Origin: Sandaracinus amylolyticus
Lineage (GTDB): Bacteria; Myxococcota_A; Polyangia; Polyangiales; Sandaracinaceae
DNA length: 64,000 bases
Direction of reading: 5' to 3'
Assembly: GCF_021631985.1 (NCBI RefSeq)
Contig: NZ_CP070225.1
Location: forward strand, 5,146,001 to 5,210,000
Position 1 is the stretch's first letter. Every line of letters starts with the position of its first letter. Under the pieces are notes generated by a model, which had not been told where the DNA came from, did no database searches, and was given only the letters and a program-made list of their open reading frames with translations. Positions 1-64,000 of this stretch are shown here, one piece after another. The position numbers and the translations under genes are program-made.

Positions 1-1071
1 CGCGTCGCCGGGGCCGTTCACGCCGTAGAGCGTCGCGAGCGGACCGTTCACGTACGCGGTGCGGCTCGTGAGCAGCGCGCTGAGCGTGCCCTCGCCCTCG
101 AAGAGCACGCCCTCGACGAAGCGATCCTGCTCGTCGCGCACCGACTGGCGCAGCGTCTCGTTCCACGTCGGATAGAGCTCGGGCACGCGGCCCTGGTGCT
201 CGTCCAGCTCGATGCGATCGAAGTCGAGCCACTGGCGGTGGAAGTCGACCACCGCCTCGCGCGCACGACCGTCGTCGAGCATGCGTCGCGCCTGCGCCTC
301 GAGCTGCGCGTCGCTCGCGAGCTCGCCGCGCGACGCGGCCTCGAGCAGCACGTCGTCGGGCGTGCTCTCCCAGAGGAAGTACGAGAGGCGCGACGCGAGC
401 TGGTACGCGTCGAGCGGCACCACGCCGTCGCCGCCGCCCTCCCCCGGCAGCTCGATGCGATACAGGAACCACGGCGACTGCAGCAGCGCCATCGTCGTCA
501 GCTGCACCGCACCGGCGAAGTCGATCGCCTCGCGCTGCGACTCGAAGAACGCGACGTAGCGCTCGACCTCTTCGTCGCTCAGCGGACGTCGATGCGTGCG
601 TCGACCGAGCTCGCGCACGAGCGTCTCGCCGCACGCGCGCTGCGCGCCCGCATCGCCCGCGCTCGCCGCGCACGGCAGGAACGCAGCGAGCCGATCGGGC
701 GTCGACGTGACCTCGCCCGCGTAGCGGAACGCGATGTCCTCCCAGCGTGCGACGCGCAGGTCGGACGGGCCGAGCGAGCGCGCGTCGTTCTCGAAACCAC
801 CGACCTCGGTGTCCTCGGGCAGCTCGGGCAGCGCCGGCGCCACGCCCGGGAAGAGATCACGCAGCGTGTGCAGGTACTCGGCGTTGCTCAGGCGCCGCAT
901 GGGCGCGGTGCCGAGCACGATCGATCCGTTGCCGCAGCTGACTGGACCGCCACCACGTCGACCCGCGCCGGTTGGACCGGCTGCGCCGTCGAGCAGGACT
1001 CCGTCGCACGCAAACAGCGCGAGCGACACGAGCACTGGAGCGATCCGCCCCCAGTCGTTCGGTCGGCTCAT
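1..1071 (-). CDS. DUF1592/DUF1588-type secreted lipoprotein, partial (3' end beyond window)
   Basis: The reading frame stays open to the window edge, so only about 357 N-terminal residues are present. The chosen ATG at 1071 gives a signal peptide ending in a lipobox (L-F-A-C, Cys21). The mature part starts with R-R-L-S-N-A-E-Y-L-H-T-L-R-D-L-F-P, matching the DUF1587-type start of this family, then a DUF1595-like stretch and the DUF1592 core (A-V-Q-L-T-x-M-A-L-L-Q-S-P-x-F-L-Y-R-I-E). It is clearly paralogous to the complete gene at 2803-4533, and the two share long identical stretches in the same order. The C-terminal heme-like CxxCH segment is expected beyond position 1 and cannot be seen. 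Function is unknown; such proteins usually pair with DUF1552 proteins in Myxococcota and Planctomycetota. Confidence 0.85.
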   Translation of the reverse strand, partial: MSRPNDWGRIAPVLVSLALFACDGVLLDGAAGPTGAGRRGGGPVSCGNGSIVLGTAPMRRLSNAEYLHTLRDLFPGVAPALPELPEDTEVGGFENDARSLGPSDLRVARWEDIAFRYAGEVTSTPDRLAAFLPCAASAGDAGAQRACGETLVRELGRRTHRRPLSDEEVERYVAFFESQREAIDFAGAVQLTTMALLQSPWFLYRIELPGEGGGDGVVPLDAYQLASRLSYFLWESTPDDVLLEAASRGELASDAQLEAQARRMLDDGRAREAVVDFHRQWLDFDRIELDEHQGRVPELYPTWNETLRQSVRDEQDRFVEGVLFEGEGTLSALLTSRTAYVNGPLATLYGVNGPGDA

Positions 1072-1263
1072 CAGGTACGTGAGTACCAGACCCCCGGCGC
1101 GATGGCTCAGGGGTTCGACGAAAATCGTACGAGCGCGTGCGACCTGTAGGCCGCACGCGCTCGCACCGTCGAAGGACTCGCAGTGCTCACGAGAGCAAGC
1201 GGGGCTGGGGCCCCGCGCGCAGCGTTCGGGGCGGGGGGCCCCGAGCCGGCTCCGCCGGTCGGG

Positions 1264-1290
1264 GGGAGGGGTCTTCCCAAGACCCCTCCC
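1264..1290 (-). terminator. strong hairpin downstream of the DUF1592-DUF1552 operon
   Basis: A 12-bp perfect stem (GGGAGGGGTCTT against AAGACCCCTCCC) with a CCC loop lies 11 bp beyond the stop codon of the DUF1552 gene. There is no clear T-run after it on the minus strand. A terminator role is therefore inferred from position and stability only. The preceding stretch (about 1195-1262) is extremely G/C rich. Confidence 0.5.
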
Positions 1291-1301
1291 GGAAGCACAG
1301 C

Positions 1302-2759
1302 TCAGCCGTTCATGATTTCAGGGATCACGCCGCGCAGGGAGACGGTCCCGCCGCTCGCCGTCGGCGAAGACTCGATGCCGAACGAGTCGTTCTCCATCCC
1401 CATGGCGCGCATCAGCGACACGTACAGACGGTTCTGCGCGGGGCCGACCTGGTTGAAGTGACCCCAGCCCGCGCCGATGCGCGTGTCACGCGCGAGGCGG
1501 ATGTACTGCCCCATGCGGAACGAGCCGCCCGCGCCGCCGGCGATGACGATCGGCAGGTCGTGCAGGTCGTGGTTGCCGGTGCCGAGCTCGCTCATCCACA
1601 CGACCGCGGTGTGATCGAGCATCGTGCCGCCCGCCTCGGGGATCGAGTCGAGCTGCTCCAGCAGATACGCGAAGCGCTGCGCGTAGAATCGGTTGTACTC
1701 GATCATCCCGCGCTCGCCCTCTTCGCGGAACGTGCCCGAGCCACGCACCGACGTGTGCGCGTAGTCCTGATGGATGTCGGTCGCCGCGGGCAGACCGATC
1801 TCCACCGGCGCGAGATCCGGCGTCACGTACGTCATCACGCGCGTGAGGTCGCAGCTCAGGCCGAGCGCCATCACCCGCGCGAAGCGATCCATGTCGTGCC
1901 CGAGATCGCTCCACGTCGGCGAGCACATCGCGGGCGAGTCCTCGGGCGAGTCGGCGAACGAGATCTCGAGCTCGCGGATGAGCTCCTGGTGACGCTGGAG
2001 CTTCAGGCGATCCGCCGCCGGCAGGCGCGCAGCGAACGACGTGTGCTCGCGCGCCGCGAAGTCGAGCACGCTGCCGCGCGCCCGCGCGATGAGGTCGGCG
2101 CGCGTGTCGCCGCCACCGTCGCTCGGCGGGTTGTACGCGCCGACGATGTCGTCGTACGCCTGGCGCGCGCCCTCGACGCGCGCGCTCTCCTGGCCCGCCG
2201 CGACGAACGAGTACGGGTGCATGTGGCGCGAGCCGTACACGCGGCTCGACCAGCGGCCCGCCGCCGTCGTGGCGCGACCGATCACCTGGTCGATCGAGAT
2301 GCCGCCGCCGATGCACGTCGTCCCCGAGCGCTGCATCGGATCGACGCACGTCATCAGGTGCGCCTGGCCGAAGTGGTGGCGGTTCAGATCGAACGAGCCG
2401 CCCTGCGAGTCGTGGGCGCGCTCGTACTCGATGGCCGCGGTGCGCGCGATGCCCTCGACGAACGAGAGCTTCGACGCGTGCGGCTGCAGCGGCGCCGCGA
2501 TGCGCGGCCACGACGACGCGGCCAGCCCCGAGAGCGCCGCGCTCGACGTACCGCTGGGCGCGAGGCCCGGCACGTTCATGTTCCACGCGTTCCACACGGT
2601 GCCGTGGGGCGTGATCCAGAAGAGCACGCGCTTCGGCGCGCCGCTGCCGGCGACCTGCGCGAGGCCCTTGCTCGCGCGACCGAGGATCGCGCCGGGGATC
2701 GTGAGCGCGGCACCACCGACGCCCATCGCGGCGAGGAACTTACGACGATCGATCTTCAT
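1302..2759 (-). CDS. DUF1552 domain protein, Tat-exported
   Basis: This 485-residue protein begins with a twin-arginine signal (M-K-I-D-R-R-K-F-L-A-A-M-G, then a hydrophobic stretch), so folded export is likely. The mature sequence starts with P-K-R-V-L-F-W-I-T-P-H-G-T-V, the hallmark opening of DUF1552. Further family-like stretches are G-G-I-S-I-D-Q-V-I-G, G-L-S-C-D-L-T-R-V-M-T and V-V-W-M-S-E-L-G-T-G-N-H-D. The family has no proven activity; its fold resembles sulfatase/DUF1501-type proteins (family knowledge, not visible here). It starts 43 bp after the DUF1592 gene at 2803 on the same strand, so the two are probably co-transcribed and may work together in the periplasm. Confidence 0.9.
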   Translation of the reverse strand: MKIDRRKFLAAMGVGGAALTIPGAILGRASKGLAQVAGSGAPKRVLFWITPHGTVWNAWNMNVPGLAPSGTSSAALSGLAASSWPRIAAPLQPHASKLSFVEGIARTAAIEYERAHDSQGGSFDLNRHHFGQAHLMTCVDPMQRSGTTCIGGGISIDQVIGRATTAAGRWSSRVYGSRHMHPYSFVAAGQESARVEGARQAYDDIVGAYNPPSDGGGDTRADLIARARGSVLDFAAREHTSFAARLPAADRLKLQRHQELIRELEISFADSPEDSPAMCSPTWSDLGHDMDRFARVMALGLSCDLTRVMTYVTPDLAPVEIGLPAATDIHQDYAHTSVRGSGTFREEGERGMIEYNRFYAQRFAYLLEQLDSIPEAGGTMLDHTAVVWMSELGTGNHDLHDLPIVIAGGAGGSFRMGQYIRLARDTRIGAGWGHFNQVGPAQNRLYVSLMRAMGMENDSFGIESSPTASGGTVSLRGVIPEIMNG

Positions 2760-2802
2760 GCGAGACAGCTCCTGCTGTTCGTGGGGAAGTTGGAGGTGGC
2801 GC

Positions 2803-4533
2803 TCATTCCGTCGCGGCGAGGCCGCGGTGACGGAACTCGGGGCTCGTCACGAGATCGACGAGCAGCTCGCGGACGTTGCCGCCGCTCTCGGTGAAGCTCT
2901 CGGCGAGGCGATCGACGAAGCACGACTCCGCACGCTCGGGCGCGCGGCCCATCGCGTAGCGCACCCACTGCTGCGTCGCGCACTCCTGCACGCGCCCGCT
3001 CTGCGAGAGGATCTCGCTGAGCTCGATCGCGCCGTCGTACGGACCGTCGACGTCGGTGCCGAACACGTTGCCCGACGCGTTCACCTCGAGGCCGTTGTCG
3101 AGATCGCGGTACGCGCCGATCGCGTCGTAGTGCTCGAAGCCGAAGCCGAAGCCGTCGATGCGCATGTGGCAGCCCTGGCAGGTCGGCGCCGCGGTGCGCT
3201 CCTCGAAGAGGTCGCGGTTGGTGCGCGGTCCGTCGCCCGGCTCCGCGGTCGGCGGCGACACGTTCGCGCCCGGCGGCGGCGAAGGACGCAGCTCGCAGAG
3301 CAGGCGCTCGGTCACGAAGATGCCGCGGAGGATCGGCGAGCCCTGACCGGTGTGCGCGTGCGACGCGAGGAAGCCCGCGCGCGTGAGCAGACCGGCGCGC
3401 TCGCCCTCGGGGAGCTCGGCCTCGACCCACGTCGCGTCGTCGGCGGGGCCCTCGACGCCGTAGAGCTCCGCGACCGAGCGGTTCACGTACGCACGGCGGC
3501 TGTTGAAGAGCGCCGAGAGGGTCCCTTCACCCTCGAAGATCACGCCCTCGACGAAGCGGCGCTGCTCCTCCGCGATCGACTCGCGCAGGGTCTCGCTCCA
3601 CGACGGATAGAGCTCGGGCACGCGGCGCTTGTGCTCGTCGATCTCGATGCGATCGAAGTCGAGCCACTGGCGGTGGAAGTCCACGACCGCCTCACGCGCA
3701 CGCGGGTCGTCGAGCATGCGGCGCGCCTGCGCCTCGATCTGCTCGGCCGACGAGAGCTCACCACGCGCCGCCGCCTCGAGCAGCGTCGCGTCGGGCATCG
3801 TCTCCCACAGCAAGTAGGAGAGGCGCGACGCGAGCTCGTACGCGTCGAGCGGCAGCGGCTGACCCTCGGGCGCCACCTCCTCGATGCGGTAGAGGAACGC
3901 CGGCGACTGCAGCAGCGCCATCACGGTCAGCTGCACCGCGGCCGAGAAGTCGATCTCGGTGAGCTGCGTCTGGAAGAGATCGACGTAGCGCGCGACCTCC
4001 TCGTTCGTCGGCGGGCGACGCATCGCGCGCAGACCGAACTCGCGCACCAGCTCCTCGCCGCACGCGCGCTGGCTCTCGAGATCGTTCGCGGCGGCCGCGC
4101 AGGGAAGGAACGCCGCGAGCGACGCGGGCGTGGCCGTCACTGCGCCGCCGTAGCGGAACGCGATCTCCTCCCAGCGCGCCACGCGGACGTCGGACGCACC
4201 GAGCGCGCGCGCGTCGTTCTCGAACCCACCCGTGAGCGTGTCGGGCGGAAGCTCGGGGAGCTCCACGTCGACGCCGGGGAAGAGGTCTCGGAGCGTGTGC
4301 ACGTACTCCGAGTTACTGAGTCGACGGATCGGCGCGCTGCCGACGATGAGCGCGTCGTCCGTGCAGGTCGTTGGCGTCGATCCACCGCCGCCGCCGCCTC
4401 CACCGCCACCACCGCCGCCCGCACCGGGCGAACCCATGGGGCCCGCGGGGCCACCACCCAGGTCGCCCTGGCAGGCGCCGACCAACATCGCACCCGCGAT
4501 GATCAAGACGACGTTCGGATCGCTTCGTCGCAT
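2803..4533 (-). CDS. DUF1592/DUF1588/DUF1585 secreted lipoprotein with CxxCH motif
   Basis: The ATG at 4533 was chosen over an upstream in-frame ATG at 4638 because it has a GGAG ribosome site and gives a perfect lipoprotein signal (V-G-A-C, Cys21). After the Cys there is a run of about 13 glycines. Next come the DUF1587-like R-R-L-S-N-S-E-Y motif, a DUF1595-like segment, DUF1592 (L-L-Q-S-P-A-F-L-Y-R-I-E), DUF1588 (I-L-R-G-I-F-V-T-E-R-L-L-C) ending in C-Q-G-C-H near residue 450, and a DUF1585-like C-terminus (L-L-V-D-L-V-T-S-P-E-F). CxxCH is a c-type heme attachment motif, so redox function is possible but unproven. It forms an operon with the DUF1552 gene, and a second paralog follows at 1071. 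Confidence 0.88.
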   Translation of the reverse strand: MRRSDPNVVLIIAGAMLVGACQGDLGGGPAGPMGSPGAGGGGGGGGGGGGGSTPTTCTDDALIVGSAPIRRLSNSEYVHTLRDLFPGVDVELPELPPDTLTGGFENDARALGASDVRVARWEEIAFRYGGAVTATPASLAAFLPCAAAANDLESQRACGEELVREFGLRAMRRPPTNEEVARYVDLFQTQLTEIDFSAAVQLTVMALLQSPAFLYRIEEVAPEGQPLPLDAYELASRLSYLLWETMPDATLLEAAARGELSSAEQIEAQARRMLDDPRAREAVVDFHRQWLDFDRIEIDEHKRRVPELYPSWSETLRESIAEEQRRFVEGVIFEGEGTLSALFNSRRAYVNRSVAELYGVEGPADDATWVEAELPEGERAGLLTRAGFLASHAHTGQGSPILRGIFVTERLLCELRPSPPPGANVSPPTAEPGDGPRTNRDLFEERTAAPTCQGCHMRIDGFGFGFEHYDAIGAYRDLDNGLEVNASGNVFGTDVDGPYDGAIELSEILSQSGRVQECATQQWVRYAMGRAPERAESCFVDRLAESFTESGGNVRELLVDLVTSPEFRHRGLAATE

Positions 4534-4699
4534 CCGGAGCTCCTTTGTTCGGGCGTCGGTACCGTCGCCGTCATGGGATGGCTCAGCGGCTGCGAAGATC
4601 GGTACGCACCTCTGGAGACGGGTGCTCGGCGCCGGCACACGCGACGAGAGTTCCTCCCTGTGCGAGTGAGGCGCTCACGCCACAGGGTGTGGCGCTCTG

Positions 4700-4721
4700 G
4701 ATCGTTGGAGCTCCAACGATC
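4700..4721. repeat. 22-bp perfect palindrome, with a near-copy at 4763-4785
   Basis: Positions 4700-4721 read the same on both strands (core CGTTGGAGCTCCAACG). A degenerate second copy (CGTTGGACCTCCAACG) lies at 4767-4782. Together they bracket the terminator hairpin at 4736-4763. Two related palindromes of this kind could be operators or part of a terminator cluster. No regulator can be assigned. Confidence 0.5.
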
Positions 4722-4735
4722 GGAAACGACGTAGG

Positions 4736-4763
4736 CGCGGGTGCCGAGGTGTCGGCACCCGCG
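4736..4763 (-). terminator. hairpin terminator of the asparaginase gene
   Basis: A 12-bp perfect stem (CGCGGGTGCCGA against TCGGCACCCGCG) with a 4-nt loop starts 24 bp past the asparaginase stop codon. On the minus strand it is followed by a moderately T-containing stretch. It probably separates this transcript from the DUF1592-DUF1552 operon. Confidence 0.55.
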
Positions 4764-4786
4764 ATTCGTTGGACCTCCAACGATCT

Positions 4787-5893
4787 CTAACGCACCGCGA
4801 ACTCGCGCTGGACCGCGGCCGCGTCGGTGATGCGGTTCGCGATCAGGAGCTGGGTGAGGATGCGCGCCTTCTGCGGGCTCAGATCGAGCGCCGCGACGAA
4901 GCCCATCTCGTCGTCGTCCACCTCGACGTTGCGGTTGGTGTACCCGCTGCCCACGCGCGACGAGCGGACCACCACGATGCCGCGGCGCACGGCGTCGCGC
5001 AGCGCACCGAGCGCCTCCTGCGAGGTGTTCCCGTCGCCGACGCCGGCGAGGACGATCCCGCGCGGGCGCGTCGCGATCACCGCGCGCACGTCCTCGGCGG
5101 TCATGTTCGAGTGCGCGTACACGATCGCGACGCGCGGCAGCGACGAGGGCACGCGCTCGAAGCGCGGGCGCGCCATCGTGGGGCTCGGCTCGACGAAGCG
5201 CACCGCCGCGGGATCGACGTACCCGACCGGGCCGGCGTTCGGCGAGCGGAACGTGTCGACGCTCGTCGTGTGCGTCTTCGTGACGTCGCGCGACTCGTGG
5301 ATCGTGTCGTTCATCACGACGAGCACACCGCGCCCGCGCGCGTCGGGGGACACCGCGACCTCGACCGCCTCGTACAGGTTCGCCGGACCGTCCGCGGAGA
5401 TCGCGCTCGAAGGGCGCATCGCACCGACGAGGACGACCGGGCGATCGCTGCGCAGCACGTTCTCGAGGAAGAACGCGGTCTCCTCGAGCGTGTCGGTCCC
5501 GTGCGTGACGACGACTCCGTCGGCCTCGCCGTCGTCGAAGATCTGATCGATGCGACGCGCGAGCCGGGCCCACACCTCGTCGTTCATGTCCTGGCTGCCG
5601 ACGTTCGCGACCTGCTCGGTCGTGATGCGCGCGAGATGATCGATCCCGGGCGCGGCCGCGACGAGCTGCTCTCCGGTGATCGCGCCCGCGTGGTAACCGA
5701 TCGCCGACGCCCCGCTCGCCGTGCCTGCGATGGTGCCGCCGGTGGCGAGGATCGTCACGCGCGGCAGGTCGGGGGCGGCCTCCGCGCCGCCCTCTCGCGC
5801 CCGAGGCGACGGCTCCGCGCGCTGTGCCTGCGACCCCGCCACGCCGGCGACCACGAGACCGAGTCCGACCGCCCAGCTCACCGTCTTCCGCAT
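4787..5893 (-). CDS. ansB: type II L-asparaginase, exported
   Basis: Hydrolyses L-asparagine to L-aspartate and ammonia. The 368-residue protein has an N-terminal signal peptide (hydrophobic residues 6-20, A-Q-A type end near 24), placing it in the periplasm as expected for type II enzymes. The first catalytic loop T-G-G-T-I-A-G is at 51-57 and the second, H-G-T-D-T, at 131-135. G-A-M-R-P is also present, so the Thr/Thr-Asp-Lys catalytic set looks intact. It is transcribed alone and divergently from the DUF202-SulP pair. Aspartate produced here could feed the aspartate:alanine antiporter and aspartate decarboxylase encoded 4-7 kb away. Glutaminase activity cannot be judged from the sequence. 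Confidence 0.93.
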   Translation of the reverse strand: MRKTVSWAVGLGLVVAGVAGSQAQRAEPSPRAREGGAEAAPDLPRVTILATGGTIAGTASGASAIGYHAGAITGEQLVAAAPGIDHLARITTEQVANVGSQDMNDEVWARLARRIDQIFDDGEADGVVVTHGTDTLEETAFFLENVLRSDRPVVLVGAMRPSSAISADGPANLYEAVEVAVSPDARGRGVLVVMNDTIHESRDVTKTHTTSVDTFRSPNAGPVGYVDPAAVRFVEPSPTMARPRFERVPSSLPRVAIVYAHSNMTAEDVRAVIATRPRGIVLAGVGDGNTSQEALGALRDAVRRGIVVVRSSRVGSGYTNRNVEVDDDEMGFVAALDLSPQKARILTQLLIANRITDAAAVQREFAVR

Positions 5894-6038
5894 CGCGCTC
5901 CTCCGCCCCGTGCTCGATCACGAAGCACGCCACGATCACGACGCGCTGCGCTGCGCGACGGCTCGAGCGTTCGTCGTGGCGCAGCGCCCGCGCGCGATGC
6001 GGTACGCGCGCTGCACCGAGCGAGCGCTCGCGGCCCCG

Positions 6039-6509
6039 ATGACTGCGAACGCGACCCACCACGACGAGCGCGACGCAGCGGTCGATCCGGCATCGCTCAC
6101 GGTGAGCCCGACCGCGCCCACCCACTTCGCGTGGCTGAGGACGCGCATGGCGATGGAGCGAACGCTGCTCGCGTGGGTGCGCACCTCGGCCGCGCTCGTC
6201 GGCTTCGGCTTCACGGTCGTGCAGTTCTTCGAGCGCGTGGGGAGCTTCCAGGGCGCGCACCCCGCGCTCCTGCCGCACGCGCCTCGCGTCTTCGGGCTCG
6301 CGCTGATGATCGTGGGGACGGCGGGGCTCGCGCTCGCGCTCGTCCAGCACCGCGCGCTGCGCAAGCACCTGTGGGGCCCGGCGTTCCTCCCGGTCGCCGG
6401 GGTGTCGGGCCTCGATCGTCACCTCAACCCGCCGCTCTTCGTCAGCGTGGCGCTGCTCCTCGCGAGCATCTGGGCCACCGCGGCGGTGCTCGTGCGCCTC
6501 GGCACGTGA
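6039..6509 (+). CDS. DUF202 (YidH-type) membrane protein
   Basis: A 156-residue inner-membrane protein starting at the ATG at 6039, which leaves a soluble N-terminus of about 35 residues. The family signature L-R-T-R-M-A-M-E-R-T-L-L-A-W-V-R-T comes just before the first membrane segment (S-A-A-L-V-G-F-G-F-T-V-V-Q-F-F). Two more membrane helices follow (G-L-A-L-M-I-V-G-T-A-G-L-A-L-A-L and F-V-S-V-A-L-L-L-A-S-I-W-A-T-A-A-V-L-V). The molecular role of DUF202 is not firmly established. The gene lies 13 bp upstream of the SulP transporter, whose ribosome site is in that gap, so the two are an operon and may work together. Confidence 0.82.
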   Translation: MTANATHHDERDAAVDPASLTVSPTAPTHFAWLRTRMAMERTLLAWVRTSAALVGFGFTVVQFFERVGSFQGAHPALLPHAPRVFGLALMIVGTAGLALALVQHRALRKHLWGPAFLPVAGVSGLDRHLNPPLFVSVALLLASIWATAAVLVRLGT

Positions 6510-6522
6510 GCCTCGGAGGACG

Positions 6523-8118
6523 ATGGCGACCGCGGACGCACGACCTCCCCTCGCGATCCCCGCTCTCCCGGCGCGCGGTCGAGCGGGCGACTTCTTCGCA
6601 GGGATGACGCTATGGGCCGTGTACGCGGCGCACGCCCTCGCGTACTCGAGGCTCGCTCACGCGACGCCGGCCGCCGGGATCGCGACCGCGATCGCCGGCG
6701 CGATCGTGTTCACGTTGCTCTCGTCGAGCCGGCACGTCTCGATCGGCCCGGCGGGCGGCATCGCCGCGATCGTCGGGAGCTCGGTCGCGTCGGTGCCGCA
6801 GGCGGAGCTCGCCGCGTCGCTCGCGATCCTCACCGCGCTCGTCACGGTGTTCCTGCTGCTCGCCGGGCTCGCGAAGATCACGTTCCTCCAGCGCCTCTTC
6901 CCGATCCCCGTGTTCGTCGGATACCTCGCGGGCACGGGCGTGATGATCTTCGCGGGGCAGGCCGAGGAGCTCGTCGCGCACGGCCCCGGCGCGCTCGCGG
7001 TCGGGCTCGTCGCGGCGATCGGCGTGCCGCTCGCGAAGCACCTCGTGCCGAAGGCGCCGGCGCCCTTCGTGGTGCTCGCGCTGGCGACCGCGGCGAGCGC
7101 GCTGTTCGGCTTCGCGCAGATGGGGATCCCGGTGCTCGGCCCCGCGCTCGGCCGCTTCGACCTGCCGCACGTCCCCGCGGGCGTCGATCTCTCCGACGTG
7201 CGCGCGATGGTGCCGGCCGCGCTCAGCCTCGCGCTGATCGTGTACGTCGACGAGATCGCGAACGCCGAGGCGCTCGCGAGCCCCGACGATCCCCGGATCG
7301 ACGCGCGTCGCGAGTACTTCGCGCTCGCCGCGACGAACGCCGCGTCGGCGCTCTTCGGAGGGTTCGTCGCCGGCTGCAGCTCGTCGCGCAGCCTGCTCGC
7401 GAAGAGCGCAGGCCAGCGCACCCGCCTCGCAGGCGTGATGGCAGGCGTGCTCCTGCTGCTGAGCGCGCTCTCGGTCGTGCGCCTCCTCGCGCCGATGCCG
7501 CTCGCCGCGCTCTCCGGCGTGGTGCTGGTGGCGGCGATCGATCTCGTCGATCGCAAGCGCCTGCGCGAGATGTGGAGGACGCGCCGCCCCGACTTCTTCA
7601 TCGCGCTCGCCGCGGGGATCGGCGTGGTCGCGCTCGGCCCGATCCAGGGCGCCGGCATCGGCGTCCTCGTCGCGCTCGCCGACACGATGCGACGCGCGAT
7701 GGCACCGACCGCGCTCGTGCTCTCGCCGCGCGAGCCCGATCACGTGTACGAGCCGCTCTCCGACGACGTCGTCCGCGCCTCGGGCGACGTGCTGGTCTAC
7801 CGGTTCGGCGCGCCGATGTTCTTCGGCAACGCCGAGCGCTTCGTCGAGGACATGCGCACGATCGCGGCGAGCCATCACCCCGCGCTGCGCGAGATCGTCG
7901 TCAACGCCGACGGGCTCGGCGTGCCCGACGCCGATGCGCGCGACGCGCTGCGGAAGGCGCGCGACGAGCTCGCGGCGCGCGGGGTCGCGCTCCGGCTCGG
8001 CAACGTGCGCGCGAAGGTGCGCGCGTCGCTCGCGCGATCGCCGGAGCTCGAGATCCTCGACGAGCGCGAGTTCGTCGAGCGCGTCCGGGCCCTCCGCGCG
8101 CGCGCTCGTCCCGCCTAG
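6523..8118 (+). CDS. SulP-family anion transporter with STAS domain
   Basis: A 531-residue transporter with about 11-12 hydrophobic segments across residues 20-395 and a soluble C-terminal STAS domain (about 415-520, ending with the conserved pattern E-I-V-V-N-A-D-G-L-G-V-P-D). The first core has the SulP-type G-M-T-L-W-A-V-Y-A-A-H-A-L-A-Y start and I-G-P-A-G-G. SulP proteins carry sulfate, bicarbonate or other anions or dicarboxylates by proton or sodium coupling; the substrate here cannot be read from sequence. It has a good GGAGGA ribosome site at 6516. Its stop codon (TAG, 8116-8118) overlaps that of the convergent porin gene: the palindrome CTAG serves as stop on both strands. Confidence 0.9.
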   Translation: MATADARPPLAIPALPARGRAGDFFAGMTLWAVYAAHALAYSRLAHATPAAGIATAIAGAIVFTLLSSSRHVSIGPAGGIAAIVGSSVASVPQAELAASLAILTALVTVFLLLAGLAKITFLQRLFPIPVFVGYLAGTGVMIFAGQAEELVAHGPGALAVGLVAAIGVPLAKHLVPKAPAPFVVLALATAASALFGFAQMGIPVLGPALGRFDLPHVPAGVDLSDVRAMVPAALSLALIVYVDEIANAEALASPDDPRIDARREYFALAATNAASALFGGFVAGCSSSRSLLAKSAGQRTRLAGVMAGVLLLLSALSVVRLLAPMPLAALSGVVLVAAIDLVDRKRLREMWRTRRPDFFIALAAGIGVVALGPIQGAGIGVLVALADTMRRAMAPTALVLSPREPDHVYEPLSDDVVRASGDVLVYRFGAPMFFGNAERFVEDMRTIAASHHPALREIVVNADGLGVPDADARDALRKARDELAARGVALRLGNVRAKVRASLARSPELEILDEREFVERVRALRARARPA

Positions 8119-9377
8119 AAATACGCCTGGAGCTGCAGCGTCCCGATGTGACCCCAACCCGCAGGTGCATCGAGGAACGTCGTGTTGGTGCCGTGATGGC
8201 CGACGCCGTAGCGCGCGAGCAGCGCCGCGTGGACGCCCCACGGATAGAGCGCGAGCTCCACCTCGCCGGCCGCGAAGAGATCGTCCGCGCTCTGCTCCGA
8301 GGGATCGAGATAGGAGCCGCGCAGCGCGACCTGCAGGACGTGCCCGACCACGAACACGCCCACCTGCCCGATCAGCGCGAGCGCCCAGTAGCCGGCGCCC
8401 GCGGGATCGACCGGCGTGCGGTGCCCCGCGTCGAGCTCGACCTGCGCGCTGACCGGCCCCGCGACGAAGATCGCGTCGACCGAGAACGATCCTTCTTCGA
8501 ACTGCCCCGCCAGCGTCGAGCCGAAGGTCGCGGTGCTGTTGTCGAAGCGTGCGACGCTGCGCACGAGACGACCGAAGAAGCCGCCGACGCCGAGCGCCAG
8601 CGCGGGCGGGACCTCGCCGTCGGCGTAAGGCGACTCGTGCTCGGGCACCGCGCCGAGCGGCTGCCACACCACGCGCGCGACGACGAGCGCGTCGCGGATC
8701 TCGTCGTCTTCGGTGAGCGTCACCGGGCGCCCGACCCCGAGCGCGACCCAATAGGAGAAGACGGAGTCCTCGGTCGCGCCGTAGACCATCACACCGGTGT
8801 CGCGACCGAGCGCGAAGTAGTCGCGAGCCGGGCCGGTCTCCGGGAACATCGACTCCGCTGGGTTCGGGAGCCACGCGGTGCCCCAGGGCAGCAGGAATTG
8901 CCCGGCCTCGACGATGAAGAGCGGATGGGCGTGCACCTCGAACGCAGCGTCGAGGAGGCGCGGCCCGGAGCCGCCGAAGTCCGGCTGCACGAAGAAGCGC
9001 AGCGCGGGATCGGCGACGTGCCCGGAGAACCGCAGACGCGCGAAGCGGATGTCCGCGGTCGCACCGACGTCGACGTCCTCCGCGCCCGCGACCTGCGCGC
9101 GCGCACCGAGCACCAGGCCGAGGCGCAACGACGCGATGCGATCGGGCGCAGTGAGCACGAACCCGTCGTCCGCGGAGAGGTGGATGCCGGGCACGTCGGT
9201 CGTGACGACGTCCTCCTGGGTCGTCGCGGGCGGTGACGAGGGCGCGTTCGGCGCGGGCGCGGAGCGATCGGTCTCCGCGGCGGGCGCCGACTGCGCGTAG
9301 GCGCGTGGGACGAAGAGCGCGAGCATCGCGATCGTCGCCGCGAGCCCGCTCTCGCCCGCTCGGGATCGACGGCCCAT
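8115..9377 (-). CDS. outer-membrane porin-like beta-barrel protein (Porin_O_P type)
   Basis: The ATG at 9377 gives a 420-residue protein with a standard signal peptide ending A-Y-A-Q-S near residue 30; longer in-frame starts lack one. The mature protein begins with a low-complexity A/P/S segment. It continues with alternating short beta-like stretches rich in G and aromatic residues (F-F-V-Q-P-D-F-G-G, V-E-A-G-Q-F-L-L-P-W-G, Y-W-V-A-L-G-V-G) and ends in a terminal Phe (L-Q-A-Y-F), typical for outer-membrane barrels. The segment around F-F-V-Q-P-D-F-G-G-S-G and Q-F-L-P-W-G resembles phosphate-selective porin O/P family proteins. It is divergent from aspT with 152 bp between, and overlaps the SulP stop by 4 bp. 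Substrate unknown; it may admit solutes for the neighbouring transporters. Confidence 0.75.
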   Translation of the reverse strand: MGRRSRAGESGLAATIAMLALFVPRAYAQSAPAAETDRSAPAPNAPSSPPATTQEDVVTTDVPGIHLSADDGFVLTAPDRIASLRLGLVLGARAQVAGAEDVDVGATADIRFARLRFSGHVADPALRFFVQPDFGGSGPRLLDAAFEVHAHPLFIVEAGQFLLPWGTAWLPNPAESMFPETGPARDYFALGRDTGVMVYGATEDSVFSYWVALGVGRPVTLTEDDEIRDALVVARVVWQPLGAVPEHESPYADGEVPPALALGVGGFFGRLVRSVARFDNSTATFGSTLAGQFEEGSFSVDAIFVAGPVSAQVELDAGHRTPVDPAGAGYWALALIGQVGVFVVGHVLQVALRGSYLDPSEQSADDLFAAGEVELALYPWGVHAALLARYGVGHHGTNTTFLDAPAGWGHIGTLQLQAYF

Positions 9378-9529
9378 CCACTGCGGACATCGCTCCTGCC
9401 GAGGAGCCCCGAAGTCGCACGCCACGGACCGGGCATCGAGGCTCCATGCCGCGCCCACGCCGGGATCGCGCGCCGCGTCACCGCCCTGGTCCGCCAACTG
9501 CACGGCTCGCACGACGAGGAGCGCTCGGC

Positions 9530-11206
9530 ATGGACACGATCGAAGGCCTGGTGCAGTCGATGCCCGAGGCGCTGCTGTTCCTCTCGATCGCGCTCGGTTA
9601 CCTCGTCGGACGCATCAAGCTCGGGCGCATCGAGCTCGGCAGCTCGACCGGCTGCATCCTCGTCGCGCTCGTCGTCGGACAGCTCCGGCCGGAGATCAGC
9701 CCGGTCGTGCAGACGATCGCGCTCGCGCTCTTCATGTACTCGATCGGGTTCAAGGTCGGGCCGCAGTTCTTCGGCCACCTCGACCGCCATTCGCTGAGCC
9801 AGATCGCGCTCTCGGTCATCGTCGCGGTGACCGGCCTCGGCGCCGTGCTCGCGATGGCCGCGATCCTCGGGCTCGACAAGGGCACTGCCGCGGGCCTCGC
9901 GGCGGGCGCGCTGACGCAGTCGTCGACGATCGGCGCGGCGGTCGACACCTTAGGCACCCTCGATCTCGCGCCCGACCGCGTGAGCGCGCTGCGCGACAAC
10001 ACCGCGATCGCCTATGCGGTCACCTACGTGTTCGGCGTGTTCGGCGTGCTGACCTTCGTCCGCACGATCGCGCCGCGCCTCATGAAGATCGATCTCGCCG
10101 GCGCGTCGGCGGAGCTCGACCGCGAGATGAACGGAGGACGCCCGCCGCTCAAGGCGGACCAGTTCTACGCGTACGGCGAGCGCGTCGCGCGCATCCATCG
10201 CGCGACGGGGACGAGCGCGCAGCAGACGGTCGGCGACGTCCTCCACGCGCTCGGCGGCGATCAGGTGCACGTCGTCCGGGTGCGACGCGGCGGCGAGAAC
10301 CACACGGTCGACGCGTCGTTCGTCCTCGCGGAGGGCGACGAGCTGGCGATCACGGGGCCGCGCGAGACGGTCCTGAAGGCGGGCGACGTCGTGGGACCGG
10401 AGGTGGTCGAGCCCGCGGCGGCCGCGGCGATCGGAGAGACCCTCGACATCGTCGTCACGCGCAAGCAGGTCCAGGGACAGCGGCTCGCCGACCTGATGCG
10501 CGCGCACGGGCCCAACGTGTACCCGCGCTCGCTCACGCGAATGGGCCACTCGCTCGGCGTGAAGGACGATCTCGTGCTCAAGCGCGGCGACGTGCTCCGG
10601 GTGTCGGGGCTCGCAGCCGACGTCGGCGCGCTCGCGAAGGCGATCGGGACCGAGGCGCGCGGCAGCGCGATGACCGATCTCGTCGTGATGACCCTCGGCA
10701 TCGCGATCGGCATCGCGATCGGGCACGTCGAGATCCCGATCGGCGCGACGAAGCTGACGCTCGGCACCGGCGTCGGCTGCTTGTTCATGGGCCTCTTCTT
10801 CGGCTGGGTGCGGAGCGTCCAGCCCAACCTCGCGCAGTACCCCAGCGCCGCGCAGCAGGTCATGGCCGACTTCGGGCTCGCAGCGTTCACTGCGATGGTC
10901 GGCCTCGCCGCCGCGCCGAACGCGCTCGAGGCGCTGCGCGAGAACGGGCTGCCGGTGCTCTTCGCCGGGATCGTCGTGACGGCGCTGCCGCAGCTCGTGG
11001 GGTTCGTGGTCGGCCGCTACGTGATGAAGATCCAGCCCGTGGTGCTGCTCGGCGCGCTCGCAGGCGCGGAGTCGGTGACGCCCGCGGTGAACGCGCTCAC
11101 CGAAGAGGCGAAGAGCACCGCGCCGCTCCTCGGGTTCACGCTCCCCTACGCGACGAGCTCGGTGCTCATCACGATCTGGGGCATCGTCGTGGCGCTCGCC
11201 GCGTGA
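9530..11206 (+). CDS. aspT: aspartate:alanine antiporter (AAE family)
   Basis: A 558-residue inner-membrane exchanger with the AAE family layout: about five helices in residues 1-170, two cytoplasmic RCK_C/TrkA-C-like domains (about 200-380), then a second membrane half. The family signature G-F-K-V-G-P-Q-F-F and G-A-L-T-Q-S-S-T-I-G-A-A are present in the first half, with G-A-L-A-G-A-E-S-V-T-P-A-V in the second. The ATG at 9530 follows a GAGGAG ribosome site; the upstream extension is rejected. AspT swaps external aspartate for internal alanine. Its partner enzyme AspD is encoded tail-to-tail, the two stop codons being adjacent (TGATCA, 11204-11209). Other AAE members exchange other substrates, but the aspD neighbour makes Asp/Ala the best call. 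Confidence 0.88.
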   Translation: MDTIEGLVQSMPEALLFLSIALGYLVGRIKLGRIELGSSTGCILVALVVGQLRPEISPVVQTIALALFMYSIGFKVGPQFFGHLDRHSLSQIALSVIVAVTGLGAVLAMAAILGLDKGTAAGLAAGALTQSSTIGAAVDTLGTLDLAPDRVSALRDNTAIAYAVTYVFGVFGVLTFVRTIAPRLMKIDLAGASAELDREMNGGRPPLKADQFYAYGERVARIHRATGTSAQQTVGDVLHALGGDQVHVVRVRRGGENHTVDASFVLAEGDELAITGPRETVLKAGDVVGPEVVEPAAAAAIGETLDIVVTRKQVQGQRLADLMRAHGPNVYPRSLTRMGHSLGVKDDLVLKRGDVLRVSGLAADVGALAKAIGTEARGSAMTDLVVMTLGIAIGIAIGHVEIPIGATKLTLGTGVGCLFMGLFFGWVRSVQPNLAQYPSAAQQVMADFGLAAFTAMVGLAAAPNALEALRENGLPVLFAGIVVTALPQLVGFVVGRYVMKIQPVVLLGALAGAESVTPAVNALTEEAKSTAPLLGFTLPYATSSVLITIWGIVVALAA

Positions 11207-12862
11207 TCACTCGGCGGCGGGCACCGGCGCGCCGGCGCTCGGTGCGCGCGCGCCGTCGTCCCCGCGCGACGCGCTCCACTCCGCGAGGTACTCCTTCGCG
11301 ATCGCCGCGAGACCGTGACCGATCTCGTCGTACGCCTCGTCGGGGAGGTTCGCGAGCGACACGCGCACCGACCACTGCGGCGCGTCGAACCCGCCACCGT
11401 TGAGCAGCACGATCCCGCGCTGCTCCGCGAGCCGGAACACGATGTCGACCGGCTCGTAGCGGTTCTTGAGATAGCGGACGAAGTCGTCGCCGTGGCGCCG
11501 CCGCGCCCACTCGAGCAGATCGAGCACGACGTAGTAGCCCGCGCGCAGCGGGTCCTCGGGGAGCGGCACGCCGAGCGCGCGATACAGACGGGCGAGGCGC
11601 TCGCGGACGATGCGCCGCGTCGCGCTCTTGTAAGGCGCGCCCAGCTGTTCGTCGCGCAGCCCGAACGCCGCGAAGAGCGTCATCATCACGTGCTGCGGCA
11701 GCGAGAGCCCCGCGGTGTGGTTCAGCGCGACCGCGCGGCTGTCGGCGACGAGCCGATCGATGAACCGCATCTTCGTGGGATCGAGCGTCAGGTCGTGATA
11801 ACGACCGTCCACCGCGCGCCGCTCGTCCTCGGGGAGCGCGCGGAGGATGTGATCGACCACGTGGTCGTCGCTCATCCCCACCACGCCGAGCCGCCATCCC
11901 GTCGCGCCGAAGTACTTGGAGAACGAATAGACGCAGATCGTGTGTCGCGGGAGCTCGGAGAGCAGAGAGCGGAAGTCGTCGACGAACGTCCCGTACACGT
12001 CGTCGGTGAGCACGATCAGGTTCGGATTCCGGCTCCGGACGATGCGTGCCAGTCGCTTGAGCGAGCTGCGGCGCATCGCGACCGAGGGCGGATTGCTGGG
12101 ATTGACCAGGAAGAACGCCTTCACGCTCGGGTCGCCGAGCTTGTCGATCTCGCTGTCGGGGTACTGCCACCCATCGTGCTCGTCGGCACTGACCTCGATC
12201 GTGCGGAAGTGATAGTCCGGGAGCTTCGGAATCTCGATGTACGGAGTGAAGATGGGCGCGCCCAGCGCGATGGTGTCGCCGGGTCGGAGCACGCGATTCG
12301 CGACCAGCGAATAGAACACGTAGGTCATCGCGGCGGTGCCGCCCTCGACCGCGAAGAGATCGAGTCGGTGATCGAGCGAGCCGCCACAGAGCTCCTGCAG
12401 CACGTACGCGCGGACGAGGACCTCGGCGTTCGGGAGGAACCGGTCGGGGTACGGATAGTGATCGCCGAGCGAGCTCTGGGTGAGCTCGTGAACCAGGTCG
12501 TCGGGATCGAGCTCGTAGCGGACCTTGGCCATGCGCACGAGGTCGCGCAGCAGCTGCGCGCCCGCCGAGCCCTCGGGCTCGGTCGCCAGGAAGCGCTCCA
12601 GCCGCTGGGCGATCCCCCCGCGCCGGATCGGCCCGCCGAGCTCCATTCCTCGACCGCTCGCCTCGCTCTCCACGAGCGCGAACCGGCCGAGCAGGTGATA
12701 CGCGTGGCGCGGTGTCGTGGCGACCCAGTTCGGATTGCCGCGACCGGCGTTCAGCATCTGGTGCGCGTCGTGAGCGCTCTGCTTCTTCGCGAGCGCGCCG
12801 AGCGTGTCCTTCAGCTCGAACGGGCTCAGCTGCTCGTACTCGCGCTCTCGTTCTCGACGCAT
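11207..12862 (-). CDS. aspD: bifunctional aspartate aminotransferase / L-aspartate 4-decarboxylase
   Basis: A 551-residue PLP enzyme converting L-aspartate to L-alanine and CO2 in the cytoplasm. It is longer than ordinary class I aminotransferases, as expected for AspD. The PLP lysine lies in Y-S-F-S-K-Y-F-G-A-T-G-W-R (Lys316). Other fold I signs are N-P-S-N-P-P (about 254-259), L-T-D-D-V-Y-G (285-291) and the N-terminal G-R-G-N-P-N-W motif (40-46). Start ATG has GGAGG five bases upstream. Together with aspT it can form a decarboxylation cycle: aspartate in, alanine out, one cytoplasmic proton consumed per turn. Pairing is known from Tetragenococcus and some pseudomonads; there the genes are usually co-directional rather than convergent as here. 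Confidence 0.93.
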   Translation of the reverse strand: MRREREREYEQLSPFELKDTLGALAKKQSAHDAHQMLNAGRGNPNWVATTPRHAYHLLGRFALVESEASGRGMELGGPIRRGGIAQRLERFLATEPEGSAGAQLLRDLVRMAKVRYELDPDDLVHELTQSSLGDHYPYPDRFLPNAEVLVRAYVLQELCGGSLDHRLDLFAVEGGTAAMTYVFYSLVANRVLRPGDTIALGAPIFTPYIEIPKLPDYHFRTIEVSADEHDGWQYPDSEIDKLGDPSVKAFFLVNPSNPPSVAMRRSSLKRLARIVRSRNPNLIVLTDDVYGTFVDDFRSLLSELPRHTICVYSFSKYFGATGWRLGVVGMSDDHVVDHILRALPEDERRAVDGRYHDLTLDPTKMRFIDRLVADSRAVALNHTAGLSLPQHVMMTLFAAFGLRDEQLGAPYKSATRRIVRERLARLYRALGVPLPEDPLRAGYYVVLDLLEWARRRHGDDFVRYLKNRYEPVDIVFRLAEQRGIVLLNGGGFDAPQWSVRVSLANLPDEAYDEIGHGLAAIAKEYLAEWSASRGDDGARAPSAGAPVPAAE

Positions 12863-12973
12863 TCGGCCTCCGCGTCACCCGGATATCGACGCCCCACCAC
12901 GAGCGACAGCTTCGCGTCGAGCGAGTGCTCGATTCGGGACTCGATCGACGAGGTGCGTTGAACCGCCGCGCCG

Positions 12974-13010
12974 GGGCTCGACATCGAGGGCGTGGAGCAC
13001 GGTCGAGCCC
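12974..13010. repeat. 9-bp inverted repeat in the aspD/TRIC-channel divergent region
   Basis: GGGCTCGAC (12974-12982) and GTCGAGCCC (13002-13010) form perfect arms separated by 19 bp. They sit inside the 242-bp region between two divergent genes. It may be a regulator site or a chance hairpin; nothing else is recognisable in this region. Confidence 0.3.
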
Positions 13011-13104
13011 GCGGCGCGCGGCGCGCCTCGTCACGCTGTGCGCGACCTCCGGATCTTCGAGCTCGAGGTGGCCACGCCGAGCCGAAGCGCGTCGGGCGAG
13101 TGAC

Positions 13105-13794
13105 GTGAACGACATCGTCCCGGAGGGCCTGCCCTCGCTCTACCTCGAGATCCCCGCCATCGTCGCGGGCGCGCTCTCGGGCGGCCTCCACGCGGTCGAG
13201 CGCCGCATGGACGCGGTCGGGATCGCCTGGCTCGCGATCGCGACCGGGCTCGGCGGTGGTCTGCTGCGCGACGCGCTCCTCGGCAGCGGCCCTGCGCTCG
13301 TGCTGCTGCGCTCGGAGTACCTGCTCGCGGTATCGATCGCGGCGGCGCTCGTGTTCTTCTTCGCGCCCTTCCTCGCGCGCATGCGCCTCGCGATCGAGCT
13401 CGTCGACGCGCTCGCGCTCGGCTTCTTCGGAATCGTCGGCGCCGAGCGCGCGCTGGCGCTCGGTCTCCCGATCCCGTCGGCGATCCTGCTCGGGACGATC
13501 AGCGGGATCGGCGGGAGCATCCTGCGCGACGTGCTCGCGAACGAGGTCCCGCGCGTGATGTTGCCGGGGCGCCTCCACGCGTTGCCGAGCGTGCTCGGGG
13601 TGGGGCTCTTCGCGAGCCTGAGCACGAGCGGCTTCGCGGCCTCGACATCGGCGCTCGCCGGGATCGCCGCGACCCTCGCGATCTGGGCGCTCGGACGCTT
13701 CCTCGGCTGGCGCGGCCCGAGCCCGCTCGACGTCGTGGGTCAGCTCCGCGATCGGCTCGCGCGGAGGACGCGCCGGGACGGCCCGAGCGAGTGA
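13105..13794 (+). CDS. TRIC/UPF0126 (YicG-type) membrane protein
   Basis: A 229-residue membrane protein with about seven hydrophobic segments. It has the internal duplication typical of this family: A-T-G-L-G-G-G-L-L-R-D-A-L-L-G in the first half and I-S-G-I-G-G-S-I-L-R-D-V-L-A-N in the second. Bacterial members are trimeric cation channels or glycine-type transporters in different reports, so the substrate is left open. The start is a GTG at 13105, chosen because the family N-terminus aligns there (V-P-E-G-L-P-S-L-Y-L-E-I-P-A); there is no longer hydrophobic extension upstream. Divergent from aspD and convergent with the sulfatase maturase. The final 25 residues are basic and soluble. Confidence 0.85.
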   Translation: MNDIVPEGLPSLYLEIPAIVAGALSGGLHAVERRMDAVGIAWLAIATGLGGGLLRDALLGSGPALVLLRSEYLLAVSIAAALVFFFAPFLARMRLAIELVDALALGFFGIVGAERALALGLPIPSAILLGTISGIGGSILRDVLANEVPRVMLPGRLHALPSVLGVGLFASLSTSGFAASTSALAGIAATLAIWALGRFLGWRGPSPLDVVGQLRDRLARRTRRDGPSE

Positions 13795-13877
13795 GCGTTC
13801 ACGCGCGCGGCTCGATGCGCGGCTCGAACACGTCGACACGGCGCCAGTTGCGCTTCATGTCGACGACCGACCAGCCG

Positions 13878-15149
13878 TCACCCGCGTCCGTGGCAGCGCT
13901 TGGTCTTGCGCCCGCTCCCGCACGGGCACGCCTCGTTGCGCCCGGCGCGCGCCGCGGACTCGCGCGCGAGGATCGACATCACCTCGGACGCCGGACGCCC
14001 GCGCTCGACGAGCTGGGCCATGAGCTTCATCGGGCGATCGACGTGGCGGAAGAACGCCTTGTATCCCGCGCACAGATAGTTGAGCCCGGGCTCTCCGTCG
14101 CTCGTCTTGAGGAATCGACTCTTCGGGCACTCGCCGTGACACGCGAATCGAACGTCGCACTCGCGGCACTCGCGAGGAAGGGAGTCGAGCTTGTGCCGTC
14201 CGAACGCCCGCTGCGCGTCCGACATCACGACCTCGAGCAATCGCTTCTCCTTCAGGTTCCCCACTCGATGCCGGGGCTCGACGAAGTGATCACACGAGTA
14301 GAGATCGCCGTTGTGCTCGAGCGCGAGCCCGTGCCCGCACGTCTCGTCGAACACGCACATCCCCGACGACTTCAGGCCGAGCCAATTGCGCAGCGCCGCC
14401 TCGAACGTCTGCACGAACACGCGGCCCACGTCGTGGCGCACCCACTCGTCGTGGATCGCGATCAGGAAGCGCCCGAATTGCTCGGGCTGCACCGAGCGCT
14501 CCGACACCGTCGATCCGAGCACGCGCTCGACGACCGGGATGAATTGGATCCAGTCGGTGCCCACCTCGTCGCGGAGGAATCGATAGACGTCGAGCGGATG
14601 GTCGGCGTTCACCCGATTGACGGTGCACAGCACGTTGTGGTCGACGCCGTGCTCCTGCAGCAGTCGGAGCCCGCGCATCACCTTGTCGAACGTCGGCTTC
14701 CCGCCCTTGTCGACGCGGTAGTGATCGTGGAGCGCGCGCGGCCCGTCGATGCTGATCCCGATCAAGAACCCGTGCTCGCGGAAGAACTCGCACCACGCGT
14801 GATCGAGCAGCGTCCCGTTGGTCTGCAGCGTGTTCTCGAACACGAGCCCGGGGCGCGCGTGCTTGCGCTCGTGCTCGACGACCTTGCGATAGAAGTCGAG
14901 CCCCATGAGCGTCGGTTCGCCGCCCTGCCAAGCGACGGTGACGCGATCGCCGCGGTGCGACTCGACGAGCTGCTGGATGTGCCGCTCGAGGAGCTCGTCG
15001 CTCATGCGGAAGTCGCTGCCCGGATAGAGCTTCTCCTTGTCGAGGTAGAAGCAGTACGCGCAGTCGAGGTTGCAGATCGCGCCGGTCGGCTTCGCGAGCA
15101 CGTGGATGCGCGCGGGCGGCGCCGGCAGGGTCGAGGTCGCGGTCGTCAT
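13878..15149 (-). CDS. anaerobic sulfatase-maturating radical SAM enzyme with SEC-C tail
   Basis: The 423-residue protein carries the radical SAM cluster motif C-N-L-D-C-A-Y-C (Cys26, 30, 33) and W-Q-G-G-E-P-T. A C-terminal SPASM region follows with many cysteines (C-R-E-C-D-V-R-F-A-C-H-G-E-C). This is the layout of anSME, which oxidises an active-site Cys or Ser of sulfatases to formylglycine. After the SPASM region comes a SEC-C zinc motif (E-A-C-P-C-G-S-G-R-K-T-K-R-C-H-G) at the very end, an added tail. The frame stays open far upstream, but that part is antisense to the neighbouring HAD gene, so the ATG at 15149 is used. A Cys-type sulfatase is encoded 1.8 kb away, a plausible client. Confidence 0.92.
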   Translation of the reverse strand: MTTATSTLPAPPARIHVLAKPTGAICNLDCAYCFYLDKEKLYPGSDFRMSDELLERHIQQLVESHRGDRVTVAWQGGEPTLMGLDFYRKVVEHERKHARPGLVFENTLQTNGTLLDHAWCEFFREHGFLIGISIDGPRALHDHYRVDKGGKPTFDKVMRGLRLLQEHGVDHNVLCTVNRVNADHPLDVYRFLRDEVGTDWIQFIPVVERVLGSTVSERSVQPEQFGRFLIAIHDEWVRHDVGRVFVQTFEAALRNWLGLKSSGMCVFDETCGHGLALEHNGDLYSCDHFVEPRHRVGNLKEKRLLEVVMSDAQRAFGRHKLDSLPRECRECDVRFACHGECPKSRFLKTSDGEPGLNYLCAGYKAFFRHVDRPMKLMAQLVERGRPASEVMSILARESAARAGRNEACPCGSGRKTKRCHGRG

Positions 15150-15242
15150 GGGCGACCACGCACGCTGCACGCCGCATGCGCGGAGCACACGTCGCGCCGT
15201 GCCACGCAGCCGCCGGGCGCCGTTCCTGCAGCCCACGTGAGC

Positions 15243-16292
15243 ATGGACGTCGTTCTGCGACTTCGCGTGATCGCCGTGCTCGTGCTCGCCCTGACGAGCT
15301 GCGGGGGCGGAGGCGACACGATCCGTGACGACAAGCCCTCCGCGTCGCCCGGGGCGCGCACCGACGACGTGCTCGCGTCGTGGAACGACGGAGAGGCGCG
15401 GCGCGACATCGTCGAATTCGTCGAGCGCGTCACGGAGGAAGGCAGTCCCGACTACGTCGCACCGGAGGCGCGCATCGCGGTCTTCGACAACGACGGCACG
15501 CTGTGGGCGGAGCAGCCGATGCCCTTCGAGCTCGCGTTCGCGATCGATCGCGTCCGCGAGCTCGCGCCTTCGCACCCCGAGTGGCGCACCCAGCAGCCTT
15601 TCGCCGCGATCCTGCGGGCCGACGTCGCGGGCGCGCTCCAGCGCGGCGGCCGCCGAGGAATCGCCGAGATCATCGCCGCGACGCACGGGGAGATGACGCC
15701 CGACGAATTCGAGCGTGTGGTCCGCGCCTGGATGTCGAGCGCGCGACATCCGCGCTTCGAGCGGCGCTATTCCGAGCTGGTCTATCAGCCGATGCTCGAG
15801 CTGCTCGATTACCTTCGAGAGAACGAATTCCGGCTCTACATCGTGTCGGGCGGCGACACCGACTTCATGCGCGCGTGGGCCGAGGCGGTCTATGGCATTC
15901 CGCCCTCCCAGGTGATCGGCAGTCAGGCGCAGCTGCGGCTCGAGCGCCGCGGCGGTGTGCCCACGTTGGTGCGCGGAGGAGAGATCGAATTCATCGACGA
16001 CGGCCCGGGCAAGCCGATCGCGATCGAGAGGACCATCGGAGCGCGACCGATCGCCGCATTCGGCAACTCCGACGGAGATCACGAGATGCTCTCGTGGGTC
16101 GCGGCCGGGCCCGGACCGCGCCTCGCGGCGCTGGTCCATCACACCGATGCCGAGCGCGAATTCGCCTACGATCGCGAGGCGCGCTCCGGTCGTCTCGACG
16201 CCGCGCTCGACGACGCGCAGCGGTCGGGATGGACGGTGATCGACGTGCGCGACGACTGGCGCGTCGTCTTTCCCTTCGAGCGCGGCGAGTGA
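15243..16292 (+). CDS. HAD-superfamily phosphatase-like lipoprotein
   Basis: This 349-residue protein has a lipoprotein signal with lipobox L-T-S-C (Cys20). The mature domain begins with the HAD nucleophile motif V-F-D-N-D-G-T-L-W (Asp82, Asp84). A later Y-I-V-S-G-G-D-T-D-F-M provides motif II, and A-F-G-N-S-D-G-D-H-E-M the acidic motif IV. All catalytic positions appear present, so phosphohydrolase activity is likely. A GTG two codons upstream (15237) is an alternative start. The gene is divergent from the maturase and co-directional with the sulfatase. Secreted HAD proteins of this type often occur beside sulfatases; the physiological substrate is unknown. Confidence 0.82.
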   Translation: MDVVLRLRVIAVLVLALTSCGGGGDTIRDDKPSASPGARTDDVLASWNDGEARRDIVEFVERVTEEGSPDYVAPEARIAVFDNDGTLWAEQPMPFELAFAIDRVRELAPSHPEWRTQQPFAAILRADVAGALQRGGRRGIAEIIAATHGEMTPDEFERVVRAWMSSARHPRFERRYSELVYQPMLELLDYLRENEFRLYIVSGGDTDFMRAWAEAVYGIPPSQVIGSQAQLRLERRGGVPTLVRGGEIEFIDDGPGKPIAIERTIGARPIAAFGNSDGDHEMLSWVAAGPGPRLAALVHHTDAEREFAYDREARSGRLDAALDDAQRSGWTVIDVRDDWRVVFPFERGE

Positions 16293-16427
16293 TCCGCGCG
16301 TGGCGTTGCTCCCCGGCGCCGCGGAGCACACGTCGCGCACGGCGCCGCGAGCCGCTCGAGCGCCCGCGCGACATCCTCGATTCCGCATCCGCCGGGTCGT
16401 GGCACGTCCGACGCATCGGGCCCGCGC

Positions 16428-16907
16428 ATGCGAACGAGCACCGTATTCGGACTAGTCACGTTGATCCTCTCCGCGGGCGGCTGCGCGACGAGCGGCGGCG
16501 GCAGCGGCACCCTCGAGACCGGCAAGCCCGACCAGACCGAGCCGGTCGCGTTCCAGTGGAACGCGGCCCCCGACGCGACCCACGGGACGATCCAGGCCGA
16601 GCTCCTCGACGGGCGCGACTTCTCGGGAGAGTTCCTCCAGGTCACGACCGAGACGCGCGCCACCGATCTCGATCCCTACTGGGACGTGTGGGGCGGCCCC
16701 TGGTACGGCATGGCCGACGACACGACGTTCGTCCGCCACTACACCGGCCGCGTCATCGCGCAGCTCACGGGCCCCGAGGGCCAGCGCATGCGCTGCAACT
16801 TCCAGCTCGCCGATCCCGAGGCCGGACCGCAGTCCGGCGGAATGGGCGAGTGCGAGCTCTCGACCGGCGAGCGCGTCGAGGACGCGACCCTGCGCGGACA
16901 GCGCTGA
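16428..16907 (+). CDS. small lipoprotein, unknown function
   Basis: A 159-residue protein with signal peptide and lipobox A-G-G-C (Cys19), followed by a short Gly/Ser linker. The rest is a compact domain with W-D-V-W-G-G-P-W-Y-G and R-V-I-A-Q-L-T-G-P-E-G-Q-R-M-R-C-N-F, ending E-C-E-L-S-T-G. No family is recognised. It is 15 bp upstream of the sulfatase and likely co-transcribed with it. Confidence 0.75.
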   Translation: MRTSTVFGLVTLILSAGGCATSGGGSGTLETGKPDQTEPVAFQWNAAPDATHGTIQAELLDGRDFSGEFLQVTTETRATDLDPYWDVWGGPWYGMADDTTFVRHYTGRVIAQLTGPEGQRMRCNFQLADPEAGPQSGGMGECELSTGERVEDATLRGQR

Positions 16908-16922
16908 CGGAGGCCATGCGTC

Positions 16923-18524
16923 ATGGCGACGATGGGCAAGCGCAAGACCGGCAACGGGCACGGCAACGGACACGGCGAGAAGAAGTCGGACAAGCCGAAC
17001 ATCCTCGTCATCTGGGGCGACGACATCGGGATCACGAACCTGAGCTGTTACAGCGACGGTCTGATGGGGTATCGGACTCCCAACATCGATCGGATCGCGA
17101 AGGAGGGAATGCGGTTCACCGACTCCTACGGTGAGCAGAGCTGCACCGCGGGGCGCGCCTCGTTCATCACCGGTCAGAGCGGATTCCGCACCGGACTGAC
17201 GAAGGTGGGAGTCCCCGGCGCGACCATCGGCCTGAGCAGCGAGGATCCCACCATCGCCCAGCTGCTCAAGGGGCGCGGCTATTCGACCGGACAGTTCGGC
17301 AAGAACCACCTCGGCGATCGCAACGAGTACCTGCCGACGGTGCACGGGTTCGACGAGTTCTTCGGCAATCTCTATCACCTCAACGCGGAAGAAGAGCCCG
17401 AGCTCCCCGACTACCCTCCTGCGAAGGACTTCCCGCACTTCCGACCGAGCTACGGCCCTCGCGGGGTGTTGCGCTGCTGGGCGACCGACATCGACGATCC
17501 CACCGTCGACGAGCGCTGGGGCCGAGTCGGCAAGCAGAAGATCGAGGACACCGGCCCGCTGACGAAGAAGCGGATGGAGACCTGCGACGACGAGTTCATC
17601 GCGGCCGCGAAGGACTTCATCAAGCGCAAGAGCGCCGATGGAGAGCCGTTCTTCTGCTGGGTGAACACGACGCACATGCACCTGCGCACGCACCCGAAGC
17701 CGTCGAGCGTCGGTCAGTCGGGACGATGGCAGTCGCCGTATCACGACACGATGATCGATCACGACAAGCACGTCGGTGAGCTGCTCGATCTGCTCGACGA
17801 GCTCGGCATCGCCGAGAACACGTTCGTCATGTACAGCACCGACAACGGGCCGCACATGAACACGTGGCCCGACGGCGCGATGACGCCCTTCCGCAGCGAG
17901 AAGAACACGAACTGGGAAGGCGCGTTCCGCGTCCCGATGGTCGTGCGCTGGCCGGGGAAGATCGAGGCGGGCGCGGTCTCGAACGAGATCGTCCACCACC
18001 ACGACTGGCTCCCGACCTTCCTCGCGATGGCGGGAGAGACGAGCATCCAGGAGAAATTGAAGAGAGGGCACACCGTGCTCGGAAAGAAGTTCCGAGTGCA
18101 CATCGACGGATACGATCTGCTCCCCTATCTGACCGGCAAGGAGAAGAAGAGCCCGCGTCCGGGTCTCATCTACTTCAGTGACGACGGCGATCTCGTCGCG
18201 CTCCGATTCGACAACTGGAAGGTCGTCTTCATGGAGCAGCGCGCCCCGGGCACGATGCGGGTGTGGGCCGAGCCCTTCGTCGCGCTGCGCGTCCCGAAGC
18301 TCTACAACCTGCGCACCGATCCCTTCGAGCGCGCCGACATCACGTCGAACACCTATTACGACTGGTTCATCGACCACGCGTATCTGGTGTTCGCAGCGCA
18401 GGTGATCGCGAAGGAGTTCGCCGACTCGTTCGTGGAGTTCCCGCCGCGGCAGAAGGCCGCGTCGTTCACCATCGATCAGGCGCTGCAGAAGATGCACGAC
18501 ACCGCCGCGATGGCGGGCGACTGA
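16923..18524 (+). CDS. arylsulfatase-family sulfatase (Cys-type)
   Basis: A 533-residue sulfatase. Metal ligands lie in V-I-W-G-D-D-I-G near residue 33 and in Y-S-T-D-N-G-P-H. The formylglycine site is S-C-T-A-G-R-A-S-F (Cys74), a variant of the C-x-P-S-R consensus with A-G in place of P-S. The N-terminus has no signal peptide; it is a G/H/K-rich tract (K-R-K-T-G-N-G-H-G-N-G-H-G-E-K-K) before the domain starts at residue 24, so a cytoplasmic location is likely unless export uses another route. The radical SAM maturase at 13878-15149 is the likely activator. Substrate cannot be predicted. The upstream spacer has GGAGG. Confidence 0.92.
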   Translation: MATMGKRKTGNGHGNGHGEKKSDKPNILVIWGDDIGITNLSCYSDGLMGYRTPNIDRIAKEGMRFTDSYGEQSCTAGRASFITGQSGFRTGLTKVGVPGATIGLSSEDPTIAQLLKGRGYSTGQFGKNHLGDRNEYLPTVHGFDEFFGNLYHLNAEEEPELPDYPPAKDFPHFRPSYGPRGVLRCWATDIDDPTVDERWGRVGKQKIEDTGPLTKKRMETCDDEFIAAAKDFIKRKSADGEPFFCWVNTTHMHLRTHPKPSSVGQSGRWQSPYHDTMIDHDKHVGELLDLLDELGIAENTFVMYSTDNGPHMNTWPDGAMTPFRSEKNTNWEGAFRVPMVVRWPGKIEAGAVSNEIVHHHDWLPTFLAMAGETSIQEKLKRGHTVLGKKFRVHIDGYDLLPYLTGKEKKSPRPGLIYFSDDGDLVALRFDNWKVVFMEQRAPGTMRVWAEPFVALRVPKLYNLRTDPFERADITSNTYYDWFIDHAYLVFAAQVIAKEFADSFVEFPPRQKAASFTIDQALQKMHDTAAMAGD

Positions 18525-18533
18525 GCTGCAGCT

Positions 18534-18640
18534 CACCGCAGAGAGCCACGGAGGACCGCAGAGATCGGAGAAGAGAAACATCCTCTCTCGCTCTGCGGCC
18601 CTCTGCGTCCTCTGCGGTTCATTTCACCGCAGAGGACCGC
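18534..18640. repeat. CACCGCAGAG-type long inverted repeat between convergent genes
   Basis: The left arm (from about 18535: ACCGCAGAGAGCC...GGACCGCAGAG) and right arm (to 18618: CTCTGCGG...CCTCTGCGGT) pair imperfectly over about 28 bp with a ~25-nt loop. A third ACCGCAGAGGACCGC unit follows at 18627. The element fills the 120 bp between the sulfatase and MerR-like stop codons. It could end transcription from both sides. Similar CCGCAGAG/ACAGAG repeats occur between genes in unrelated environmental bacteria (general knowledge). Confidence 0.6.
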
Positions 18641-18644
18641 GGCG

Positions 18645-19223
18645 CTACTTCGAGAACCGACCCGCGGCGATCGCCGCTGCGATCCCGTGCACGAAGGGCG
18701 GCGCGTCGGCGCGGACGTGGAGCTCGAGCCCGGGAAGGAGCTCGATGCGCCGCCACACCGCACCGATGGGCACGCCGGTGCTGCTCGGCTCGTCGCGCGA
18801 GGCGAGCGCGTTCTGCACCGCGAGCGACTCGGTGGACACGACGTTCTCGATCCCCGAGCCCTGGCTCGCGCCCTCGCGCGGCGGCGCGCTGGGCGTTCCT
18901 TCCGAAGGAAGCGCGCGGGTCGCCGGAGGCGCGGGCAGCGCGGCAGGCTCGCGCGGGGCAGGGAGCCCGCCGATGTCGCGCAGCTCGGCGTCGCTCTTGT
19001 TCGCGAGGAAGCGCGCGATGTGCGGCAGCGGCACTCCGTCGCGCCGCAGCGCCGCGACGGCGTAGGCGATCACGATCAGCTTCCGATCGAAGCGCGTGAG
19101 GTGACCGCGCGCCTGCGGCCGCGGCAGCGCGCCCGCCTGCATCCAGGCGCGAAGAGTGCGGGTGCTGACGCCGAGCCGCTTGGCGAGCACGGCAGCTTCG
19201 AGGAAGTCCGGGACGTCGTCCAT
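18645..19223 (-). CDS. MerR-like helix-turn-helix regulator
   Basis: A 192-residue protein starting D-D-V-P-D-F-L-E-A-A-V-L-A-K-R-L-G-V-S-T-R-T-L-R-A-W, a typical winged helix-turn-helix of MerR/excisionase type. The following I-V-I-A-Y-A-V-A-A-L-R-R-D-G-V-P-L matches the second MerR helix. The middle (about 90-140) is a disordered P/A/S-rich linker, and the C-terminal ~50 residues (V-W-R-R-I-E-L-L-P-G-L-E-L-H-V-R) form a small separate domain of unknown ligand. The start codon ATG at 19223 was chosen because the domain begins immediately after. Target genes are unknown. Confidence 0.75.
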   Translation of the reverse strand: MDDVPDFLEAAVLAKRLGVSTRTLRAWMQAGALPRPQARGHLTRFDRKLIVIAYAVAALRRDGVPLPHIARFLANKSDAELRDIGGLPAPREPAALPAPPATRALPSEGTPSAPPREGASQGSGIENVVSTESLAVQNALASRDEPSSTGVPIGAVWRRIELLPGLELHVRADAPPFVHGIAAAIAAGRFSK

Positions 19224-19734
19224 GTCGGGAAGCCAGCGTACGGTCCGCCAAGACGGAAGACAACCTTCCGTCGGAGACGTCCCAGGAAGCCGCGACGGAG
19301 CTCGGCTCGGTCCGAACCGCCGTCGACAAGGCATCCAGGAAGACCCACCGCTTGCGCTAGCGATCCGGAAGGTTTCCCGGAAGCCCAACCGCTTGCGCTA
19401 CGCCTCCGGAAGCTCTCCCGGAAGCCCAACCGCTTGCGCTACGCCTCCGGAAGCTCTCCCGGAAGCCCAACCGCTTGCGCTACGCCTCCGGAAGCTCCCT
19501 CGGAAGCCCGATCGCTTGCGCAAGCGACTCTGCGGGGACTCGGCTCGCCGCGATCGCGAAGCAACCCCACCACGAGCGGCCCGCTCGCCGAGACCCTTGG
19601 ATCACAGCAGAGCGACGTGCGCGCGAAGCGCGCACCTGGAGCGAGTGCACACCGAAGCCGCACGGTCAGTGAGACCCAAAGAGCGTGCGTCCTCGAGATC
19701 ACACTCCCGCAAGCGATTCGCGGGCGACCCTTGC
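19224..19734. other. 511-bp non-coding region between ttcA and the MerR-like gene
   Basis: No convincing gene is present. It holds the 41-bp tandem array (19335-19528). It also has a hairpin at 19618-19636 (GTGCGCGC, GAA loop, GCGCGCAC) and a weak stem at 19706-19724 that may end ttcA transcription. Open frames across it are repeat-driven. Confidence 0.7.
19335..19528. repeat. 41-bp tandem repeat, about 4.5 units
   Basis: The motif starting CCGGAAG recurs at 19365, 19406, 19447 and 19488, exactly 41 bp apart. Each unit contains CCGGAAGC, CCCAACCGCTTGCGCTACGC. The two central units are nearly identical and the outer ones diverge. A degenerate half unit precedes at 19335. The unit length is not a multiple of three and there are no unique spacers, so it is neither coding nor CRISPR. 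Confidence 0.9.
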
Positions 19735-20586
19735 TCACCCCGCGTCGATGATCGGCAGCCGCCGCGCGCCGTCCATCCCGATCGCGGTGCGCGGCGTCTT
19801 CTCGTCGCCGTCGCTCGCCACCGCGAGCCCCAGCTTCGCGTAGAGCTCGCGATCCAAGAGGTGGGTCGCGCGCACGTTCCCGATCGCCGCGAGCATGCTC
19901 TCCTTCGCCTTCGGCGCGTGCGCTTCCATCTCCGCCAGCATGCGCTTCACCTGCTTGCGCATGAGGTTGTCCTGCGAGCCGCAGAGGTCGCAGGGCAGGA
20001 TCGGGAAGCGCTCGAGCTCCGCGAAGCGCGCGATGCTCGGCTCCGCGCAGTACAGCAGCGGGCGGATGACGGTGTTGCGCTGGTCGTCGCTCACGAGCTT
20101 CGGCGGCATCGCCTTGAGCGAGCCCGTGAACATCAGGTTCAGCATCAGCGTCTCGAGCGCGTCGTCGCGATGATGCCCGAGCGCGATCTTCGTGCAGCCG
20201 AGGTCCTGCGCGACGTTGTAGAGGATGCCGCGTCGCAGGCGCGAGCACAGCGAGCAGTACGTGCTCTCCTCCGGCACCTTCTCCTTCACGATCGAGTAGG
20301 TGTCCTCGCGCACGATGCGGTAGTCGAAGCCGCGCTCGCGCAGCCATCCCTCGAGCGGCGTGCCGTCGTAGCCGGGATGGCCCTGGTCGAGATGCACCGC
20401 GAGCAGCTCGAAGCGCACCGGCGAGCGACGCCTCAGCGCGTCGAGCAGGTGCATCATCGCGTAGCTGTCCTTGCCTCCGCTGAGGCAGACCATCACGCGG
20501 TCACCCTCGCCGATCAGCTCGAAATCGCCGATGCAGCGCCCGACGTTCCGGGAGAGATCGCGCTCCAACCGCTCGCGCTCGTCCAT
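19735..20586 (-). CDS. ttcA: tRNA 2-thiocytidine(32) synthetase TtcA
   Basis: A 283-residue ATP-binding PP-loop protein. The PP-loop is S-G-G-K-D-S near residue 36. TtcA hallmark cysteine pairs follow: Y-C-S-L-C and L-P-C-D-L-C-G-S-Q, which bind the iron-sulfur cluster. G-H-H-R-D-D-A-L-E-T-L-M-L-N and R-P-L-L-Y-C are further family signatures. The enzyme thiolates C32 in the anticodon loop of certain tRNAs in the cytoplasm. The start ATG at 20586 is chosen because the preceding frame lies antisense to the PilZ gene. Divergent from the PilZ gene with 84 bp between. Confidence 0.93.
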   Translation of the reverse strand: MDERERLERDLSRNVGRCIGDFELIGEGDRVMVCLSGGKDSYAMMHLLDALRRRSPVRFELLAVHLDQGHPGYDGTPLEGWLRERGFDYRIVREDTYSIVKEKVPEESTYCSLCSRLRRGILYNVAQDLGCTKIALGHHRDDALETLMLNLMFTGSLKAMPPKLVSDDQRNTVIRPLLYCAEPSIARFAELERFPILPCDLCGSQDNLMRKQVKRMLAEMEAHAPKAKESMLAAIGNVRATHLLDRELYAKLGLAVASDGDEKTPRTAIGMDGARRLPIIDAG

Positions 20587-20670
20587 GAGGCGCGAAGGTG
20601 TGACGTTCGCCCCTCGAAGCCGCAAGCAGGCATCGCTGCGGGGGCTCGGGATGGTATGGTCGCGAGGTCC

Positions 20671-21054
20671 ATGACCGACGCCCACTTCCGACGCAGCGCG
20701 CGCACGGCCATCGAGCTGCGCGTGTGCTTCCGGCGAGACGAGCCCGGCGCGGCGCTCGAGAAGGCGGGACGCATCGCGGACCTCGGGATGGGCGGCGCGT
20801 TCGTGCAGGCGGACCGGCCTCCGCCGATCGGCGCGTCGATCGTGGTCACGCTGCAGAGCCCGACCGCGTGGGACCCGCTCGAGCTGCCGGCCGAGGTGCG
20901 CTGGGTGAGCGACGACGGGCTCGCGGGCCTGGGCCGCGGCTTCGGCGTGAAGTTCGGCGACCTCGCGCCGACCCAAGCCGCGGCGCTCTACGAGCTGCTC
21001 TCGTCGGCGGGCTTCGAAGAAGCGCCCGCGACGAAGACGGAGCGCGAGGGATGA
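20671..21054 (+). CDS. PilZ-domain protein
   Basis: A 127-residue protein made of one PilZ domain: start H-F-R-R-S-A-R-T-A-I-E-L-R-V, then G-R-I-A-D-L-G-M-G-G-A-F-V, and A-E-V-R-W-V-S-D. The basic R-x-x-R near the start and the D-x-G-x-G-G motif are the c-di-GMP-contacting elements of PilZ proteins; here the first is R-R-S-A-R. It is close to the Myxococcus-type small PilZ group. Its stop overlaps the kinase start (ATGA, 21051-21054), so the two are translationally coupled and may link c-di-GMP to phosphorylation. Confidence 0.85.
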   Translation: MTDAHFRRSARTAIELRVCFRRDEPGAALEKAGRIADLGMGGAFVQADRPPPIGASIVVTLQSPTAWDPLELPAEVRWVSDDGLAGLGRGFGVKFGDLAPTQAAALYELLSSAGFEEAPATKTEREG

Positions 21055-22844
21055 GTCTCAGGAGGCCTCGCGTGAGCGGCGTCGCGCAGACCGAGCGACC
21101 GCCGCCGATGGGAGCGCCCGAGGAGAGCTCGCACGTCGGGTTCCGCAGCGAGACCTGGACCGGTCGCCTCGTCGAAGGGCGCTATCGCGTGGTCGAGCTG
21201 CTCGGCGAGGGCGGCATGGGCGCGGTGTTCCTCGCGGAGCACGTGAAGCTCTCGAAGAAGGTCGCGCTCAAGGTGATCCTCCCGCAGTTCGCGGGCGACG
21301 GTGAGCTCGCGGAGCGCTTCGCGCGCGAGGCGATGGCGAGCGCGAAGCTCGATCATCCGCACGTCGCGAGCGCGCTCGACTACGGCGCGCTGCCCGAGGG
21401 CGGCGCCTACCTCGTGATGCCGTACGTGCGCGGGCGGAGCCTGCGTCACGCGATGGACGCGGGGGACGCGACCTGGCAGTTCGCGTGCGAGATCGGCGCG
21501 CAGATCGCGGACGCGCTGGGCGCCGCGCACGCGCACCGGATCGTGCATCGCGATCTGAAGCCCGAGAACGTCATCCTCGAGCCGCGCGACGACGGCAGCG
21601 AGATGGTGAAGGTGCTCGACTTCGGCGTCGCGCGGGTGGCGAGCGAAGAAGGCGCGAGCGCGAGCACCGGCAAGGCGCTGACCCGCGTCGGCACGATCAT
21701 CGGCACGCCGGGCTACATGGCGCCCGAGCAGGCGCTCGGGGAGAACGTCGACACCCGCGCGGATCTGTACGCGCTCGGCGTGGTGCTCTGGGAGCTGGTC
21801 GCGAAGCAGTCGCTCTTCCCCGACGACGATCTCACCGCGATCGTGACGCGGCAGCTGACGACCGAGATCCCTCGGCTCGCGAGCGTGGTGCCCGACGTGC
21901 CGGTGGAGCTCGACGAGCTGGTGGCACGGCTGCTGGCGCGGGCGCGCGACGATCGTCCGCAGCGCGCGGGCGAGGTGCGCGACGTGCTGCGCAGGCTCGC
22001 GCTGGGCGCGGCGCTCGAGCACAAGGTGCTCTCGGGCGAGATCGCGGTGCCGATCCGATCGAGCGACGCGAGCGGTCAGCACGCCGTGGTGGACACGTCC
22101 GCTGGTGATGCGGGCCGCGGGGGCTCGATCGCGACGCCGCAGCCGAGCGTGGTGCTTCCGCCGGGGATCGGGAAGGCGGCGGAGACGCTGCAGGGGACGA
22201 TGAACGTCGGCCCGCTGCGGAACGTGCCGACGTCGCTGGTGGTCGCGGGATGCGCGACGCCGCTGGTGATCGCGATGCTGGTGTTCGTCGGCGTGCTCGC
22301 GTTCGGCGGAGGTGAGGAGACGCCGGCCCCGGCGGTGACGACGACGGCGGTGCCCGAGGCGCACGAGGCGGCGCCGGCGCCCCCGGCGCGCGAGACCGGT
22401 CGGCGCGGCGCGCCGGAGCGCGACCTGCCGCGCGCGCCCGATCCGCCGGAGGACGATGCGCCCGCGGCGCCGGTGGCGGACACCAGCGGGGTGCCGATCC
22501 CGATCGAGATCGCGCGCGACGTCTCGACGTTGCTCGACAGCGCGTCGGGCGACGAGCGCGACGACGCGGCGCGACGGATCCGCGACGCGGCGCGCACCGA
22601 TGCGCCCCCCTTCGTGGCGGCGGTGGTGGCGCTCGAGCTGGGCGAACGATGCCCCGATCGGCGCAACGCAGTGCGCGAGATCGAGCGGATCGGCGACGCA
22701 CGCGCGCTGCCGGCGCTGGAGCGGCTGCACCGCGATCGCCGGGGCTGCGGGTTCTTGAACACGCAGGACTGTCACCGCTGCCTGCGCCGCGACCTGCGCG
22801 ACGCGCGACGAGCGCTGAGCGGCAGCGCCGACGCCGAGGAGTGA
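21051..22844 (+). CDS. eukaryotic-type Ser/Thr protein kinase with membrane anchor
   Basis: A 597-residue kinase. Gly loop G-E-G-G-M-G at 52-57, V-A-L-K lysine at 74, catalytic H-R-D-L-K-P-E-N at 166-173, D-F-G at 190-192 and M-A-P-E-Q are intact, so it should be active. A juxtamembrane linker follows, then one transmembrane helix (about 390-415) and an extracytoplasmic P/A-rich segment. The C-terminal ~110 residues look like HEAT-type repeats (E-I-E-R-I-G-D-A-R-A-L-P-A-L-E-R-L) and end with three cysteines, probably a sensor. It is coupled to the PilZ gene by start/stop overlap. Confidence 0.92.
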   Translation: MSLRRPRVSGVAQTERPPPMGAPEESSHVGFRSETWTGRLVEGRYRVVELLGEGGMGAVFLAEHVKLSKKVALKVILPQFAGDGELAERFAREAMASAKLDHPHVASALDYGALPEGGAYLVMPYVRGRSLRHAMDAGDATWQFACEIGAQIADALGAAHAHRIVHRDLKPENVILEPRDDGSEMVKVLDFGVARVASEEGASASTGKALTRVGTIIGTPGYMAPEQALGENVDTRADLYALGVVLWELVAKQSLFPDDDLTAIVTRQLTTEIPRLASVVPDVPVELDELVARLLARARDDRPQRAGEVRDVLRRLALGAALEHKVLSGEIAVPIRSSDASGQHAVVDTSAGDAGRGGSIATPQPSVVLPPGIGKAAETLQGTMNVGPLRNVPTSLVVAGCATPLVIAMLVFVGVLAFGGGEETPAPAVTTTAVPEAHEAAPAPPARETGRRGAPERDLPRAPDPPEDDAPAAPVADTSGVPIPIEIARDVSTLLDSASGDERDDAARRIRDAARTDAPPFVAAVVALELGERCPDRRNAVREIERIGDARALPALERLHRDRRGCGFLNTQDCHRCLRRDLRDARRALSGSADAEE

Positions 22845-22865
22845 GCGCGCAGCGCGCGAGCGGGC

Positions 22866-24203
22866 TCAGATCGGCAGGTCGATCGTCACCACGAGGCCGC
22901 CGCCCTGCGCGTTCTTCGCCTGCACCGCCCCGCCGTGCAGCCGCACCGCGCGATCGGTGATCGCGAGGCCGACGCCGGCGCCACCCGAGGCGCGCTCGCG
23001 CGCGCTCTCGACGCGCGTGAAGGGCCGGAAGATCTCGTCGAGCGCGTCCTCGGGCACACCGGGGCCGTGATCGCGCACCTCGAGACGCGCGCGCCCCGAG
23101 CTCACGTCGAGCGCGAGATCGACCGACGTGCCCTCCGCGGTGAAGCGGATCGCGTTGCGGACGACGTTCTCGATCGCCTGGCGCAGGATCTCCTCGTCGC
23201 CGCGCACCTCGACCGGCGCGCTGCGCACCAGCGCCACGTCGCGCCCCGCGCCGCGCGCCTCGAACGCCGCGTCGCGGTGGATCTCCTGGAGGAGCTCGTC
23301 GAGACGCACCGGCTCGCTGCGATGCGGCGCAGCCGAAGGCTCGAGCTTGGCCATCGTCAGCACGAGGCCCACCAGCTCCCCCAGGCGCTCCGCCTCCTTC
23401 TCGATCCGATCGAGCGCCTCGTGGGCGCCGGAGCCCGCGCTCTGTCGCGCCAGCTCGAGCGCGACGGCGAGCCGCGCGAGCGGCGAGCGCAGCTCGTGCG
23501 AGACGTCGCGGAGCAAGCGCTCGCGCGACTCGAGGAGGGCCTCGATGCGCTCCGCCATGCGATCGAAGTCCTTCGCGAGCGCCGCGACCTCGGCGTCGGC
23601 GGTGCGCGTGATCGTCGGCCCGACGCGCACGCCGGAGCGGCCCGCGGCGAGGCGATCGGTGGCGGCGCGCAGCGCGCGGATGGGGCTCGCGATCCAGCGC
23701 GCGAGCGCGAGGGTGAGGATCGCGGAGAGCAGACCGACCAGCAGCAGCTGGAGCGTCGGGGGCGAGAGCCCGGCGATCGCGCGCGGCTCGCTCGGCGCGC
23801 CGACCACCACGAAGCCGCCGGGGAGCGCCGCGACGTGCCAGGCGACGTCTCCGCGCGTCGCGATGCTCGGCTCGCGCGACGCGCGCGCGGTGCGCACCAG
23901 CTCGGGGCCCTGCGGCGCGTCGCGGCGGCCCGCGACGACGCGGCCCTCGGGGTCGAGGATCGCGGCGCCGATCCCGCTGCGCGACGCCGCCTGGGCGAGG
24001 AGCTCCTCGGCGCGCGCCCGATCGCCCGCGCCGATCGCGATCGCCGCGTCGGCGCCGCGGCGCACGAGCAGCTCGCCGACGAGGAACGACTGGTGCTCGC
24101 GGCGTCGCTCGAAGCGCGCGCCGTACACCGCGCCGACGCCCAACATCGCGAGCGCGTTCGCGAGGATCATCGCGACGAAGACGCGCGCCGAGAGGCTCCT
24201 CAC
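22866..24203 (-). CDS. sensor histidine kinase (CpxA/RstB-like)
   Basis: A 445-residue membrane sensor: TM1 (about 9-28), an extracytoplasmic sensor of about 120 residues, TM2 (about 150-170), HAMP (170-222), phospho-acceptor S-H-E-L-R-S-P (His237) and an HATPase domain with N-V-V-R-N-A-I-R-F, D-H-G-P-G-V-P and G-G-A-G-V-G-L. The start is a GTG that overlaps the response regulator stop (GTGA, 24200-24203). The frame remains open far upstream, but that region is antisense to the TolC and adaptor genes. Its position opposite a drug-efflux operon suggests envelope or toxic-compound sensing. Confidence 0.9.
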   Translation of the reverse strand: MRSLSARVFVAMILANALAMLGVGAVYGARFERRREHQSFLVGELLVRRGADAAIAIGAGDRARAEELLAQAASRSGIGAAILDPEGRVVAGRRDAPQGPELVRTARASREPSIATRGDVAWHVAALPGGFVVVGAPSEPRAIAGLSPPTLQLLLVGLLSAILTLALARWIASPIRALRAATDRLAAGRSGVRVGPTITRTADAEVAALAKDFDRMAERIEALLESRERLLRDVSHELRSPLARLAVALELARQSAGSGAHEALDRIEKEAERLGELVGLVLTMAKLEPSAAPHRSEPVRLDELLQEIHRDAAFEARGAGRDVALVRSAPVEVRGDEEILRQAIENVVRNAIRFTAEGTSVDLALDVSSGRARLEVRDHGPGVPEDALDEIFRPFTRVESARERASGGAGVGLAITDRAVRLHGGAVQAKNAQGGGLVVTIDLPI

Positions 24204-24898
24204 CGCTCGTCCTCCGCGAGGAGGTAGCCCGCGCCGCGCACCGTCTTGATGCGCTCGCGCCCACCGGCGCCGGGGCCGAGCTTCTTGCGCAGGTTGCTGA
24301 CGTGCACGTCCACGCTGCGATCGAAGGGCGAGAAGCGTCGTCCCAGCACCTGCTCGGCGATCGACTCGCGGGTGACGATCTTGCCGGGCGTGCGCAGGAG
24401 CAGCTCGAGCAGCGAGAACTCGACGCTGGTGAGCGTCACCTCGTCGCCCCCGCGCCGCACCACGCGCGCGCCGACGTCGAGCGAGAGATCGCCCGCGGAG
24501 AGCACCTCGCGGCTGCGCGGCGTGCGGGTCGCGGCCTCGGCGCGCCGCTGGATCGCGCGCACCCGCGCCGCGAGCTCGCGCGGGTTGAAGGGCTTCGGCA
24601 GGTAGTCGTCGGCGCCCATCTCGAGCCCGACGATGCGGTCGACGTCGTCGCCGCGCGCGGTGAGCATCAGCACCGGGACCGCCGACGTCGCGCGCAGCGC
24701 GCGCAGGACGTCGAGGCCGTTCATCCCGGGGAGCATCACGTCGAGGATCACGATCGCGTGGTCTCCGGCGCGCGCGCGCTCGAGCCCGGCGGGGCCCTCG
24801 TGCACCGCATCCACCTCGAAGCCTTCGCGCGAGAGGTAGTCGCGGAGCAGGCCCGCGAGCTCGACGTCGTCGTCCACGAGGAGGATGCGCGCGGCCAC
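24200..24898 (-). CDS. OmpR-family response regulator
   Basis: A 232-residue regulator with a receiver domain (D-D-D-V at 9-12, phospho-acceptor Asp53 in I-L-D-V-M-L-P-G-M-N-G, and Lys in Y-L-P-K-P-F) and a C-terminal winged helix with the alpha-loop L-L-R-T-P-G-K-I-V-T-R. Cognate kinase is the overlapping gene. The pair is divergent from the TolC-MacA-MacB operon; the inverted repeat at 24938-24973 between them is a candidate binding site. Confidence 0.92.
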   Translation of the reverse strand: MAARILLVDDDVELAGLLRDYLSREGFEVDAVHEGPAGLERARAGDHAIVILDVMLPGMNGLDVLRALRATSAVPVLMLTARGDDVDRIVGLEMGADDYLPKPFNPRELAARVRAIQRRAEAATRTPRSREVLSAGDLSLDVGARVVRRGGDEVTLTSVEFSLLELLLRTPGKIVTRESIAEQVLGRRFSPFDRSVDVHVSNLRKKLGPGAGGRERIKTVRGAGYLLAEDER

Positions 24899-24937
24899 GG
24901 AGGGAGAACGTAGGGCCCGGGGCGGGCGTCGCGCACG

Positions 24938-24973
24938 TCAAGAATCGTCGAGGCGCGTCTTTGCACTTCTTGA
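24938..24973. promoter_or_regulatory. candidate operator in the divergent regulator/TolC region
   Basis: TCAAGAA (24938-24944) and TTCTTGA (24967-24973) are a perfect inverted repeat with a 22-bp spacer. A TTGCAC box at 24961-24966 overlaps it and could serve as a -35 element toward TolC. Binding by the neighbouring OmpR-type regulator is inference from position. Confidence 0.4.
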
Positions 24974-25019
24974 GACGACCCGGGTACTCGGAAAGATCGC
25001 GCTCGCTAGCTTGGCGATC

Positions 25020-26504
25020 GTGCGCATCGCTTCGATCCTCGCTCTCCTCGGCGCGCTCGTGGTCGCGCCCTCGGCGACCTCGGCGCAGGCGATCACCGAG
25101 CGCGAGGCCGTCTCGCGCGCGCTCGACGCGAGCCCTCGATTGCGCGCCGCGCAGGCCGACCTCGCAGGCTCGCGCGCGTCGGTGCGTGCGGCGGAGGGCG
25201 CGCGGACGCCCACGCTCGCGCTCACGGCGCAGGGGCACCACACCGAAGGCATGGCCGCCGCCGCGAACGGGCTGACGCGCCAGCAGCAGGACGGCATCTC
25301 GAGCGAGGCGACGGTCGCGATGACGACCGACCTCGGCACGACGATCGAGCTCGGTGTCGCGACCGGCGTCGCGTGGCGCTCGACCAACCTCGACCCCAGC
25401 CGCACGACGATCTTCCGCATCGGGCCGACGTACTCGGGGCAGGTGACGGTCGGCGTGCGCCAGCCGCTGCTGCGCGGCGCGGGCGACGACGCGACGCTGG
25501 GCACACAGCGTCAGGCCGAAGCGTCGCGGACCGCGGCGGAGCGCACGCTCGATCAGGCGATCAGCCAGCTCGCGCTCGACGTGGTCACCGCGCACCGCGA
25601 GCTCTGGTACGCCGAGCAGTCGCTCGCGGTGAGCGACGACGCGCTCGCGCTCGCGCGCCGCCAGCACGAGGAGGCGGAGCTCCGGCTGCGCGAGCTCGGC
25701 ACCGTCTCGCGCACCGAGGTGCTGCGCTACGCGTCGCAGGTCGCGAGCGCGGAGCGGGCGCGCGCGATGGCGCTGACGACGGTGGAGACGCGCGCCATCG
25801 AGCTCGGGCGGCTGCTCGGCATGGGCCCGGCCGAGGCGCGCGTGCTGCGCGCCGACGCAGCGGCGCTCGATCCCGTCGAGCCCTCGGCGCTCGCGATCCT
25901 CGCCGACGCGGCGCGCGCGAGCTCGAGCGAGCTCCTCGCGCTCGAGGCGGACATCGCCGCGGCGCGTGAGCGCGAGCGCACCGCGCGCGACGCCGATCAG
26001 CCGCGGGTCGATCTCGTCACGCAGCTCGCGGCAGGTCTGCTCTTCAACGACGAGACCCTCGGCACGCTGCAGCTCCCAGGCGATCGTCCCGCGTTCAGCG
26101 GCACGCTCGGCCTCGAGGTCGAGCTGCCGCTGGGATCGAGCCAGGCGGGGGCGGAGCGCGAGGTCGCGTCGGCGCAGCACGAGGCCGCGCTCGCGCGCTA
26201 CGAGGATCGCGCGCAGGAGATCGTCGGGCGCGCGGCGTCACTGCGCGCGACGCTGGTCGCGGCGGCCGAGCGCATCGCGCTCTCGGTGGAGGCGGAGCGC
26301 GCGGCGCGCGAGCTCGCGGAGGCGGAGCGCGAGCGGCTGCGGCTCGGCACGGGCACCGCGCTCGAGGTGCTCCAGGCGCAGCAGAGCGAGCGCGACGCGA
26401 CGCTCGAGCGGCTTCGCGCGCAGGCGGACTACGCGGAGGCGGAGGCGGAGCTCGCGCACATCACGGGCGCGCTCGCCGGCCGCTACGCAGGAGGAGTGTC
26501 GTGA
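25020..26504 (+). CDS. TolC-family outer-membrane efflux protein
   Basis: A 494-residue protein with a signal peptide (residues 1-24, ending S-A-Q-A), then two long repeats of alpha-helical, Ala/Glu/Arg-rich sequence typical of the TolC tunnel and short barrel strands (R-I-G-P-T-Y-S-G-Q-V-T-V-G). It should form the outer-membrane channel of the efflux pump encoded downstream. The start is a GTG at 25020, chosen because the signal peptide follows directly; no strong ribosome site is seen. Stop overlaps the adaptor start (GTGA). Confidence 0.88.
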   Translation: MRIASILALLGALVVAPSATSAQAITEREAVSRALDASPRLRAAQADLAGSRASVRAAEGARTPTLALTAQGHHTEGMAAAANGLTRQQQDGISSEATVAMTTDLGTTIELGVATGVAWRSTNLDPSRTTIFRIGPTYSGQVTVGVRQPLLRGAGDDATLGTQRQAEASRTAAERTLDQAISQLALDVVTAHRELWYAEQSLAVSDDALALARRQHEEAELRLRELGTVSRTEVLRYASQVASAERARAMALTTVETRAIELGRLLGMGPAEARVLRADAAALDPVEPSALAILADAARASSSELLALEADIAAARERERTARDADQPRVDLVTQLAAGLLFNDETLGTLQLPGDRPAFSGTLGLEVELPLGSSQAGAEREVASAQHEAALARYEDRAQEIVGRAASLRATLVAAAERIALSVEAERAARELAEAERERLRLGTGTALEVLQAQQSERDATLERLRAQADYAEAEAELAHITGALAGRYAGGVS

Positions 26505-27721
26505 CGAAGAAGAGGACGCGCGCGCTCGCGTGGGGCGCGCTCGTGGCGGTAGCGCTGATCGTCGCGGCGGGGCTCGCGATGACGATGCAGCGCGCGGACG
26601 CCGACGCGCCGAGGCCGACGGTGCGCGCCGAGCGCGGCGATCTCGTCGAGGTCGCGTCGGTGTCGGGCACGATCGAGCCGCACGCGCAGGTCGACGTGCA
26701 CTCGCGGCTCGCCGGCGAGGTCGTCGAGGTCGCGGTCGAAGAAGGGCAGTCGGTCGAGCAAGGCGACGTGCTCTTCCGGCTCGACCCCAGCGACGCGCAG
26801 CGCGCCCTCCGGACGGCGGAGAGCGAGGTCGTGCGGGCGCGCGCGGCGCTGGCCGAGGCGAGCGCGCAGGTCGCGAGCGCACAGGCGAGCGCGCGCGATG
26901 CGCAGGAGGACGCGCGGGTCGGAGAGCGTGGCGTCGAGCTCGGCCTCACCGCGCCCGACGCCGCGCGGCAGAGCGCGCACGATCGCGACGTCGCGGCGAC
27001 CCAGGTGGCGCTGCGGCGCGCGCAGGTCTCGAGCGCGCGCGCGCAGCTCGCGGCGGCGGAGCTCGCCGTGGAGGAGGCGCGCCGCAACGTCGAGCGCACC
27101 GACATCCGCGCGCCGTTCGCGGGCACGGTGCTCTCGGTCGGCGTCGAGCGCGGCTCGATCGTGAGCTCGCCGATGGGCAACGTGAGCGGCGGCACGACGC
27201 TCGTGACGATCGCCGATCTGCGCGACCTGCGGGTGATCGGTCAGCTCGACGAGGCGCAGATCGGGCGGGTGCAGGTCGGTCAGGAGGTGACGTTCCGCGT
27301 CGACGCGTACGCCGATCGGACGTTCGCGGGCCGTGTGCATCGGGTGAGCCCGCTCGGCGTGGTCGACACCAACGTCGTGGTGTTCGACGTCGAGATCGTC
27401 GTGACCGATCCCGACGTCGCGCTGCTGCGCTCGGGGATGAGCGCCGACGTCGAGATCGTGACGGCGCGGCAGGAAGGCGCGCTCCTGGTGCCGCTCACCG
27501 CGATCCGCAGCCGCGGCGCGGTGCGCGAGGTCGAGCTCGCCGGCGGCTCGCGTCGCGCCGTGCGCACCGGAGCGACCGACGGGGACCACATCGTCGTCGT
27601 CGAGGGCCTCGAGGAGGGCGACGAGATCGTCGCCGACTCGCGCTCGGCGCGCGCCTCGAGCGAAGCGCCGGCGCAGCGCTCGGGCCTGCTGCCCGGACCG
27701 CCGCGAGGAGGGCGCCGATGA
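26501..27721 (+). CDS. periplasmic adaptor of a MacAB-type efflux pump
   Basis: A 406-residue HlyD/MacA-like adaptor anchored by one N-terminal helix (A-W-G-A-L-V-A-V-A-L-I-V-A-A-G-L). It has a split lipoyl domain (H-S-R-L-A-G-E-V-V-E-V-A-V-E-E-G-Q-S-V and A-P-F-A-G-T-V-L-S-V), a coiled coil between them (about 98-190, Ala/Arg/Glu rich) and beta-barrel and membrane-proximal domains after. It links the ABC transporter to TolC. A GTG start overlaps the TolC stop and has AGGAGG upstream. Its stop overlaps the ATPase start (ATGA). Confidence 0.9.
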   Translation: MTKKRTRALAWGALVAVALIVAAGLAMTMQRADADAPRPTVRAERGDLVEVASVSGTIEPHAQVDVHSRLAGEVVEVAVEEGQSVEQGDVLFRLDPSDAQRALRTAESEVVRARAALAEASAQVASAQASARDAQEDARVGERGVELGLTAPDAARQSAHDRDVAATQVALRRAQVSSARAQLAAAELAVEEARRNVERTDIRAPFAGTVLSVGVERGSIVSSPMGNVSGGTTLVTIADLRDLRVIGQLDEAQIGRVQVGQEVTFRVDAYADRTFAGRVHRVSPLGVVDTNVVVFDVEIVVTDPDVALLRSGMSADVEIVTARQEGALLVPLTAIRSRGAVREVELAGGSRRAVRTGATDGDHIVVVEGLEEGDEIVADSRSARASSEAPAQRSGLLPGPPRGGRR

Positions 27722-28452
27722 CGCGCGTGCTCGAGGTCGACGGGCTCTCGAAGATCTATCACCCCGACACGCCCGAGCTCTCCGTGCGCGCAGTCGATCG
27801 CGTCTCGTTCGCGGTCGAGGCCGGCGAGTCGCTCGCGATCATCGGTCCCTCGGGCTGCGGAAAATCGACGCTGCTGCAGCTGCTGGGCTGCCTCGATCGC
27901 CCGACCGCGGGTCGCTACCTGCTCGGAGGCCGAGACGTGGCGGGGCTCGGCGACGACGAGCTCGCGCACGTGCGCAACGTGCACGTCGGTTTCGTGTTCC
28001 AGAGCTTCCACCTGCTGCCGCGCCTGAGCGCGGTGGAGAACGTCGAGCTGCCCCTGCTCTATCGCGCGACCGGCGAGGACACGCGCGCGCTCGCGCTCGA
28101 GGCGCTCGCGCGCGTGGGCCTGGCGCAGCGCGCGCGGCACCTGCCGAGCGAGCTCTCGGGCGGTCAGCGACAGCGCGTCGCGATCGCGCGCGCGCTGGTG
28201 ACCCGGCCCTCGATGTTGCTCTGCGACGAGCCGACCGGTGCGCTCGACAGCCGCACCGGCGAGGAGGTGCTCGCGCTGCTCTCGCAGCTCCACGAGGAGG
28301 GCGCGACCATCGTGATGGTCACCCACGATCTCTCGGTCGCGCGCGCGATGCAGCGCGCGATGTGGATGAAGGACGGGCACATCGAGGACGACGGGCCCTC
28401 GGAGCGCGTCGTCGCCGCGTTCGCGGCGGCGCACGCGAGGGAGGCGTCGTGA
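27718..28452 (+). CDS. ABC transporter ATPase (MacB/LolD type)
   Basis: A 244-residue nucleotide-binding protein with Walker A G-P-S-G-C-G-K-S-T, Q-loop F-V-F-Q-S-F-H-L-L, signature L-S-G-G-Q-R-Q-R, Walker B L-L-C-D-E-P-T-G-A-L-D and H-loop V-T-H-D. The pattern is that of MacB/LolD ATPases. Here it is separate from the permease, unlike fused E. coli MacB. Translationally coupled to both neighbours (ATGA and GTGA). Confidence 0.94.
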   Translation: MTRVLEVDGLSKIYHPDTPELSVRAVDRVSFAVEAGESLAIIGPSGCGKSTLLQLLGCLDRPTAGRYLLGGRDVAGLGDDELAHVRNVHVGFVFQSFHLLPRLSAVENVELPLLYRATGEDTRALALEALARVGLAQRARHLPSELSGGQRQRVAIARALVTRPSMLLCDEPTGALDSRTGEEVLALLSQLHEEGATIVMVTHDLSVARAMQRAMWMKDGHIEDDGPSERVVAAFAAAHAREAS

Positions 28453-29654
28453 GGCTCCGCGAGGTCGCGCGCAGCGCGATGCGCTCGCTGCGCGCGAACG
28501 GGATGCGCACCGCGCTGACCGCGCTCGGCACGATCATCGGCGTCGCGTCGGTGATCGTCGTGCTCGCCGTGGGCGAGGGCGCGAGCGCGGACGTCTCGAG
28601 CCGCATCCGCGCGCTGGGCACGAACCTGCTGACGATCCGCCCCGGCGCGGGCGGGTTCGGGCCGGTGCGCAGCGGGTCGGTCGAGACGCTCACGCTCGGC
28701 GATGCCGCCGCGATCGCGCGCGTGCCCGGCGTGGCCGCGGTCGCGCCCGAGGTGAGCGGCTCGGCGCAGCTCCGGTACCGCAGCGCGAACACGAGCTCGC
28801 AGGTGATCGGCGTGACCGACACGTACCTCGGGATCCGCTCGCTCGAGGTCGCGACCGGGCTCTCCTTCGACGCCCTCGACGACCGCGAGCGCCGGCGCGT
28901 GGTGATCCTCGGCGCGAACGTCGCGGACGAGCTCTTCGGCACGGCGAGCGCGCTGGGCGAGCGCGTGCAGATCCGCGGGATCGCGTTCCGCGTGATCGGA
29001 GTGCTCGAGCGCAAGGGCGACGCCGGCTTCCTGTCGCCCGACGACATGGTCCTCGTGCCGCTGGCGACGCACCAGGGTGTGCTCTTCGGTCAGGACCACC
29101 TCTCCACGATCAGCGTGCAGATCGAGGACGAGGGCGAGAGCGACGCGGTGCAGGCGAGCATCGAGGAGCTCGTGCGGCTGCGCCACCGGCTGCGGCCCGA
29201 TCAGGAGGACGACTTCTCGGTGCGCTCGCAGACCGAGATGCTGCAGACGATGGGCGCGGTGACCGGCACGCTGACGGCGCTGCTGGGCGCGGTCGCGCTG
29301 GTGTCGCTGATCGTCGGCGGCATCGGGATCATGAACATCATGCTGGCGTCGGTGCGCGAGCGGACGCGCGAGATCGGCGTGCGCATGGCGGTCGGTGCGC
29401 GGCGGCGCGACATCCTCCTGCAGTTCCTCGCGGAGGCGGTCGTGGTCTCGGCCGCGGGAGGCCTGGTCGGGCTGGCGCTCGGATGCGCGGGCGCGACTGC
29501 GATCGCGCGCTTCGGCGGATGGTCGACGGTGGTGCCGGCCTATGGCGTCGTGCTCGCCCTCGGCGTGTCGCTCGCGGTGGGCGTGGTGTTCGGCGTGGGC
29601 CCTGCGCGCAGCGCGGCGCGCCTCGATCCCGTCGAGGCCCTCCGCACCGACTGA
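28449..29654 (+). CDS. MacB-type ABC transporter permease
   Basis: A 401-residue permease with one N-terminal helix (L-T-A-L-G-T-I-I-G-V-A-S-V-I-V-V-L-A-V-G-E-G), a large periplasmic MacB core domain (about 45-270) and three C-terminal helices preceded by M-N-I-M-L-A-S-V-R-E-R-T-R-E-I-G-V-R-M-A-V-G-A, the FtsX/MacB signature. GTG start overlaps the ATPase stop. It closes a four-gene operon (TolC, adaptor, ATPase, permease) that probably exports drugs, peptides or a lipid-like compound. Confidence 0.92.
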   Translation: MRLREVARSAMRSLRANGMRTALTALGTIIGVASVIVVLAVGEGASADVSSRIRALGTNLLTIRPGAGGFGPVRSGSVETLTLGDAAAIARVPGVAAVAPEVSGSAQLRYRSANTSSQVIGVTDTYLGIRSLEVATGLSFDALDDRERRRVVILGANVADELFGTASALGERVQIRGIAFRVIGVLERKGDAGFLSPDDMVLVPLATHQGVLFGQDHLSTISVQIEDEGESDAVQASIEELVRLRHRLRPDQEDDFSVRSQTEMLQTMGAVTGTLTALLGAVALVSLIVGGIGIMNIMLASVRERTREIGVRMAVGARRRDILLQFLAEAVVVSAAGGLVGLALGCAGATAIARFGGWSTVVPAYGVVLALGVSLAVGVVFGVGPARSAARLDPVEALRTD

Positions 29655-29700
29655 GCGCAGCTCCCAGATCCGCTCACCCGCGAGCACTCCAACTGGATGC

Positions 29701-30966
29701 TCAGCGCCGCGCGGCAACGGCGCGCGCGTGCGCCTCGAGCCCCTCGAGGCGTGCGAGCTCCTCGAGCAGATCGGCCTGGGCCCGGATCGCCTCGCGCGAG
29801 TAGGCGATGAGCGAGGTGCGCACCACGAAGTCCCACACGCCCAGCGGCGACGCGAACCGCGCGGCCCCGCCGGTCGGCAGCACGTGGCTCGGGCCCGCGG
29901 CGTAGTCGCCCGCCGCCTCCGGCGTGTGATCCCCGAGGAACGCCGCGCCCGCTGCGCCGATCGACTCGAGCAGCGCCTCCGGCGCGCGCACCTGCAGGCT
30001 AAGGTGCTCCGCCGCCAGCGAGTCCGCGACGCGCGCCGCCTCCGCGAGATCGCCGGCCACGAACGCCCAGCCGTGCTCGCGGATCGACACCTCGGCGACC
30101 TCGCGCCGCGGCAGCAGCGCGAGCTGTCGCTCGACCTCCTGCGAGATCGCGCGCGCCTGCGCCTCCGAGAGCGTCACGAGCAGCGCGTACGCGTCCTCGT
30201 CGTGCTCGGCCTGCGAGAGCAGATCCGCGGCGACGACCTTCGGGTCCGCCTGATCGTCCGCGACCACCAGGATCTCGCTCGGGCCCGCGATCGAGTCGAT
30301 GTCGACCACGCCGAACACCAGGCGCTTCGCGCACGCGACGTAGATGTTCCCGGGACCGACGATCTTGTCGACGCGCCCCACGCTCTCGGTGCCGTACGCG
30401 AGCGCGCCGATCGCCTGCGCGCCGCCGCAGTCGACGACCTCGGTGACGCCCGCGATCTCCGCCGCCGCGAGGATCTCCGGCGTGGGCCGCGGCGTCGCGA
30501 GCACGATGCGCGGCACGCCCGCGACCGCCGCGGGGATCGCCGCCATCAGCACGCTCGACGGGTAGCGCGCCTTGCCGCCCGGCGCGTACACGCCCGCGGC
30601 CTTCACCGGACGCACCCGCAGCCCGAGCGAGACGCCGCCCTCTTCGTAGCGGAAGCCGGGCTCGCGCTGGTGCTCGTGGTACTTCCGGATGCGCGCGGCC
30701 GCCTCCTCGAGGCGCGCGCGGATCGCGGGATCGAGCGCGCGCGCCCCGGCGACGATCGCGTCGCGATCGAGCACGATGCGATCGAGCGTGCGCTTGTCGA
30801 AGCGCTCCGTGTACTCGTGGATCGCAGCGTCGCCGCGCTCGCGCACCGCGCGCAGGATCGCGCGCACCTCGGGCTCGACCCGCTCGAGATCAGCGTCGCC
30901 GCGCCTCGACAGCGACGCGAGCGCCGCGTCGTACTCCTTCGTCCCGCGCGCGTGGATCGTCAGCAT
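29701..30966 (-). CDS. hisD: histidinol dehydrogenase
   Basis: A 421-residue enzyme oxidising L-histidinol to L-histidine with two NAD+. Signature stretches are Y-A-P-G-G-K-A-R-Y-P-S-S-V-L-M, I-A-G-P-S-E-I-L-V-V-A-D, L-L-S-Q-A-E-H-D and the C-terminal G-P-S-H-V-L-P-T-G-G-A-A-R-F. Zinc and catalytic positions (Gln/His of S-Q-A-E-H-D and His of E-H-L-S) are present. No other his genes are nearby, so the pathway is split on this chromosome. Divergent from the CobW-type gene. Confidence 0.95.
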   Translation of the reverse strand: MLTIHARGTKEYDAALASLSRRGDADLERVEPEVRAILRAVRERGDAAIHEYTERFDKRTLDRIVLDRDAIVAGARALDPAIRARLEEAAARIRKYHEHQREPGFRYEEGGVSLGLRVRPVKAAGVYAPGGKARYPSSVLMAAIPAAVAGVPRIVLATPRPTPEILAAAEIAGVTEVVDCGGAQAIGALAYGTESVGRVDKIVGPGNIYVACAKRLVFGVVDIDSIAGPSEILVVADDQADPKVVAADLLSQAEHDEDAYALLVTLSEAQARAISQEVERQLALLPRREVAEVSIREHGWAFVAGDLAEAARVADSLAAEHLSLQVRAPEALLESIGAAGAAFLGDHTPEAAGDYAAGPSHVLPTGGAARFASPLGVWDFVVRTSLIAYSREAIRAQADLLEELARLEGLEAHARAVAARR

Positions 30967-31023
30967 GCGGCGCGAGATCTAGTGGCAATGACGCAGCGTG
31001 TCGATCGGACGTACCCTCGCGCG

Positions 31024-32076
31024 ATGCACGTCCAGGTGGTCGGGGGATTCCTCGGCGCGGGCAAGACGACGCTGGTGCGCGCCGCCGCACGCACCCTCGC
31101 CGCGCGAGGCGAGCGCGTCGCGGTGATCACGAACGACCAAGGGCACTCGCTGGTCGACACCTCGCTGTGCCGGCGCGACGTCGCGATGGTCGAGGAGATC
31201 GCAGGAGGGTGCTTCTGCTGTCGCTTCCCCCAGCTCGAGGCGGCGCTCGATGCCGCGGAGCGCGCGGGCGCCAGCGTGGTCCTCGCCGAGGCGGTCGGGA
31301 GCTGCACCGATCTCGTCGCCACCGTGCTCGCGCCGCTCGACGCACGACGGCGCGGGCGCGTGCGGATCGCGCCGCTCGCGGTGGTGGTCGATCCGTTCCG
31401 GCTCGCCGAGGTCGCGCTCGACGATGCCGAGGACGACGTCGCGTACCTCTATCGCAAGCAGATCGAAGAAGCCGACATCGTGCTCGCGAGCCGCGCCGAT
31501 CTCGCAGGGCCCGACGTGCGCGCGCGCATCACGGCGATGCGCCCGGGCGCGACGATCCTCGCGGTGTCGGGCACCACCGGCGCGGGGATCGACGCATGGC
31601 TCGCGGCGCGACCGAGCGAGCCCTCGGCGCCGCTCGACATCGACTACGAGCGCTACGCCGCGGCCGAGGCGCGGCTCGGTTGGTACGACGCGCGCGTCGA
31701 GGTGGCGGGCGCGGCCCACGATCCCGCGGTGTTCCTCGCGCGCTTCTTCACGGCGATCGCGGACGCGCCGATCGCGCACGTGAAGATGACGAGCGAGAGC
31801 GGCGCGCACGCCGCGCTGGTCGCGCGAGGGCGCGAGCCGCGGATCACGGTCGCGCGCGCAGCGGTGGAGCGCTCGGAGTGGCTGCTCAACGCGCGCGTCG
31901 CGCTCGCGCCCGACGTGCTCGAGCCGATGCTGCGCGCGGCGATCACGAGCGCGGCGAGCCCGGCGCGCGCCGAGCTGCGCGATCTGGCGTGCTTCCAGCC
32001 CGGGCGTCCGGTGCCGACGCATCGGCTCGCGCTCCGCGTGCTCCACGACGCCGCGAGCTGCGCGCCGATCGGGTAG
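31024..32076 (+). CDS. CobW/COG0523-family GTPase
   Basis: A 350-residue P-loop protein. G-G-F-L-G-A-G-K-T-T is the Walker A, the family metal-binding G-G-C-F-C-C-R-F lies at about 60-67, and switch/base-recognition motifs follow (A-E-A-V-G-S; S-R-A-D instead of the usual N-K-x-D). COG0523 proteins deliver metals or metal cofactors. An alternative in-frame ATG at 30988 would add 12 residues; the shorter form starts right at the P-loop strand and is preferred. The C-terminal third is not clearly a standard CobW_C domain. Client unknown; no metal-responsive site seen. Confidence 0.85.
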   Translation: MHVQVVGGFLGAGKTTLVRAAARTLAARGERVAVITNDQGHSLVDTSLCRRDVAMVEEIAGGCFCCRFPQLEAALDAAERAGASVVLAEAVGSCTDLVATVLAPLDARRRGRVRIAPLAVVVDPFRLAEVALDDAEDDVAYLYRKQIEEADIVLASRADLAGPDVRARITAMRPGATILAVSGTTGAGIDAWLAARPSEPSAPLDIDYERYAAAEARLGWYDARVEVAGAAHDPAVFLARFFTAIADAPIAHVKMTSESGAHAALVARGREPRITVARAAVERSEWLLNARVALAPDVLEPMLRAAITSAASPARAELRDLACFQPGRPVPTHRLALRVLHDAASCAPIG

Positions 32077-32077
32077 C

Positions 32078-32599
32078 TCAGGCGGGCGCGGACACCCGCA
32101 CGCGCACGTCGGGCTGGATGCGCAGCGTGCCCATCATCGCGCTGTACGGCGTGATGCCGAAGTCCGGCTGGTGCAGCGTCGCGGTCGCGACCCACTTGCC
32201 GCCTTCCTTCGCCACGCGCACCTGCACGTCGCGCTTGCGCCCGTGGAGCTCGAGCGCGCCGCGGATCACGAAGCCCTCGCCCTGCGGCTCGATCGCGCTC
32301 GACGTGAACACGACCTCGGCGTGGCGCTTGGTCTCGAGCACCTCGCCCTGGATGTTCGACTCGATCTTCTTCTTGTCGCGATCCGAGAGCGCGCCGGGGT
32401 TCGGCGTGCCTTCCTTCATCGCGTGCAGCACGCGCAGGCTCGTCGCCTCGAAGCGCGCCTCGACGCGTGTGCGCGCGTCGTCCCATTCGACGTGGAAGCG
32501 ATCGACGGCGATCTCGAGGTCGTGCGCGATGGCCGAGAGCAGGCCTTCCTTGAAGGTGTAGACCCGGCACCCGGCGTCGTTCTGCGTGAAGCGCGGCAT
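32078..32599 (-). CDS. YceI-family protein, no signal peptide
   Basis: A 173-residue lipocalin-like protein with YceI signs: H-D-L-E-I-A-V near residue 26, S-N-I-Q-G-E-V-L, and I-R-G-A-L-E-L-H-G-R-K-R-D-V. YceI proteins bind isoprenoid-type lipids. Unlike E. coli YceI there is no N-terminal signal, so it is probably cytoplasmic. It begins 14 bp after the stop of the gene at 32614 and is co-directional, so probably an operon. Its stop lies 1 bp past that of the convergent CobW-type gene. Confidence 0.85.
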   Translation of the reverse strand: MPRFTQNDAGCRVYTFKEGLLSAIAHDLEIAVDRFHVEWDDARTRVEARFEATSLRVLHAMKEGTPNPGALSDRDKKKIESNIQGEVLETKRHAEVVFTSSAIEPQGEGFVIRGALELHGRKRDVQVRVAKEGGKWVATATLHQPDFGITPYSAMMGTLRIQPDVRVRVSAPA

Positions 32600-32613
32600 C
32601 GGCGCACCATGTT

Positions 32614-33780
32614 CTAGCCGCCCTCGCCTCCGCAAGCGGTGATCGGCGGCTCGGGCGCGACGAGGCCCGCGAGCCAGCAGCGCTCGCACGCGATCGACGC
32701 GGGATCGCGGAAGCCCGTCCAGCGCGCCATCGCCTCGATCGACGCGTCGCCGATCGGACGGAACGCGACGCGGCCGCGCGCGAAGCGAGCGCGCACGTCG
32801 ATGCTCTCGGGCCGGCGCCCCACCTCGCGGCACCACACCCGAGCGCGCGAGCGGGTGAGCAGGCTCCAGCCGTCGAGGCCCGACGTGCGCCACCACCGCA
32901 GGTGCAGCGTCGTGCCCTCCCACGCGACACCGCCGCGCGCCCACGCGCGATCGAGCTCGACCACCAGCGCGACCCCGCCGCGCGACGGCACGAACCCGAA
33001 CGTCGCGACGCGCACCGACTCGCGCGACGTGTCGGCGAGCACCTCCGCGCTGCACGCGCCGAGCGCGCGGCACCCGACCGCGACGATCTGCGCCGAGCGC
33101 GCGCCCTGCGCGAGGACGAGGCTCCACGTGGTGCCGCCCGCGACGCGCACCGAGCGCAGCGTCGTGACCCGTCGCGCCTCGCCGCTCACCACGCGCGCCG
33201 CAGCGCGCTCGGCGGGCGCATCGCTGCGCGACGAACGATCGAGCGTGGGCAGCGCGGGCTCGCTGCCGAGCCAGTGCGACGCCACGAGATCGTCGACGAG
33301 ATCCGCGCTGGGCTCGAGCGACCACGCGCGCCGCAGCGCGCCCGCGGCCTCGGCATGGACACGCGGATCACGCGAGCCCCGCGCGAGGATCGCGCGACCG
33401 AGGAGGGCCTCGCAGCGAGCCCGCGCGTGACGTCCCGTGGAGCTCGTGGTCGTCGCGATCGCGCGCAGCGCCTGTCGCGCCAGCATCTCGGCCTCGGCGA
33501 CGTGCCCGCGCCACAGCGCATCGGAGCCCTGGGCGCAGAGCTCGTGGAGCGCGCCCGCATCGGGAGGCTCGACCGGCGGCGGCGCAGTCTCGACGGGGCG
33601 CGGCGCAGCGCGCGCAGTGGGTGGCGCGATCGTGGCGGCAGGACGCGCCGGCACGCGCTCGGTGACACCACGCGAAGCAGGCGCCGTCTGCGCGTGACCA
33701 GATCGCGGCGCGAGCATCGTCGCGAGGATTGCGACGACCACCATCCCCGCAGCCCCGAGCGCGCCACCGCCCCGCGCCAT
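32614..33780 (-). CDS. secreted hypothetical protein
   Basis: A 388-residue protein with a signal peptide (A-G-M-V-V-V-A-I-L-A-T-M-L-A-P-R-S-G-H-A-Q) and a proline/alanine-rich stretch (about 35-75). A short helical TPR-like part follows (W-R-G-H-V-A-E-A-E-M-L-A-R-Q-A-L-R-A-I). The C-terminal half is beta-rich, with W-S-L-V-L-A-Q-G-A-R and paired cysteines (C-R-A-L-G-A-C; C-E-R-C-W). The C-terminal beta part resembles AMIN-like domains in pattern, but this is not secure. No function is assigned. Confidence 0.7.
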   Translation of the reverse strand: MARGGGALGAAGMVVVAILATMLAPRSGHAQTAPASRGVTERVPARPAATIAPPTARAAPRPVETAPPPVEPPDAGALHELCAQGSDALWRGHVAEAEMLARQALRAIATTTSSTGRHARARCEALLGRAILARGSRDPRVHAEAAGALRRAWSLEPSADLVDDLVASHWLGSEPALPTLDRSSRSDAPAERAAARVVSGEARRVTTLRSVRVAGGTTWSLVLAQGARSAQIVAVGCRALGACSAEVLADTSRESVRVATFGFVPSRGGVALVVELDRAWARGGVAWEGTTLHLRWWRTSGLDGWSLLTRSRARVWCREVGRRPESIDVRARFARGRVAFRPIGDASIEAMARWTGFRDPASIACERCWLAGLVAPEPPITACGGEGG

Positions 33781-33940
33781 GCGACCCCCGTAGAGGAGAT
33801 CGCATAGGCACCGCGCCCACGAGACCCAGGGGGCGCACCGCTGCGGTTCGCATCCGGCCCCAGCCGGGCGCCGAAGGCGCGCGCTGCCGAATCGCGAGCG
33901 AACGAGCCGCGGCGAAGCGCGGATCGTCGCGCCTCCCGGC

Positions 33941-35047
33941 TCACACGTTGAAGCGGAAGTGCATCACGTCGCCATCGCGGACGACGTACTCCTTCCCTTC
34001 GATCCCCATCTTGCCCGCGGCCTTCACCGCGGCCTCGGTGCCGAGGCTCACGCGATCCTCCCAGAACATCACCTCGGCGCGGATGAAGCCGCGCTCGAAG
34101 TCGCTGTGGATCTTGCCCGCCGCGCCCGGCGCCTTGGTGCCGCGCTTGATCGTCCAGGCACGCACTTCCTGCTTGCCCGCCGTGAAGTACGTGATGAGGT
34201 CGAGCATGCGGTACCCGGTGCGGATCACCGCGTTGAGCCCGGGCTCCTCGAGCCCCGCCGACGCGAGGAAGTCCGCGCGATCCTCGGGCGCGAGCTGCAT
34301 GATCTCGGCCTCGATCTTCGCGCAGATCACCACGAGCGGCGCGCCCACCGAGTCCGCGTGCGTCTTCACGCGCGCGACCAGCGGATCCGCGTCGCCCGCC
34401 GCGAGCTGATCCTCCTTCACGTTGCACACGTAGAAGATCGGCTTGCGGGTGATCAGCGCGAGGTCGCGCACGATGTTCTGCTTGTCCTCGTCGTCGCCGG
34501 GGTCGTAGAGGCGCGACGGCTTGCCCTGATCGAGCAGCTTCTCGAGCGCCTCGGTGACCTCGATCGCCTTCTTCTCGATCGCGCTGCCGCCCTTGCTCTG
34601 GCGGCGCGCGCGGTCGAGCCGCTTCTGCACGGTGTCGAGATCCTTGAGCGCGAGCTCGGTCTCGATCGTCTCGATGTCCGCGAGGGGATCGACGCGGTTG
34701 TCGACGTGCAGGACGTTCTCGTCCTCGAACGCCCGCACCACGTGCACGATCGCGTCGCACTCGCGGATGTTCGCGAGGAACGCGTTGCCCTTGCCCTCGC
34801 CCTTGCTCGCGCCGCGCACGAGGCCCGCGATGTCGACGAACTCGACCGTCGCCGGCACCGTCTTCTCCGGCTGCACGATCTTCACGAGCGCGTCGAAGCG
34901 CGGATCGGGAACGGGCACGATGCCGACGTTCGGCTCGATCGTACAGAACGCGTAGTTCGCGGCCTCCGCCTGCTTCGACGAGAGCGCGTTGAAGAGCGTC
35001 GACTTGCCGACGTTGGGCAGACCGACGATCCCGACCGACAGCGCCAT
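33941..35047 (-). CDS. ychF: YchF (Ola1-type) ribosome-associated P-loop ATPase
   Basis: A 368-residue Obg-family protein: G1 G-L-P-N-V-G-K-S-T-L-F, F-C-T-I-E-P-N-V-G, G3 D-I-A-G-L-V, and a TGS domain at the C-terminus (about 280-365, ending F-E-R-G-F-I-R-A-E-V and V-R-D-G-D-V-M-H-F-R-F). The N-x-x-E in place of NKxD (V-C-N-V-K-E-D) fits ATP preference. The ATG at 35047 has GGAGG five bases upstream and is preferred over 35071. It binds ribosomes and affects translation and oxidative stress response. Confidence 0.96.
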   Translation of the reverse strand: MALSVGIVGLPNVGKSTLFNALSSKQAEAANYAFCTIEPNVGIVPVPDPRFDALVKIVQPEKTVPATVEFVDIAGLVRGASKGEGKGNAFLANIRECDAIVHVVRAFEDENVLHVDNRVDPLADIETIETELALKDLDTVQKRLDRARRQSKGGSAIEKKAIEVTEALEKLLDQGKPSRLYDPGDDEDKQNIVRDLALITRKPIFYVCNVKEDQLAAGDADPLVARVKTHADSVGAPLVVICAKIEAEIMQLAPEDRADFLASAGLEEPGLNAVIRTGYRMLDLITYFTAGKQEVRAWTIKRGTKAPGAAGKIHSDFERGFIRAEVMFWEDRVSLGTEAAVKAAGKMGIEGKEYVVRDGDVMHFRFNV

Positions 35048-35283
35048 GGGACCTCCGAGGGGGGCCGACACGTAGCGCGGCCCTCGGAGGTCTGCAAAGC
35101 CCCTGGAATTCTGGCTCGTATTGCCGCCCCGGACGCTCGTTCCGGGATCGATCGGGCGGCAGCACGAGAGAGCGCGGAGCGAAGATCCGCCCGAAAGACT
35201 AGGTAGGTCCCGTTGTCACCGACGGGCGAATCCCTTTCGCTCCGGCCACGTGGTCGTCACATGGCTGCTACGCTCCTCCGTCA

Positions 35284-35988
35284 GTGTCGGCACCCGGAAT
35301 GCGCGAGCGGATTCTCCTGGTCGACGACGAAGCGGACATCGTCGAGCTGCTCGAGTACAACCTCCGCCAGAGTGGGTACACCGTCGTCACCGCGCGTGAC
35401 GGCAACACCGCGCTCGCCGAGATCCGGCGCCAACGGCCCGATCTCATCCTGCTCGACCTCAACCTGCCCGACGTGGCCGGCACCGAGGTCTGCCGCAGGC
35501 TGCGACGCGACGCGGGCACGTCGTCGATCCCGATCATGATGATCACCGCGCGCGGCGAGGAGATCGATCGGGTGGTCGGCTTCGAGCTCGGCGCCGACGA
35601 CTACATCGTGAAGCCGTTCAGCCCGCGCGAGCTGGTGCTTCGCATCGGCGCGGTGCTCCGGCGCGCGGCGACGCCGACCGCGGCGACGCCGACCGAGCGC
35701 ATCCTGATCGGCCTGCTCGAGATCGACGTCCCGCAGCATCGCGTGATCGTCGAGGCCGAGGAGATCCCGCTCACCGCGCTCGAATTCAAGCTGCTCTACG
35801 ATCTCGCGAGCCGCCCCGGTCGCGTGCAGACGCGCGACGCGCTGCTCGAGCGGGTGTGGGGCTACGCGCCCGGGATCGAGACGCGCACCGTCGACACCCA
35901 CGTGAAGCGGCTGCGCGAGAAGCTCGGTGCGGCGCGCGACTACATCGAGACGGTGCGCGGCGTCGGCTATCGTCTCCGCGCAGACTGA
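35284..35988 (+). CDS. phoB: PhoB-like OmpR-family response regulator
   Basis: A 234-residue regulator: receiver domain with phospho-acceptor Asp58 (L-L-D-L-N-L-P-D), S/T and Lys switch residues (I-T-A-R, Y-I-V-K-P-F), then a winged-helix domain (L-T-A-L-E-F-K-L-L, and V-D-T-H-V-K-R-L-R-E-K-L). PhoB-type features include the D-V-A-G-T-E-V-C and G-A-D-D-Y-I-V-K-P-F-S-P-R-E. The GTG at 35284 or ATG at 35299 may be the start. It is 42 bp upstream of a PhoR-like kinase. No pst operon is next to it, so a phosphate role is plausible, not shown. Confidence 0.8.
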   Translation: MSAPGMRERILLVDDEADIVELLEYNLRQSGYTVVTARDGNTALAEIRRQRPDLILLDLNLPDVAGTEVCRRLRRDAGTSSIPIMMITARGEEIDRVVGFELGADDYIVKPFSPRELVLRIGAVLRRAATPTAATPTERILIGLLEIDVPQHRVIVEAEEIPLTALEFKLLYDLASRPGRVQTRDALLERVWGYAPGIETRTVDTHVKRLREKLGAARDYIETVRGVGYRLRAD

Positions 35989-36030
35989 TCCCTCTCGACC
36001 CCCGCTTGCGAGCTCCAACGCGCGCCCGGT

Positions 36031-37470
36031 GTGCGCGCGATCCACGAGCGAACGACCGTGCTCCACAGCATCCGTGCACGCCTCCTGATCGCGACGGTCG
36101 CCGGCGCCGTGCTCGTGGTCGGTGCGAGCTGGGCGTACGCGGAGAACGTCGCCCTCGATGCCGCCACGCGGAGCGCGATGCGCGACGTGCTGATCTTCGC
36201 GAGCGTGCTCGCGGCGATCACGGCGGTGGTCCTCGCGGAGGTGATCGCGCGCCGCTTCGTGACACCGATCGCCGAGCTGCGTCACGCGTCCGACGCACTC
36301 GCGCGCGGTGACTTCTCGGTGCGTGTGCGCTCGCGGCGGGACGACGAGATCGGCGGGATCGGACGCGCGATCGATCGCATGGCCGATCAGCTGGCGGATC
36401 GCCTCGAGGCGGTGCGCGCCGAGGAGTCGCGGCTGCGCGTGATGCTCGACGCGATGGACGAGGCGGTGCTCGTGACCGATCCCGACGGGCTCGTCGTGCT
36501 CAGCAACGCTGCGTTCGTCGGGCTCTCGGGCGGCGCGGGGCTCGGGCGCGCGTGCGTCGAGGCGATCCGGAGCGCGGAGCTGCACGAGGCGGTGTCGAAG
36601 GCGCTGCGCGGCGAGCGCCACAAGGCGGTGTTCCGCCTCGACGTGAAGATCATCTCGGCGCACGTCGCGCCGCTGCCGGAGAACGCGGGCGCGATCGTGG
36701 TGATGCGCGACGTGACCGAGGTCCGGCGGCTCGACGCCGTGCGCCGCGACTTCGTCGCGAACGCGAGCCACGAGCTGCGCACGCCGCTCACCGCGATCCG
36801 CGGGTTCGCCGAGACGCTGCGCGACGGAGCGCTCGACGAGCCCCGCATCGCCAAGCGCTTCGTGGGCAACATCGTCGAGAACGCGATCCGCCTGCAGCGC
36901 ATCGTCGACGATCTGCTCGAGCTCTCGCGCTCCGAGTCACCCGACGCGCGCTTCGAGCTCGAGCCCATCGATCCGCTCGCGATCGCGAGCAAGGTGCTCT
37001 CCTCGCTGGAGCAGAAGGCGAGCGACAAGGGCGTGCAGCTCGGCATCGAGGCGACCCACGACGCCGTGCCGGTGCGCGGCGACGAGCGCGCGCTCGATCA
37101 GGTGCTGCTCAACCTCGTCGACAACGGCATCAAGTACACGCCCTCGGGCGGGCGCGTGGTGGTGCGCTTCCGGAAGGAGGCCGACACCGCGCGCGTCGAG
37201 GTCGTCGACACCGGGCCGGGCATCGCGGCGTCGCACCTGTCGCGCATCTTCGAGCGCTTCTATCGCGTCGATCAGGGTCGCTCGCGCGAGCAGGGCGGCA
37301 CCGGGCTCGGCCTCGCGATCGTGAAGCACCTGACGCAGCGCATGGGCGGTGAGGTCTCGGTCGAGAGCCGGCTCGGGCACGGCACGACGTTCTCGGTGCG
37401 CCTCGCGCGCGCCGAGCTCGGGCGCGACTCGAGCACGTCGGGCGAAGAGTCGGTCGCGCTCGACGCGTGA
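36031..37470 (+). CDS. phoR: PhoR-like sensor histidine kinase
   Basis: A 479-residue kinase with two close membrane helices (about 16-36 and 52-72) joined by a periplasmic loop of only about 15 residues, HAMP (73-126), a PAS domain (about 133-230), phospho-acceptor N-A-S-H-E-L-R-T-P-L (His247) and an HATPase domain (N-L-V-D-N-G-I-K-Y; D-T-G-P-G-I; G-G-T-G-L-G-L). Lack of an external sensor domain and presence of the PAS fit PhoR, which senses through other membrane proteins. GTG start; another GTG at 36058 is possible. Cognate regulator is upstream. Confidence 0.85.
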   Translation: MRAIHERTTVLHSIRARLLIATVAGAVLVVGASWAYAENVALDAATRSAMRDVLIFASVLAAITAVVLAEVIARRFVTPIAELRHASDALARGDFSVRVRSRRDDEIGGIGRAIDRMADQLADRLEAVRAEESRLRVMLDAMDEAVLVTDPDGLVVLSNAAFVGLSGGAGLGRACVEAIRSAELHEAVSKALRGERHKAVFRLDVKIISAHVAPLPENAGAIVVMRDVTEVRRLDAVRRDFVANASHELRTPLTAIRGFAETLRDGALDEPRIAKRFVGNIVENAIRLQRIVDDLLELSRSESPDARFELEPIDPLAIASKVLSSLEQKASDKGVQLGIEATHDAVPVRGDERALDQVLLNLVDNGIKYTPSGGRVVVRFRKEADTARVEVVDTGPGIAASHLSRIFERFYRVDQGRSREQGGTGLGLAIVKHLTQRMGGEVSVESRLGHGTTFSVRLARAELGRDSSTSGEESVALDA

Positions 37471-37535
37471 CATCGGGCCGAAACATCGAGCGCGCTTCGT
37501 TGACCCGCGATCGCGGCGGCGAATAGGATCACGTG

Positions 37536-38377
37536 ATGATGCGCACGCACGCCGTGCTGGGCCTCGCGGTCGCGCTCTCGATGCTGATGTCCGCGAGCGC
37601 GTCCGCGCAGGAAGGAGCGGCTCCACCCCGCGAGCCGACCGACGCGGAGATCGCCGAGGCACGACACAGCTTCGAGGTCGCGCGTCCACCGCGTTCGAGC
37701 AGGGCGACTACGAGACCGCGGCGTCGGAGTTCCGCGCGGCGTACGCGCTGCTCGGTCACCCCGATCTGCTCTTCAACGTGTATCTCGCGGAGGAGCGCGC
37801 GGGGCGGCCACGCGAGGCGCTCGAGGCGCTCGAGCAGTACGTGGCGCGCGCGACGATCTCCGACGAGCAGCGCGCGCTGTTGGAGCAGCGCCTCGCGCGA
37901 CTGCGCGAGCGCGTCGCGCGCATGGAGGCGGGCACGCAGCCGCCGATCGACTACGAGCGCGAGAGCGCGGGCGACGTGCCGATCGCGCTCGATGCGCCGG
38001 CCACGAGCACACCGCGGACGGCTCCGCCCGAGCCGGTCGTGACCGGCCCGCCGACCGCGGCGATCGCGATGCTGGTCACCGGCGGCGTCCTGCTCGTCGC
38101 GTTCGGCGGGCTCGCGATCGCGTCGGAGCTCGAGGACCAGTCGCTCGCGTCGAGCTGCGGGCGCGATGCGGGTCGATGGTGCAGCGCCGATCGCGTCTCG
38201 ACGCTCGAGGCGCTCAACGTGGCGGCGGACGCGAGCTGGATCGCGGCGGCGGTCGTGGGCGCGCTGGGGATCACGTTCCTCTTCGCGCTCCCGCCCGAGC
38301 GCAGCACACCGCAGATCGCGCTCGCGCCGTGGATGTCTCCCGAGGGCGCCGGGATCACCGCAGGAGCGCGCTTCTGA
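37536..38377 (+). pseudogene. TPR-type membrane protein gene with an apparent frameshift
   Basis: The reading frame begins with a signal peptide (M-R-T-H-A-V-L-G-L-A-V-A-L-S-M-L-M-S-A-S) and E-A-R-H-S-F-E-V-A-R, and then must move to another frame near 37684 to continue with S-T-A-F-E-Q-G-D-Y-E-T-A-A-S-E-F-R-A-A-Y. The joined TPR is textbook, and adding one base near 37684 restores it, so a single-base deletion or a sequencing error is likely. The rest has one TPR, a linker and two C-terminal membrane segments (38064-38130 and 38245-38290), ending at 38377. The layout matches the gene at 42349-43464. Its stop overlaps the next start (TGATG). Function unknown. Confidence 0.7.
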
Positions 38378-39072
38378 TGCGCTGGCAGCTCTCGCTCCTC
38401 TCGATCGTGCTCGGCGGATGCAGCGTGGTGAACGCGACGAGCGATCACCGTGATCCGATCCCGTCGAGCGAGTTCTGCTCGGTGTTCGCCGAGGTGGCGT
38501 GCCGAGGCCTGGTGGAGTGCTGCCCGAGCGCGGCCGGGGTGGACTTCGAGGCCTGTCTCGGCCCCGCCGCGGCACAGTGCGCGCAGGACTTCGGCACGCT
38601 CGCGGCCGATCCCCGCACCGGCTACGACGCCGACGCGGCGGCCCGGGTCGCAGCCGAGGGGAACGCGCTGGTCGACACCTGCTCGCTCGCGCTGAGCGAC
38701 TGGATCCTGCAGCGCACCGGCTTCCAGTCGGTGCTCGCCGGGACGGTGCCCGGTGGCGAACGCTGCGACGCACCGACCATCGACGACGTCGCGCCGATCT
38801 TCTCGTGCGAGCGCGACGATCAGAGCTGCGTGTACGACGGCACGGCGTGGGAGTGCTCGGCGCGGCGCGCGCAGGGCGAGCGCTGTCTGCTCACCTGGGA
38901 CTGCCAGGACGGCCTGTACTGCGCGGGTGTGTTCGGCACCGGCACGTGCGAGCCGCGCCAAGCGGACGGCTCGCTGTGCGTGAACGACGAAGCGTGCTCA
39001 TCCCTGGTGTGCCGCACCGGACGCTGCGTGCCGCGGACCGTCGAGGACGTGTACTGCGGCATGGACGAGTGA
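38377..39072 (+). CDS. cysteine-rich lipoprotein
   Basis: A 231-residue protein with lipobox L-G-G-C (Cys15) and about 18 further cysteines spread over the mature part (E-F-C, V-A-C-R, V-E-C-C, C-D, L-T-W-D-C, L-Y-C, G-T-C, C-V-N-D-E-A-C), typical for secreted, disulfide-rich myxobacterial proteins. The last ~75 residues repeat G-x-x-C-x-x-x-x-D-C-x-x-G-L-x-C-type units. Function unknown. It is coupled by start/stop overlap to the frameshifted TPR gene. Confidence 0.75.
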   Translation: MRWQLSLLSIVLGGCSVVNATSDHRDPIPSSEFCSVFAEVACRGLVECCPSAAGVDFEACLGPAAAQCAQDFGTLAADPRTGYDADAAARVAAEGNALVDTCSLALSDWILQRTGFQSVLAGTVPGGERCDAPTIDDVAPIFSCERDDQSCVYDGTAWECSARRAQGERCLLTWDCQDGLYCAGVFGTGTCEPRQADGSLCVNDEACSSLVCRTGRCVPRTVEDVYCGMDE

Positions 39073-39089
39073 CCCTCAGAAGCCTGCCG

Positions 39090-39180
39090 AAAGATCGGCT
39101 CGCCCGCGGGTCCCTACCGTCCGCGCGCTTCGCGCGCTCCCATCCGGGACCTGCGGGACGAGCACTCCGGCAAGGACTCA
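39090..39180 (+). repeat. dispersed ~90-bp repeat, copy 1
   Basis: Runs from AAGATCGGCTCGCCC through a GCGCGC-TTC-GCGCGC hairpin core to GGACGAGCACTCCGGCAAGGACTCA. The final TCA is the stop codon of the following minus-strand gene. Copy 2 is at 40798-40888 and a reverse, more divergent copy at 59194-59266. Confidence 0.75.
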
Positions 39181-40698
39181 GCTCGCGGGAAACGCCGTCC
39201 AGCCTGCGGTCCAGTCGTCGCCGTCCGGCGCGAACGCGCCCACGTAGTCGGCGCTCGTGTCGAAGAACGCAGGGCGCGTCTCGCCGTCGTTCTCGGACGG
39301 CGAGACCGCGTGGCTCGCGCCCACGGGCGCGCCCGCGGTCGGAGCCCAGTCGGGTGTCGCGGTGTCGAAGGGAGCAGCCAGCATCGGATCGGCCGACTGG
39401 ATCGCGCGCTCCGCAGCCGTGAAGAACGACTGCTCGTCGATCATGTCGGCGCCGCCACCGCCCGCCGGGAACAGCGTCGCAGCGCCGCCCTGCGCGACGA
39501 TGGAGTGCGAGATCACGAATGTCGCCGGCGTCGCCTGGAGGTTCGCCGACGCGGCGTCACCGACGATGTCGATCACACCGCCGCCGAAGCCGAGCACGAT
39601 CGCATTCGCGATCGTGCCGGTGTGATTGCCACGCAGGAACAGACCGACCTGACCGTTGGGAGAACCACCCACGTTCGTGCCGATCAGCGTGATGTTGAAG
39701 ATCCGAGGAGCCGCCGCGCGCGCGCCGTCCGCGGCCTCGATTCCGTCCGACTCCGCGTTGGTGCCCGGATGCTGCTGTCCCACGAGGAACTGCACGCGTC
39801 CCCGGAACGCATAGTCGTAGTCGAAGAGCTCGTCTGCCGCGCCGGTGATCACCACGTGCGAGATGTCGGGCTCGCCACCGAACACCTCGATCCCGTCGTC
39901 GTCGGACAGGTGCGATTGGACGTGATCGAGGCGCGTTCCGTGACCGCACGAATAGAGCTGGATCCCGTTCGTCTCGTTCCCACTGCCACCGCGATTGAAG
40001 CTCGCGAACTCGACTCGCACGTAGCGCAGCGTGCCGCACTCCCACGACGGATCGGGCTCGGCGCCGATCGGCCCGTCCTCGAGATACCCCGCGAGATCCG
40101 CTTCGGAGATCGACGACGTCGAGAGCGGGAATCCCTCCGGGTTCCGGCTCGGCGCGGCCCGCCCGATGAGCGTGATTCCACCCCAGTCACCGGGGCGGCG
40201 CGCGCCCTCGTCGCGCGCCGAGGTGAACACGATCGGATCCTCGGCCGTGCCCTCGGCCTCGAGCCGGCCGTTGCGCGTGACGAGCAGCACACCGAGCCCG
40301 GTCGCACCACGGATCACGGTGCCCGGCTCGATCGTGAGGACGCGCGGTGCGCCGGGATCGGGGGAGTGCACCGCGACGATCCCGTTCAGTGAATAGACGT
40401 GGTCGCACGTCCACGTGTGATCGCTCGCGAGCACACCTTCGGCGACGTCGATGACGGTACGCGCTGCGAGCGGCGGACATCGCGAGGAGCCACCGTCGGT
40501 GGCCGCGTCGACGGCGGAGTCGCTCGCGTCCGTCGCGCCGGAGTCAGCGGGGCCTCCGTCGAGACCGGCATCGTCGCCTCCGTCCGCGACCTGTGAGCCC
40601 GAGTCCCGGCCCGCGTCGGAGCCCGTCGCGTCGTCGTCGTCGCCGCACGCCGCGAGCGAGCACATCGCGACGACGAGAAGAGCACATCGATGGTGCAT
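39178..40698 (-). CDS. beta-helix-like lipoprotein, paralog 1
   Basis: A 506-residue lipoprotein (lipobox L-A-A-C, Cys18) with a 40-residue Asp/Gly/Ser linker. The domain opens with H-T-W-T-C-D-H-V-Y-S-L-N-G and has I-E-P-G-T-V-I-R-G, G-D-W-G-G-I-T-L-I-G-R-A and R-Y-V-R-V-E-F. Spaced Val/Ile/Asn strands then follow to the C-terminal D-D-W-T-A-G-W-T-A-F-P. This suggests a right-handed parallel beta-helix. Two paralogs are at 40886 and 51921, the latter in a TonB operon, so a role in capturing or handling a ligand at the cell surface is inferred. The ATG at 40698 has GGAGG upstream. Confidence 0.78.
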   Translation of the reverse strand: MHHRCALLVVAMCSLAACGDDDDATGSDAGRDSGSQVADGGDDAGLDGGPADSGATDASDSAVDAATDGGSSRCPPLAARTVIDVAEGVLASDHTWTCDHVYSLNGIVAVHSPDPGAPRVLTIEPGTVIRGATGLGVLLVTRNGRLEAEGTAEDPIVFTSARDEGARRPGDWGGITLIGRAAPSRNPEGFPLSTSSISEADLAGYLEDGPIGAEPDPSWECGTLRYVRVEFASFNRGGSGNETNGIQLYSCGHGTRLDHVQSHLSDDDGIEVFGGEPDISHVVITGAADELFDYDYAFRGRVQFLVGQQHPGTNAESDGIEAADGARAAAPRIFNITLIGTNVGGSPNGQVGLFLRGNHTGTIANAIVLGFGGGVIDIVGDAASANLQATPATFVISHSIVAQGGAATLFPAGGGGADMIDEQSFFTAAERAIQSADPMLAAPFDTATPDWAPTAGAPVGASHAVSPSENDGETRPAFFDTSADYVGAFAPDGDDWTAGWTAFPAS

Positions 40699-40797
40699 GA
40701 GACCTCCGAGCGCGAGCGTTGCTCGCGCGCCTCGCCGCGCCGCGTCATCCCGGCAACAACGCCGGAAAATCCGATCCGCGGCGATTCGAAGAGTGTC

Positions 40798-40888
40798 GAA
40801 AATCGGCTCGCCCACCGGTCCCTAACGTCCGCGCGCTTCGCGCGCTCCCGTCCGGGCCCCGCGGGACGAGCACTCCGGCAAGGACTCA
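40798..40888 (+). repeat. dispersed ~90-bp repeat, copy 2
   Basis: Closely similar to 39090-39180: AAAATCGGCTCGCCCACCGG at the left, the GCGCGCTTCGCGCGC hairpin core, and CGGGACGAGCACTCCGGC plus GGACTCA at the right, where TCA is again the stop codon of a minus-strand lipoprotein gene. Confidence 0.8.
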
Positions 40889-42352
40889 GTCCGCCGGATA
40901 GCGCGTCCACCCGAGCGTCCAGTCGAGCGCGTCGCGCGCGCCCGGCGTCTCGCCGACCGGAGGAATCGCACCGCGATAGTCCGCCTCGACGTAATCCGAC
41001 GCCCACTCCGAAGGTCCGTCGTCGAACGGCTCGTCGGCAATCACCGCGAGACCTGCGGTGAAGTCCGGCTCCGTGCCCGGCAGCGCATAGGCATTCCTCA
41101 TCAGCGCTGCGCCCGGGAATCGATTTCCCGCCGTCGCCATGCGGAAATAAGCACTCTCGTCCATTCCCTCGTCGCCGTCCTCGTCGGCGCCGGGGAATTG
41201 TCCGCGGGTCGTGCTCGCCGGTGCGTCGACGAACACCGAGTCACGGATTCCGAACATCGGCACACGCGCCGCGGTCTCGGCGTCGAGCACGTTCGCCCAA
41301 TATCCCTCGAATCCCTGGACGAGCGACGTGTGGACGGACCCGAGAGATCCGTATTGCAGCGCGACGCCGACCTCGGTGCCGTTCGCGCCGCCGTCCGGCC
41401 CGGTGCCGCGCGCGCCGACGAGCGTGACATTGTAGAGCGTCGGATTCGCCTCCGGCTCTCCCGCGGGCGGCACCGGCTGACCCTCGCGGCGACTGCCCTT
41501 CAGCGCGGCCGTCGCGTCGGGGAACGTCTGCACGATCGCGAACTGGATGAAGCCCGTGTATCCAGCGCCCCACTCGATCCCATCGAATCGCGGCGCGGTG
41601 ATCACGAGGTGGCTCGCCGCGAACCGACCTCCGACGAGGCCCAGTCCGTCCGACGAGCGGTGCACCTGCACGTGGTCGACGCGCGTGCGCGTCCCGCACC
41701 CCGCGAGCGTGAGGCCTGCTGCGGGTTGGTCGACGACGTTGCCCGCAGCGTCGGAGTCGCCCGCGAACTCGACGCGCACGTAGCGCAGCGAGCCGCAGTC
41801 GTGATCTGCGACGTTGCCGCCGAACGCGCCGCGCGCATCGCCGGCGTCGAGCGTGTCGGGCACGCGGGACGTGGTGCTGTTGAGGCCGGTGGGCGCGGCG
41901 CCCAGCAGGACGATTCCGCGCCACTGCCCGGGCGCCGCCGGCTCGGTGCTCGGGCCGAACACGATCGGCGCTGCGCGCGTGCCCTCCGCGACCAGACGCG
42001 CGCCCTTCGCGACGAGCAACATCGCGCCATCGGCCGCGCGCACCCGCGTGCCGGGCTCGACCGTGAGCGTGCCGCCGGTGACGAGCACGTCTCCATCGAG
42101 GATCCAGTCGTGCGCGCAGTCCCACGTCGTGTCCGAGGAGATCGTGGTCGCGGCGGCGATGCGCTCCTCGGGGCGCTCCGCCGGGCATCCCGCGCCCGAG
42201 TCCGCGACGCCGGTGTCCGGGACCTGCTGGGTGGCATCCACACTGCCACCGTCGCGACGATCGTCGCCCGGTGCGAGTCGGATGCACGACGCGACGAAGA
42301 GAATCGTCGTGACGGACACCCACGCTCGTCCGATTCGCGCCGGCGACCTCAC
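40886..42352 (-). CDS. beta-helix-like lipoprotein, paralog 2
   Basis: A 488-residue lipoprotein whose GTG start overlaps the stop of the TPR gene (GTGA, 42349-42352). Lipobox V-A-S-C (Cys21). The domain has T-T-W-D-C-A-H-D-W-I-L-D-G-D-V, V-E-P-G-T-R-V-R-A, G-Q-W-R-G-I-V-L-L-G-A-A, R-Y-V-R-V-E-F-A-G and ends L-D-W-T-L-G-W-T-R-Y-P-A-D, matching paralog 1 in every landmark. It is co-transcribed with the TPR membrane protein and probably the two kinases further up. Ligand unknown. Confidence 0.78.
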   Translation of the reverse strand: MRSPARIGRAWVSVTTILFVASCIRLAPGDDRRDGGSVDATQQVPDTGVADSGAGCPAERPEERIAAATTISSDTTWDCAHDWILDGDVLVTGGTLTVEPGTRVRAADGAMLLVAKGARLVAEGTRAAPIVFGPSTEPAAPGQWRGIVLLGAAPTGLNSTTSRVPDTLDAGDARGAFGGNVADHDCGSLRYVRVEFAGDSDAAGNVVDQPAAGLTLAGCGTRTRVDHVQVHRSSDGLGLVGGRFAASHLVITAPRFDGIEWGAGYTGFIQFAIVQTFPDATAALKGSRREGQPVPPAGEPEANPTLYNVTLVGARGTGPDGGANGTEVGVALQYGSLGSVHTSLVQGFEGYWANVLDAETAARVPMFGIRDSVFVDAPASTTRGQFPGADEDGDEGMDESAYFRMATAGNRFPGAALMRNAYALPGTEPDFTAGLAVIADEPFDDGPSEWASDYVEADYRGAIPPVGETPGARDALDWTLGWTRYPAD

Positions 42353-43464
42353 AGCGACACTCCGCACGCGACTCCGATCTCGCCGGGCCCGGCCCCGCAG
42401 CCGAACATCGGCGCGGGCGCCTCCGCGACGGGCTCGGCTCCTTCGATCAGCGGCGCCTCGTCGGCGCGCGAGCTGCCCGACGGCGCGACCGCGAACGTCA
42501 CGATCGCGGCGACGAGGAGCGCCCCGCCGATGCCGTAGAGGACGAACGAGATCGTCTCGTTCGTGCGTGCGCTGTCGTCGAGCCCCGGACACGTCTCCGC
42601 GCGGGTCGCGAGCTCGGGCGCAGCGCCGAGGCACGCGTCGGAGCTCCACTCGCCGGCGAGGCGATGCGCTTCGCTCGTCGAGACTCCGCCACCGACCGCG
42701 AGCCCGATCGCACCCGCCGCGAGCGCGGCGCCTGCCACGTAGAAGGGTGTCGGGTCGACGGCGGGCGCGAGGGCGCGCGACGCGTCGTCGCCGCCGGGCA
42801 CGACCGCGACCTCGATCGGCGCGAGCTCGGCGCGCTCGGGGCTCTCGTCGCTCCCGCGCCGGTACACGCGATTGCCGAGCTCGTCGAGCATCGCGACCGA
42901 ATATTCGACCGAGCGCGCCGTCGTGAGCTCCGGAATCGGAATCGTGATCACGTCGCTCGGCGCGCGAGCGACCTCGCGCCAGCTCCCGCCCTCGCTGCGC
43001 ACGCGCACGCGATAACGCGACACCATGCGCGCAGGGTCGGCGGCGCGCGCGACGAGCGACGACGTCTCCTCGTCGAGCTCGACCTGCACGCCGAGGCGAT
43101 CGGTCGTGCCGGTCCAGAACCCGCGCGCCTCGAGGTAGGGGCTGCGGATCTCCGCTGGAAGGTCGGTGTCGAGCCGCACGTCGGGCGTGATCGCGAGCAG
43201 GCGAGTGAACGCATCGCGCGCGGCGTCGGCGTCACCCAGCGCCGCGCTCGCGAGACCGATCACGCGCTGCAGCGCGGCGACGTCGTCGGGCTCGGACGTG
43301 CCCTGCTCCAGCGCGTCTCGCGCGATGCGCCGTGCTCGCTCGTGCTCGCCGCGCCGCCGCGCCGTCTCCGCGGTGCGCGCGACCTCCTGCGACTGCGCGC
43401 TCACGACCGCTGGGAGCGCGCCGATCGCGACGAGAGCGCAAATGCAGAGCGGGAGTCGAAGCAC
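42349..43464 (-). CDS. TPR-type protein with two C-terminal membrane segments
   Basis: A 371-residue protein with signal peptide (L-C-I-C-A-L-V-A-I-G-A-L-P-A-V-V-S-A-Q), a helical TPR region (about 25-100), a middle beta-rich part and two membrane stretches (about 258-278 and 316-336) with a loop containing three cysteines between them. It resembles the frameshifted gene at 37536. Its stop overlaps the start of the beta-helix lipoprotein downstream. Role unknown; probably an envelope scaffold or sensor protein. Confidence 0.72.
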   Translation of the reverse strand: MLRLPLCICALVAIGALPAVVSAQSQEVARTAETARRRGEHERARRIARDALEQGTSEPDDVAALQRVIGLASAALGDADAARDAFTRLLAITPDVRLDTDLPAEIRSPYLEARGFWTGTTDRLGVQVELDEETSSLVARAADPARMVSRYRVRVRSEGGSWREVARAPSDVITIPIPELTTARSVEYSVAMLDELGNRVYRRGSDESPERAELAPIEVAVVPGGDDASRALAPAVDPTPFYVAGAALAAGAIGLAVGGGVSTSEAHRLAGEWSSDACLGAAPELATRAETCPGLDDSARTNETISFVLYGIGGALLVAAIVTFAVAPSGSSRADEAPLIEGAEPVAEAPAPMFGCGAGPGEIGVACGVSL

Positions 43465-43660
43465 GCGCCGACTCTAGCCCAAACGAACCTGGTGGCGACT
43501 CCGATCGTGTCGGCGTCGACTGCGCGTCACGAGGAGCACACGAATCGGTCACGCAGTCGTCGGCGCTCTGGACGACGCCAATCACGCGCACCGCGCATTC
43601 GCGCACTGCTCGTGGTGCGCGGGGTCGTCTGCTGCGCTCGATTCTTCACGAGACGGACGC

Positions 43661-45568
43661 TCATTCGAGCGCGATCCGTCGCGAGGTGGGCTGTCCGGCC
43701 TCGACCGTGACTCGATAGGTCGTCTCGATTCCGCGCTCGGGATTGCGGAGTGTGAGCGTGTGTGTCCCCGCGGGGAGCTCGACGTTCTCGAGCGGCGTGA
43801 TGCCCAGCCGTCGTCCACCGAGGAACACGATCGCCCACGGCGTGGTGTCGAGCGAGAGTTGGCCCGTCGCGACCTGGCTCGGCGGCGAGGGCGCGGGCGC
43901 GAGCTCGGCCGTCGTGGCCACCGGCGGCGGCGCGGGCGCAGCAGCACGCACGCCCGTCGCGGGCCGGCGCACCGGCGACCGCGCGCCGCCGCGGCGCGAA
44001 TCGATCGAGGGCGCCTGCGGTAGCTCGTCTCGCGCCGCCGCCGGGCTCGTCACCTCGGGGCGCGGCTCGATCGGCGCGCTGGGCTCGGGCCCCACGGGCG
44101 CGCTGCCTGCGACCGGGGCCGGCGCCGCGGCAGGCTCGGGCGAGACGGTCGTCTCGGCCGTCGTCTCACCGCCGATCGCGAAGGGCACCACGACCGCGAG
44201 CAACACTCCGATCACGACCGCGCCCGCGATCGCGACGAGCTTCCAGCGCGCGTCCGGTGCGCGCTCCGCGCGCGTCACGTCGAGGACCGGCGGTGCCTTG
44301 ACCACCTTCGCCGAGGTCGTGACCGGCGTGCCCTCGCGCGGCAGCGGCCCCGGCGCGCCGATCCGGAGCTCGCCGCTCACCGCGTCGACCTGTGCGAGGC
44401 AGACTCGCAGCGACTCCTTCTGGGCCTCGATCGTGTCGGAGAAGACGGTCCGCATCAGCGCGGCGAGCGTCGTTCGAGAGCTCGCGCGCGACTGCGTCGC
44501 GAGCCAGTCGTCGAGGTCCTGCTTGAATTCGGCGGCCGTCGCGTATCGCCGATCGGGATTTCGCTGCAGCGACTTGTCGACGATGCGTGCGAGCTCGTCG
44601 GGCACGCCCGTGACGACGTCACCCAAGCGGGGAATCTCGTCGTTCAGCGTGGCGTGCAGGATCGCGACGTCCGAGGCTCCGCGGAACAAGCGCCGTCCTG
44701 CCAGGCACTCCCAGAGCGTGATTCCCATGCTCCAGAGATCCGCGCGCCGGTCGACGACCTCTCCGCGGGCCTGCTCGGGCGCGATGTACGCGAACTTCCC
44801 CTTGATCAGACCGGTGCGGGTGTTCGACTCCTGCGTCACCGCCTTCGCGATCCCGAAGTCCAGCAGCTTCACTTGGCCGTCGTACGTGACGAAGAGGTTG
44901 TGGGGAGAGACGTCGCGATGGACGATCTGGAGCGGAGTCCCGTCGTAATCGCGCGCCTCGTGTGCGTAGTGGAGGCCATCGAGCGCGTCGGAGACGACAC
45001 GCGCCGCAATCGGTGGAGGGATCACCCCGTGATCATCGCGAGTGCGTTTGATCACTCGATTGAGCGGTTGTCCGTCGAGGTACTCCATCGCGAGGAAATG
45101 GTGTCCTCGATGACTGCCCACCTTGTTCGTCTGGACGACGTTCGGGTGGTGCAGTCGTGCGGCCAGCTTCGCCTCGTCGAGGAACATCTCGACGATCTGC
45201 GGCTCGTCCTTCATGTGCGCGTGCAGGCGCTTGATCACGAGCAGCTTGCGGAAGCCGTTCGGACCCTGCGAGAGCGCGAGAAAAACCTCGGCCATCCCGC
45301 CGTGACCGAGCTTTCCGACGAGCACGTACTCGTCGAATCGCTCCATCGCCACGGGCGAGAGATGCAACGTCGCGCTCGACGTGACGCTGGTGGGGACCGT
45401 CCCGGTCGCGACGGTCCCAGTGGCGTCCGCGCGCGCCTCGGCTTTCGTGCTCGTACGCACTCGCCGCGAGTATTCGGCCAACTCGGTCGAGCGCAATCGA
45501 GGATCGGAGTCGTTCGCCGATTCTTCACGATGGAATCTCGATGAGCGTGCGAGTGCGACATCGGTCAT
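43661..45568 (-). CDS. Ser/Thr protein kinase with C-terminal PEGA domain
   Basis: A 635-residue kinase. Gly loop G-H-G-G-M-A at 88-93, V-I-K lysine 113, H-R-D-V-S-P-H-N at 217-224 (V-S-P-H in place of L-K-P-E, common in myxobacteria), D-F-G 237-239, I-A-P-E-Q. One transmembrane helix (about 447-470), a long P/A/T-rich external linker, and a final PEGA beta-domain (about 570-635; T-P-L-E-N-V-E-L-P-A-G-T-H-T-L-T-L). The N-terminal ~70 residues are disordered. It begins 24 bp after the kinase-PhnD gene ends, so both kinases are in one transcript. Confidence 0.92.
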   Translation of the reverse strand: MTDVALARSSRFHREESANDSDPRLRSTELAEYSRRVRTSTKAEARADATGTVATGTVPTSVTSSATLHLSPVAMERFDEYVLVGKLGHGGMAEVFLALSQGPNGFRKLLVIKRLHAHMKDEPQIVEMFLDEAKLAARLHHPNVVQTNKVGSHRGHHFLAMEYLDGQPLNRVIKRTRDDHGVIPPPIAARVVSDALDGLHYAHEARDYDGTPLQIVHRDVSPHNLFVTYDGQVKLLDFGIAKAVTQESNTRTGLIKGKFAYIAPEQARGEVVDRRADLWSMGITLWECLAGRRLFRGASDVAILHATLNDEIPRLGDVVTGVPDELARIVDKSLQRNPDRRYATAAEFKQDLDDWLATQSRASSRTTLAALMRTVFSDTIEAQKESLRVCLAQVDAVSGELRIGAPGPLPREGTPVTTSAKVVKAPPVLDVTRAERAPDARWKLVAIAGAVVIGVLLAVVVPFAIGGETTAETTVSPEPAAAPAPVAGSAPVGPEPSAPIEPRPEVTSPAAARDELPQAPSIDSRRGGARSPVRRPATGVRAAAPAPPPVATTAELAPAPSPPSQVATGQLSLDTTPWAIVFLGGRRLGITPLENVELPAGTHTLTLRNPERGIETTYRVTVEAGQPTSRRIALE

Positions 45569-45592
45569 CGCGCACGTCGCGCGACGACGATG

Positions 45593-47431
45593 TCACTTGT
45601 TCTCCACACGCGCGGCACCGGGCTCGAGGCGACCGACCAGGAGCGCACGCTCGAGCCCGCGATAGCGCTCGTGGACGCCGGGCGCGATGCGCGTCGCGCC
45701 CACCAGCTTCGCGAGCGGCGCGGCCGCGACCTCGTCGGTGAGCGACGCGCGCACCGCGCGCGCGACATCGTCGGGCAGGAGCGCCGACGCGCAGAGCGTG
45801 TCTCCGGGGATCGGCGCGCTGACGTCGATCACGGTCACACCGTGCTCGTCGGACCAGGGTCGCCGCACGATCTCGCCGTCGGCGCCCACCGTGCAGAACG
45901 CGGCGCCGACGTCGGCCGCGCCGGACGCGAGCGCGTCGAGGACGGCCTCGTAGGAGCCCACGAACCCCTGCGATCGCAGCGCGAGGTCGGGATCGACGCC
46001 GCGCTCGCACAGGAGCGCGCGCGGCACGAGGTATCCAGCCGCCGACCAGTTGTCGACCCACACCGCTCGACGACCCGCGACGTCCTCGTACGACGAGACC
46101 ACGCCGCGACGGCCGAGCAGCGCGGACGCGTACTGCGCGCGACCGTCTCGCTCGACCGAGACCAACATCCGCACCGCGCCGAGGCGCGCCGCGCGCACGT
46201 ACGCGACGGGCGGCAACCACGCGAGATCCACGTCGCCCTCGCCCACCGCGTCGACGAGCTCGGCGTAGCTGCGGAAGCGGTCGATCTCACACCCTCGATC
46301 GAGCGCGGATCGGAACGCGTCGCGAAGCTGCACGGAGTCGAGGTCGCGCGCGTCGTTCACGATTCCGATGCGCAGCGCGCGCACCGACTCTGCGCTGACG
46401 AGCGAGCTCTCGTCGATCGTCACGCGCTGGACGCTCGGGACGCTGACGCGGTTCAGCTCGACGACCGTCGGGTCGGGATCGTCGTCGTCGTCGAGCTCGT
46501 CGAGCGGGTGATAGCCGGCGGGCGGAGGGACCGTGCGCGCCTCGTCGGCCTCGGTGATCGACGCGAGCATCGTCGCGAGCTCGCGCATCGTGGGCCGCAG
46601 CGCGGGATCGACCGAGAGCGCGGCGCGGATCGGCGTCGCGAACGCGTCGTGCACACCCACGAGCAGGCGCGGGCTCGTCGCGTCGAGCTTGGAGATCTCC
46701 CGGAGGAGCAGATGCAGCTGGGTCGACTCGTAGGGGACGCGCCCGGTGAGCGCCTCGTGGAGACACACGCCGATCGACCACACGTCGGCGGGAGGTCCGA
46801 CCTCGTCGTCGACGATCTGCTCGGGGGCCATGTAGTGCGGCGTGCCCAGCAGCGTTCCGTCCAGCGTGATGCGGGTGTACGGGTGGTCGTCGATCCGCTT
46901 GGCGATGCCGAAGTCGACGAGCTTGGGGACGAGCAGGCCGCGCGGGTCGCGCGCGAGCACGATGTTCGAGGGCTTCACGTCGCGGTGCACGATCCCGAGC
47001 TCGTGCGCCGACGCGAGCGCGTCGATCACGGGCAGGAAGATGGTGAGCAGCTCGTGCGTGGAGAGCCGCCCGACGCGATCGAGCCGCTCGTGCAGATCCT
47101 CGCCCTCGAGCAGCTCCTGCACGAGGAAGAGCGAGCCGTCCTCGGCGGCGCCCATGTCGAGGACGTCGACCACGTTCGGGTGGGAGAGACGCGACGCGGT
47201 GCGTGCCTCTTCGAAGAGCCTCCGCTGCACCGTGCGTGGCAGTCCGGGGTGCATCAGCTTCAACGCGACGCGCCGGTGCGTCCACGTGTTGATCGCCTCG
47301 TGCACCACACCCATCCCGCCTCGTCCGATCTCGCGCAGGAGCTCGTATTTCTGCGCGATGGGCGAGGATCGATGAGCCGTGGGGGGCGCGTGATCGGACT
47401 CCGCGACTCCACGTGGAACTGCGGCGCTCAT
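45593..47431 (-). CDS. Ser/Thr protein kinase fused to a PhnD-like substrate-binding domain
   Basis: A 612-residue fusion. Kinase domain about 29-290: G-R-G-G-M-G 37-42, V-A-L-K lysine 58, H-R-D-V-K-P-S-N 149-156, D-F-G 173-175, M-A-P-E-Q. After an acidic linker (D-E-L-D-D-D-D-D, about 311-319) comes a PhnD-type periplasmic-binding-protein fold (about 352-585): L-R-I-G-I-V-N, D-L-A-W-L-P-P-V-A-Y-V, S-S-Y-E-D-V-A-G-R-R-A-V-W-V-D, S-A-A-G-Y-L-V-P-R-A-L-L and S-G-A-A-D-V-G-A-A-F. No transmembrane segment or signal is present, so the binding domain is probably cytoplasmic and may sense an internal anion, phosphonate or similar ligand. The kinase looks active. First gene of a two-kinase operon. 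Confidence 0.9.
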   Translation of the reverse strand: MSAAVPRGVAESDHAPPTAHRSSPIAQKYELLREIGRGGMGVVHEAINTWTHRRVALKLMHPGLPRTVQRRLFEEARTASRLSHPNVVDVLDMGAAEDGSLFLVQELLEGEDLHERLDRVGRLSTHELLTIFLPVIDALASAHELGIVHRDVKPSNIVLARDPRGLLVPKLVDFGIAKRIDDHPYTRITLDGTLLGTPHYMAPEQIVDDEVGPPADVWSIGVCLHEALTGRVPYESTQLHLLLREISKLDATSPRLLVGVHDAFATPIRAALSVDPALRPTMRELATMLASITEADEARTVPPPAGYHPLDELDDDDDPDPTVVELNRVSVPSVQRVTIDESSLVSAESVRALRIGIVNDARDLDSVQLRDAFRSALDRGCEIDRFRSYAELVDAVGEGDVDLAWLPPVAYVRAARLGAVRMLVSVERDGRAQYASALLGRRGVVSSYEDVAGRRAVWVDNWSAAGYLVPRALLCERGVDPDLALRSQGFVGSYEAVLDALASGAADVGAAFCTVGADGEIVRRPWSDEHGVTVIDVSAPIPGDTLCASALLPDDVARAVRASLTDEVAAAPLAKLVGATRIAPGVHERYRGLERALLVGRLEPGAARVENK

Positions 47432-47557
47432 GCTCGATCAATAAGCGGCATCCACTCCCGCTCCACAAGCCACGGGACGGTCATAGGCCGCGACATCACG
47501 ACGAATTGGCCCTGGTGAAAAGGTGACGACACCGGTCCGAAACCGAGCGAGGCCGAC

Positions 47558-48445
47558 ATGACGCGAGCGGGGTCGCACGTAGAGGTGAATCGGAGGCGCT
47601 TCGGGATGCGATCGGCTCGTGTCAGGCTCGTGCGAAGGGTCGCGATCGGCGCGATCCTCGTGGTGATCATGGTCTTCGGCTTCGCGACCCGACTGCAGCG
47701 TGCGCTGCTCTTCCACCCCGACGCCGCGCCCACGAACGAGGCGATCGCGGCGCGCGTGCCCGGCCTCGAGCGCTGGTGGCACGAGAGCGAAGAGGGGCGG
47801 GTCGAGGCGTGGTTCATCCCGGGCGACGGGGTCTCGGCGGAGTCGCCGGGCCCGCTCGTGATCTACGCGCACGGCAACGCAGAGGTGATCGATCCACTGC
47901 CGCTCTGGCTGGGGCCCTATCGCACGATGGGGATCTCGGTGCTGCTGCCCGAGTATCGCGGCTACGGGCGCAGCGAAGGCACACCGAGCGAGCGCGCGAT
48001 CCGCGAGGACCTCGTCGCGTTCCACGATCGCGCGGTCGCGCGCCCCGAGGTCGATCCCTCGCGCGTCGTGCTGCACGGCGTGTCGCTCGGAGGTGGTGCG
48101 GTGGCGCAGCTCACGCGAGAGCGCCCGCCCGCGGCGATGATCCTGCAGTCGACGTTCGCGAGCGTCGCCGAGATCGCGTGGGAGCTCTATCGCGCGCCGC
48201 GCTTCTTGATCTCGGATCCCTTCGACACGATCCGCGTCCTGCGCGGCACGAGCACGCCCGTGCTGCTGCTGCACGGCCGGCGCGACACGGTGGTCCCGTT
48301 CGCGCACAGCGAGCGCCTGCAGCGCGCGCTGCCGCGCAGCGAGCTCGTCGCGTGCGACGCGGGGCACAACGATCTTCCGCCCGCCGATCTCGACTACTGG
48401 GGCGAGATCCGCGCGTTCCTCGAGCGCAGCGACGTCCTGCGCTGA
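47558..48445 (+). CDS. membrane-anchored alpha/beta hydrolase
   Basis: A 295-residue hydrolase. One N-terminal anchor (V-A-I-G-A-I-L-V-V-I-M-V-F-G-F). Oxyanion H-G-N-A (Y-A-H-G-N-A-E-V), nucleophile G-V-S-L-G-G-G, Asp in G-R-R-D-T-V-V-P and catalytic His in C-D-A-G-H-N-D. The layout is like Bem46/ABHD-type hydrolases. The first ATG is used; 47606 (with GGAGG upstream) is a good alternative that removes 16 residues. Substrate unknown. Divergent from the kinase operon. Confidence 0.85.
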   Translation: MTRAGSHVEVNRRRFGMRSARVRLVRRVAIGAILVVIMVFGFATRLQRALLFHPDAAPTNEAIAARVPGLERWWHESEEGRVEAWFIPGDGVSAESPGPLVIYAHGNAEVIDPLPLWLGPYRTMGISVLLPEYRGYGRSEGTPSERAIREDLVAFHDRAVARPEVDPSRVVLHGVSLGGGAVAQLTRERPPAAMILQSTFASVAEIAWELYRAPRFLISDPFDTIRVLRGTSTPVLLLHGRRDTVVPFAHSERLQRALPRSELVACDAGHNDLPPADLDYWGEIRAFLERSDVLR

Positions 48446-48465
48446 CGGGCTACGATGCGCGCCGA

Positions 48466-49356
48466 ATGGCACGCATCGTCCCGGAAGTCTGGAACATCCC
48501 CGCTCGACTGCGCGAGAAGGTGGGCCCGCGCGCGGGCCGACAGCGACTCATGACGCTCGACGGGCACGTGCTGCTGCTCCTGCACCAGGTCCCCCGCGAC
48601 GCCGATCCCGATCGCCACGCCGTCGTGTTCTGGCGCGACGTGGAGGGCGACTGGCGCTGCGCACCGGGCCGCGACGACATCGCGACCCTGCAGACGCACG
48701 TCGACGCCTACGCGAAGTACGTCGACGAGCTCGAGGAGCAGCTCGCGAAGGCGTGTCGCGCCGAGGAGTACCTCGCGGTGGTGCGCGCCGCGCGCCCGGT
48801 GCAGCGCGCCGCGCGCCACATGTACCAAGCGCTCGCGCAGCTCCGCGAGACGCTGCCCGAGGACGATCGTGTCCTGCCGATCCGCGACCTCGCGTACGAG
48901 GTCGAGCGCGCGATCGAGCTGCTCGTCGAAGAGGCCGACGGAGAGATGCAGTTCCTGGTCGCGAAGCGCGCCGAGGAACAAGCGCGCTTGTCGGAGCGGA
49001 TCTCGATCCAGACGCACCGACTGAACATGATCGCGGCGCTCTTCCTGCCGATCACCGCGCTCGGCGCGATCCTCGGGATGAACCTCGAGAACGGCCTCGA
49101 GCACCTCCCGGAGCCGGTCACGTTCTGGTCGATCGTCGCCGGCGCGTTCCTGGTGGGGTTCTTGATTCGATCGCAGGTCGCGCGAGAGCGTGGCGGACGA
49201 TTCGCCGTGGCGACACGGAGACGACACGGGTGCTCGGTCGAATCGCGCTCATGCGATCACGACTGCGCACACGTCTCGGAATCGGACTCTCGGTCTTTCT
49301 CGCGGCGTGCGACGGCGCTGCCGCGACTCCTCGGGACGGCGCGCAGCGCATCGTGA
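48466..49356 (+). CDS. CorA-like divalent cation transporter-family protein
   Basis: A protein of up to 296 residues with a CorA-type C-terminal part: a long helix (S-E-R-I-S-I-Q-T-H-R-L-N-M) leading into TM1 (I-A-A-L-F-L-P-I-T-A-L-G-A-I-L-G-M-N), with the G-M-N signature near residue 205, and TM2 (F-W-S-I-V-A-G-A-F-L-V-G-F-L-I). The N-terminal domain is shorter than in typical CorA. The frame then runs on another ~50 residues and overlaps the PstS-like gene by 106 bp; that tail is low complexity and probably not conserved. Mg2+ transport is possible but the short N-terminus leaves it open. Confidence 0.72.
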   Translation: MARIVPEVWNIPARLREKVGPRAGRQRLMTLDGHVLLLLHQVPRDADPDRHAVVFWRDVEGDWRCAPGRDDIATLQTHVDAYAKYVDELEEQLAKACRAEEYLAVVRAARPVQRAARHMYQALAQLRETLPEDDRVLPIRDLAYEVERAIELLVEEADGEMQFLVAKRAEEQARLSERISIQTHRLNMIAALFLPITALGAILGMNLENGLEHLPEPVTFWSIVAGAFLVGFLIRSQVARERGGRFAVATRRRHGCSVESRSCDHDCAHVSESDSRSFSRRATALPRLLGTARSAS

Positions 49357-50261
49357 TCGACGGGTCGAGCACGGTGTTCCCGCTGAGCGAGGTGGTCGCG
49401 GAGGCATTCCATCAGTCGTCGCGCGCTCCGATCAGCGTCGACGAGTCCGGCACCGGAGGCGGCTTTCGGATCTTCTGCGAGGGTGACAGTGCGATCCACG
49501 GCGCGTCGCGCCCGATCACTGCGGAAGAGATGGAGCGCTGTCGCGCGGGTGGCGTCGAGTACGTCGAGCTCCCGGTGGCGTACGACGGGATCGTCGTCGT
49601 GGTTCACGAATCGAATTCGTGGGCGAGCTCGATGACGCTCGCGGACCTGCGACGGCTCTTCGGGGCGGACGCGACGGAACAGGTGACTCGCTGGCGACAG
49701 GTGCGCGCGGAGTGGCCCGATCGCGAGCTGCACGTCTATGCGCCCGGCAGCGACTCCGGCACGTTCGACACGTTCACCGAAGCCGCGCTCGGGACGCCGC
49801 GCTCGATGCGCACCGACTACGACGCGAGCGAGGACGACGACTACATCGTTCGTCGCATCCTGCGCGATCCGAATGGGATCGGCTTCGTCGGATATTCGTA
49901 CTTCGCGCACAACCGCGCGCTGCTGCGCGCGGTCGCGATCGACGATGGGAACGAGATGAACGGAGTCGGCGCGATCGCGCCCGGACCGGCGACGATCGCG
50001 GACGGCTCGTACCAGCCGCTCTCGCGCCCGCTCTTCGTCTACGTCTCGCGCGCTGCGCTCGATCGGCGCGAGGTCGCGCAGCTCACCGAGCTCTACCTGC
50101 GCGAGGCCCGCACGCTGGTGCCGCGCGCGGGGATGGTCACGCTGCGCCCGCGCGCGTACGAGCTCGGCCTCGCGCGGCTGCGCACGATGACGACCGGCTC
50201 GGTGTTCGCATACGCGCAGCTGCGCGAGGGGCTGACGGTCGAGCAGGCGCTCGAGGAGTGA
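49251..50261 (+). CDS. PstS-like phosphate-binding lipoprotein
   Basis: A 336-residue substrate-binding protein with lipobox L-A-A-C (Cys20). Phosphate-loop features: D-G-S-S-T-V-F-P-L-S-E, S-G-T-G-G-G-F and G-A-S-R-P-I (equivalent to PstS S-R-x-I), and S-D-S-G-T-F-D-T-F. The length and pattern fit the PstS family of the PBP superfamily. It stands alone: no PstC/A/B genes are nearby, so it may supply a pump encoded elsewhere or work as a sensor for the PhoB/PhoR-like pair 12 kb away. Confidence 0.85.
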   Translation: MRSRLRTRLGIGLSVFLAACDGAAATPRDGAQRIVIDGSSTVFPLSEVVAEAFHQSSRAPISVDESGTGGGFRIFCEGDSAIHGASRPITAEEMERCRAGGVEYVELPVAYDGIVVVVHESNSWASSMTLADLRRLFGADATEQVTRWRQVRAEWPDRELHVYAPGSDSGTFDTFTEAALGTPRSMRTDYDASEDDDYIVRRILRDPNGIGFVGYSYFAHNRALLRAVAIDDGNEMNGVGAIAPGPATIADGSYQPLSRPLFVYVSRAALDRREVAQLTELYLREARTLVPRAGMVTLRPRAYELGLARLRTMTTGSVFAYAQLREGLTVEQALEE

Positions 50262-50278
50262 GAGGGAGCGCGCAGCGC

Positions 50279-50749
50279 TCAGTGTCGACTGTCCGGAGCT
50301 GCCTCGTACTCCTCGAACACGATCAGCTCCACGTCGGTGCCGTCTCCGATCTTCGTCAGGAGCGCGCGCACGTCCGCCCACGCGAGACCGCCGAGACCCG
50401 CGGCGATGCGCGGCAGGCCCAGCGGTGAGATCCGATCACGCTCGGCGATCGCGACCATCGCACGCAGCGACGTTTCCACCGCCGTCATGGTGGCCTTCGT
50501 GCGCCACGTCTTCTGGGTCGCGAGGTTGAAGATCGTGAGGTCGTCGTCCTCGCGCCACGCGAAGACGTCGCCCGGCGCGAAGCGCCCGTCGGCACAGCGA
50601 CGCCGGTACTCGGCGTACATCTTCGGAAACCTCGCCCGGAACTCGATGGCGATCCCGCGGCCCATCGCGCCCGCGCAGTTGCATCCGTGTGCGAGCCCCC
50701 GAAGGCCTTGCTGCGCGAAGAGATCGCCCTTCGTGAATCGGGTCGGCAT
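50279..50749 (-). CDS. macro-domain protein
   Basis: A 156-residue single macro domain: G-L-A-H-G-C-N-C-A-G-A-M-G-R-G-I-A for the first ADP-ribose loop and L-P-R-I-A-A-G-L-G-G-L for the second. Such proteins bind ADP-ribose or its derivatives and may remove ADP-ribose from targets. The upstream frame extension lacks support, so the ATG at 50749 is used. No toxin (ART or DarT) gene is visible beside it. Convergent with the PstS-like gene; 17 bp between stop codons. Confidence 0.85.
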   Translation of the reverse strand: MPTRFTKGDLFAQQGLRGLAHGCNCAGAMGRGIAIEFRARFPKMYAEYRRRCADGRFAPGDVFAWREDDDLTIFNLATQKTWRTKATMTAVETSLRAMVAIAERDRISPLGLPRIAAGLGGLAWADVRALLTKIGDGTDVELIVFEEYEAAPDSRH

Positions 50750-50806
50750 GTGTGCTGCTCGTTGCACGAGCGCACGAGCGCGTCGAGAGAGAAACCCCAG
50801 AACGAC

Positions 50807-50838
50807 GAAGCCCCGCGAGCGAGGGCTCGCGGGGCTTC
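50807..50838 (-). terminator. strong hairpin terminator 1 of a twin pair
   Basis: A 14-bp perfect stem (GAAGCCCCGCGAGC against GCTCGCGGGGCTTC) with a 4-nt loop lies 50 bp beyond the stop of the RTX-repeat-like gene. On the minus strand it is followed by a T/C-rich stretch (GTCGTTCTGGGGTTTC). Same stem as at 51867-51900. Confidence 0.65.
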
Positions 50839-50887
50839 TGGGCGGTCGCCGAGGATCCAAATCGCCTGCGCGACGGAACAGCTGACG

Positions 50888-51724
50888 TCAGCCCTCGCCG
50901 CTCAGGATCCGAGGCGCCTGGGACGCAGTGCAGATCGAGTAGTGTGGGCTGCAGCGAGTCGCGATCGCATAGCTCGCGGCATCCGAGGCGCTCTCGCATG
51001 CGAAGTGCTCGTCCCAGGTCGCACTCCCGCTGGCACCATACTCACCATCACATTGGTCGGAGGTGACCTGCGTGCCTCCAAACATGCACTCCTCGAACGA
51101 GCTGGAGTCGTCCCCGTCGCCGCGCAGGATGTCGTCACCACCGAAGCCGCACATCAGGTCGTCGGCTCCGTCGGCGTCGGAGTAGCCCTCATCCGGCCAA
51201 TTGCTGTAGAGCCGATCCGGATTGCTGCTTCCGTACAGGTGATCCGCGCCGCCTTCGCCCTGGAGGGCGAGCCCGAACGAGAACGCCGCATTGAAGTCGG
51301 CGACGTAATTGCGGTGCGTCGCCGTTGCCGTGCAGAGCTGATCAGCTCCGACGTGCGGTCCGATCACGTCGTCGCCCTGACGCCCGAGCAGAGTCGCGGA
51401 GTCGGAGCTCGAGAGGCTCGTGGTGCACGACGTGAGATCCGTGCTCGTCCAAGTGGCGCCCGTCTGCCGACACACACGAGCGTAGTTTCGAACCGTTCGC
51501 ACCCAGGTCGAACAGTTGGATCCCGAGTAACATGGCGAGCACTGTCCGAGACAGGCGGGATAGCCGAAGAAGGTCAGGTCTTCGTCGACAGCACGACCAA
51601 TCGCAATCGCGTCCGCCGACGTGGTCCCAGTGTAGTAGGCGCATTGCGCCATCGCGCGATTCGACGAGGCGACGGCTATACCGAGCACGAGCCCAACCAG
51701 AATCGAAAACCAGAGTACGCGCAT
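50888..51724 (-). CDS. secreted protein with RTX-like Ca-binding repeats
   Basis: A 278-residue protein with signal peptide (W-F-S-I-L-V-G-L-V-L-G-I-A-V-A-S) and a Cys-rich N-terminal domain. The middle has short G/D motifs (G-E-G-G-A-D-H-L-Y-G and C-G-F-G-G-D-D-I-L-R-G-D-G-D-D), close to hemolysin-type nonapeptide repeats. Only about three units are clear. There is no type I secretion partner nearby, and the Sec signal argues against such export. Function unknown. Confidence 0.72.
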   Translation of the reverse strand: MRVLWFSILVGLVLGIAVASSNRAMAQCAYYTGTTSADAIAIGRAVDEDLTFFGYPACLGQCSPCYSGSNCSTWVRTVRNYARVCRQTGATWTSTDLTSCTTSLSSSDSATLLGRQGDDVIGPHVGADQLCTATATHRNYVADFNAAFSFGLALQGEGGADHLYGSSNPDRLYSNWPDEGYSDADGADDLMCGFGGDDILRGDGDDSSSFEECMFGGTQVTSDQCDGEYGASGSATWDEHFACESASDAASYAIATRCSPHYSICTASQAPRILSGEG

Positions 51725-51866
51725 CAGAACGACCTTTCTGCGAGCGCCTGCAGATCAACAGCCCGCGTGCTGATGCTCTGATCGGAAAGTAGCGATGGCA
51801 CGTCGATGGCGCGGCAGTCCCGCATCGGAGATCACCGGCAACGAGCGCGCGGAAACGCCAAAACGA

Positions 51867-51900
51867 CGAAGCCCCGCGAGCGGGTGCTCGCGGGGCTTCG
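51867..51900 (-). terminator. strong hairpin terminator 2 of a twin pair
   Basis: A 15-bp perfect stem (CGAAGCCCCGCGAGC against GCTCGCGGGGCTTCG) with a GGGT loop starts 20 bp past the stop codon of the TonB-operon lipoprotein. It is followed on the minus strand by TCGTTTTGGCGTTT. A rho-independent-type terminator of that operon is likely. Confidence 0.72.
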
Positions 51901-51920
51901 GTCAGGAACGTCTCAGTCGA

Positions 51921-53375
51921 TCACTGGACCGGGAACGCCGTCCAGCCCTCGGTCCAGTCCGGGCACTCCGGACCGATCGCGCCGACGTAGGTCGCGTTCG
52001 TCGCGAAGCCCGCGGGCGGCGTCGCGCCGCCGGTCGCGACGATCGACTCGTCCGCCGGCGAGTAGTCGGGCGCCGTGTCGCTGACCGCGGTGAGCATCGG
52101 GTTCATGCCCACGCGGTTCATCGCGCCTGCCGCGCTGAACGCAGTGGCCTCGGCCGAGCCCGCCGTGAAGTCCGCGTCGTTGTCGTAGAACACGCTGTTG
52201 TTGAACGTCAGCATCGTGCCCGCGGCGGCCTCGCCGGCCGCATCGCGGACGTCCACCGCGAGCGGGAAGCCCTGCACGATCGAGTTGCGGATCGTGCCGT
52301 AGGTGCCGCGGCGGAGCACCGCGCCGACCTGGTTCGCACGCGTCGCGTCGGTCGTGACGATCGTCAGGTTGAAGACCGTCGGGTTCGAGCGCGGCGTCGC
52401 GTCGTTGCTGCCGTTGAGGTTGTCTGCCTCGATGCCGTTCGGGTCGCCGGTGCCGGCGTCCGAGAAGCGGTGGATGACCATGAACTGCACGCGGCCGACG
52501 AAGCCCTGATCCCAGTCGAGGCCGTCGTCCTCCATGCCGCTCGCGACGAGGTAGCGGAGGTTCGGCGAGCCGCCGAAGATCTCGAACGCGTCGTCGCTGC
52601 CGCGGTGCATCTGCACGAACTCGATGTCCGTGTCGCTGCCGCAGCCGCCGAGCGTGAGGCCGTTGAGCTCGTTGCCGACGCCGATCGCGCGGCCCGCGTA
52701 CTCGATGCGGGTGTAGCGCATCGTGCCGCAGTCGTGCGCGGCCGCGGTGCCGCCGTAGACGCCGCGCGTGTCCGCCGCCTCGATGCCCTCGATGTTGTCG
52801 GTGCCGCCGGTCACGTTGATCGGCGCGTTGCCGAGGAGGACGATGCCGCCCCAGTCACCGCGGTTGCGCGCGCCCGCCGCGCGCGAGGACGTGAAGACGA
52901 TCGGCGCATCCGGGTGGCCCTGCGCGTCGATGCGCGCGCCCGGCGTGACGATGAGCGCGCCGTCCATGTCGCCGACGATGCGGGTGCCCGCGCCGATCGA
53001 GAGGACGCCCGACGTGACGAACACGTTACCGGTCAGGCGGTAGGTGTTCGCACAGGTCCAGTTCGCGCCGGCGAGATCACCACCAGCGACGACGACCTCC
53101 GTCGGATTCGCAGGGCACGAGGGCGGCGCCGGCGGCGCGGCGATCTCGGGGCAGTACTCGGGGAGCTCGATCTGGCCGGCATCCGTGTCACCGGCGTCTT
53201 CGTCGTCGGGAGGACCCGAGTCCTCACCGCCCTGGCCCGAGTCGGTGCCGGAGTCCATGCGGATCGAGGCGTCGACGCCCGGATCGATCGAGTCGTCGTC
53301 ACCGCAGCCGACTGCCGCCATCGACGATCCACCGAGAAGAAGCCATGCAATTGCCAGGCGCCTGATATCTCTCAT
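51921..53375 (-). CDS. beta-helix-like lipoprotein, paralog 3 (TonB operon)
   Basis: A 484-residue lipoprotein (lipobox-like A-V-G-C, Cys24) with an Asp/Gly/Ser linker (D-A-S-I-R-M-D-S-G-T-D-S-G). The domain has W-T-C-A-N-T-Y-R-L-T-G-N-V-F-V, I-G-A-G-T-R-I-V-G, G-D-W-G-G-I-V-L-L-G-N-A-P and R-Y-T-R-I-E-Y-A-G, ending P-D-W-T-E-G-W-T-A-F-P-V-Q. It lies 50 bp downstream of the TonB-dependent receptor on the same strand. That genomic link makes a surface ligand-binding partner of the receptor the best inference. Confidence 0.8.
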   Translation of the reverse strand: MRDIRRLAIAWLLLGGSSMAAVGCGDDDSIDPGVDASIRMDSGTDSGQGGEDSGPPDDEDAGDTDAGQIELPEYCPEIAAPPAPPSCPANPTEVVVAGGDLAGANWTCANTYRLTGNVFVTSGVLSIGAGTRIVGDMDGALIVTPGARIDAQGHPDAPIVFTSSRAAGARNRGDWGGIVLLGNAPINVTGGTDNIEGIEAADTRGVYGGTAAAHDCGTMRYTRIEYAGRAIGVGNELNGLTLGGCGSDTDIEFVQMHRGSDDAFEIFGGSPNLRYLVASGMEDDGLDWDQGFVGRVQFMVIHRFSDAGTGDPNGIEADNLNGSNDATPRSNPTVFNLTIVTTDATRANQVGAVLRRGTYGTIRNSIVQGFPLAVDVRDAAGEAAAGTMLTFNNSVFYDNDADFTAGSAEATAFSAAGAMNRVGMNPMLTAVSDTAPDYSPADESIVATGGATPPAGFATNATYVGAIGPECPDWTEGWTAFPVQ

Positions 53376-53425
53376 GTTCTGTCCTTCGTTGGACTGCTTC
53401 GTCGCAGTCGTCGTGCGAGAAGTGC

Positions 53426-56368
53426 TCAGTACGAGTAGCCGACCGAGAGCGAGAACTGCGTGCCCGGGTCGTATCCGACGATGACGAAATCGCCCTGACG
53501 GAGCTCGCGGCGCTGGAAGAGGAGATTCTGCGCCGCGAATCGAATCGTCACGTGCGGATCGGGCTCCCACGTAGCCGTGAGATCGACAGAGTGGTACGGG
53601 TCGAGATAGACGTCGGGGAGCCCGAGCAGGCCGACGTCCTCCAGTCTCGGTCCGAAGATGTTGTAGTAGACGGCGAACGACAGATTGGTGTCGGGCGGCG
53701 CAATTCCCAGTTGCACGTTGACGATGTACGGCGGCTGTCCGGCGAGCGGCCGCTCCGAGCTCGTCGCCTGGAGGAGCTGGTCCTCCGTGAGGCGTGCACG
53801 CGAATAGACGAGCGCGAGATTGCCGCCGAGAGTGAGCCAATCCAGGCCGTCGACGAAGTGCCCGAAGTGCATCCGCGCCTCGAGCTCGACTCCGTAGTTC
53901 TCCGCGCCCGCGATGTTGCGATACGAGAGGTCACCGCCGCTCGACACGATCGTCTGCTCGATCGGCGCCTCGAACACCTTCGCGAAGCCGGAGACCGCGA
54001 GCACCTCGGACTCCGACGGGAACCACTCCCAGCGAAGGTCGAAGTTATGGATGTACGTGCGCTCGAGCTCCGGGTTGCCGGTGATGGTGCGACGGCGAAC
54101 GAAATCCGCGAAGAGGAACGGAGCCAGCTCGCGGACCTGCGGTCGCGCGACGGTGCCCGCATAGGAAGCGCGGACGAACATGTTGTCGTGGATCTCGACG
54201 ATCGCGCCGCCGCTCGGAAGCACGTCGACGTCGGTCCGACGCGTGCCGCGGATTTCGCTGGTCGTCATCCCGACCGGCGGAGCCGACTCCACGACCTGCC
54301 GGAACGCTTCGACGCGCGCGCCGGCGATCAGTCGAAGCGGCTGCCAGGGGCGCCACTCGCCCGAGAGATATCCCGCGTAGAGCGACTGCGTCGCATCATA
54401 GCTGTCGTCCTCTCGCGTGTACTCGCGGAGACTCGTGAACACGTTGATGAGCTCGGGCGAGAAGAGCGTCTCCGGCGGGAGCATCGTCCCCGACGGATCG
54501 GAGCCGGGTCGCGTCTGGAAGCCGAAGCGCCGGACTCGGAGGCCACGGTCGGTCTGACGCGTGAGACCACCGAGCCGAACCTGGAGCGTATCGATGGGGA
54601 TCGTGAGATTCGCGCCCGCGCCGTACGTGACGTCGTCGAGATCGGAATAGAAGCGTGCACCGCTCTCGGGGCCGGGAGCCCAGAAGCGCTGATCGCCGTT
54701 CTGGACGTACAGGATGTCGCGCAGGTCGGGCTGTTCGCGCTGGCCGTAGCTGAGGTTGAGCTGCCAATCGAAGCGCGCGCCCGCCGGGAGATCGGTGTGC
54801 TCTCCGAGCAGCTGTCCGTACGCGAGAGTCCGCTGCAACCACGACTGGCGTCGCGAGTCGATCTGGGTGCCGTAGTACTCGCTCACGCCGGTGACCCGCC
54901 CGAGGAAGTTGTCGGCGTTCTGGCTGAAGAGACCTGTGAACGTGAGCTGGTTCCGGTCGACGACCTCGAACGTCACCGTCGCGAGCGCGCTGAGCTGCGC
55001 CTGGATCTCGACGCCCTCCTGCTGCAGCTCCTCGCGGAGCGTGAGCATCGCGTCCTCGCCTTCGCCTTCGAGGCGGACTGCGCGGATGACGTCGGGAATC
55101 GGTCGCTCGGTGTATCGATATCCGACCATCAAGAGATAGCCGAGCAGATGACCGCCGACGTCGATCGTGTCTCCCATGCTGAAGGAGAGCGAGAGATTGG
55201 GCCACGCGGTGCGCCGGTTGGTCTGCCACGTGTTCGGGAACTGCAGCGCGAGCTGGTCGCGCTGCTCGGGCGTGAGATCGCCGGCACGCACGTTCTCCGC
55301 GCCACCGGGAAGGGCGCGAGTGCCGTCGTCGAACCCGAGGAAGTCGGTGGCGCCGCCTTCGTACCCCAGCGTGCGCTGGAACGAGACGGCCGTGTTCACG
55401 CCGAACCCGAGGCCGAATCGGAGCTGGAAGTCCGAAGGGAACGTCTGCGTCGAGACGTCGACGAGACCGCCCGCCCAGTCGCCGGGCACCTCGGGCGTGA
55501 AGGTCTTGCGGATCGTGAGCGCCTCGAGCAGGCCGCTCGGGAAGATGTCGAGCTGCACGCCGGGCACGTCGGGGTCGGTGTTGGGCAGCGCGACACCGTT
55601 GAGCGTGGTGACCACGTAACGTCCGCCGAGGCCGCGCACGTAGACGTAGTCGTCGCGGGTCACGACACCGACGGTTCGACGGACGGCCTCGCTCGCGCTC
55701 GAGTCGGGAGAGCGGCGCATCTCCTCGCTGGAGATCGCGTCCTGCACCGCCGCCGACTCACGACGCATGCGCAGCTGCGACGCCGCCGTCCCGCGCTCCG
55801 CGCGGACCTCGATCACGATCTCCTCGCCGGTGCTCGTCTCCGAGCTCAGCTCGACGTCGACTGCCGTGCACGACCCGCGCGTGACGACGATGTCGTCGAC
55901 GCGCGTCGGCTGATAGAGGTCGTAATACGAGCGGAGCGAGTACGTGCCCGGCGGGAGATCGATCGCGAAGCGACCGTCGTAGTCGGTCAGCACGCGAGTC
56001 CCGCGCCCGACGACGATCACCGGCGCTTCGATCATCGTCTCGCGCGTCTGCGCGTCGCGCACCACGCCTTCCACACCGGTGCCGCTGCAGTGCGGCGCGT
56101 CCGCGGCGAGCGCGGCGTCGATCTCGGCCTGCTCGGCCTCGCTGATGGCCGCTTCGTCGGCGGGCTCTTCGGCGGGCGCTTCCTCGGCGGGCTCGGTCGG
56201 CGCCGGGAGGGTCGCGTCTGGCGCGGTCGGGCCGCCTTCACCGCCCGCGGGGACGTCGCCGCCCCCGCCGCCCGGCGTCTGAGCGAGCGCGGGAGTCGTG
56301 ACACAAAGCGTCGTCACAATTGCGAGGACGCACCTCGCCCAGAGCGTCGGATTCACGACGGCACGCAT
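53426..56368 (-). CDS. TonB-dependent receptor 1
   Basis: A 980-residue outer-membrane receptor. Signal peptide to about residue 30, an A/E/P-rich extension (30-85), a carboxypeptidase-regulatory-like domain (about 95-175; V-E-G-V-V-R-D-A-Q-T, L-T-D-Y-D-G-R-F-A-I-D-L-P-P-G-T-Y-S-L), a plug (about 190-320; Y-V-Y-V-R-G-L-G-G-R-Y) and a barrel ending S-L-S-V-G-Y-S-Y. The N-terminal regulatory-like domain is typical of SusC-like/Myxococcota receptors. It is 41 bp downstream of exbD2 in a six-gene operon. Ligand unknown. The start has GAGG upstream. Confidence 0.9.
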   Translation of the reverse strand: MRAVVNPTLWARCVLAIVTTLCVTTPALAQTPGGGGGDVPAGGEGGPTAPDATLPAPTEPAEEAPAEEPADEAAISEAEQAEIDAALAADAPHCSGTGVEGVVRDAQTRETMIEAPVIVVGRGTRVLTDYDGRFAIDLPPGTYSLRSYYDLYQPTRVDDIVVTRGSCTAVDVELSSETSTGEEIVIEVRAERGTAASQLRMRRESAAVQDAISSEEMRRSPDSSASEAVRRTVGVVTRDDYVYVRGLGGRYVVTTLNGVALPNTDPDVPGVQLDIFPSGLLEALTIRKTFTPEVPGDWAGGLVDVSTQTFPSDFQLRFGLGFGVNTAVSFQRTLGYEGGATDFLGFDDGTRALPGGAENVRAGDLTPEQRDQLALQFPNTWQTNRRTAWPNLSLSFSMGDTIDVGGHLLGYLLMVGYRYTERPIPDVIRAVRLEGEGEDAMLTLREELQQEGVEIQAQLSALATVTFEVVDRNQLTFTGLFSQNADNFLGRVTGVSEYYGTQIDSRRQSWLQRTLAYGQLLGEHTDLPAGARFDWQLNLSYGQREQPDLRDILYVQNGDQRFWAPGPESGARFYSDLDDVTYGAGANLTIPIDTLQVRLGGLTRQTDRGLRVRRFGFQTRPGSDPSGTMLPPETLFSPELINVFTSLREYTREDDSYDATQSLYAGYLSGEWRPWQPLRLIAGARVEAFRQVVESAPPVGMTTSEIRGTRRTDVDVLPSGGAIVEIHDNMFVRASYAGTVARPQVRELAPFLFADFVRRRTITGNPELERTYIHNFDLRWEWFPSESEVLAVSGFAKVFEAPIEQTIVSSGGDLSYRNIAGAENYGVELEARMHFGHFVDGLDWLTLGGNLALVYSRARLTEDQLLQATSSERPLAGQPPYIVNVQLGIAPPDTNLSFAVYYNIFGPRLEDVGLLGLPDVYLDPYHSVDLTATWEPDPHVTIRFAAQNLLFQRRELRQGDFVIVGYDPGTQFSLSVGYSY

Positions 56369-56409
56369 GGAACCTCGGAGGTGGATCGAATGACTCGGAA
56401 GCTTCGCGA

Positions 56410-56856
56410 TCAGCGCGCGTCGGCGAGCGCTTCGGTCGCGACTGCGATCGTCGTCGCGCCGGCACCACGACACGTGTCGAGCACTTCGACCGCGCGGCCA
56501 TAGGGAGCGTCGCTCTGCGCGTCGAAGAACACGGTTCGATCACCGCGCGCCGCGAGCACTCGGCGCAGTCGCGCCTCGAGCTGCGCGAGCGGCACTTCGT
56601 CACGATTGATCAGCACGCGACCCGCCGCATCGACGGTGACGACCGGCGGTCCGTCGTCGTCGCTCGGCGGCGGCGGAGTCGCCTCGGCCTCGGGCTCGCT
56701 CGGCAGATGAATCCAGAACTGCTTTGCGAGCATCGGCGTGATCACCATGAAGATGATCAGGAGCACGAGCACCACGTCGACGAGCGGCGTGACGTTCATG
56801 TCGGGCTTGTTGCGCCCCTTCTTCCCGCCCTTGCCGGTGGAGACCTCGAACGCCAT
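56410..56856 (-). CDS. exbD: ExbD/TolR-family protein 2
   Basis: A 148-residue protein with one N-terminal helix containing the key Asp (M-N-V-T-P-L-V-D-V-V-L-V-L-L-I-I-F) and a periplasmic domain with V-D-A-A-G-R-V-L-I-N-R. It forms with ExbB the proton channel that drives TonB. Starts 3 bp after exbD1. Longer Pro/Asp-rich linker (E-A-T-P-P-P-P-S-D-D-D) than its neighbour. Confidence 0.92.
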   Translation of the reverse strand: MAFEVSTGKGGKKGRNKPDMNVTPLVDVVLVLLIIFMVITPMLAKQFWIHLPSEPEAEATPPPPSDDDGPPVVTVDAAGRVLINRDEVPLAQLEARLRRVLAARGDRTVFFDAQSDAPYGRAVEVLDTCRGAGATTIAVATEALADAR

Positions 56857-56859
56857 CGC

Positions 56860-57291
56860 TCAGCCCTCGCTCTCTTCGCCGCCGCGCTCGCCCACGCGGA
56901 GCGAGACGCCCGGCAGACCGATCTGCTGGCACATGCGGAAGAGGCTCCGGACCTCTTCGTAACGGAGCGTCGAGTCGCCGCGCAGGATCACGCGACGCGT
57001 CGGCTCCGCTGCGTGGATCTCGCGCAGGCGCGTCTCGAGCGCGTCGCGCGGCATCTCGTCCTGCTCGAGGAAGAGCCGTCGATCCGCGGTGATCGAGACC
57101 GTGACCGGATCGGTGCGCCCGCGCGGATCTTCGTCGACGTGGAAGATGCTCGGCAGATCGACGGGCGCGTCGTTCTCCATGCTCGGGAGGACGACCATGA
57201 AGATGATCAGGAGCACGAGGACGATGTCGACCAGCGGCGTGACGTTCATCGCCGGGCTCGGTCGCGATCGCTTTCCACCGAAGCGCTTCAT
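56860..57291 (-). CDS. exbD: ExbD/TolR-family protein 1
   Basis: A 143-residue protein with membrane helix M-N-V-T-P-L-V-D-I-V-L-V-L-L-I-I-F (conserved Asp present) and periplasmic V-S-I-T-A-D-R-R-L-F-L-E-Q. Second ExbD in the same operon; the two paralogs differ in linker and C-terminal half, suggesting a heteromeric stator. Confidence 0.92.
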   Translation of the reverse strand: MKRFGGKRSRPSPAMNVTPLVDIVLVLLIIFMVVLPSMENDAPVDLPSIFHVDEDPRGRTDPVTVSITADRRLFLEQDEMPRDALETRLREIHAAEPTRRVILRGDSTLRYEEVRSLFRMCQQIGLPGVSLRVGERGGEESEG

Positions 57292-57328
57292 GCTGCGTGC
57301 TCCGTGTGTGCCAGTCCGATTCCGTCGC

Positions 57329-58069
57329 TCAGACGGCCTCGGCGGTCGCCAGCTCTTCCGACGGAGTCGGCGCGCGGCGCGTGCCGGTCTCGCGATAGGT
57401 GCTCACCGGCTCGCTGACCTCGAGCCGATCCGCGAGCTCGCTGCCCGCGTTCGTCAGGCCCATCTCGAAGCGCGAGATGCGGCCCGAGATCCAGTTGAAG
57501 AGGAGCACGGTGGGAATCGCGACGCAGAGGCCGTAGCCCGTGACGATCAGCGCCTCGCCGATCGCGGCGCCGATGGTGCCGATGCCGCCCGAGCCGCTCG
57601 CCGCGATCATCTGGAACGCGTTGATGATGCCGAGCACGGTGCCCAGCAGACCGACGAAGGGCGCCGTCGAGCCGGTCGACGCGAGGACGTTGAGGCCGCG
57701 GTTGAGCTCGTCCGACGTCGACTCGCCCTTGCGCTCGATCGCACGACGCGCGAGCTCGGCCGCGCGCTCCGGCGCGTCGCCCGCCTTGCTGCGGTCGAGG
57801 AAGACCTTGAGACCGGTGAAGAGCACGAGCGCGAGGTGCGAGCCCTTCGCCTTGCTCGCCTCGTCGAAGAGGCGGCCCCACTCGCCCTGATCCATCAGCG
57901 GCGCGGCCTTGCCCGCGAACGCGCGCGACGCGGCCTGCGAACGGAAGAGGAGCACGAGGCGGTCGATCGCCACCGCGATGCTCGCCACTGCCTGCAGCGT
58001 GAGCACGATGACGACGATCCGGACCGGGAGCCCCATCTCGTGCCAGAGCTCGAGAAGATTGATGTTCAT
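57329..58069 (-). CDS. exbB: ExbB/TolQ/MotA-family proton channel subunit
   Basis: A 246-residue inner-membrane protein with three helices (about 14-33, 113-137, 157-180) and the conserved signature G-T-V-L-G-I-I-N-A-F and A-I-G-E-A-L-I-V-T-G-Y-G-L. With ExbD it uses the proton gradient to energise TonB. Located between tonB and exbD1, which supports ExbB rather than TolQ or MotA. Confidence 0.92.
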   Translation of the reverse strand: MNINLLELWHEMGLPVRIVVIVLTLQAVASIAVAIDRLVLLFRSQAASRAFAGKAAPLMDQGEWGRLFDEASKAKGSHLALVLFTGLKVFLDRSKAGDAPERAAELARRAIERKGESTSDELNRGLNVLASTGSTAPFVGLLGTVLGIINAFQMIAASGSGGIGTIGAAIGEALIVTGYGLCVAIPTVLLFNWISGRISRFEMGLTNAGSELADRLEVSEPVSTYRETGTRRAPTPSEELATAEAV

Positions 58070-58115
58070 CTGATACCTCGGGTGAGCGGAGAGTCGGAGT
58101 CAGCGTGCCAGTCGA

Positions 58116-58916
58116 TCAGAGCGTGACTGCGATGGTGATCGGGAGTGTGTGAATCGCCGAATAGGGCGACCCGTCGGCGAGACGCGCAGGCTGGAAGCTG
58201 CTGCGCTCGACCGCGCGCACGATGTTCTCGTTGGGGATCAGCGGGTGTCCGCGGAGCACGTCGACGCGCATCACGCGGCCGTCCTCCGCGACCGTCACCC
58301 GCACGACGACCGTGATCCGCGCGATGCCCGCGGTGCGGACCTCGCTGGGGATGTCGAAGTTGCGCGCGATCTCCTCGCGATCGACCTGCGGGGGCGTCGA
58401 GCCCTCGATGACGCGCTGCGGGCCGCGGGGGCGCGCCGGCTCGGGTGCCGGAGCGGGCGTGGGCTCCGCGACGATCGCGGTGCCGGTGCCACCGGGCACG
58501 CCGCCGATCTGTCCATCGGGCGTGCCGTTGGGATCACCTTCTTGCTCGGGCCCGAAGGGATCGTCGGGCGGCGCGAGCGGCGCGTCCGATTCCTCCGGAC
58601 GCTCGTCGGGGATCTCGTCGGGCTGCTGCAGCTCGGGGCGCGGGCGGCCCAGGCGCGCAGGCGCCGCGTTCGGCGGCGGAGGCGTGGCGACCTCGACCGG
58701 CGGCGGCGGAGGTGGCGGCGGCGGCTCGGGAGCGGCCTCGGGCGGCGGAGCGAACTCCACCTGCACGAGCTCCTCCTCGAGCACCACCTGCCGCACCATC
58801 GCGCTCGCCGCGACGACGGCACCGCTGATCGATCCGAACACGAGCACGGCCGCGCCGAGCGAGACGCCGAACCGACCGCGCCCTCCGGAACCGCTCTTGC
58901 CGAAGTCGTCGAGCAT
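58116..58916 (-). CDS. tonB: TonB-family energy transducer
   Basis: A 266-residue protein with one N-terminal membrane anchor (S-L-G-A-A-V-L-V-F-G-S-I-S-G-A-V-V-A), a proline-rich spacer with runs of Pro/Glu (E-P-P-P-P-P-P-P-P-P-V-E-V), and a C-terminal TonB domain (about 180-266: I-T-V-V-V-R-V-T-V-A-E-D-G-R-V, F-Q-P-A-R). The ATG at 58916 is chosen over an earlier one because GGAGG sits just ahead of it. First gene of the TonB operon. Confidence 0.92.
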   Translation of the reverse strand: MLDDFGKSGSGGRGRFGVSLGAAVLVFGSISGAVVAASAMVRQVVLEEELVQVEFAPPPEAAPEPPPPPPPPPVEVATPPPPNAAPARLGRPRPELQQPDEIPDERPEESDAPLAPPDDPFGPEQEGDPNGTPDGQIGGVPGGTGTAIVAEPTPAPAPEPARPRGPQRVIEGSTPPQVDREEIARNFDIPSEVRTAGIARITVVVRVTVAEDGRVMRVDVLRGHPLIPNENIVRAVERSSFQPARLADGSPYSAIHTLPITIAVTL

Positions 58917-59278
58917 TCGTCTCCTCCGGTGGCGAACCCCTCCGGACGCGGCGCGTTCTCGCAGGCGTTCGTGGCGGCCGTGTGACACGCGAGTGGCATC
59001 GCGTGTCCCCCGCGTCGCAAGAGGCGCAGCGTGTGTCGAAGCGGCCGGATCCGAGGGAGCGCGACCGCGCGGGACCCGCCCGTTCGGAGCGGTCCGGCCC
59101 GATCCGAGATCGTCCCCCCGGTCGTCGGCGATGGATCGTTTCGGTGACGACCACGGCTCGCGCGCGCGGCGCGCGCGACACGCGATCAGCCCAGCGGGAG
59201 TGCTCGCCTGCGCAGGGCCCGCACGGGAGCGCGCGGACGGGAGAGCCCTGAGCGGGCGAGCCGATTTTGGACACGCGA
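58917..59278. other. 362-bp intergenic region with dispersed repeat copy 3
   Basis: No gene is supported here. The segment next to tonB should hold its promoter, but no consensus boxes stand out in this GC-rich DNA. The far end contains the reverse dispersed repeat (59194-59266) that adjoins the stop codon of the Ser/Thr kinase gene. Confidence 0.6.
59194..59266 (-). repeat. dispersed ~90-bp repeat, copy 3 (reverse, shorter)
   Basis: On the minus strand it reads AAAATCGGCTCGCCCGC, then GTCCGCGCGCTCCCGT and GGCGAGCACTCCC, clearly related to 39090-39180 and 40798-40888 but lacking the TTCGCGCG part of the hairpin core. It ends 12 bp before the stop codon of the kinase gene. Confidence 0.6.
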
Positions 59279-60637
<1,359 letters not shown>

Positions 60638-60721
60638 GGTTCGAGGATCTCGGGCGCGAGGCTCCGAGCGCAAGCCTCACGCTCTTTACGAACGCGCGCG
60701 ATCGGCCCAAAGTGCCGAGCC

Positions 60722-63172
60722 GTGTCTGGGAGACGCCCCGGGTGGCTCGCGCCGGCGCTGCTGATCGCGCTGGTCGTGACGTCTGCGAACGCAGCGCGTG
60801 TGACGGCGCAGGACGCGCCGGCGGAAGACGCACCCGCACGACCGAGCCCACCGCGGCTCACGCAATTCGTGCCGAGCGATCCGCCCGAGGGGCTCGAGGA
60901 TCGCGACGCGGCGGTACTCTTGGAGATCACGGTCGCGGCCGACGGAACGGTGTCCGACGTGCGCGTCGTCGAGAGCGCGGGCGAAGGGCTCGAGGCGTTC
61001 GACGAGCGCGCGATCACCGCGGCGCGCGCGTTCGTGTTCGAGCCGGCGAGGATCGGCGAGCGCGCAGTCGGAGCGCGGATTCGGTATCGGTACGTGTTCG
61101 AGGGACGGGTCGTCGAGGAGGCCGAGGCCGAGACCGAAGCCGAGACCGAGGTCGAGCCCGAAGCGGAGGCTGAAGCCGAAGCCGAGGCTGAAGCGGAAGC
61201 CGAGACCGAGGCGGAGCCCGAGGGCGATTCGACGACCGACGAGGCGGTGTTCCGGGCGCGGGCCGAGGTCGAGCCTGCGCCGCGCGATGCCGTGCGGCGC
61301 GTGCTGCGTCGCGAAGTGCTCACGCGCATGCCGGGCACGCGCGGAGACGCGCTGCGCGTCGTCGAATTGCTTCCGGGCGTCGGACGTCCCGCGTTCGGCG
61401 GCGGCGTGCTCCTGGTGCGTGGCTCGGCGCCGGGCGACAGCCAGGTGTTCCTCGACGGCAATCCGGTCCCGCTCCTCTATCACTTCGGCGGACTGACCTC
61501 CTTCTTCAACTCCCAGCTGCTCTCGCGCATCGAATTCGTGCCCGGCAATTTCTCGGTGCGATACGGGCGCAAGATCGGCGGCATCCTCGAGGTCGATCCC
61601 CGCGATCCTCGCTTCGACGGATTCCACGGGTTCATCGATCTCAGCGGCGGCATCGACGCGTCGATCATGCTGGAGGGCCCGATCAACGAGGACTTCGCGT
61701 TCGCGCTCGCGTTCCGGCGCAGCTACATCGACGCCGTCCTCGCGCTCGCCCAGGACAGCCTCGGTGACGACGCGCCCGACTTCCTGACTGCGCCGGTCTA
61801 TTACGACTACCAGGCGCTCGCGACGTGGACTCCCACCGACGCCGATCGGATTCGATTGGCGATCTACGGCAGCAGCGACGAGCTGCGCCTCTTGCTCGCG
61901 AATCCGTCGGACGGCGACTTCGCGGTGCGCGGCAATCTCGGGATCTCGACGCAATTCCACCGCATCCAGATCGGATGGCGACACGTCGAGGGCTGGCTCG
62001 AGCAGGACGTGCAGGTCGGCTTCGGCGTCAATCTGCTCGAGCTCGGCGTGGGCGATGCGTTCCAGCTCGAGGGCGAGTTCCTGCCGCTGAACATCCGCAG
62101 CGAGTGGCGCATGCAGCTCGCGGAGAACGTGCGGACGATCGTCGGCTTGGACATGCAGATCACGCCGCTGAGCCTGCTCTTCCGCGGTCCTCCGATCGGT
62201 CAGTCGGAAGGAATGCCGGCGATGCCCACCGACGAGCGCGTCGCCTTCTCGGTCGACGACGTGGTGGGCTATCGCCCCGCGGCCTACGTCGAGAGCGACG
62301 TGACGCTCTTCGAGCGGCTCGACCTCGTGCTCGGCGTGCGCGCCGACTGGTATCGCGAGATCGAGGAGCTGACGGTCGATCCCCGCATGACCGCGCGCGT
62401 GCGACTGACCGATCAGGTCTCGCTGCGCACCGGTGTCGGTCTCTTCTCGCAGCCCCCGGAATTCCAGGAGACCGCGGAGGGGATCGGCAATCCCGAGCTC
62501 GAGCCCATCCACGCGCTCCACGTCGGGCTCGGCGGCGATCTGCGTCTGCCCGAGCACGGGATGTCGTTCTCGCTCGACGGGTTCTACAAGCACATCTGGG
62601 ATCGTGTGGTGTCGACGCCGCGCGGCGTCGCGCCGTTCTTCACGAACGACGGATTGGGGCGCATCTACGGCCTCGAGGTCGCGGCGCGCATGGAGCCCGA
62701 CGGGCCCTATCCGCTCTTCGGATTCCTCTCGTACACGCTGTCGCGCAGCGAGCGACAGGACGGGGCGGGCCAGGAATGGCGCCTCTTCGACTTCGATCAG
62801 ACGCACATCTTCACGCTCGCGCTGGTGTGGCGCATCGGACAGGGCTGGGAGCTCGGCGGCACGTTCCGACTGGTGAGCGGCAATCCGTACACGCCGATCA
62901 GCGGCGCGATCCAGGACGTGCGCACCAACACCTATCGACCGATCTACGGCGCGGTGAATTCGGATCGAAATCCGTTCTTCCACCGCCTCGACGTGCGCCT
63001 CCAGAAGCTCTGGAGGATCGGAGACGTGTCGCTGACGTTCTACATCGACGTGCAGAACGTCTACAACAGCACGAACCCCGAGGGGCGCATCTACAACTAC
63101 GACTATTCCGAGTCGCGGGATCTGCCGGGGCTCCCGATCCTTCCGTCGATCGGAATCCGAGGAGAGCTCTGA
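60722..63172 (+). CDS. TonB-dependent receptor 2 with N-terminal TonB-C-like domain
   Basis: An 816-residue protein. After a signal peptide (about 1-30) comes a TonB C-terminal-type domain (about 45-128; V-L-L-E-I-T-V-A-A-D-G-T-V-S-D-V-R-V-V, F-V-F-E-P-A-R-I). Next is an E-A repeat linker (132-165), a plug (about 185-300; G-G-G-V-L-L-V-R-G-S-A-P-G-D-S-Q-V-F-L-D-G-N-P-V) and a barrel ending I-G-I-R-G-E-L. The GTG at 60722 directly precedes the signal peptide. The order TonB_C then receptor is unusual. Coupled by TGATG to the next lipoprotein gene. Ligand unknown. Confidence 0.85.
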   Translation: MSGRRPGWLAPALLIALVVTSANAARVTAQDAPAEDAPARPSPPRLTQFVPSDPPEGLEDRDAAVLLEITVAADGTVSDVRVVESAGEGLEAFDERAITAARAFVFEPARIGERAVGARIRYRYVFEGRVVEEAEAETEAETEVEPEAEAEAEAEAEAEAETEAEPEGDSTTDEAVFRARAEVEPAPRDAVRRVLRREVLTRMPGTRGDALRVVELLPGVGRPAFGGGVLLVRGSAPGDSQVFLDGNPVPLLYHFGGLTSFFNSQLLSRIEFVPGNFSVRYGRKIGGILEVDPRDPRFDGFHGFIDLSGGIDASIMLEGPINEDFAFALAFRRSYIDAVLALAQDSLGDDAPDFLTAPVYYDYQALATWTPTDADRIRLAIYGSSDELRLLLANPSDGDFAVRGNLGISTQFHRIQIGWRHVEGWLEQDVQVGFGVNLLELGVGDAFQLEGEFLPLNIRSEWRMQLAENVRTIVGLDMQITPLSLLFRGPPIGQSEGMPAMPTDERVAFSVDDVVGYRPAAYVESDVTLFERLDLVLGVRADWYREIEELTVDPRMTARVRLTDQVSLRTGVGLFSQPPEFQETAEGIGNPELEPIHALHVGLGGDLRLPEHGMSFSLDGFYKHIWDRVVSTPRGVAPFFTNDGLGRIYGLEVAARMEPDGPYPLFGFLSYTLSRSERQDGAGQEWRLFDFDQTHIFTLALVWRIGQGWELGGTFRLVSGNPYTPISGAIQDVRTNTYRPIYGAVNSDRNPFFHRLDVRLQKLWRIGDVSLTFYIDVQNVYNSTNPEGRIYNYDYSESRDLPGLPILPSIGIRGEL

Positions 63173-64000
63173 TGTCGGCGCGCAGCATCGGAGCCCTGCT
63201 CGCGGCAGGCGGCGTGATCGGAGCGTCGATGTCGCTCGCGTGCGGCCCCTCGCTCGATCCTCCGTCGGTGGTCGATCGCACGCGCATCGTGGCAGCGCGG
63301 GTATCGGTGGTCGGCGCGCCGGAGATCGCGCAGCCCGCGCCGGGTGACGCGATCCTGATCGACTGGATCACGATTCGTCCCGAGGAGCCCGAGGAGATCG
63401 CGGCGACGCTGGTCGCGTGCGCACCGCTGCCCGGCTCGACGGGGACGCCCGCGTGCACGCCGGGATCGATCGTCGTGCTCCCGCCGCGCGCGCCGAGCGT
63501 CGAGCCGCTGCGCACCGAGCTCGTGGTGCCGAGCGCGGCGATCGGCGAGCTGCTGATCACCGGCGCGGTGTGCGTCGGCGGCGGCGCGCCCGCGCTCGTC
63601 GATGCGACCGAGGTGCCGGAGTGCGAAGGCGGGCCCGAGGACGAGCGCGCCGAGCTCGTCGTGCTGAACGTCCCCCTCGCGATCGACACGACGAGGCCTG
63701 CGAATCGACATCCGTCGATCGCCGACGAGACGTGGACGCTCGCGGGCGAAGCGTGGGATCCGCCGAGCGTCGAGCCGGGATGCGCCGACGCGGACGTTCC
63801 CCACCTCGCCGCGAGTGATCGCGCCGACCGCACGATCACGATCACGGCGAGCGATGACGATCGCGAGCCCTACGTCGCGCTCGAGGGCGATCCCCCGACG
63901 CAGGTCGATCGTCGTGAGGTGCTGCAGATCTCGCACTTCGCGACCGCGGGTCGCTTCGCACGCACGTTCAGCGCGGTCGACGACACGACGACGCAGGACC
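63172..64000 (+). CDS. lipoprotein, partial (3' end beyond window)
   Basis: At least 276 residues, start ATG overlapping the receptor stop (TGATG). Signal peptide with lipobox S-L-A-C (Cys24). The rest has regular beta-like stretches (R-I-V-A-A-R-V-S-V-V-G, T-I-T-I-T-A-S-D-D-D-R-E) and repeated cysteines. The C-terminus is off the window. Its coupling to the receptor suggests a surface partner. No family recognised. Confidence 0.75.
   Translation, partial: MSARSIGALLAAGGVIGASMSLACGPSLDPPSVVDRTRIVAARVSVVGAPEIAQPAPGDAILIDWITIRPEEPEEIAATLVACAPLPGSTGTPACTPGSIVVLPPRAPSVEPLRTELVVPSAAIGELLITGAVCVGGGAPALVDATEVPECEGGPEDERAELVVLNVPLAIDTTRPANRHPSIADETWTLAGEAWDPPSVEPGCADADVPHLAASDRADRTITITASDDDREPYVALEGDPPTQVDRREVLQISHFATAGRFARTFSAVDDTTTQD

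Follow-up and report, generated by a model that had tools for sequence, protein, structure and literature searches.

The closest described relatives of the protein studied here are PhnD, PtxB and HtxB (PF12974, TIGR01098), with which it shares the domain family and, by profile homology, the fold; it retains their anion site in part, with the first serine and two tyrosines in place. Unlike these proteins, the one encoded in the window (the whole 64,000-nucleotide stretch of Sandaracinus amylolyticus DNA that was analyzed) has no signal peptide and no intact STS-H motif, is fused to a kinase, and comes from a genome without a match to the permease PhnE. In AioX and ArrX, the PF12974 domain is described as serving signaling and not transport (PMC5908839). 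AioX works in the periplasm, on a sensor histidine kinase that is a separate protein, whereas the window domain shares its chain with a soluble Ser/Thr kinase. Control of a soluble Ser/Thr kinase by a binding protein is described for GlnH-GlnX-PknG (PMC9769921); there, GlnH is an extracytoplasmic lipoprotein that works via a membrane protein, whereas the window protein is predicted to be one intracellular polypeptide. BstB, a PF12974 member reported to bind sterols and not phosphonates (PMC10942540), differs in being periplasmic and in having a single domain. Receptor-type Hanks kinases (PknB, PknS and the protein of locus L065) likewise have an N-terminal kinase and a C-terminal sensor, but the window protein has no membrane helix. 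In the L065 protein (genome G031), the window's domain pair takes the receptor form, with a helix between the two domains.

Myxobacteria encode up to hundreds of Ser/Thr kinases, with 353 reported for Minicystis rosea (PMC8436480). In the part of the open-licence literature that was searched, which included PMC11032199, PMC8436480, PMC7694542 and PMC12599244, no soluble kinase with a PF12974 domain was found. Public domain databases may well contain an entry for this domain pair. To our knowledge, it is not known what most myxobacterial Ser/Thr kinases sense. With a recognizable small-molecule pocket in the same chain, a soluble kinase allows this question to be approached by screening ligands against a single purified protein.

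The fusion gene is a single uninterrupted frame on the minus strand (Table 1). An initial annotation of the window had proposed a complete kinase domain, an acidic linker and a PhnD-type binding domain, in this order, and all three were recovered. The kinase part contains the G-loop (GRGGMG), the catalytic Lys (VALK) and the HRD (HRDVKPSN), DFG and APE motifs, by which it would be classed as a Hanks-type Ser/Thr kinase. Against the PASTA/PknB family NF033483, the protein scored 203.7 bits, below the cut-off of 450, and Pfam shows no PASTA domain. The linker contains the acidic stretch ELDDDDDPDPT. Pfam matched PF12974 (Phosphonate-bd) at residues 369 to 568 with an E value of 1.9e-34 and 119.6 bits (cut-off, 27), and the scores for the NCBIfam models TIGR01098 (80.1 versus 112.05) and PhnD (52.1 versus 261.1) were below their cut-offs.

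Table 1. Features of the kinase/binding-domain locus, in window coordinates
Feature	Position	Strand	Basis or remark
Membrane kinase with PEGA domain	43661..45568	minus	PF00069 + PF08308; co-directional, 24 bp downstream of the fusion gene
Kinase/binding-domain fusion gene	45593..47431	minus	612 aa, from the ATG at 47431 to the stop at 45593; 90% identity to the G008 ortholog
Hanks-type kinase domain, residues 29-286	46574..47347	minus	Pfam PF00069, E 5.7e-47; Lys58, HRD at 149, DFG at 173
Acidic, faster-evolving linker, residues 293-351	46379..46555	minus	Sequence (ELDDDDDPDPT) and dN/dS 0.441
Predicted PhnD-family type II binding-protein domain, residues 352-600	45632..46378	minus	PF12974 and PDB profile matches
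SAAGY motif, residues 463-467, replacing the STS anion-binding motif of PtxB/PhnD	46031..46045	minus	Alignment to 5o2j
Tyr494, at the site of PtxB ligand His155	45950..45952	minus	Alignment to PtxB
Asp544, at the site of PtxB cap Tyr203	45800..45802	minus	Alignment to PtxB
Divergent alpha/beta hydrolase	47558..48445	plus	Pfam; neighbor kept in G008, 84% identical

The description of the protein as lacking a signal peptide and membrane helix held. Its highest 19-residue Kyte-Doolittle mean was 1.46, compared with 2.87 for the neighboring PEGA kinase and 2.78 for the L065 protein by the same measure, so that the helix which separates kinase and sensor in transmembrane receptors was not seen in the window protein. 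Its N terminus is the kinase itself, without a hydrophobic segment, and no export signal was found on it.

The suspicion that a sequencing error had joined two genes is refuted for the window gene by its intact ortholog in the sister species (genome G008), which is 90% identical and a single frame. A further 15 genes have the same domain order in a single frame. An artefact of this kind finds a parallel in locus L068 (genome G324, positions 4703-6705; the same place as L092), where the kinase and the binding domain are in two different, overlapping frames, as a result of either a broken fusion or a mistake in the assembly. For the window gene, this explanation can practically be dismissed. Between the window gene and its G008 ortholog, dN/dS was 0.145 in the kinase and 0.175 in the binding domain, compared with 0.441 in the linker, and in the paralog pair it was 0.117 and 0.150 for the kinase and binding domain, respectively. 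Purifying selection acts on both domains of the fusion. Because of the single frame, the two Pfam domains, the 90% identical ortholog and the low dN/dS, we regard the gene product as a real, maintained two-domain protein.

The annotation's placement of a PhnD-family domain behind the kinase is also supported by profile matches to solved structures. A profile of 28 family domains matched the structures of PtxB (8.9e-35), AioX (3.9e-29) and Escherichia coli PhnD (2.9e-22) over nearly their full length. A predicted structure of the binding domain, made from a two-row alignment (window and L068), had a mean pLDDT of 38 and was unusable; the fold was therefore assigned by profile homology to solved PhnD-family members, which predicts a two-lobed type II PBP fold.

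The ligand residues of Pseudomonas PtxB are given as the motif S124, T125, S126 and H155, the ligand-bonding Y94, the cap residues Y203 and D16, and Y49 (PMC5700983). When the PtxB structure 5o2j was aligned to the family, the published residue numbers, including S124/T125/S126, were recovered exactly; D16 has no counterpart in the family alignment. The corresponding pocket of the window protein consists of Ser463, Ala464, Ala465, Tyr494, Tyr389, Tyr434 and Asp544, Ser463 being the first serine of the anion site. The same positions were compared across a branch of 23 related domains described below. The Thr125 column has Ala in 23 of 23 branch rows, and Thr in just 7 of the 79 rows outside the branch. 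The His155 column has Tyr in 16, His in 2 and other residues in 5 branch rows, compared with His in 74 of 79 outside rows. At the cap column (Tyr203), 21 of the 23 branch rows have Asp and the other 2 have Glu. Among the 67 rows counted as free in the comparison of the STS-H motif are secreted-looking relatives as well as L065, the membrane version.

With the STS-H motif broken (S-A-A and Tyr), a phosphonate or phosphate is an unlikely ligand. We therefore consider it very improbable that the protein is a receptor for phosphonate, phosphite or phosphate that works with a phosphate gene 2 kb away. The closest PDB and Pfam neighbors do bind phosphite and phosphonate, and a PstS-like phosphate-binding protein frame was recognized by eye at about 49217-50261 (plus strand), roughly 2 kb from the fusion gene. 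However, besides the loss of the motif, the PstS-like gene was not found in the 15-kb G008 locus, and the PhnE permease (TIGR01097) had no match at 1e-10 in any of four genomes (G000, G008, G246 and G357), the window's own included. The control search with PhnE gave a match in 10 of 14 known genomes.

The seven pocket columns have a mean entropy within the branch of 0.65 bits, versus 1.67 bits for random columns, and 0.12% of random draws were as low. This conservation, well above average, argues against a docking or dimerization module that selects substrates or partners and binds no small molecule. Such a module is unlikely here, even if PhnD-family proteins can act via protein contacts. The pocket is probably maintained for a ligand other than phosphite, phosphonate or phosphate, judging from its residues and their conservation. 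E. coli PhnD has an Asp at the cap that contacts an amino group (PMC5700983), and since the window protein has the same residue there, an amino-bearing ligand is possible; by analogy, we would offer it as a guess.

Relatives of the binding domain are widespread in the order Polyangiales. A match was found in 92 of 183 genomes of the order at 1e-25 (query, L041 domain) and in 34 of 282 genomes of a phylum sample at 1e-20 (query, the window's domain). The window's genome contains six domain matches at 1e-3, two of which are kinase fusions. In a separate scan of genome contigs for relatives, one locus, L068, was found; two scans of viral contigs gave no further relatives.

The domain order proposed for the window gene also occurs elsewhere. 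In the DNA around the fetched matches, 17 single-frame kinase fusions without a membrane-like segment were found, in 13 of the 183 genomes of the order, representing 8 genera and 3 families. Genomes G000, G008, G002 and G357 have two each, and G001, G003, G246, G321, G322, G323, G346, G347 and G366 have one each; the G003 fusion is cut by a contig end, and L010 also runs off its contig. Surrounding DNA was read for only part of the matches, so the count of 17 is a lower bound. L068, with its two domains in different frames, would be an eighteenth case. Among these 18 proteins (the 17 fusions and the L068 kinase frame), the highest 19-residue hydrophobicity means ranged from 1.16 to 1.91, and the top value (L120) is at residue 122, inside the kinase domain. 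The motif and hydrophobicity survey takes in L119, L120 and L128.

The statement that this fold is normally found outside the membrane proved incomplete. In at least 14 single-domain relatives in the order (L013, L023, L028, L030, L031, L044, L047, L052, L053, L056, L059, L061, L106 and L108), the most upstream possible start is just before the first strand, which leaves no room for a signal peptide. The domain is therefore often predicted to be cytoplasmic in this order. Exported forms also appear to exist. The L065 protein (positions 1-2211, the same gene in L083) has a membrane helix between its kinase and PF12974 domains; its binding domain groups with secreted-looking relatives, of which L057, L064 and L067 have lipoprotein-like N-terminal stretches (by eye).

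Other arrangements of the domain were observed as well. In L125:2368-4158, L126:2300-4072 and L131:1821-4364, PF12974 is fused to the permease domain BPD_transp_1, as a one-piece transporter half. Several large frames in which Pfam shows no partner domain (L042 and L054, among others) resemble over-long open frames that precede a single-domain gene. In L013, L062 and L133, a separate kinase frame is located beside a stand-alone binding-domain gene, an arrangement of which an occasional case is expected in kinase-rich genomes. In L075, L085 and L088, which belong to one genus, the stand-alone gene is flanked by genes whose lengths are conserved; a scan of those in L075 identified a sulfatase and an FMN oxidoreductase.

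The relationships of the domains were analyzed in two trees. The quick tree, with 102 domains, excludes repeat loci and rows of less than 110 residues. In it, 17 of the 18 fused rows and six single-domain rows form the branch of 23, with 99% SH-aLRT support; L090, one of the six, is cut by a contig end and may be fused. The careful tree, with 35 rows and without L128, has the same 23 on one side of a branch supported by 99/99. The remaining fused row, L128, is placed elsewhere in the quick tree, on a long branch. A separate origin of this fusion was first read from that tree, but a single branch of all 18 fused rows was not rejected (p-AU 0.5 for L128 joined to the branch), and one or two fusion events are therefore both possible.

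Catalytic residues have been lost in 3 of the 18 kinase domains. The G001 kinase lacks the catalytic Lys and the HRD Asp; G346 has Arg for Lys and GFG in place of DFG; and G347 has HRG in place of HRD, also with GFG. The kinases of G323 (HCD for HRD), G366 (HGD for HRD) and the second G002 protein (DFA for DFG) were not counted as dead because they keep the catalytic Asp and Lys. All three predicted dead kinases are in the window's sub-branch of nine rows (support, 98/94), together with the intact kinases of the window, G008 and two of G357. The sub-branch also contains the kinase-less domains L098 and L099, which group as the sisters of G346 and G347 (98/94); a kinase frame is absent from their fetched flank. 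On the tree, the three predicted dead kinases need two changes, i.e., at least two loss events. The pocket residues of L098 and L099 are the same as those of the window protein, as are those of G001 except for Asp to Glu. In G346 and G347, the pocket is altered too (Phe, Ser and Ala at three sites), and the kinase, with a dN/dS of 0.449, is still constrained relative to neutrality. What is new here is that kinase residues were lost at least twice in the 23-domain branch and that the sister of one dead pair is a binding domain alone with its pocket motif kept. This natural series of active, dead and lost kinases beside a kept pocket raises the question of which part is held by selection.

A dead kinase or a lone domain with a kept pocket counts against a sensor kinase, because a domain with no function other than regulating the kinase it is joined to would presumably decay once that kinase does. 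It may be that the binding domain is important even where the kinase is inactive. It is possible, but on the improbable side, that the essential part is the binding domain, as a cytoplasmic carrier, a sequestering protein, a noncatalytic receptor or a PBP-fold enzyme, and that the kinase is optional and has been silenced or dropped in some lineages. The predicted pseudokinases of G001, G346 and G347 fit this explanation, as do the single-domain sisters of the latter two with their kept pocket, the pocket of G001 and the common occurrence of single-domain relatives whose start leaves no space for a signal peptide. Cytosolic PBP-fold enzymes do exist, e.g., MqnA/MqnD and HemC. On the other hand, the window gene, its G008 ortholog and most other fusions have intact catalytic motifs; the window kinase has a dN/dS of 0.145; and in G346 and G347, pocket residues have changed too and the kinase is still constrained. 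The tree favors taking the essential role of the binding domain seriously, whereas the intact, constrained kinase of the window favors a sensor kinase.

Our preferred reading, to which we assign a probability of about 0.5, is that the protein is a soluble one-piece sensor kinase responding to an intracellular ligand. The occurrence of the same domain order in 17 genes, the constraint on both domains, the conserved pocket columns and the absence of a membrane segment are in favor of this reading, and the kinase probably responds to a ligand inside the cell. Pfam models for substrate-binding proteins (SBPs) are known to recognize cytosolic proteins and sensor domains as well (PMC9602780). In the proposed mechanism, the C-terminal two-lobed domain would close on a small molecule in the cytoplasm; this closure, via the flexible acidic linker, would alter how active the N-terminal Ser/Thr kinase is or which partners it chooses, and the kinase would in turn phosphorylate a target. 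We infer the cytoplasmic location, the ligand binding, the control of the kinase and the phosphorylation target. Because a binding domain of the nutrient-uptake type is apparently located inside the cell, the kinase may sense a metabolite of the cell directly. More tentatively, the Polyangiales could have an orphan family of cytoplasmic metabolite receptors with a binding-protein fold, uncoupled from transporters. One branch would have gained a Ser/Thr kinase in an old event, and the kinase would later have been silenced or dropped in some lineages while the pocket was kept, so that receptors and outputs were swapped in the cytoplasm.

The initial annotation had placed the gene in an operon with the membrane-bound PEGA kinase. 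The two genes are indeed co-directional and 24 bp apart in the window, but a conserved operon is not supported, given the absence of the PEGA kinase from the G008 locus. That locus keeps the divergent hydrolase and the next gene; on the other side, a gene matching the window at about 38 kb directly follows the fusion gene, which means that this locus lacks the PEGA kinase block. In G008, the best of the PEGA kinase matches listed is 53% identical. The PEGA kinase is a transcript partner in this species only, if at all. The block absent from this place in G008 (window 39178-45568) consists of the PEGA kinase, a TPR gene and two frames that by eye encode beta-helix-like lipoproteins, and a lipoprotein similar to these is found at window 51921-53840.

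When 17 stretches were compared, neighbors common to fusion genes were found within a genus only, save for one histidine-kinase match of 37% between G008 and L145. Thus, nothing in the neighborhood points to a pathway. A role in defense was considered and rejected: the PADLOC matches listed, which for the window are 25 of 33, are confined to the kinase domain. The single-domain loci L077 and L078, from different genera of one family, have several neighbors in common; a Pfam search of three of these gave no match above the cut-off.

The paralog of the window gene, i.e., the second kinase/binding-domain gene of its genome (L033:5168-7991), is located 37 bp before the uroporphyrinogen decarboxylase gene hemE and diverges from an amine-oxidase-family gene. 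The G008 paralog (L039) is located 11 bp before hemE. This adjacency was seen only in these two congeners among the loci compared, and the heme lead was therefore not extended to the window gene. FHA domains are phosphothreonine readers, and a sigma-54 activator with an FHA domain, together with a gene for an FGE-sulfatase domain, adjoins the kinase-less domains L098 and L099 (L145:74-3288, by Pfam, and L146, by homologs).
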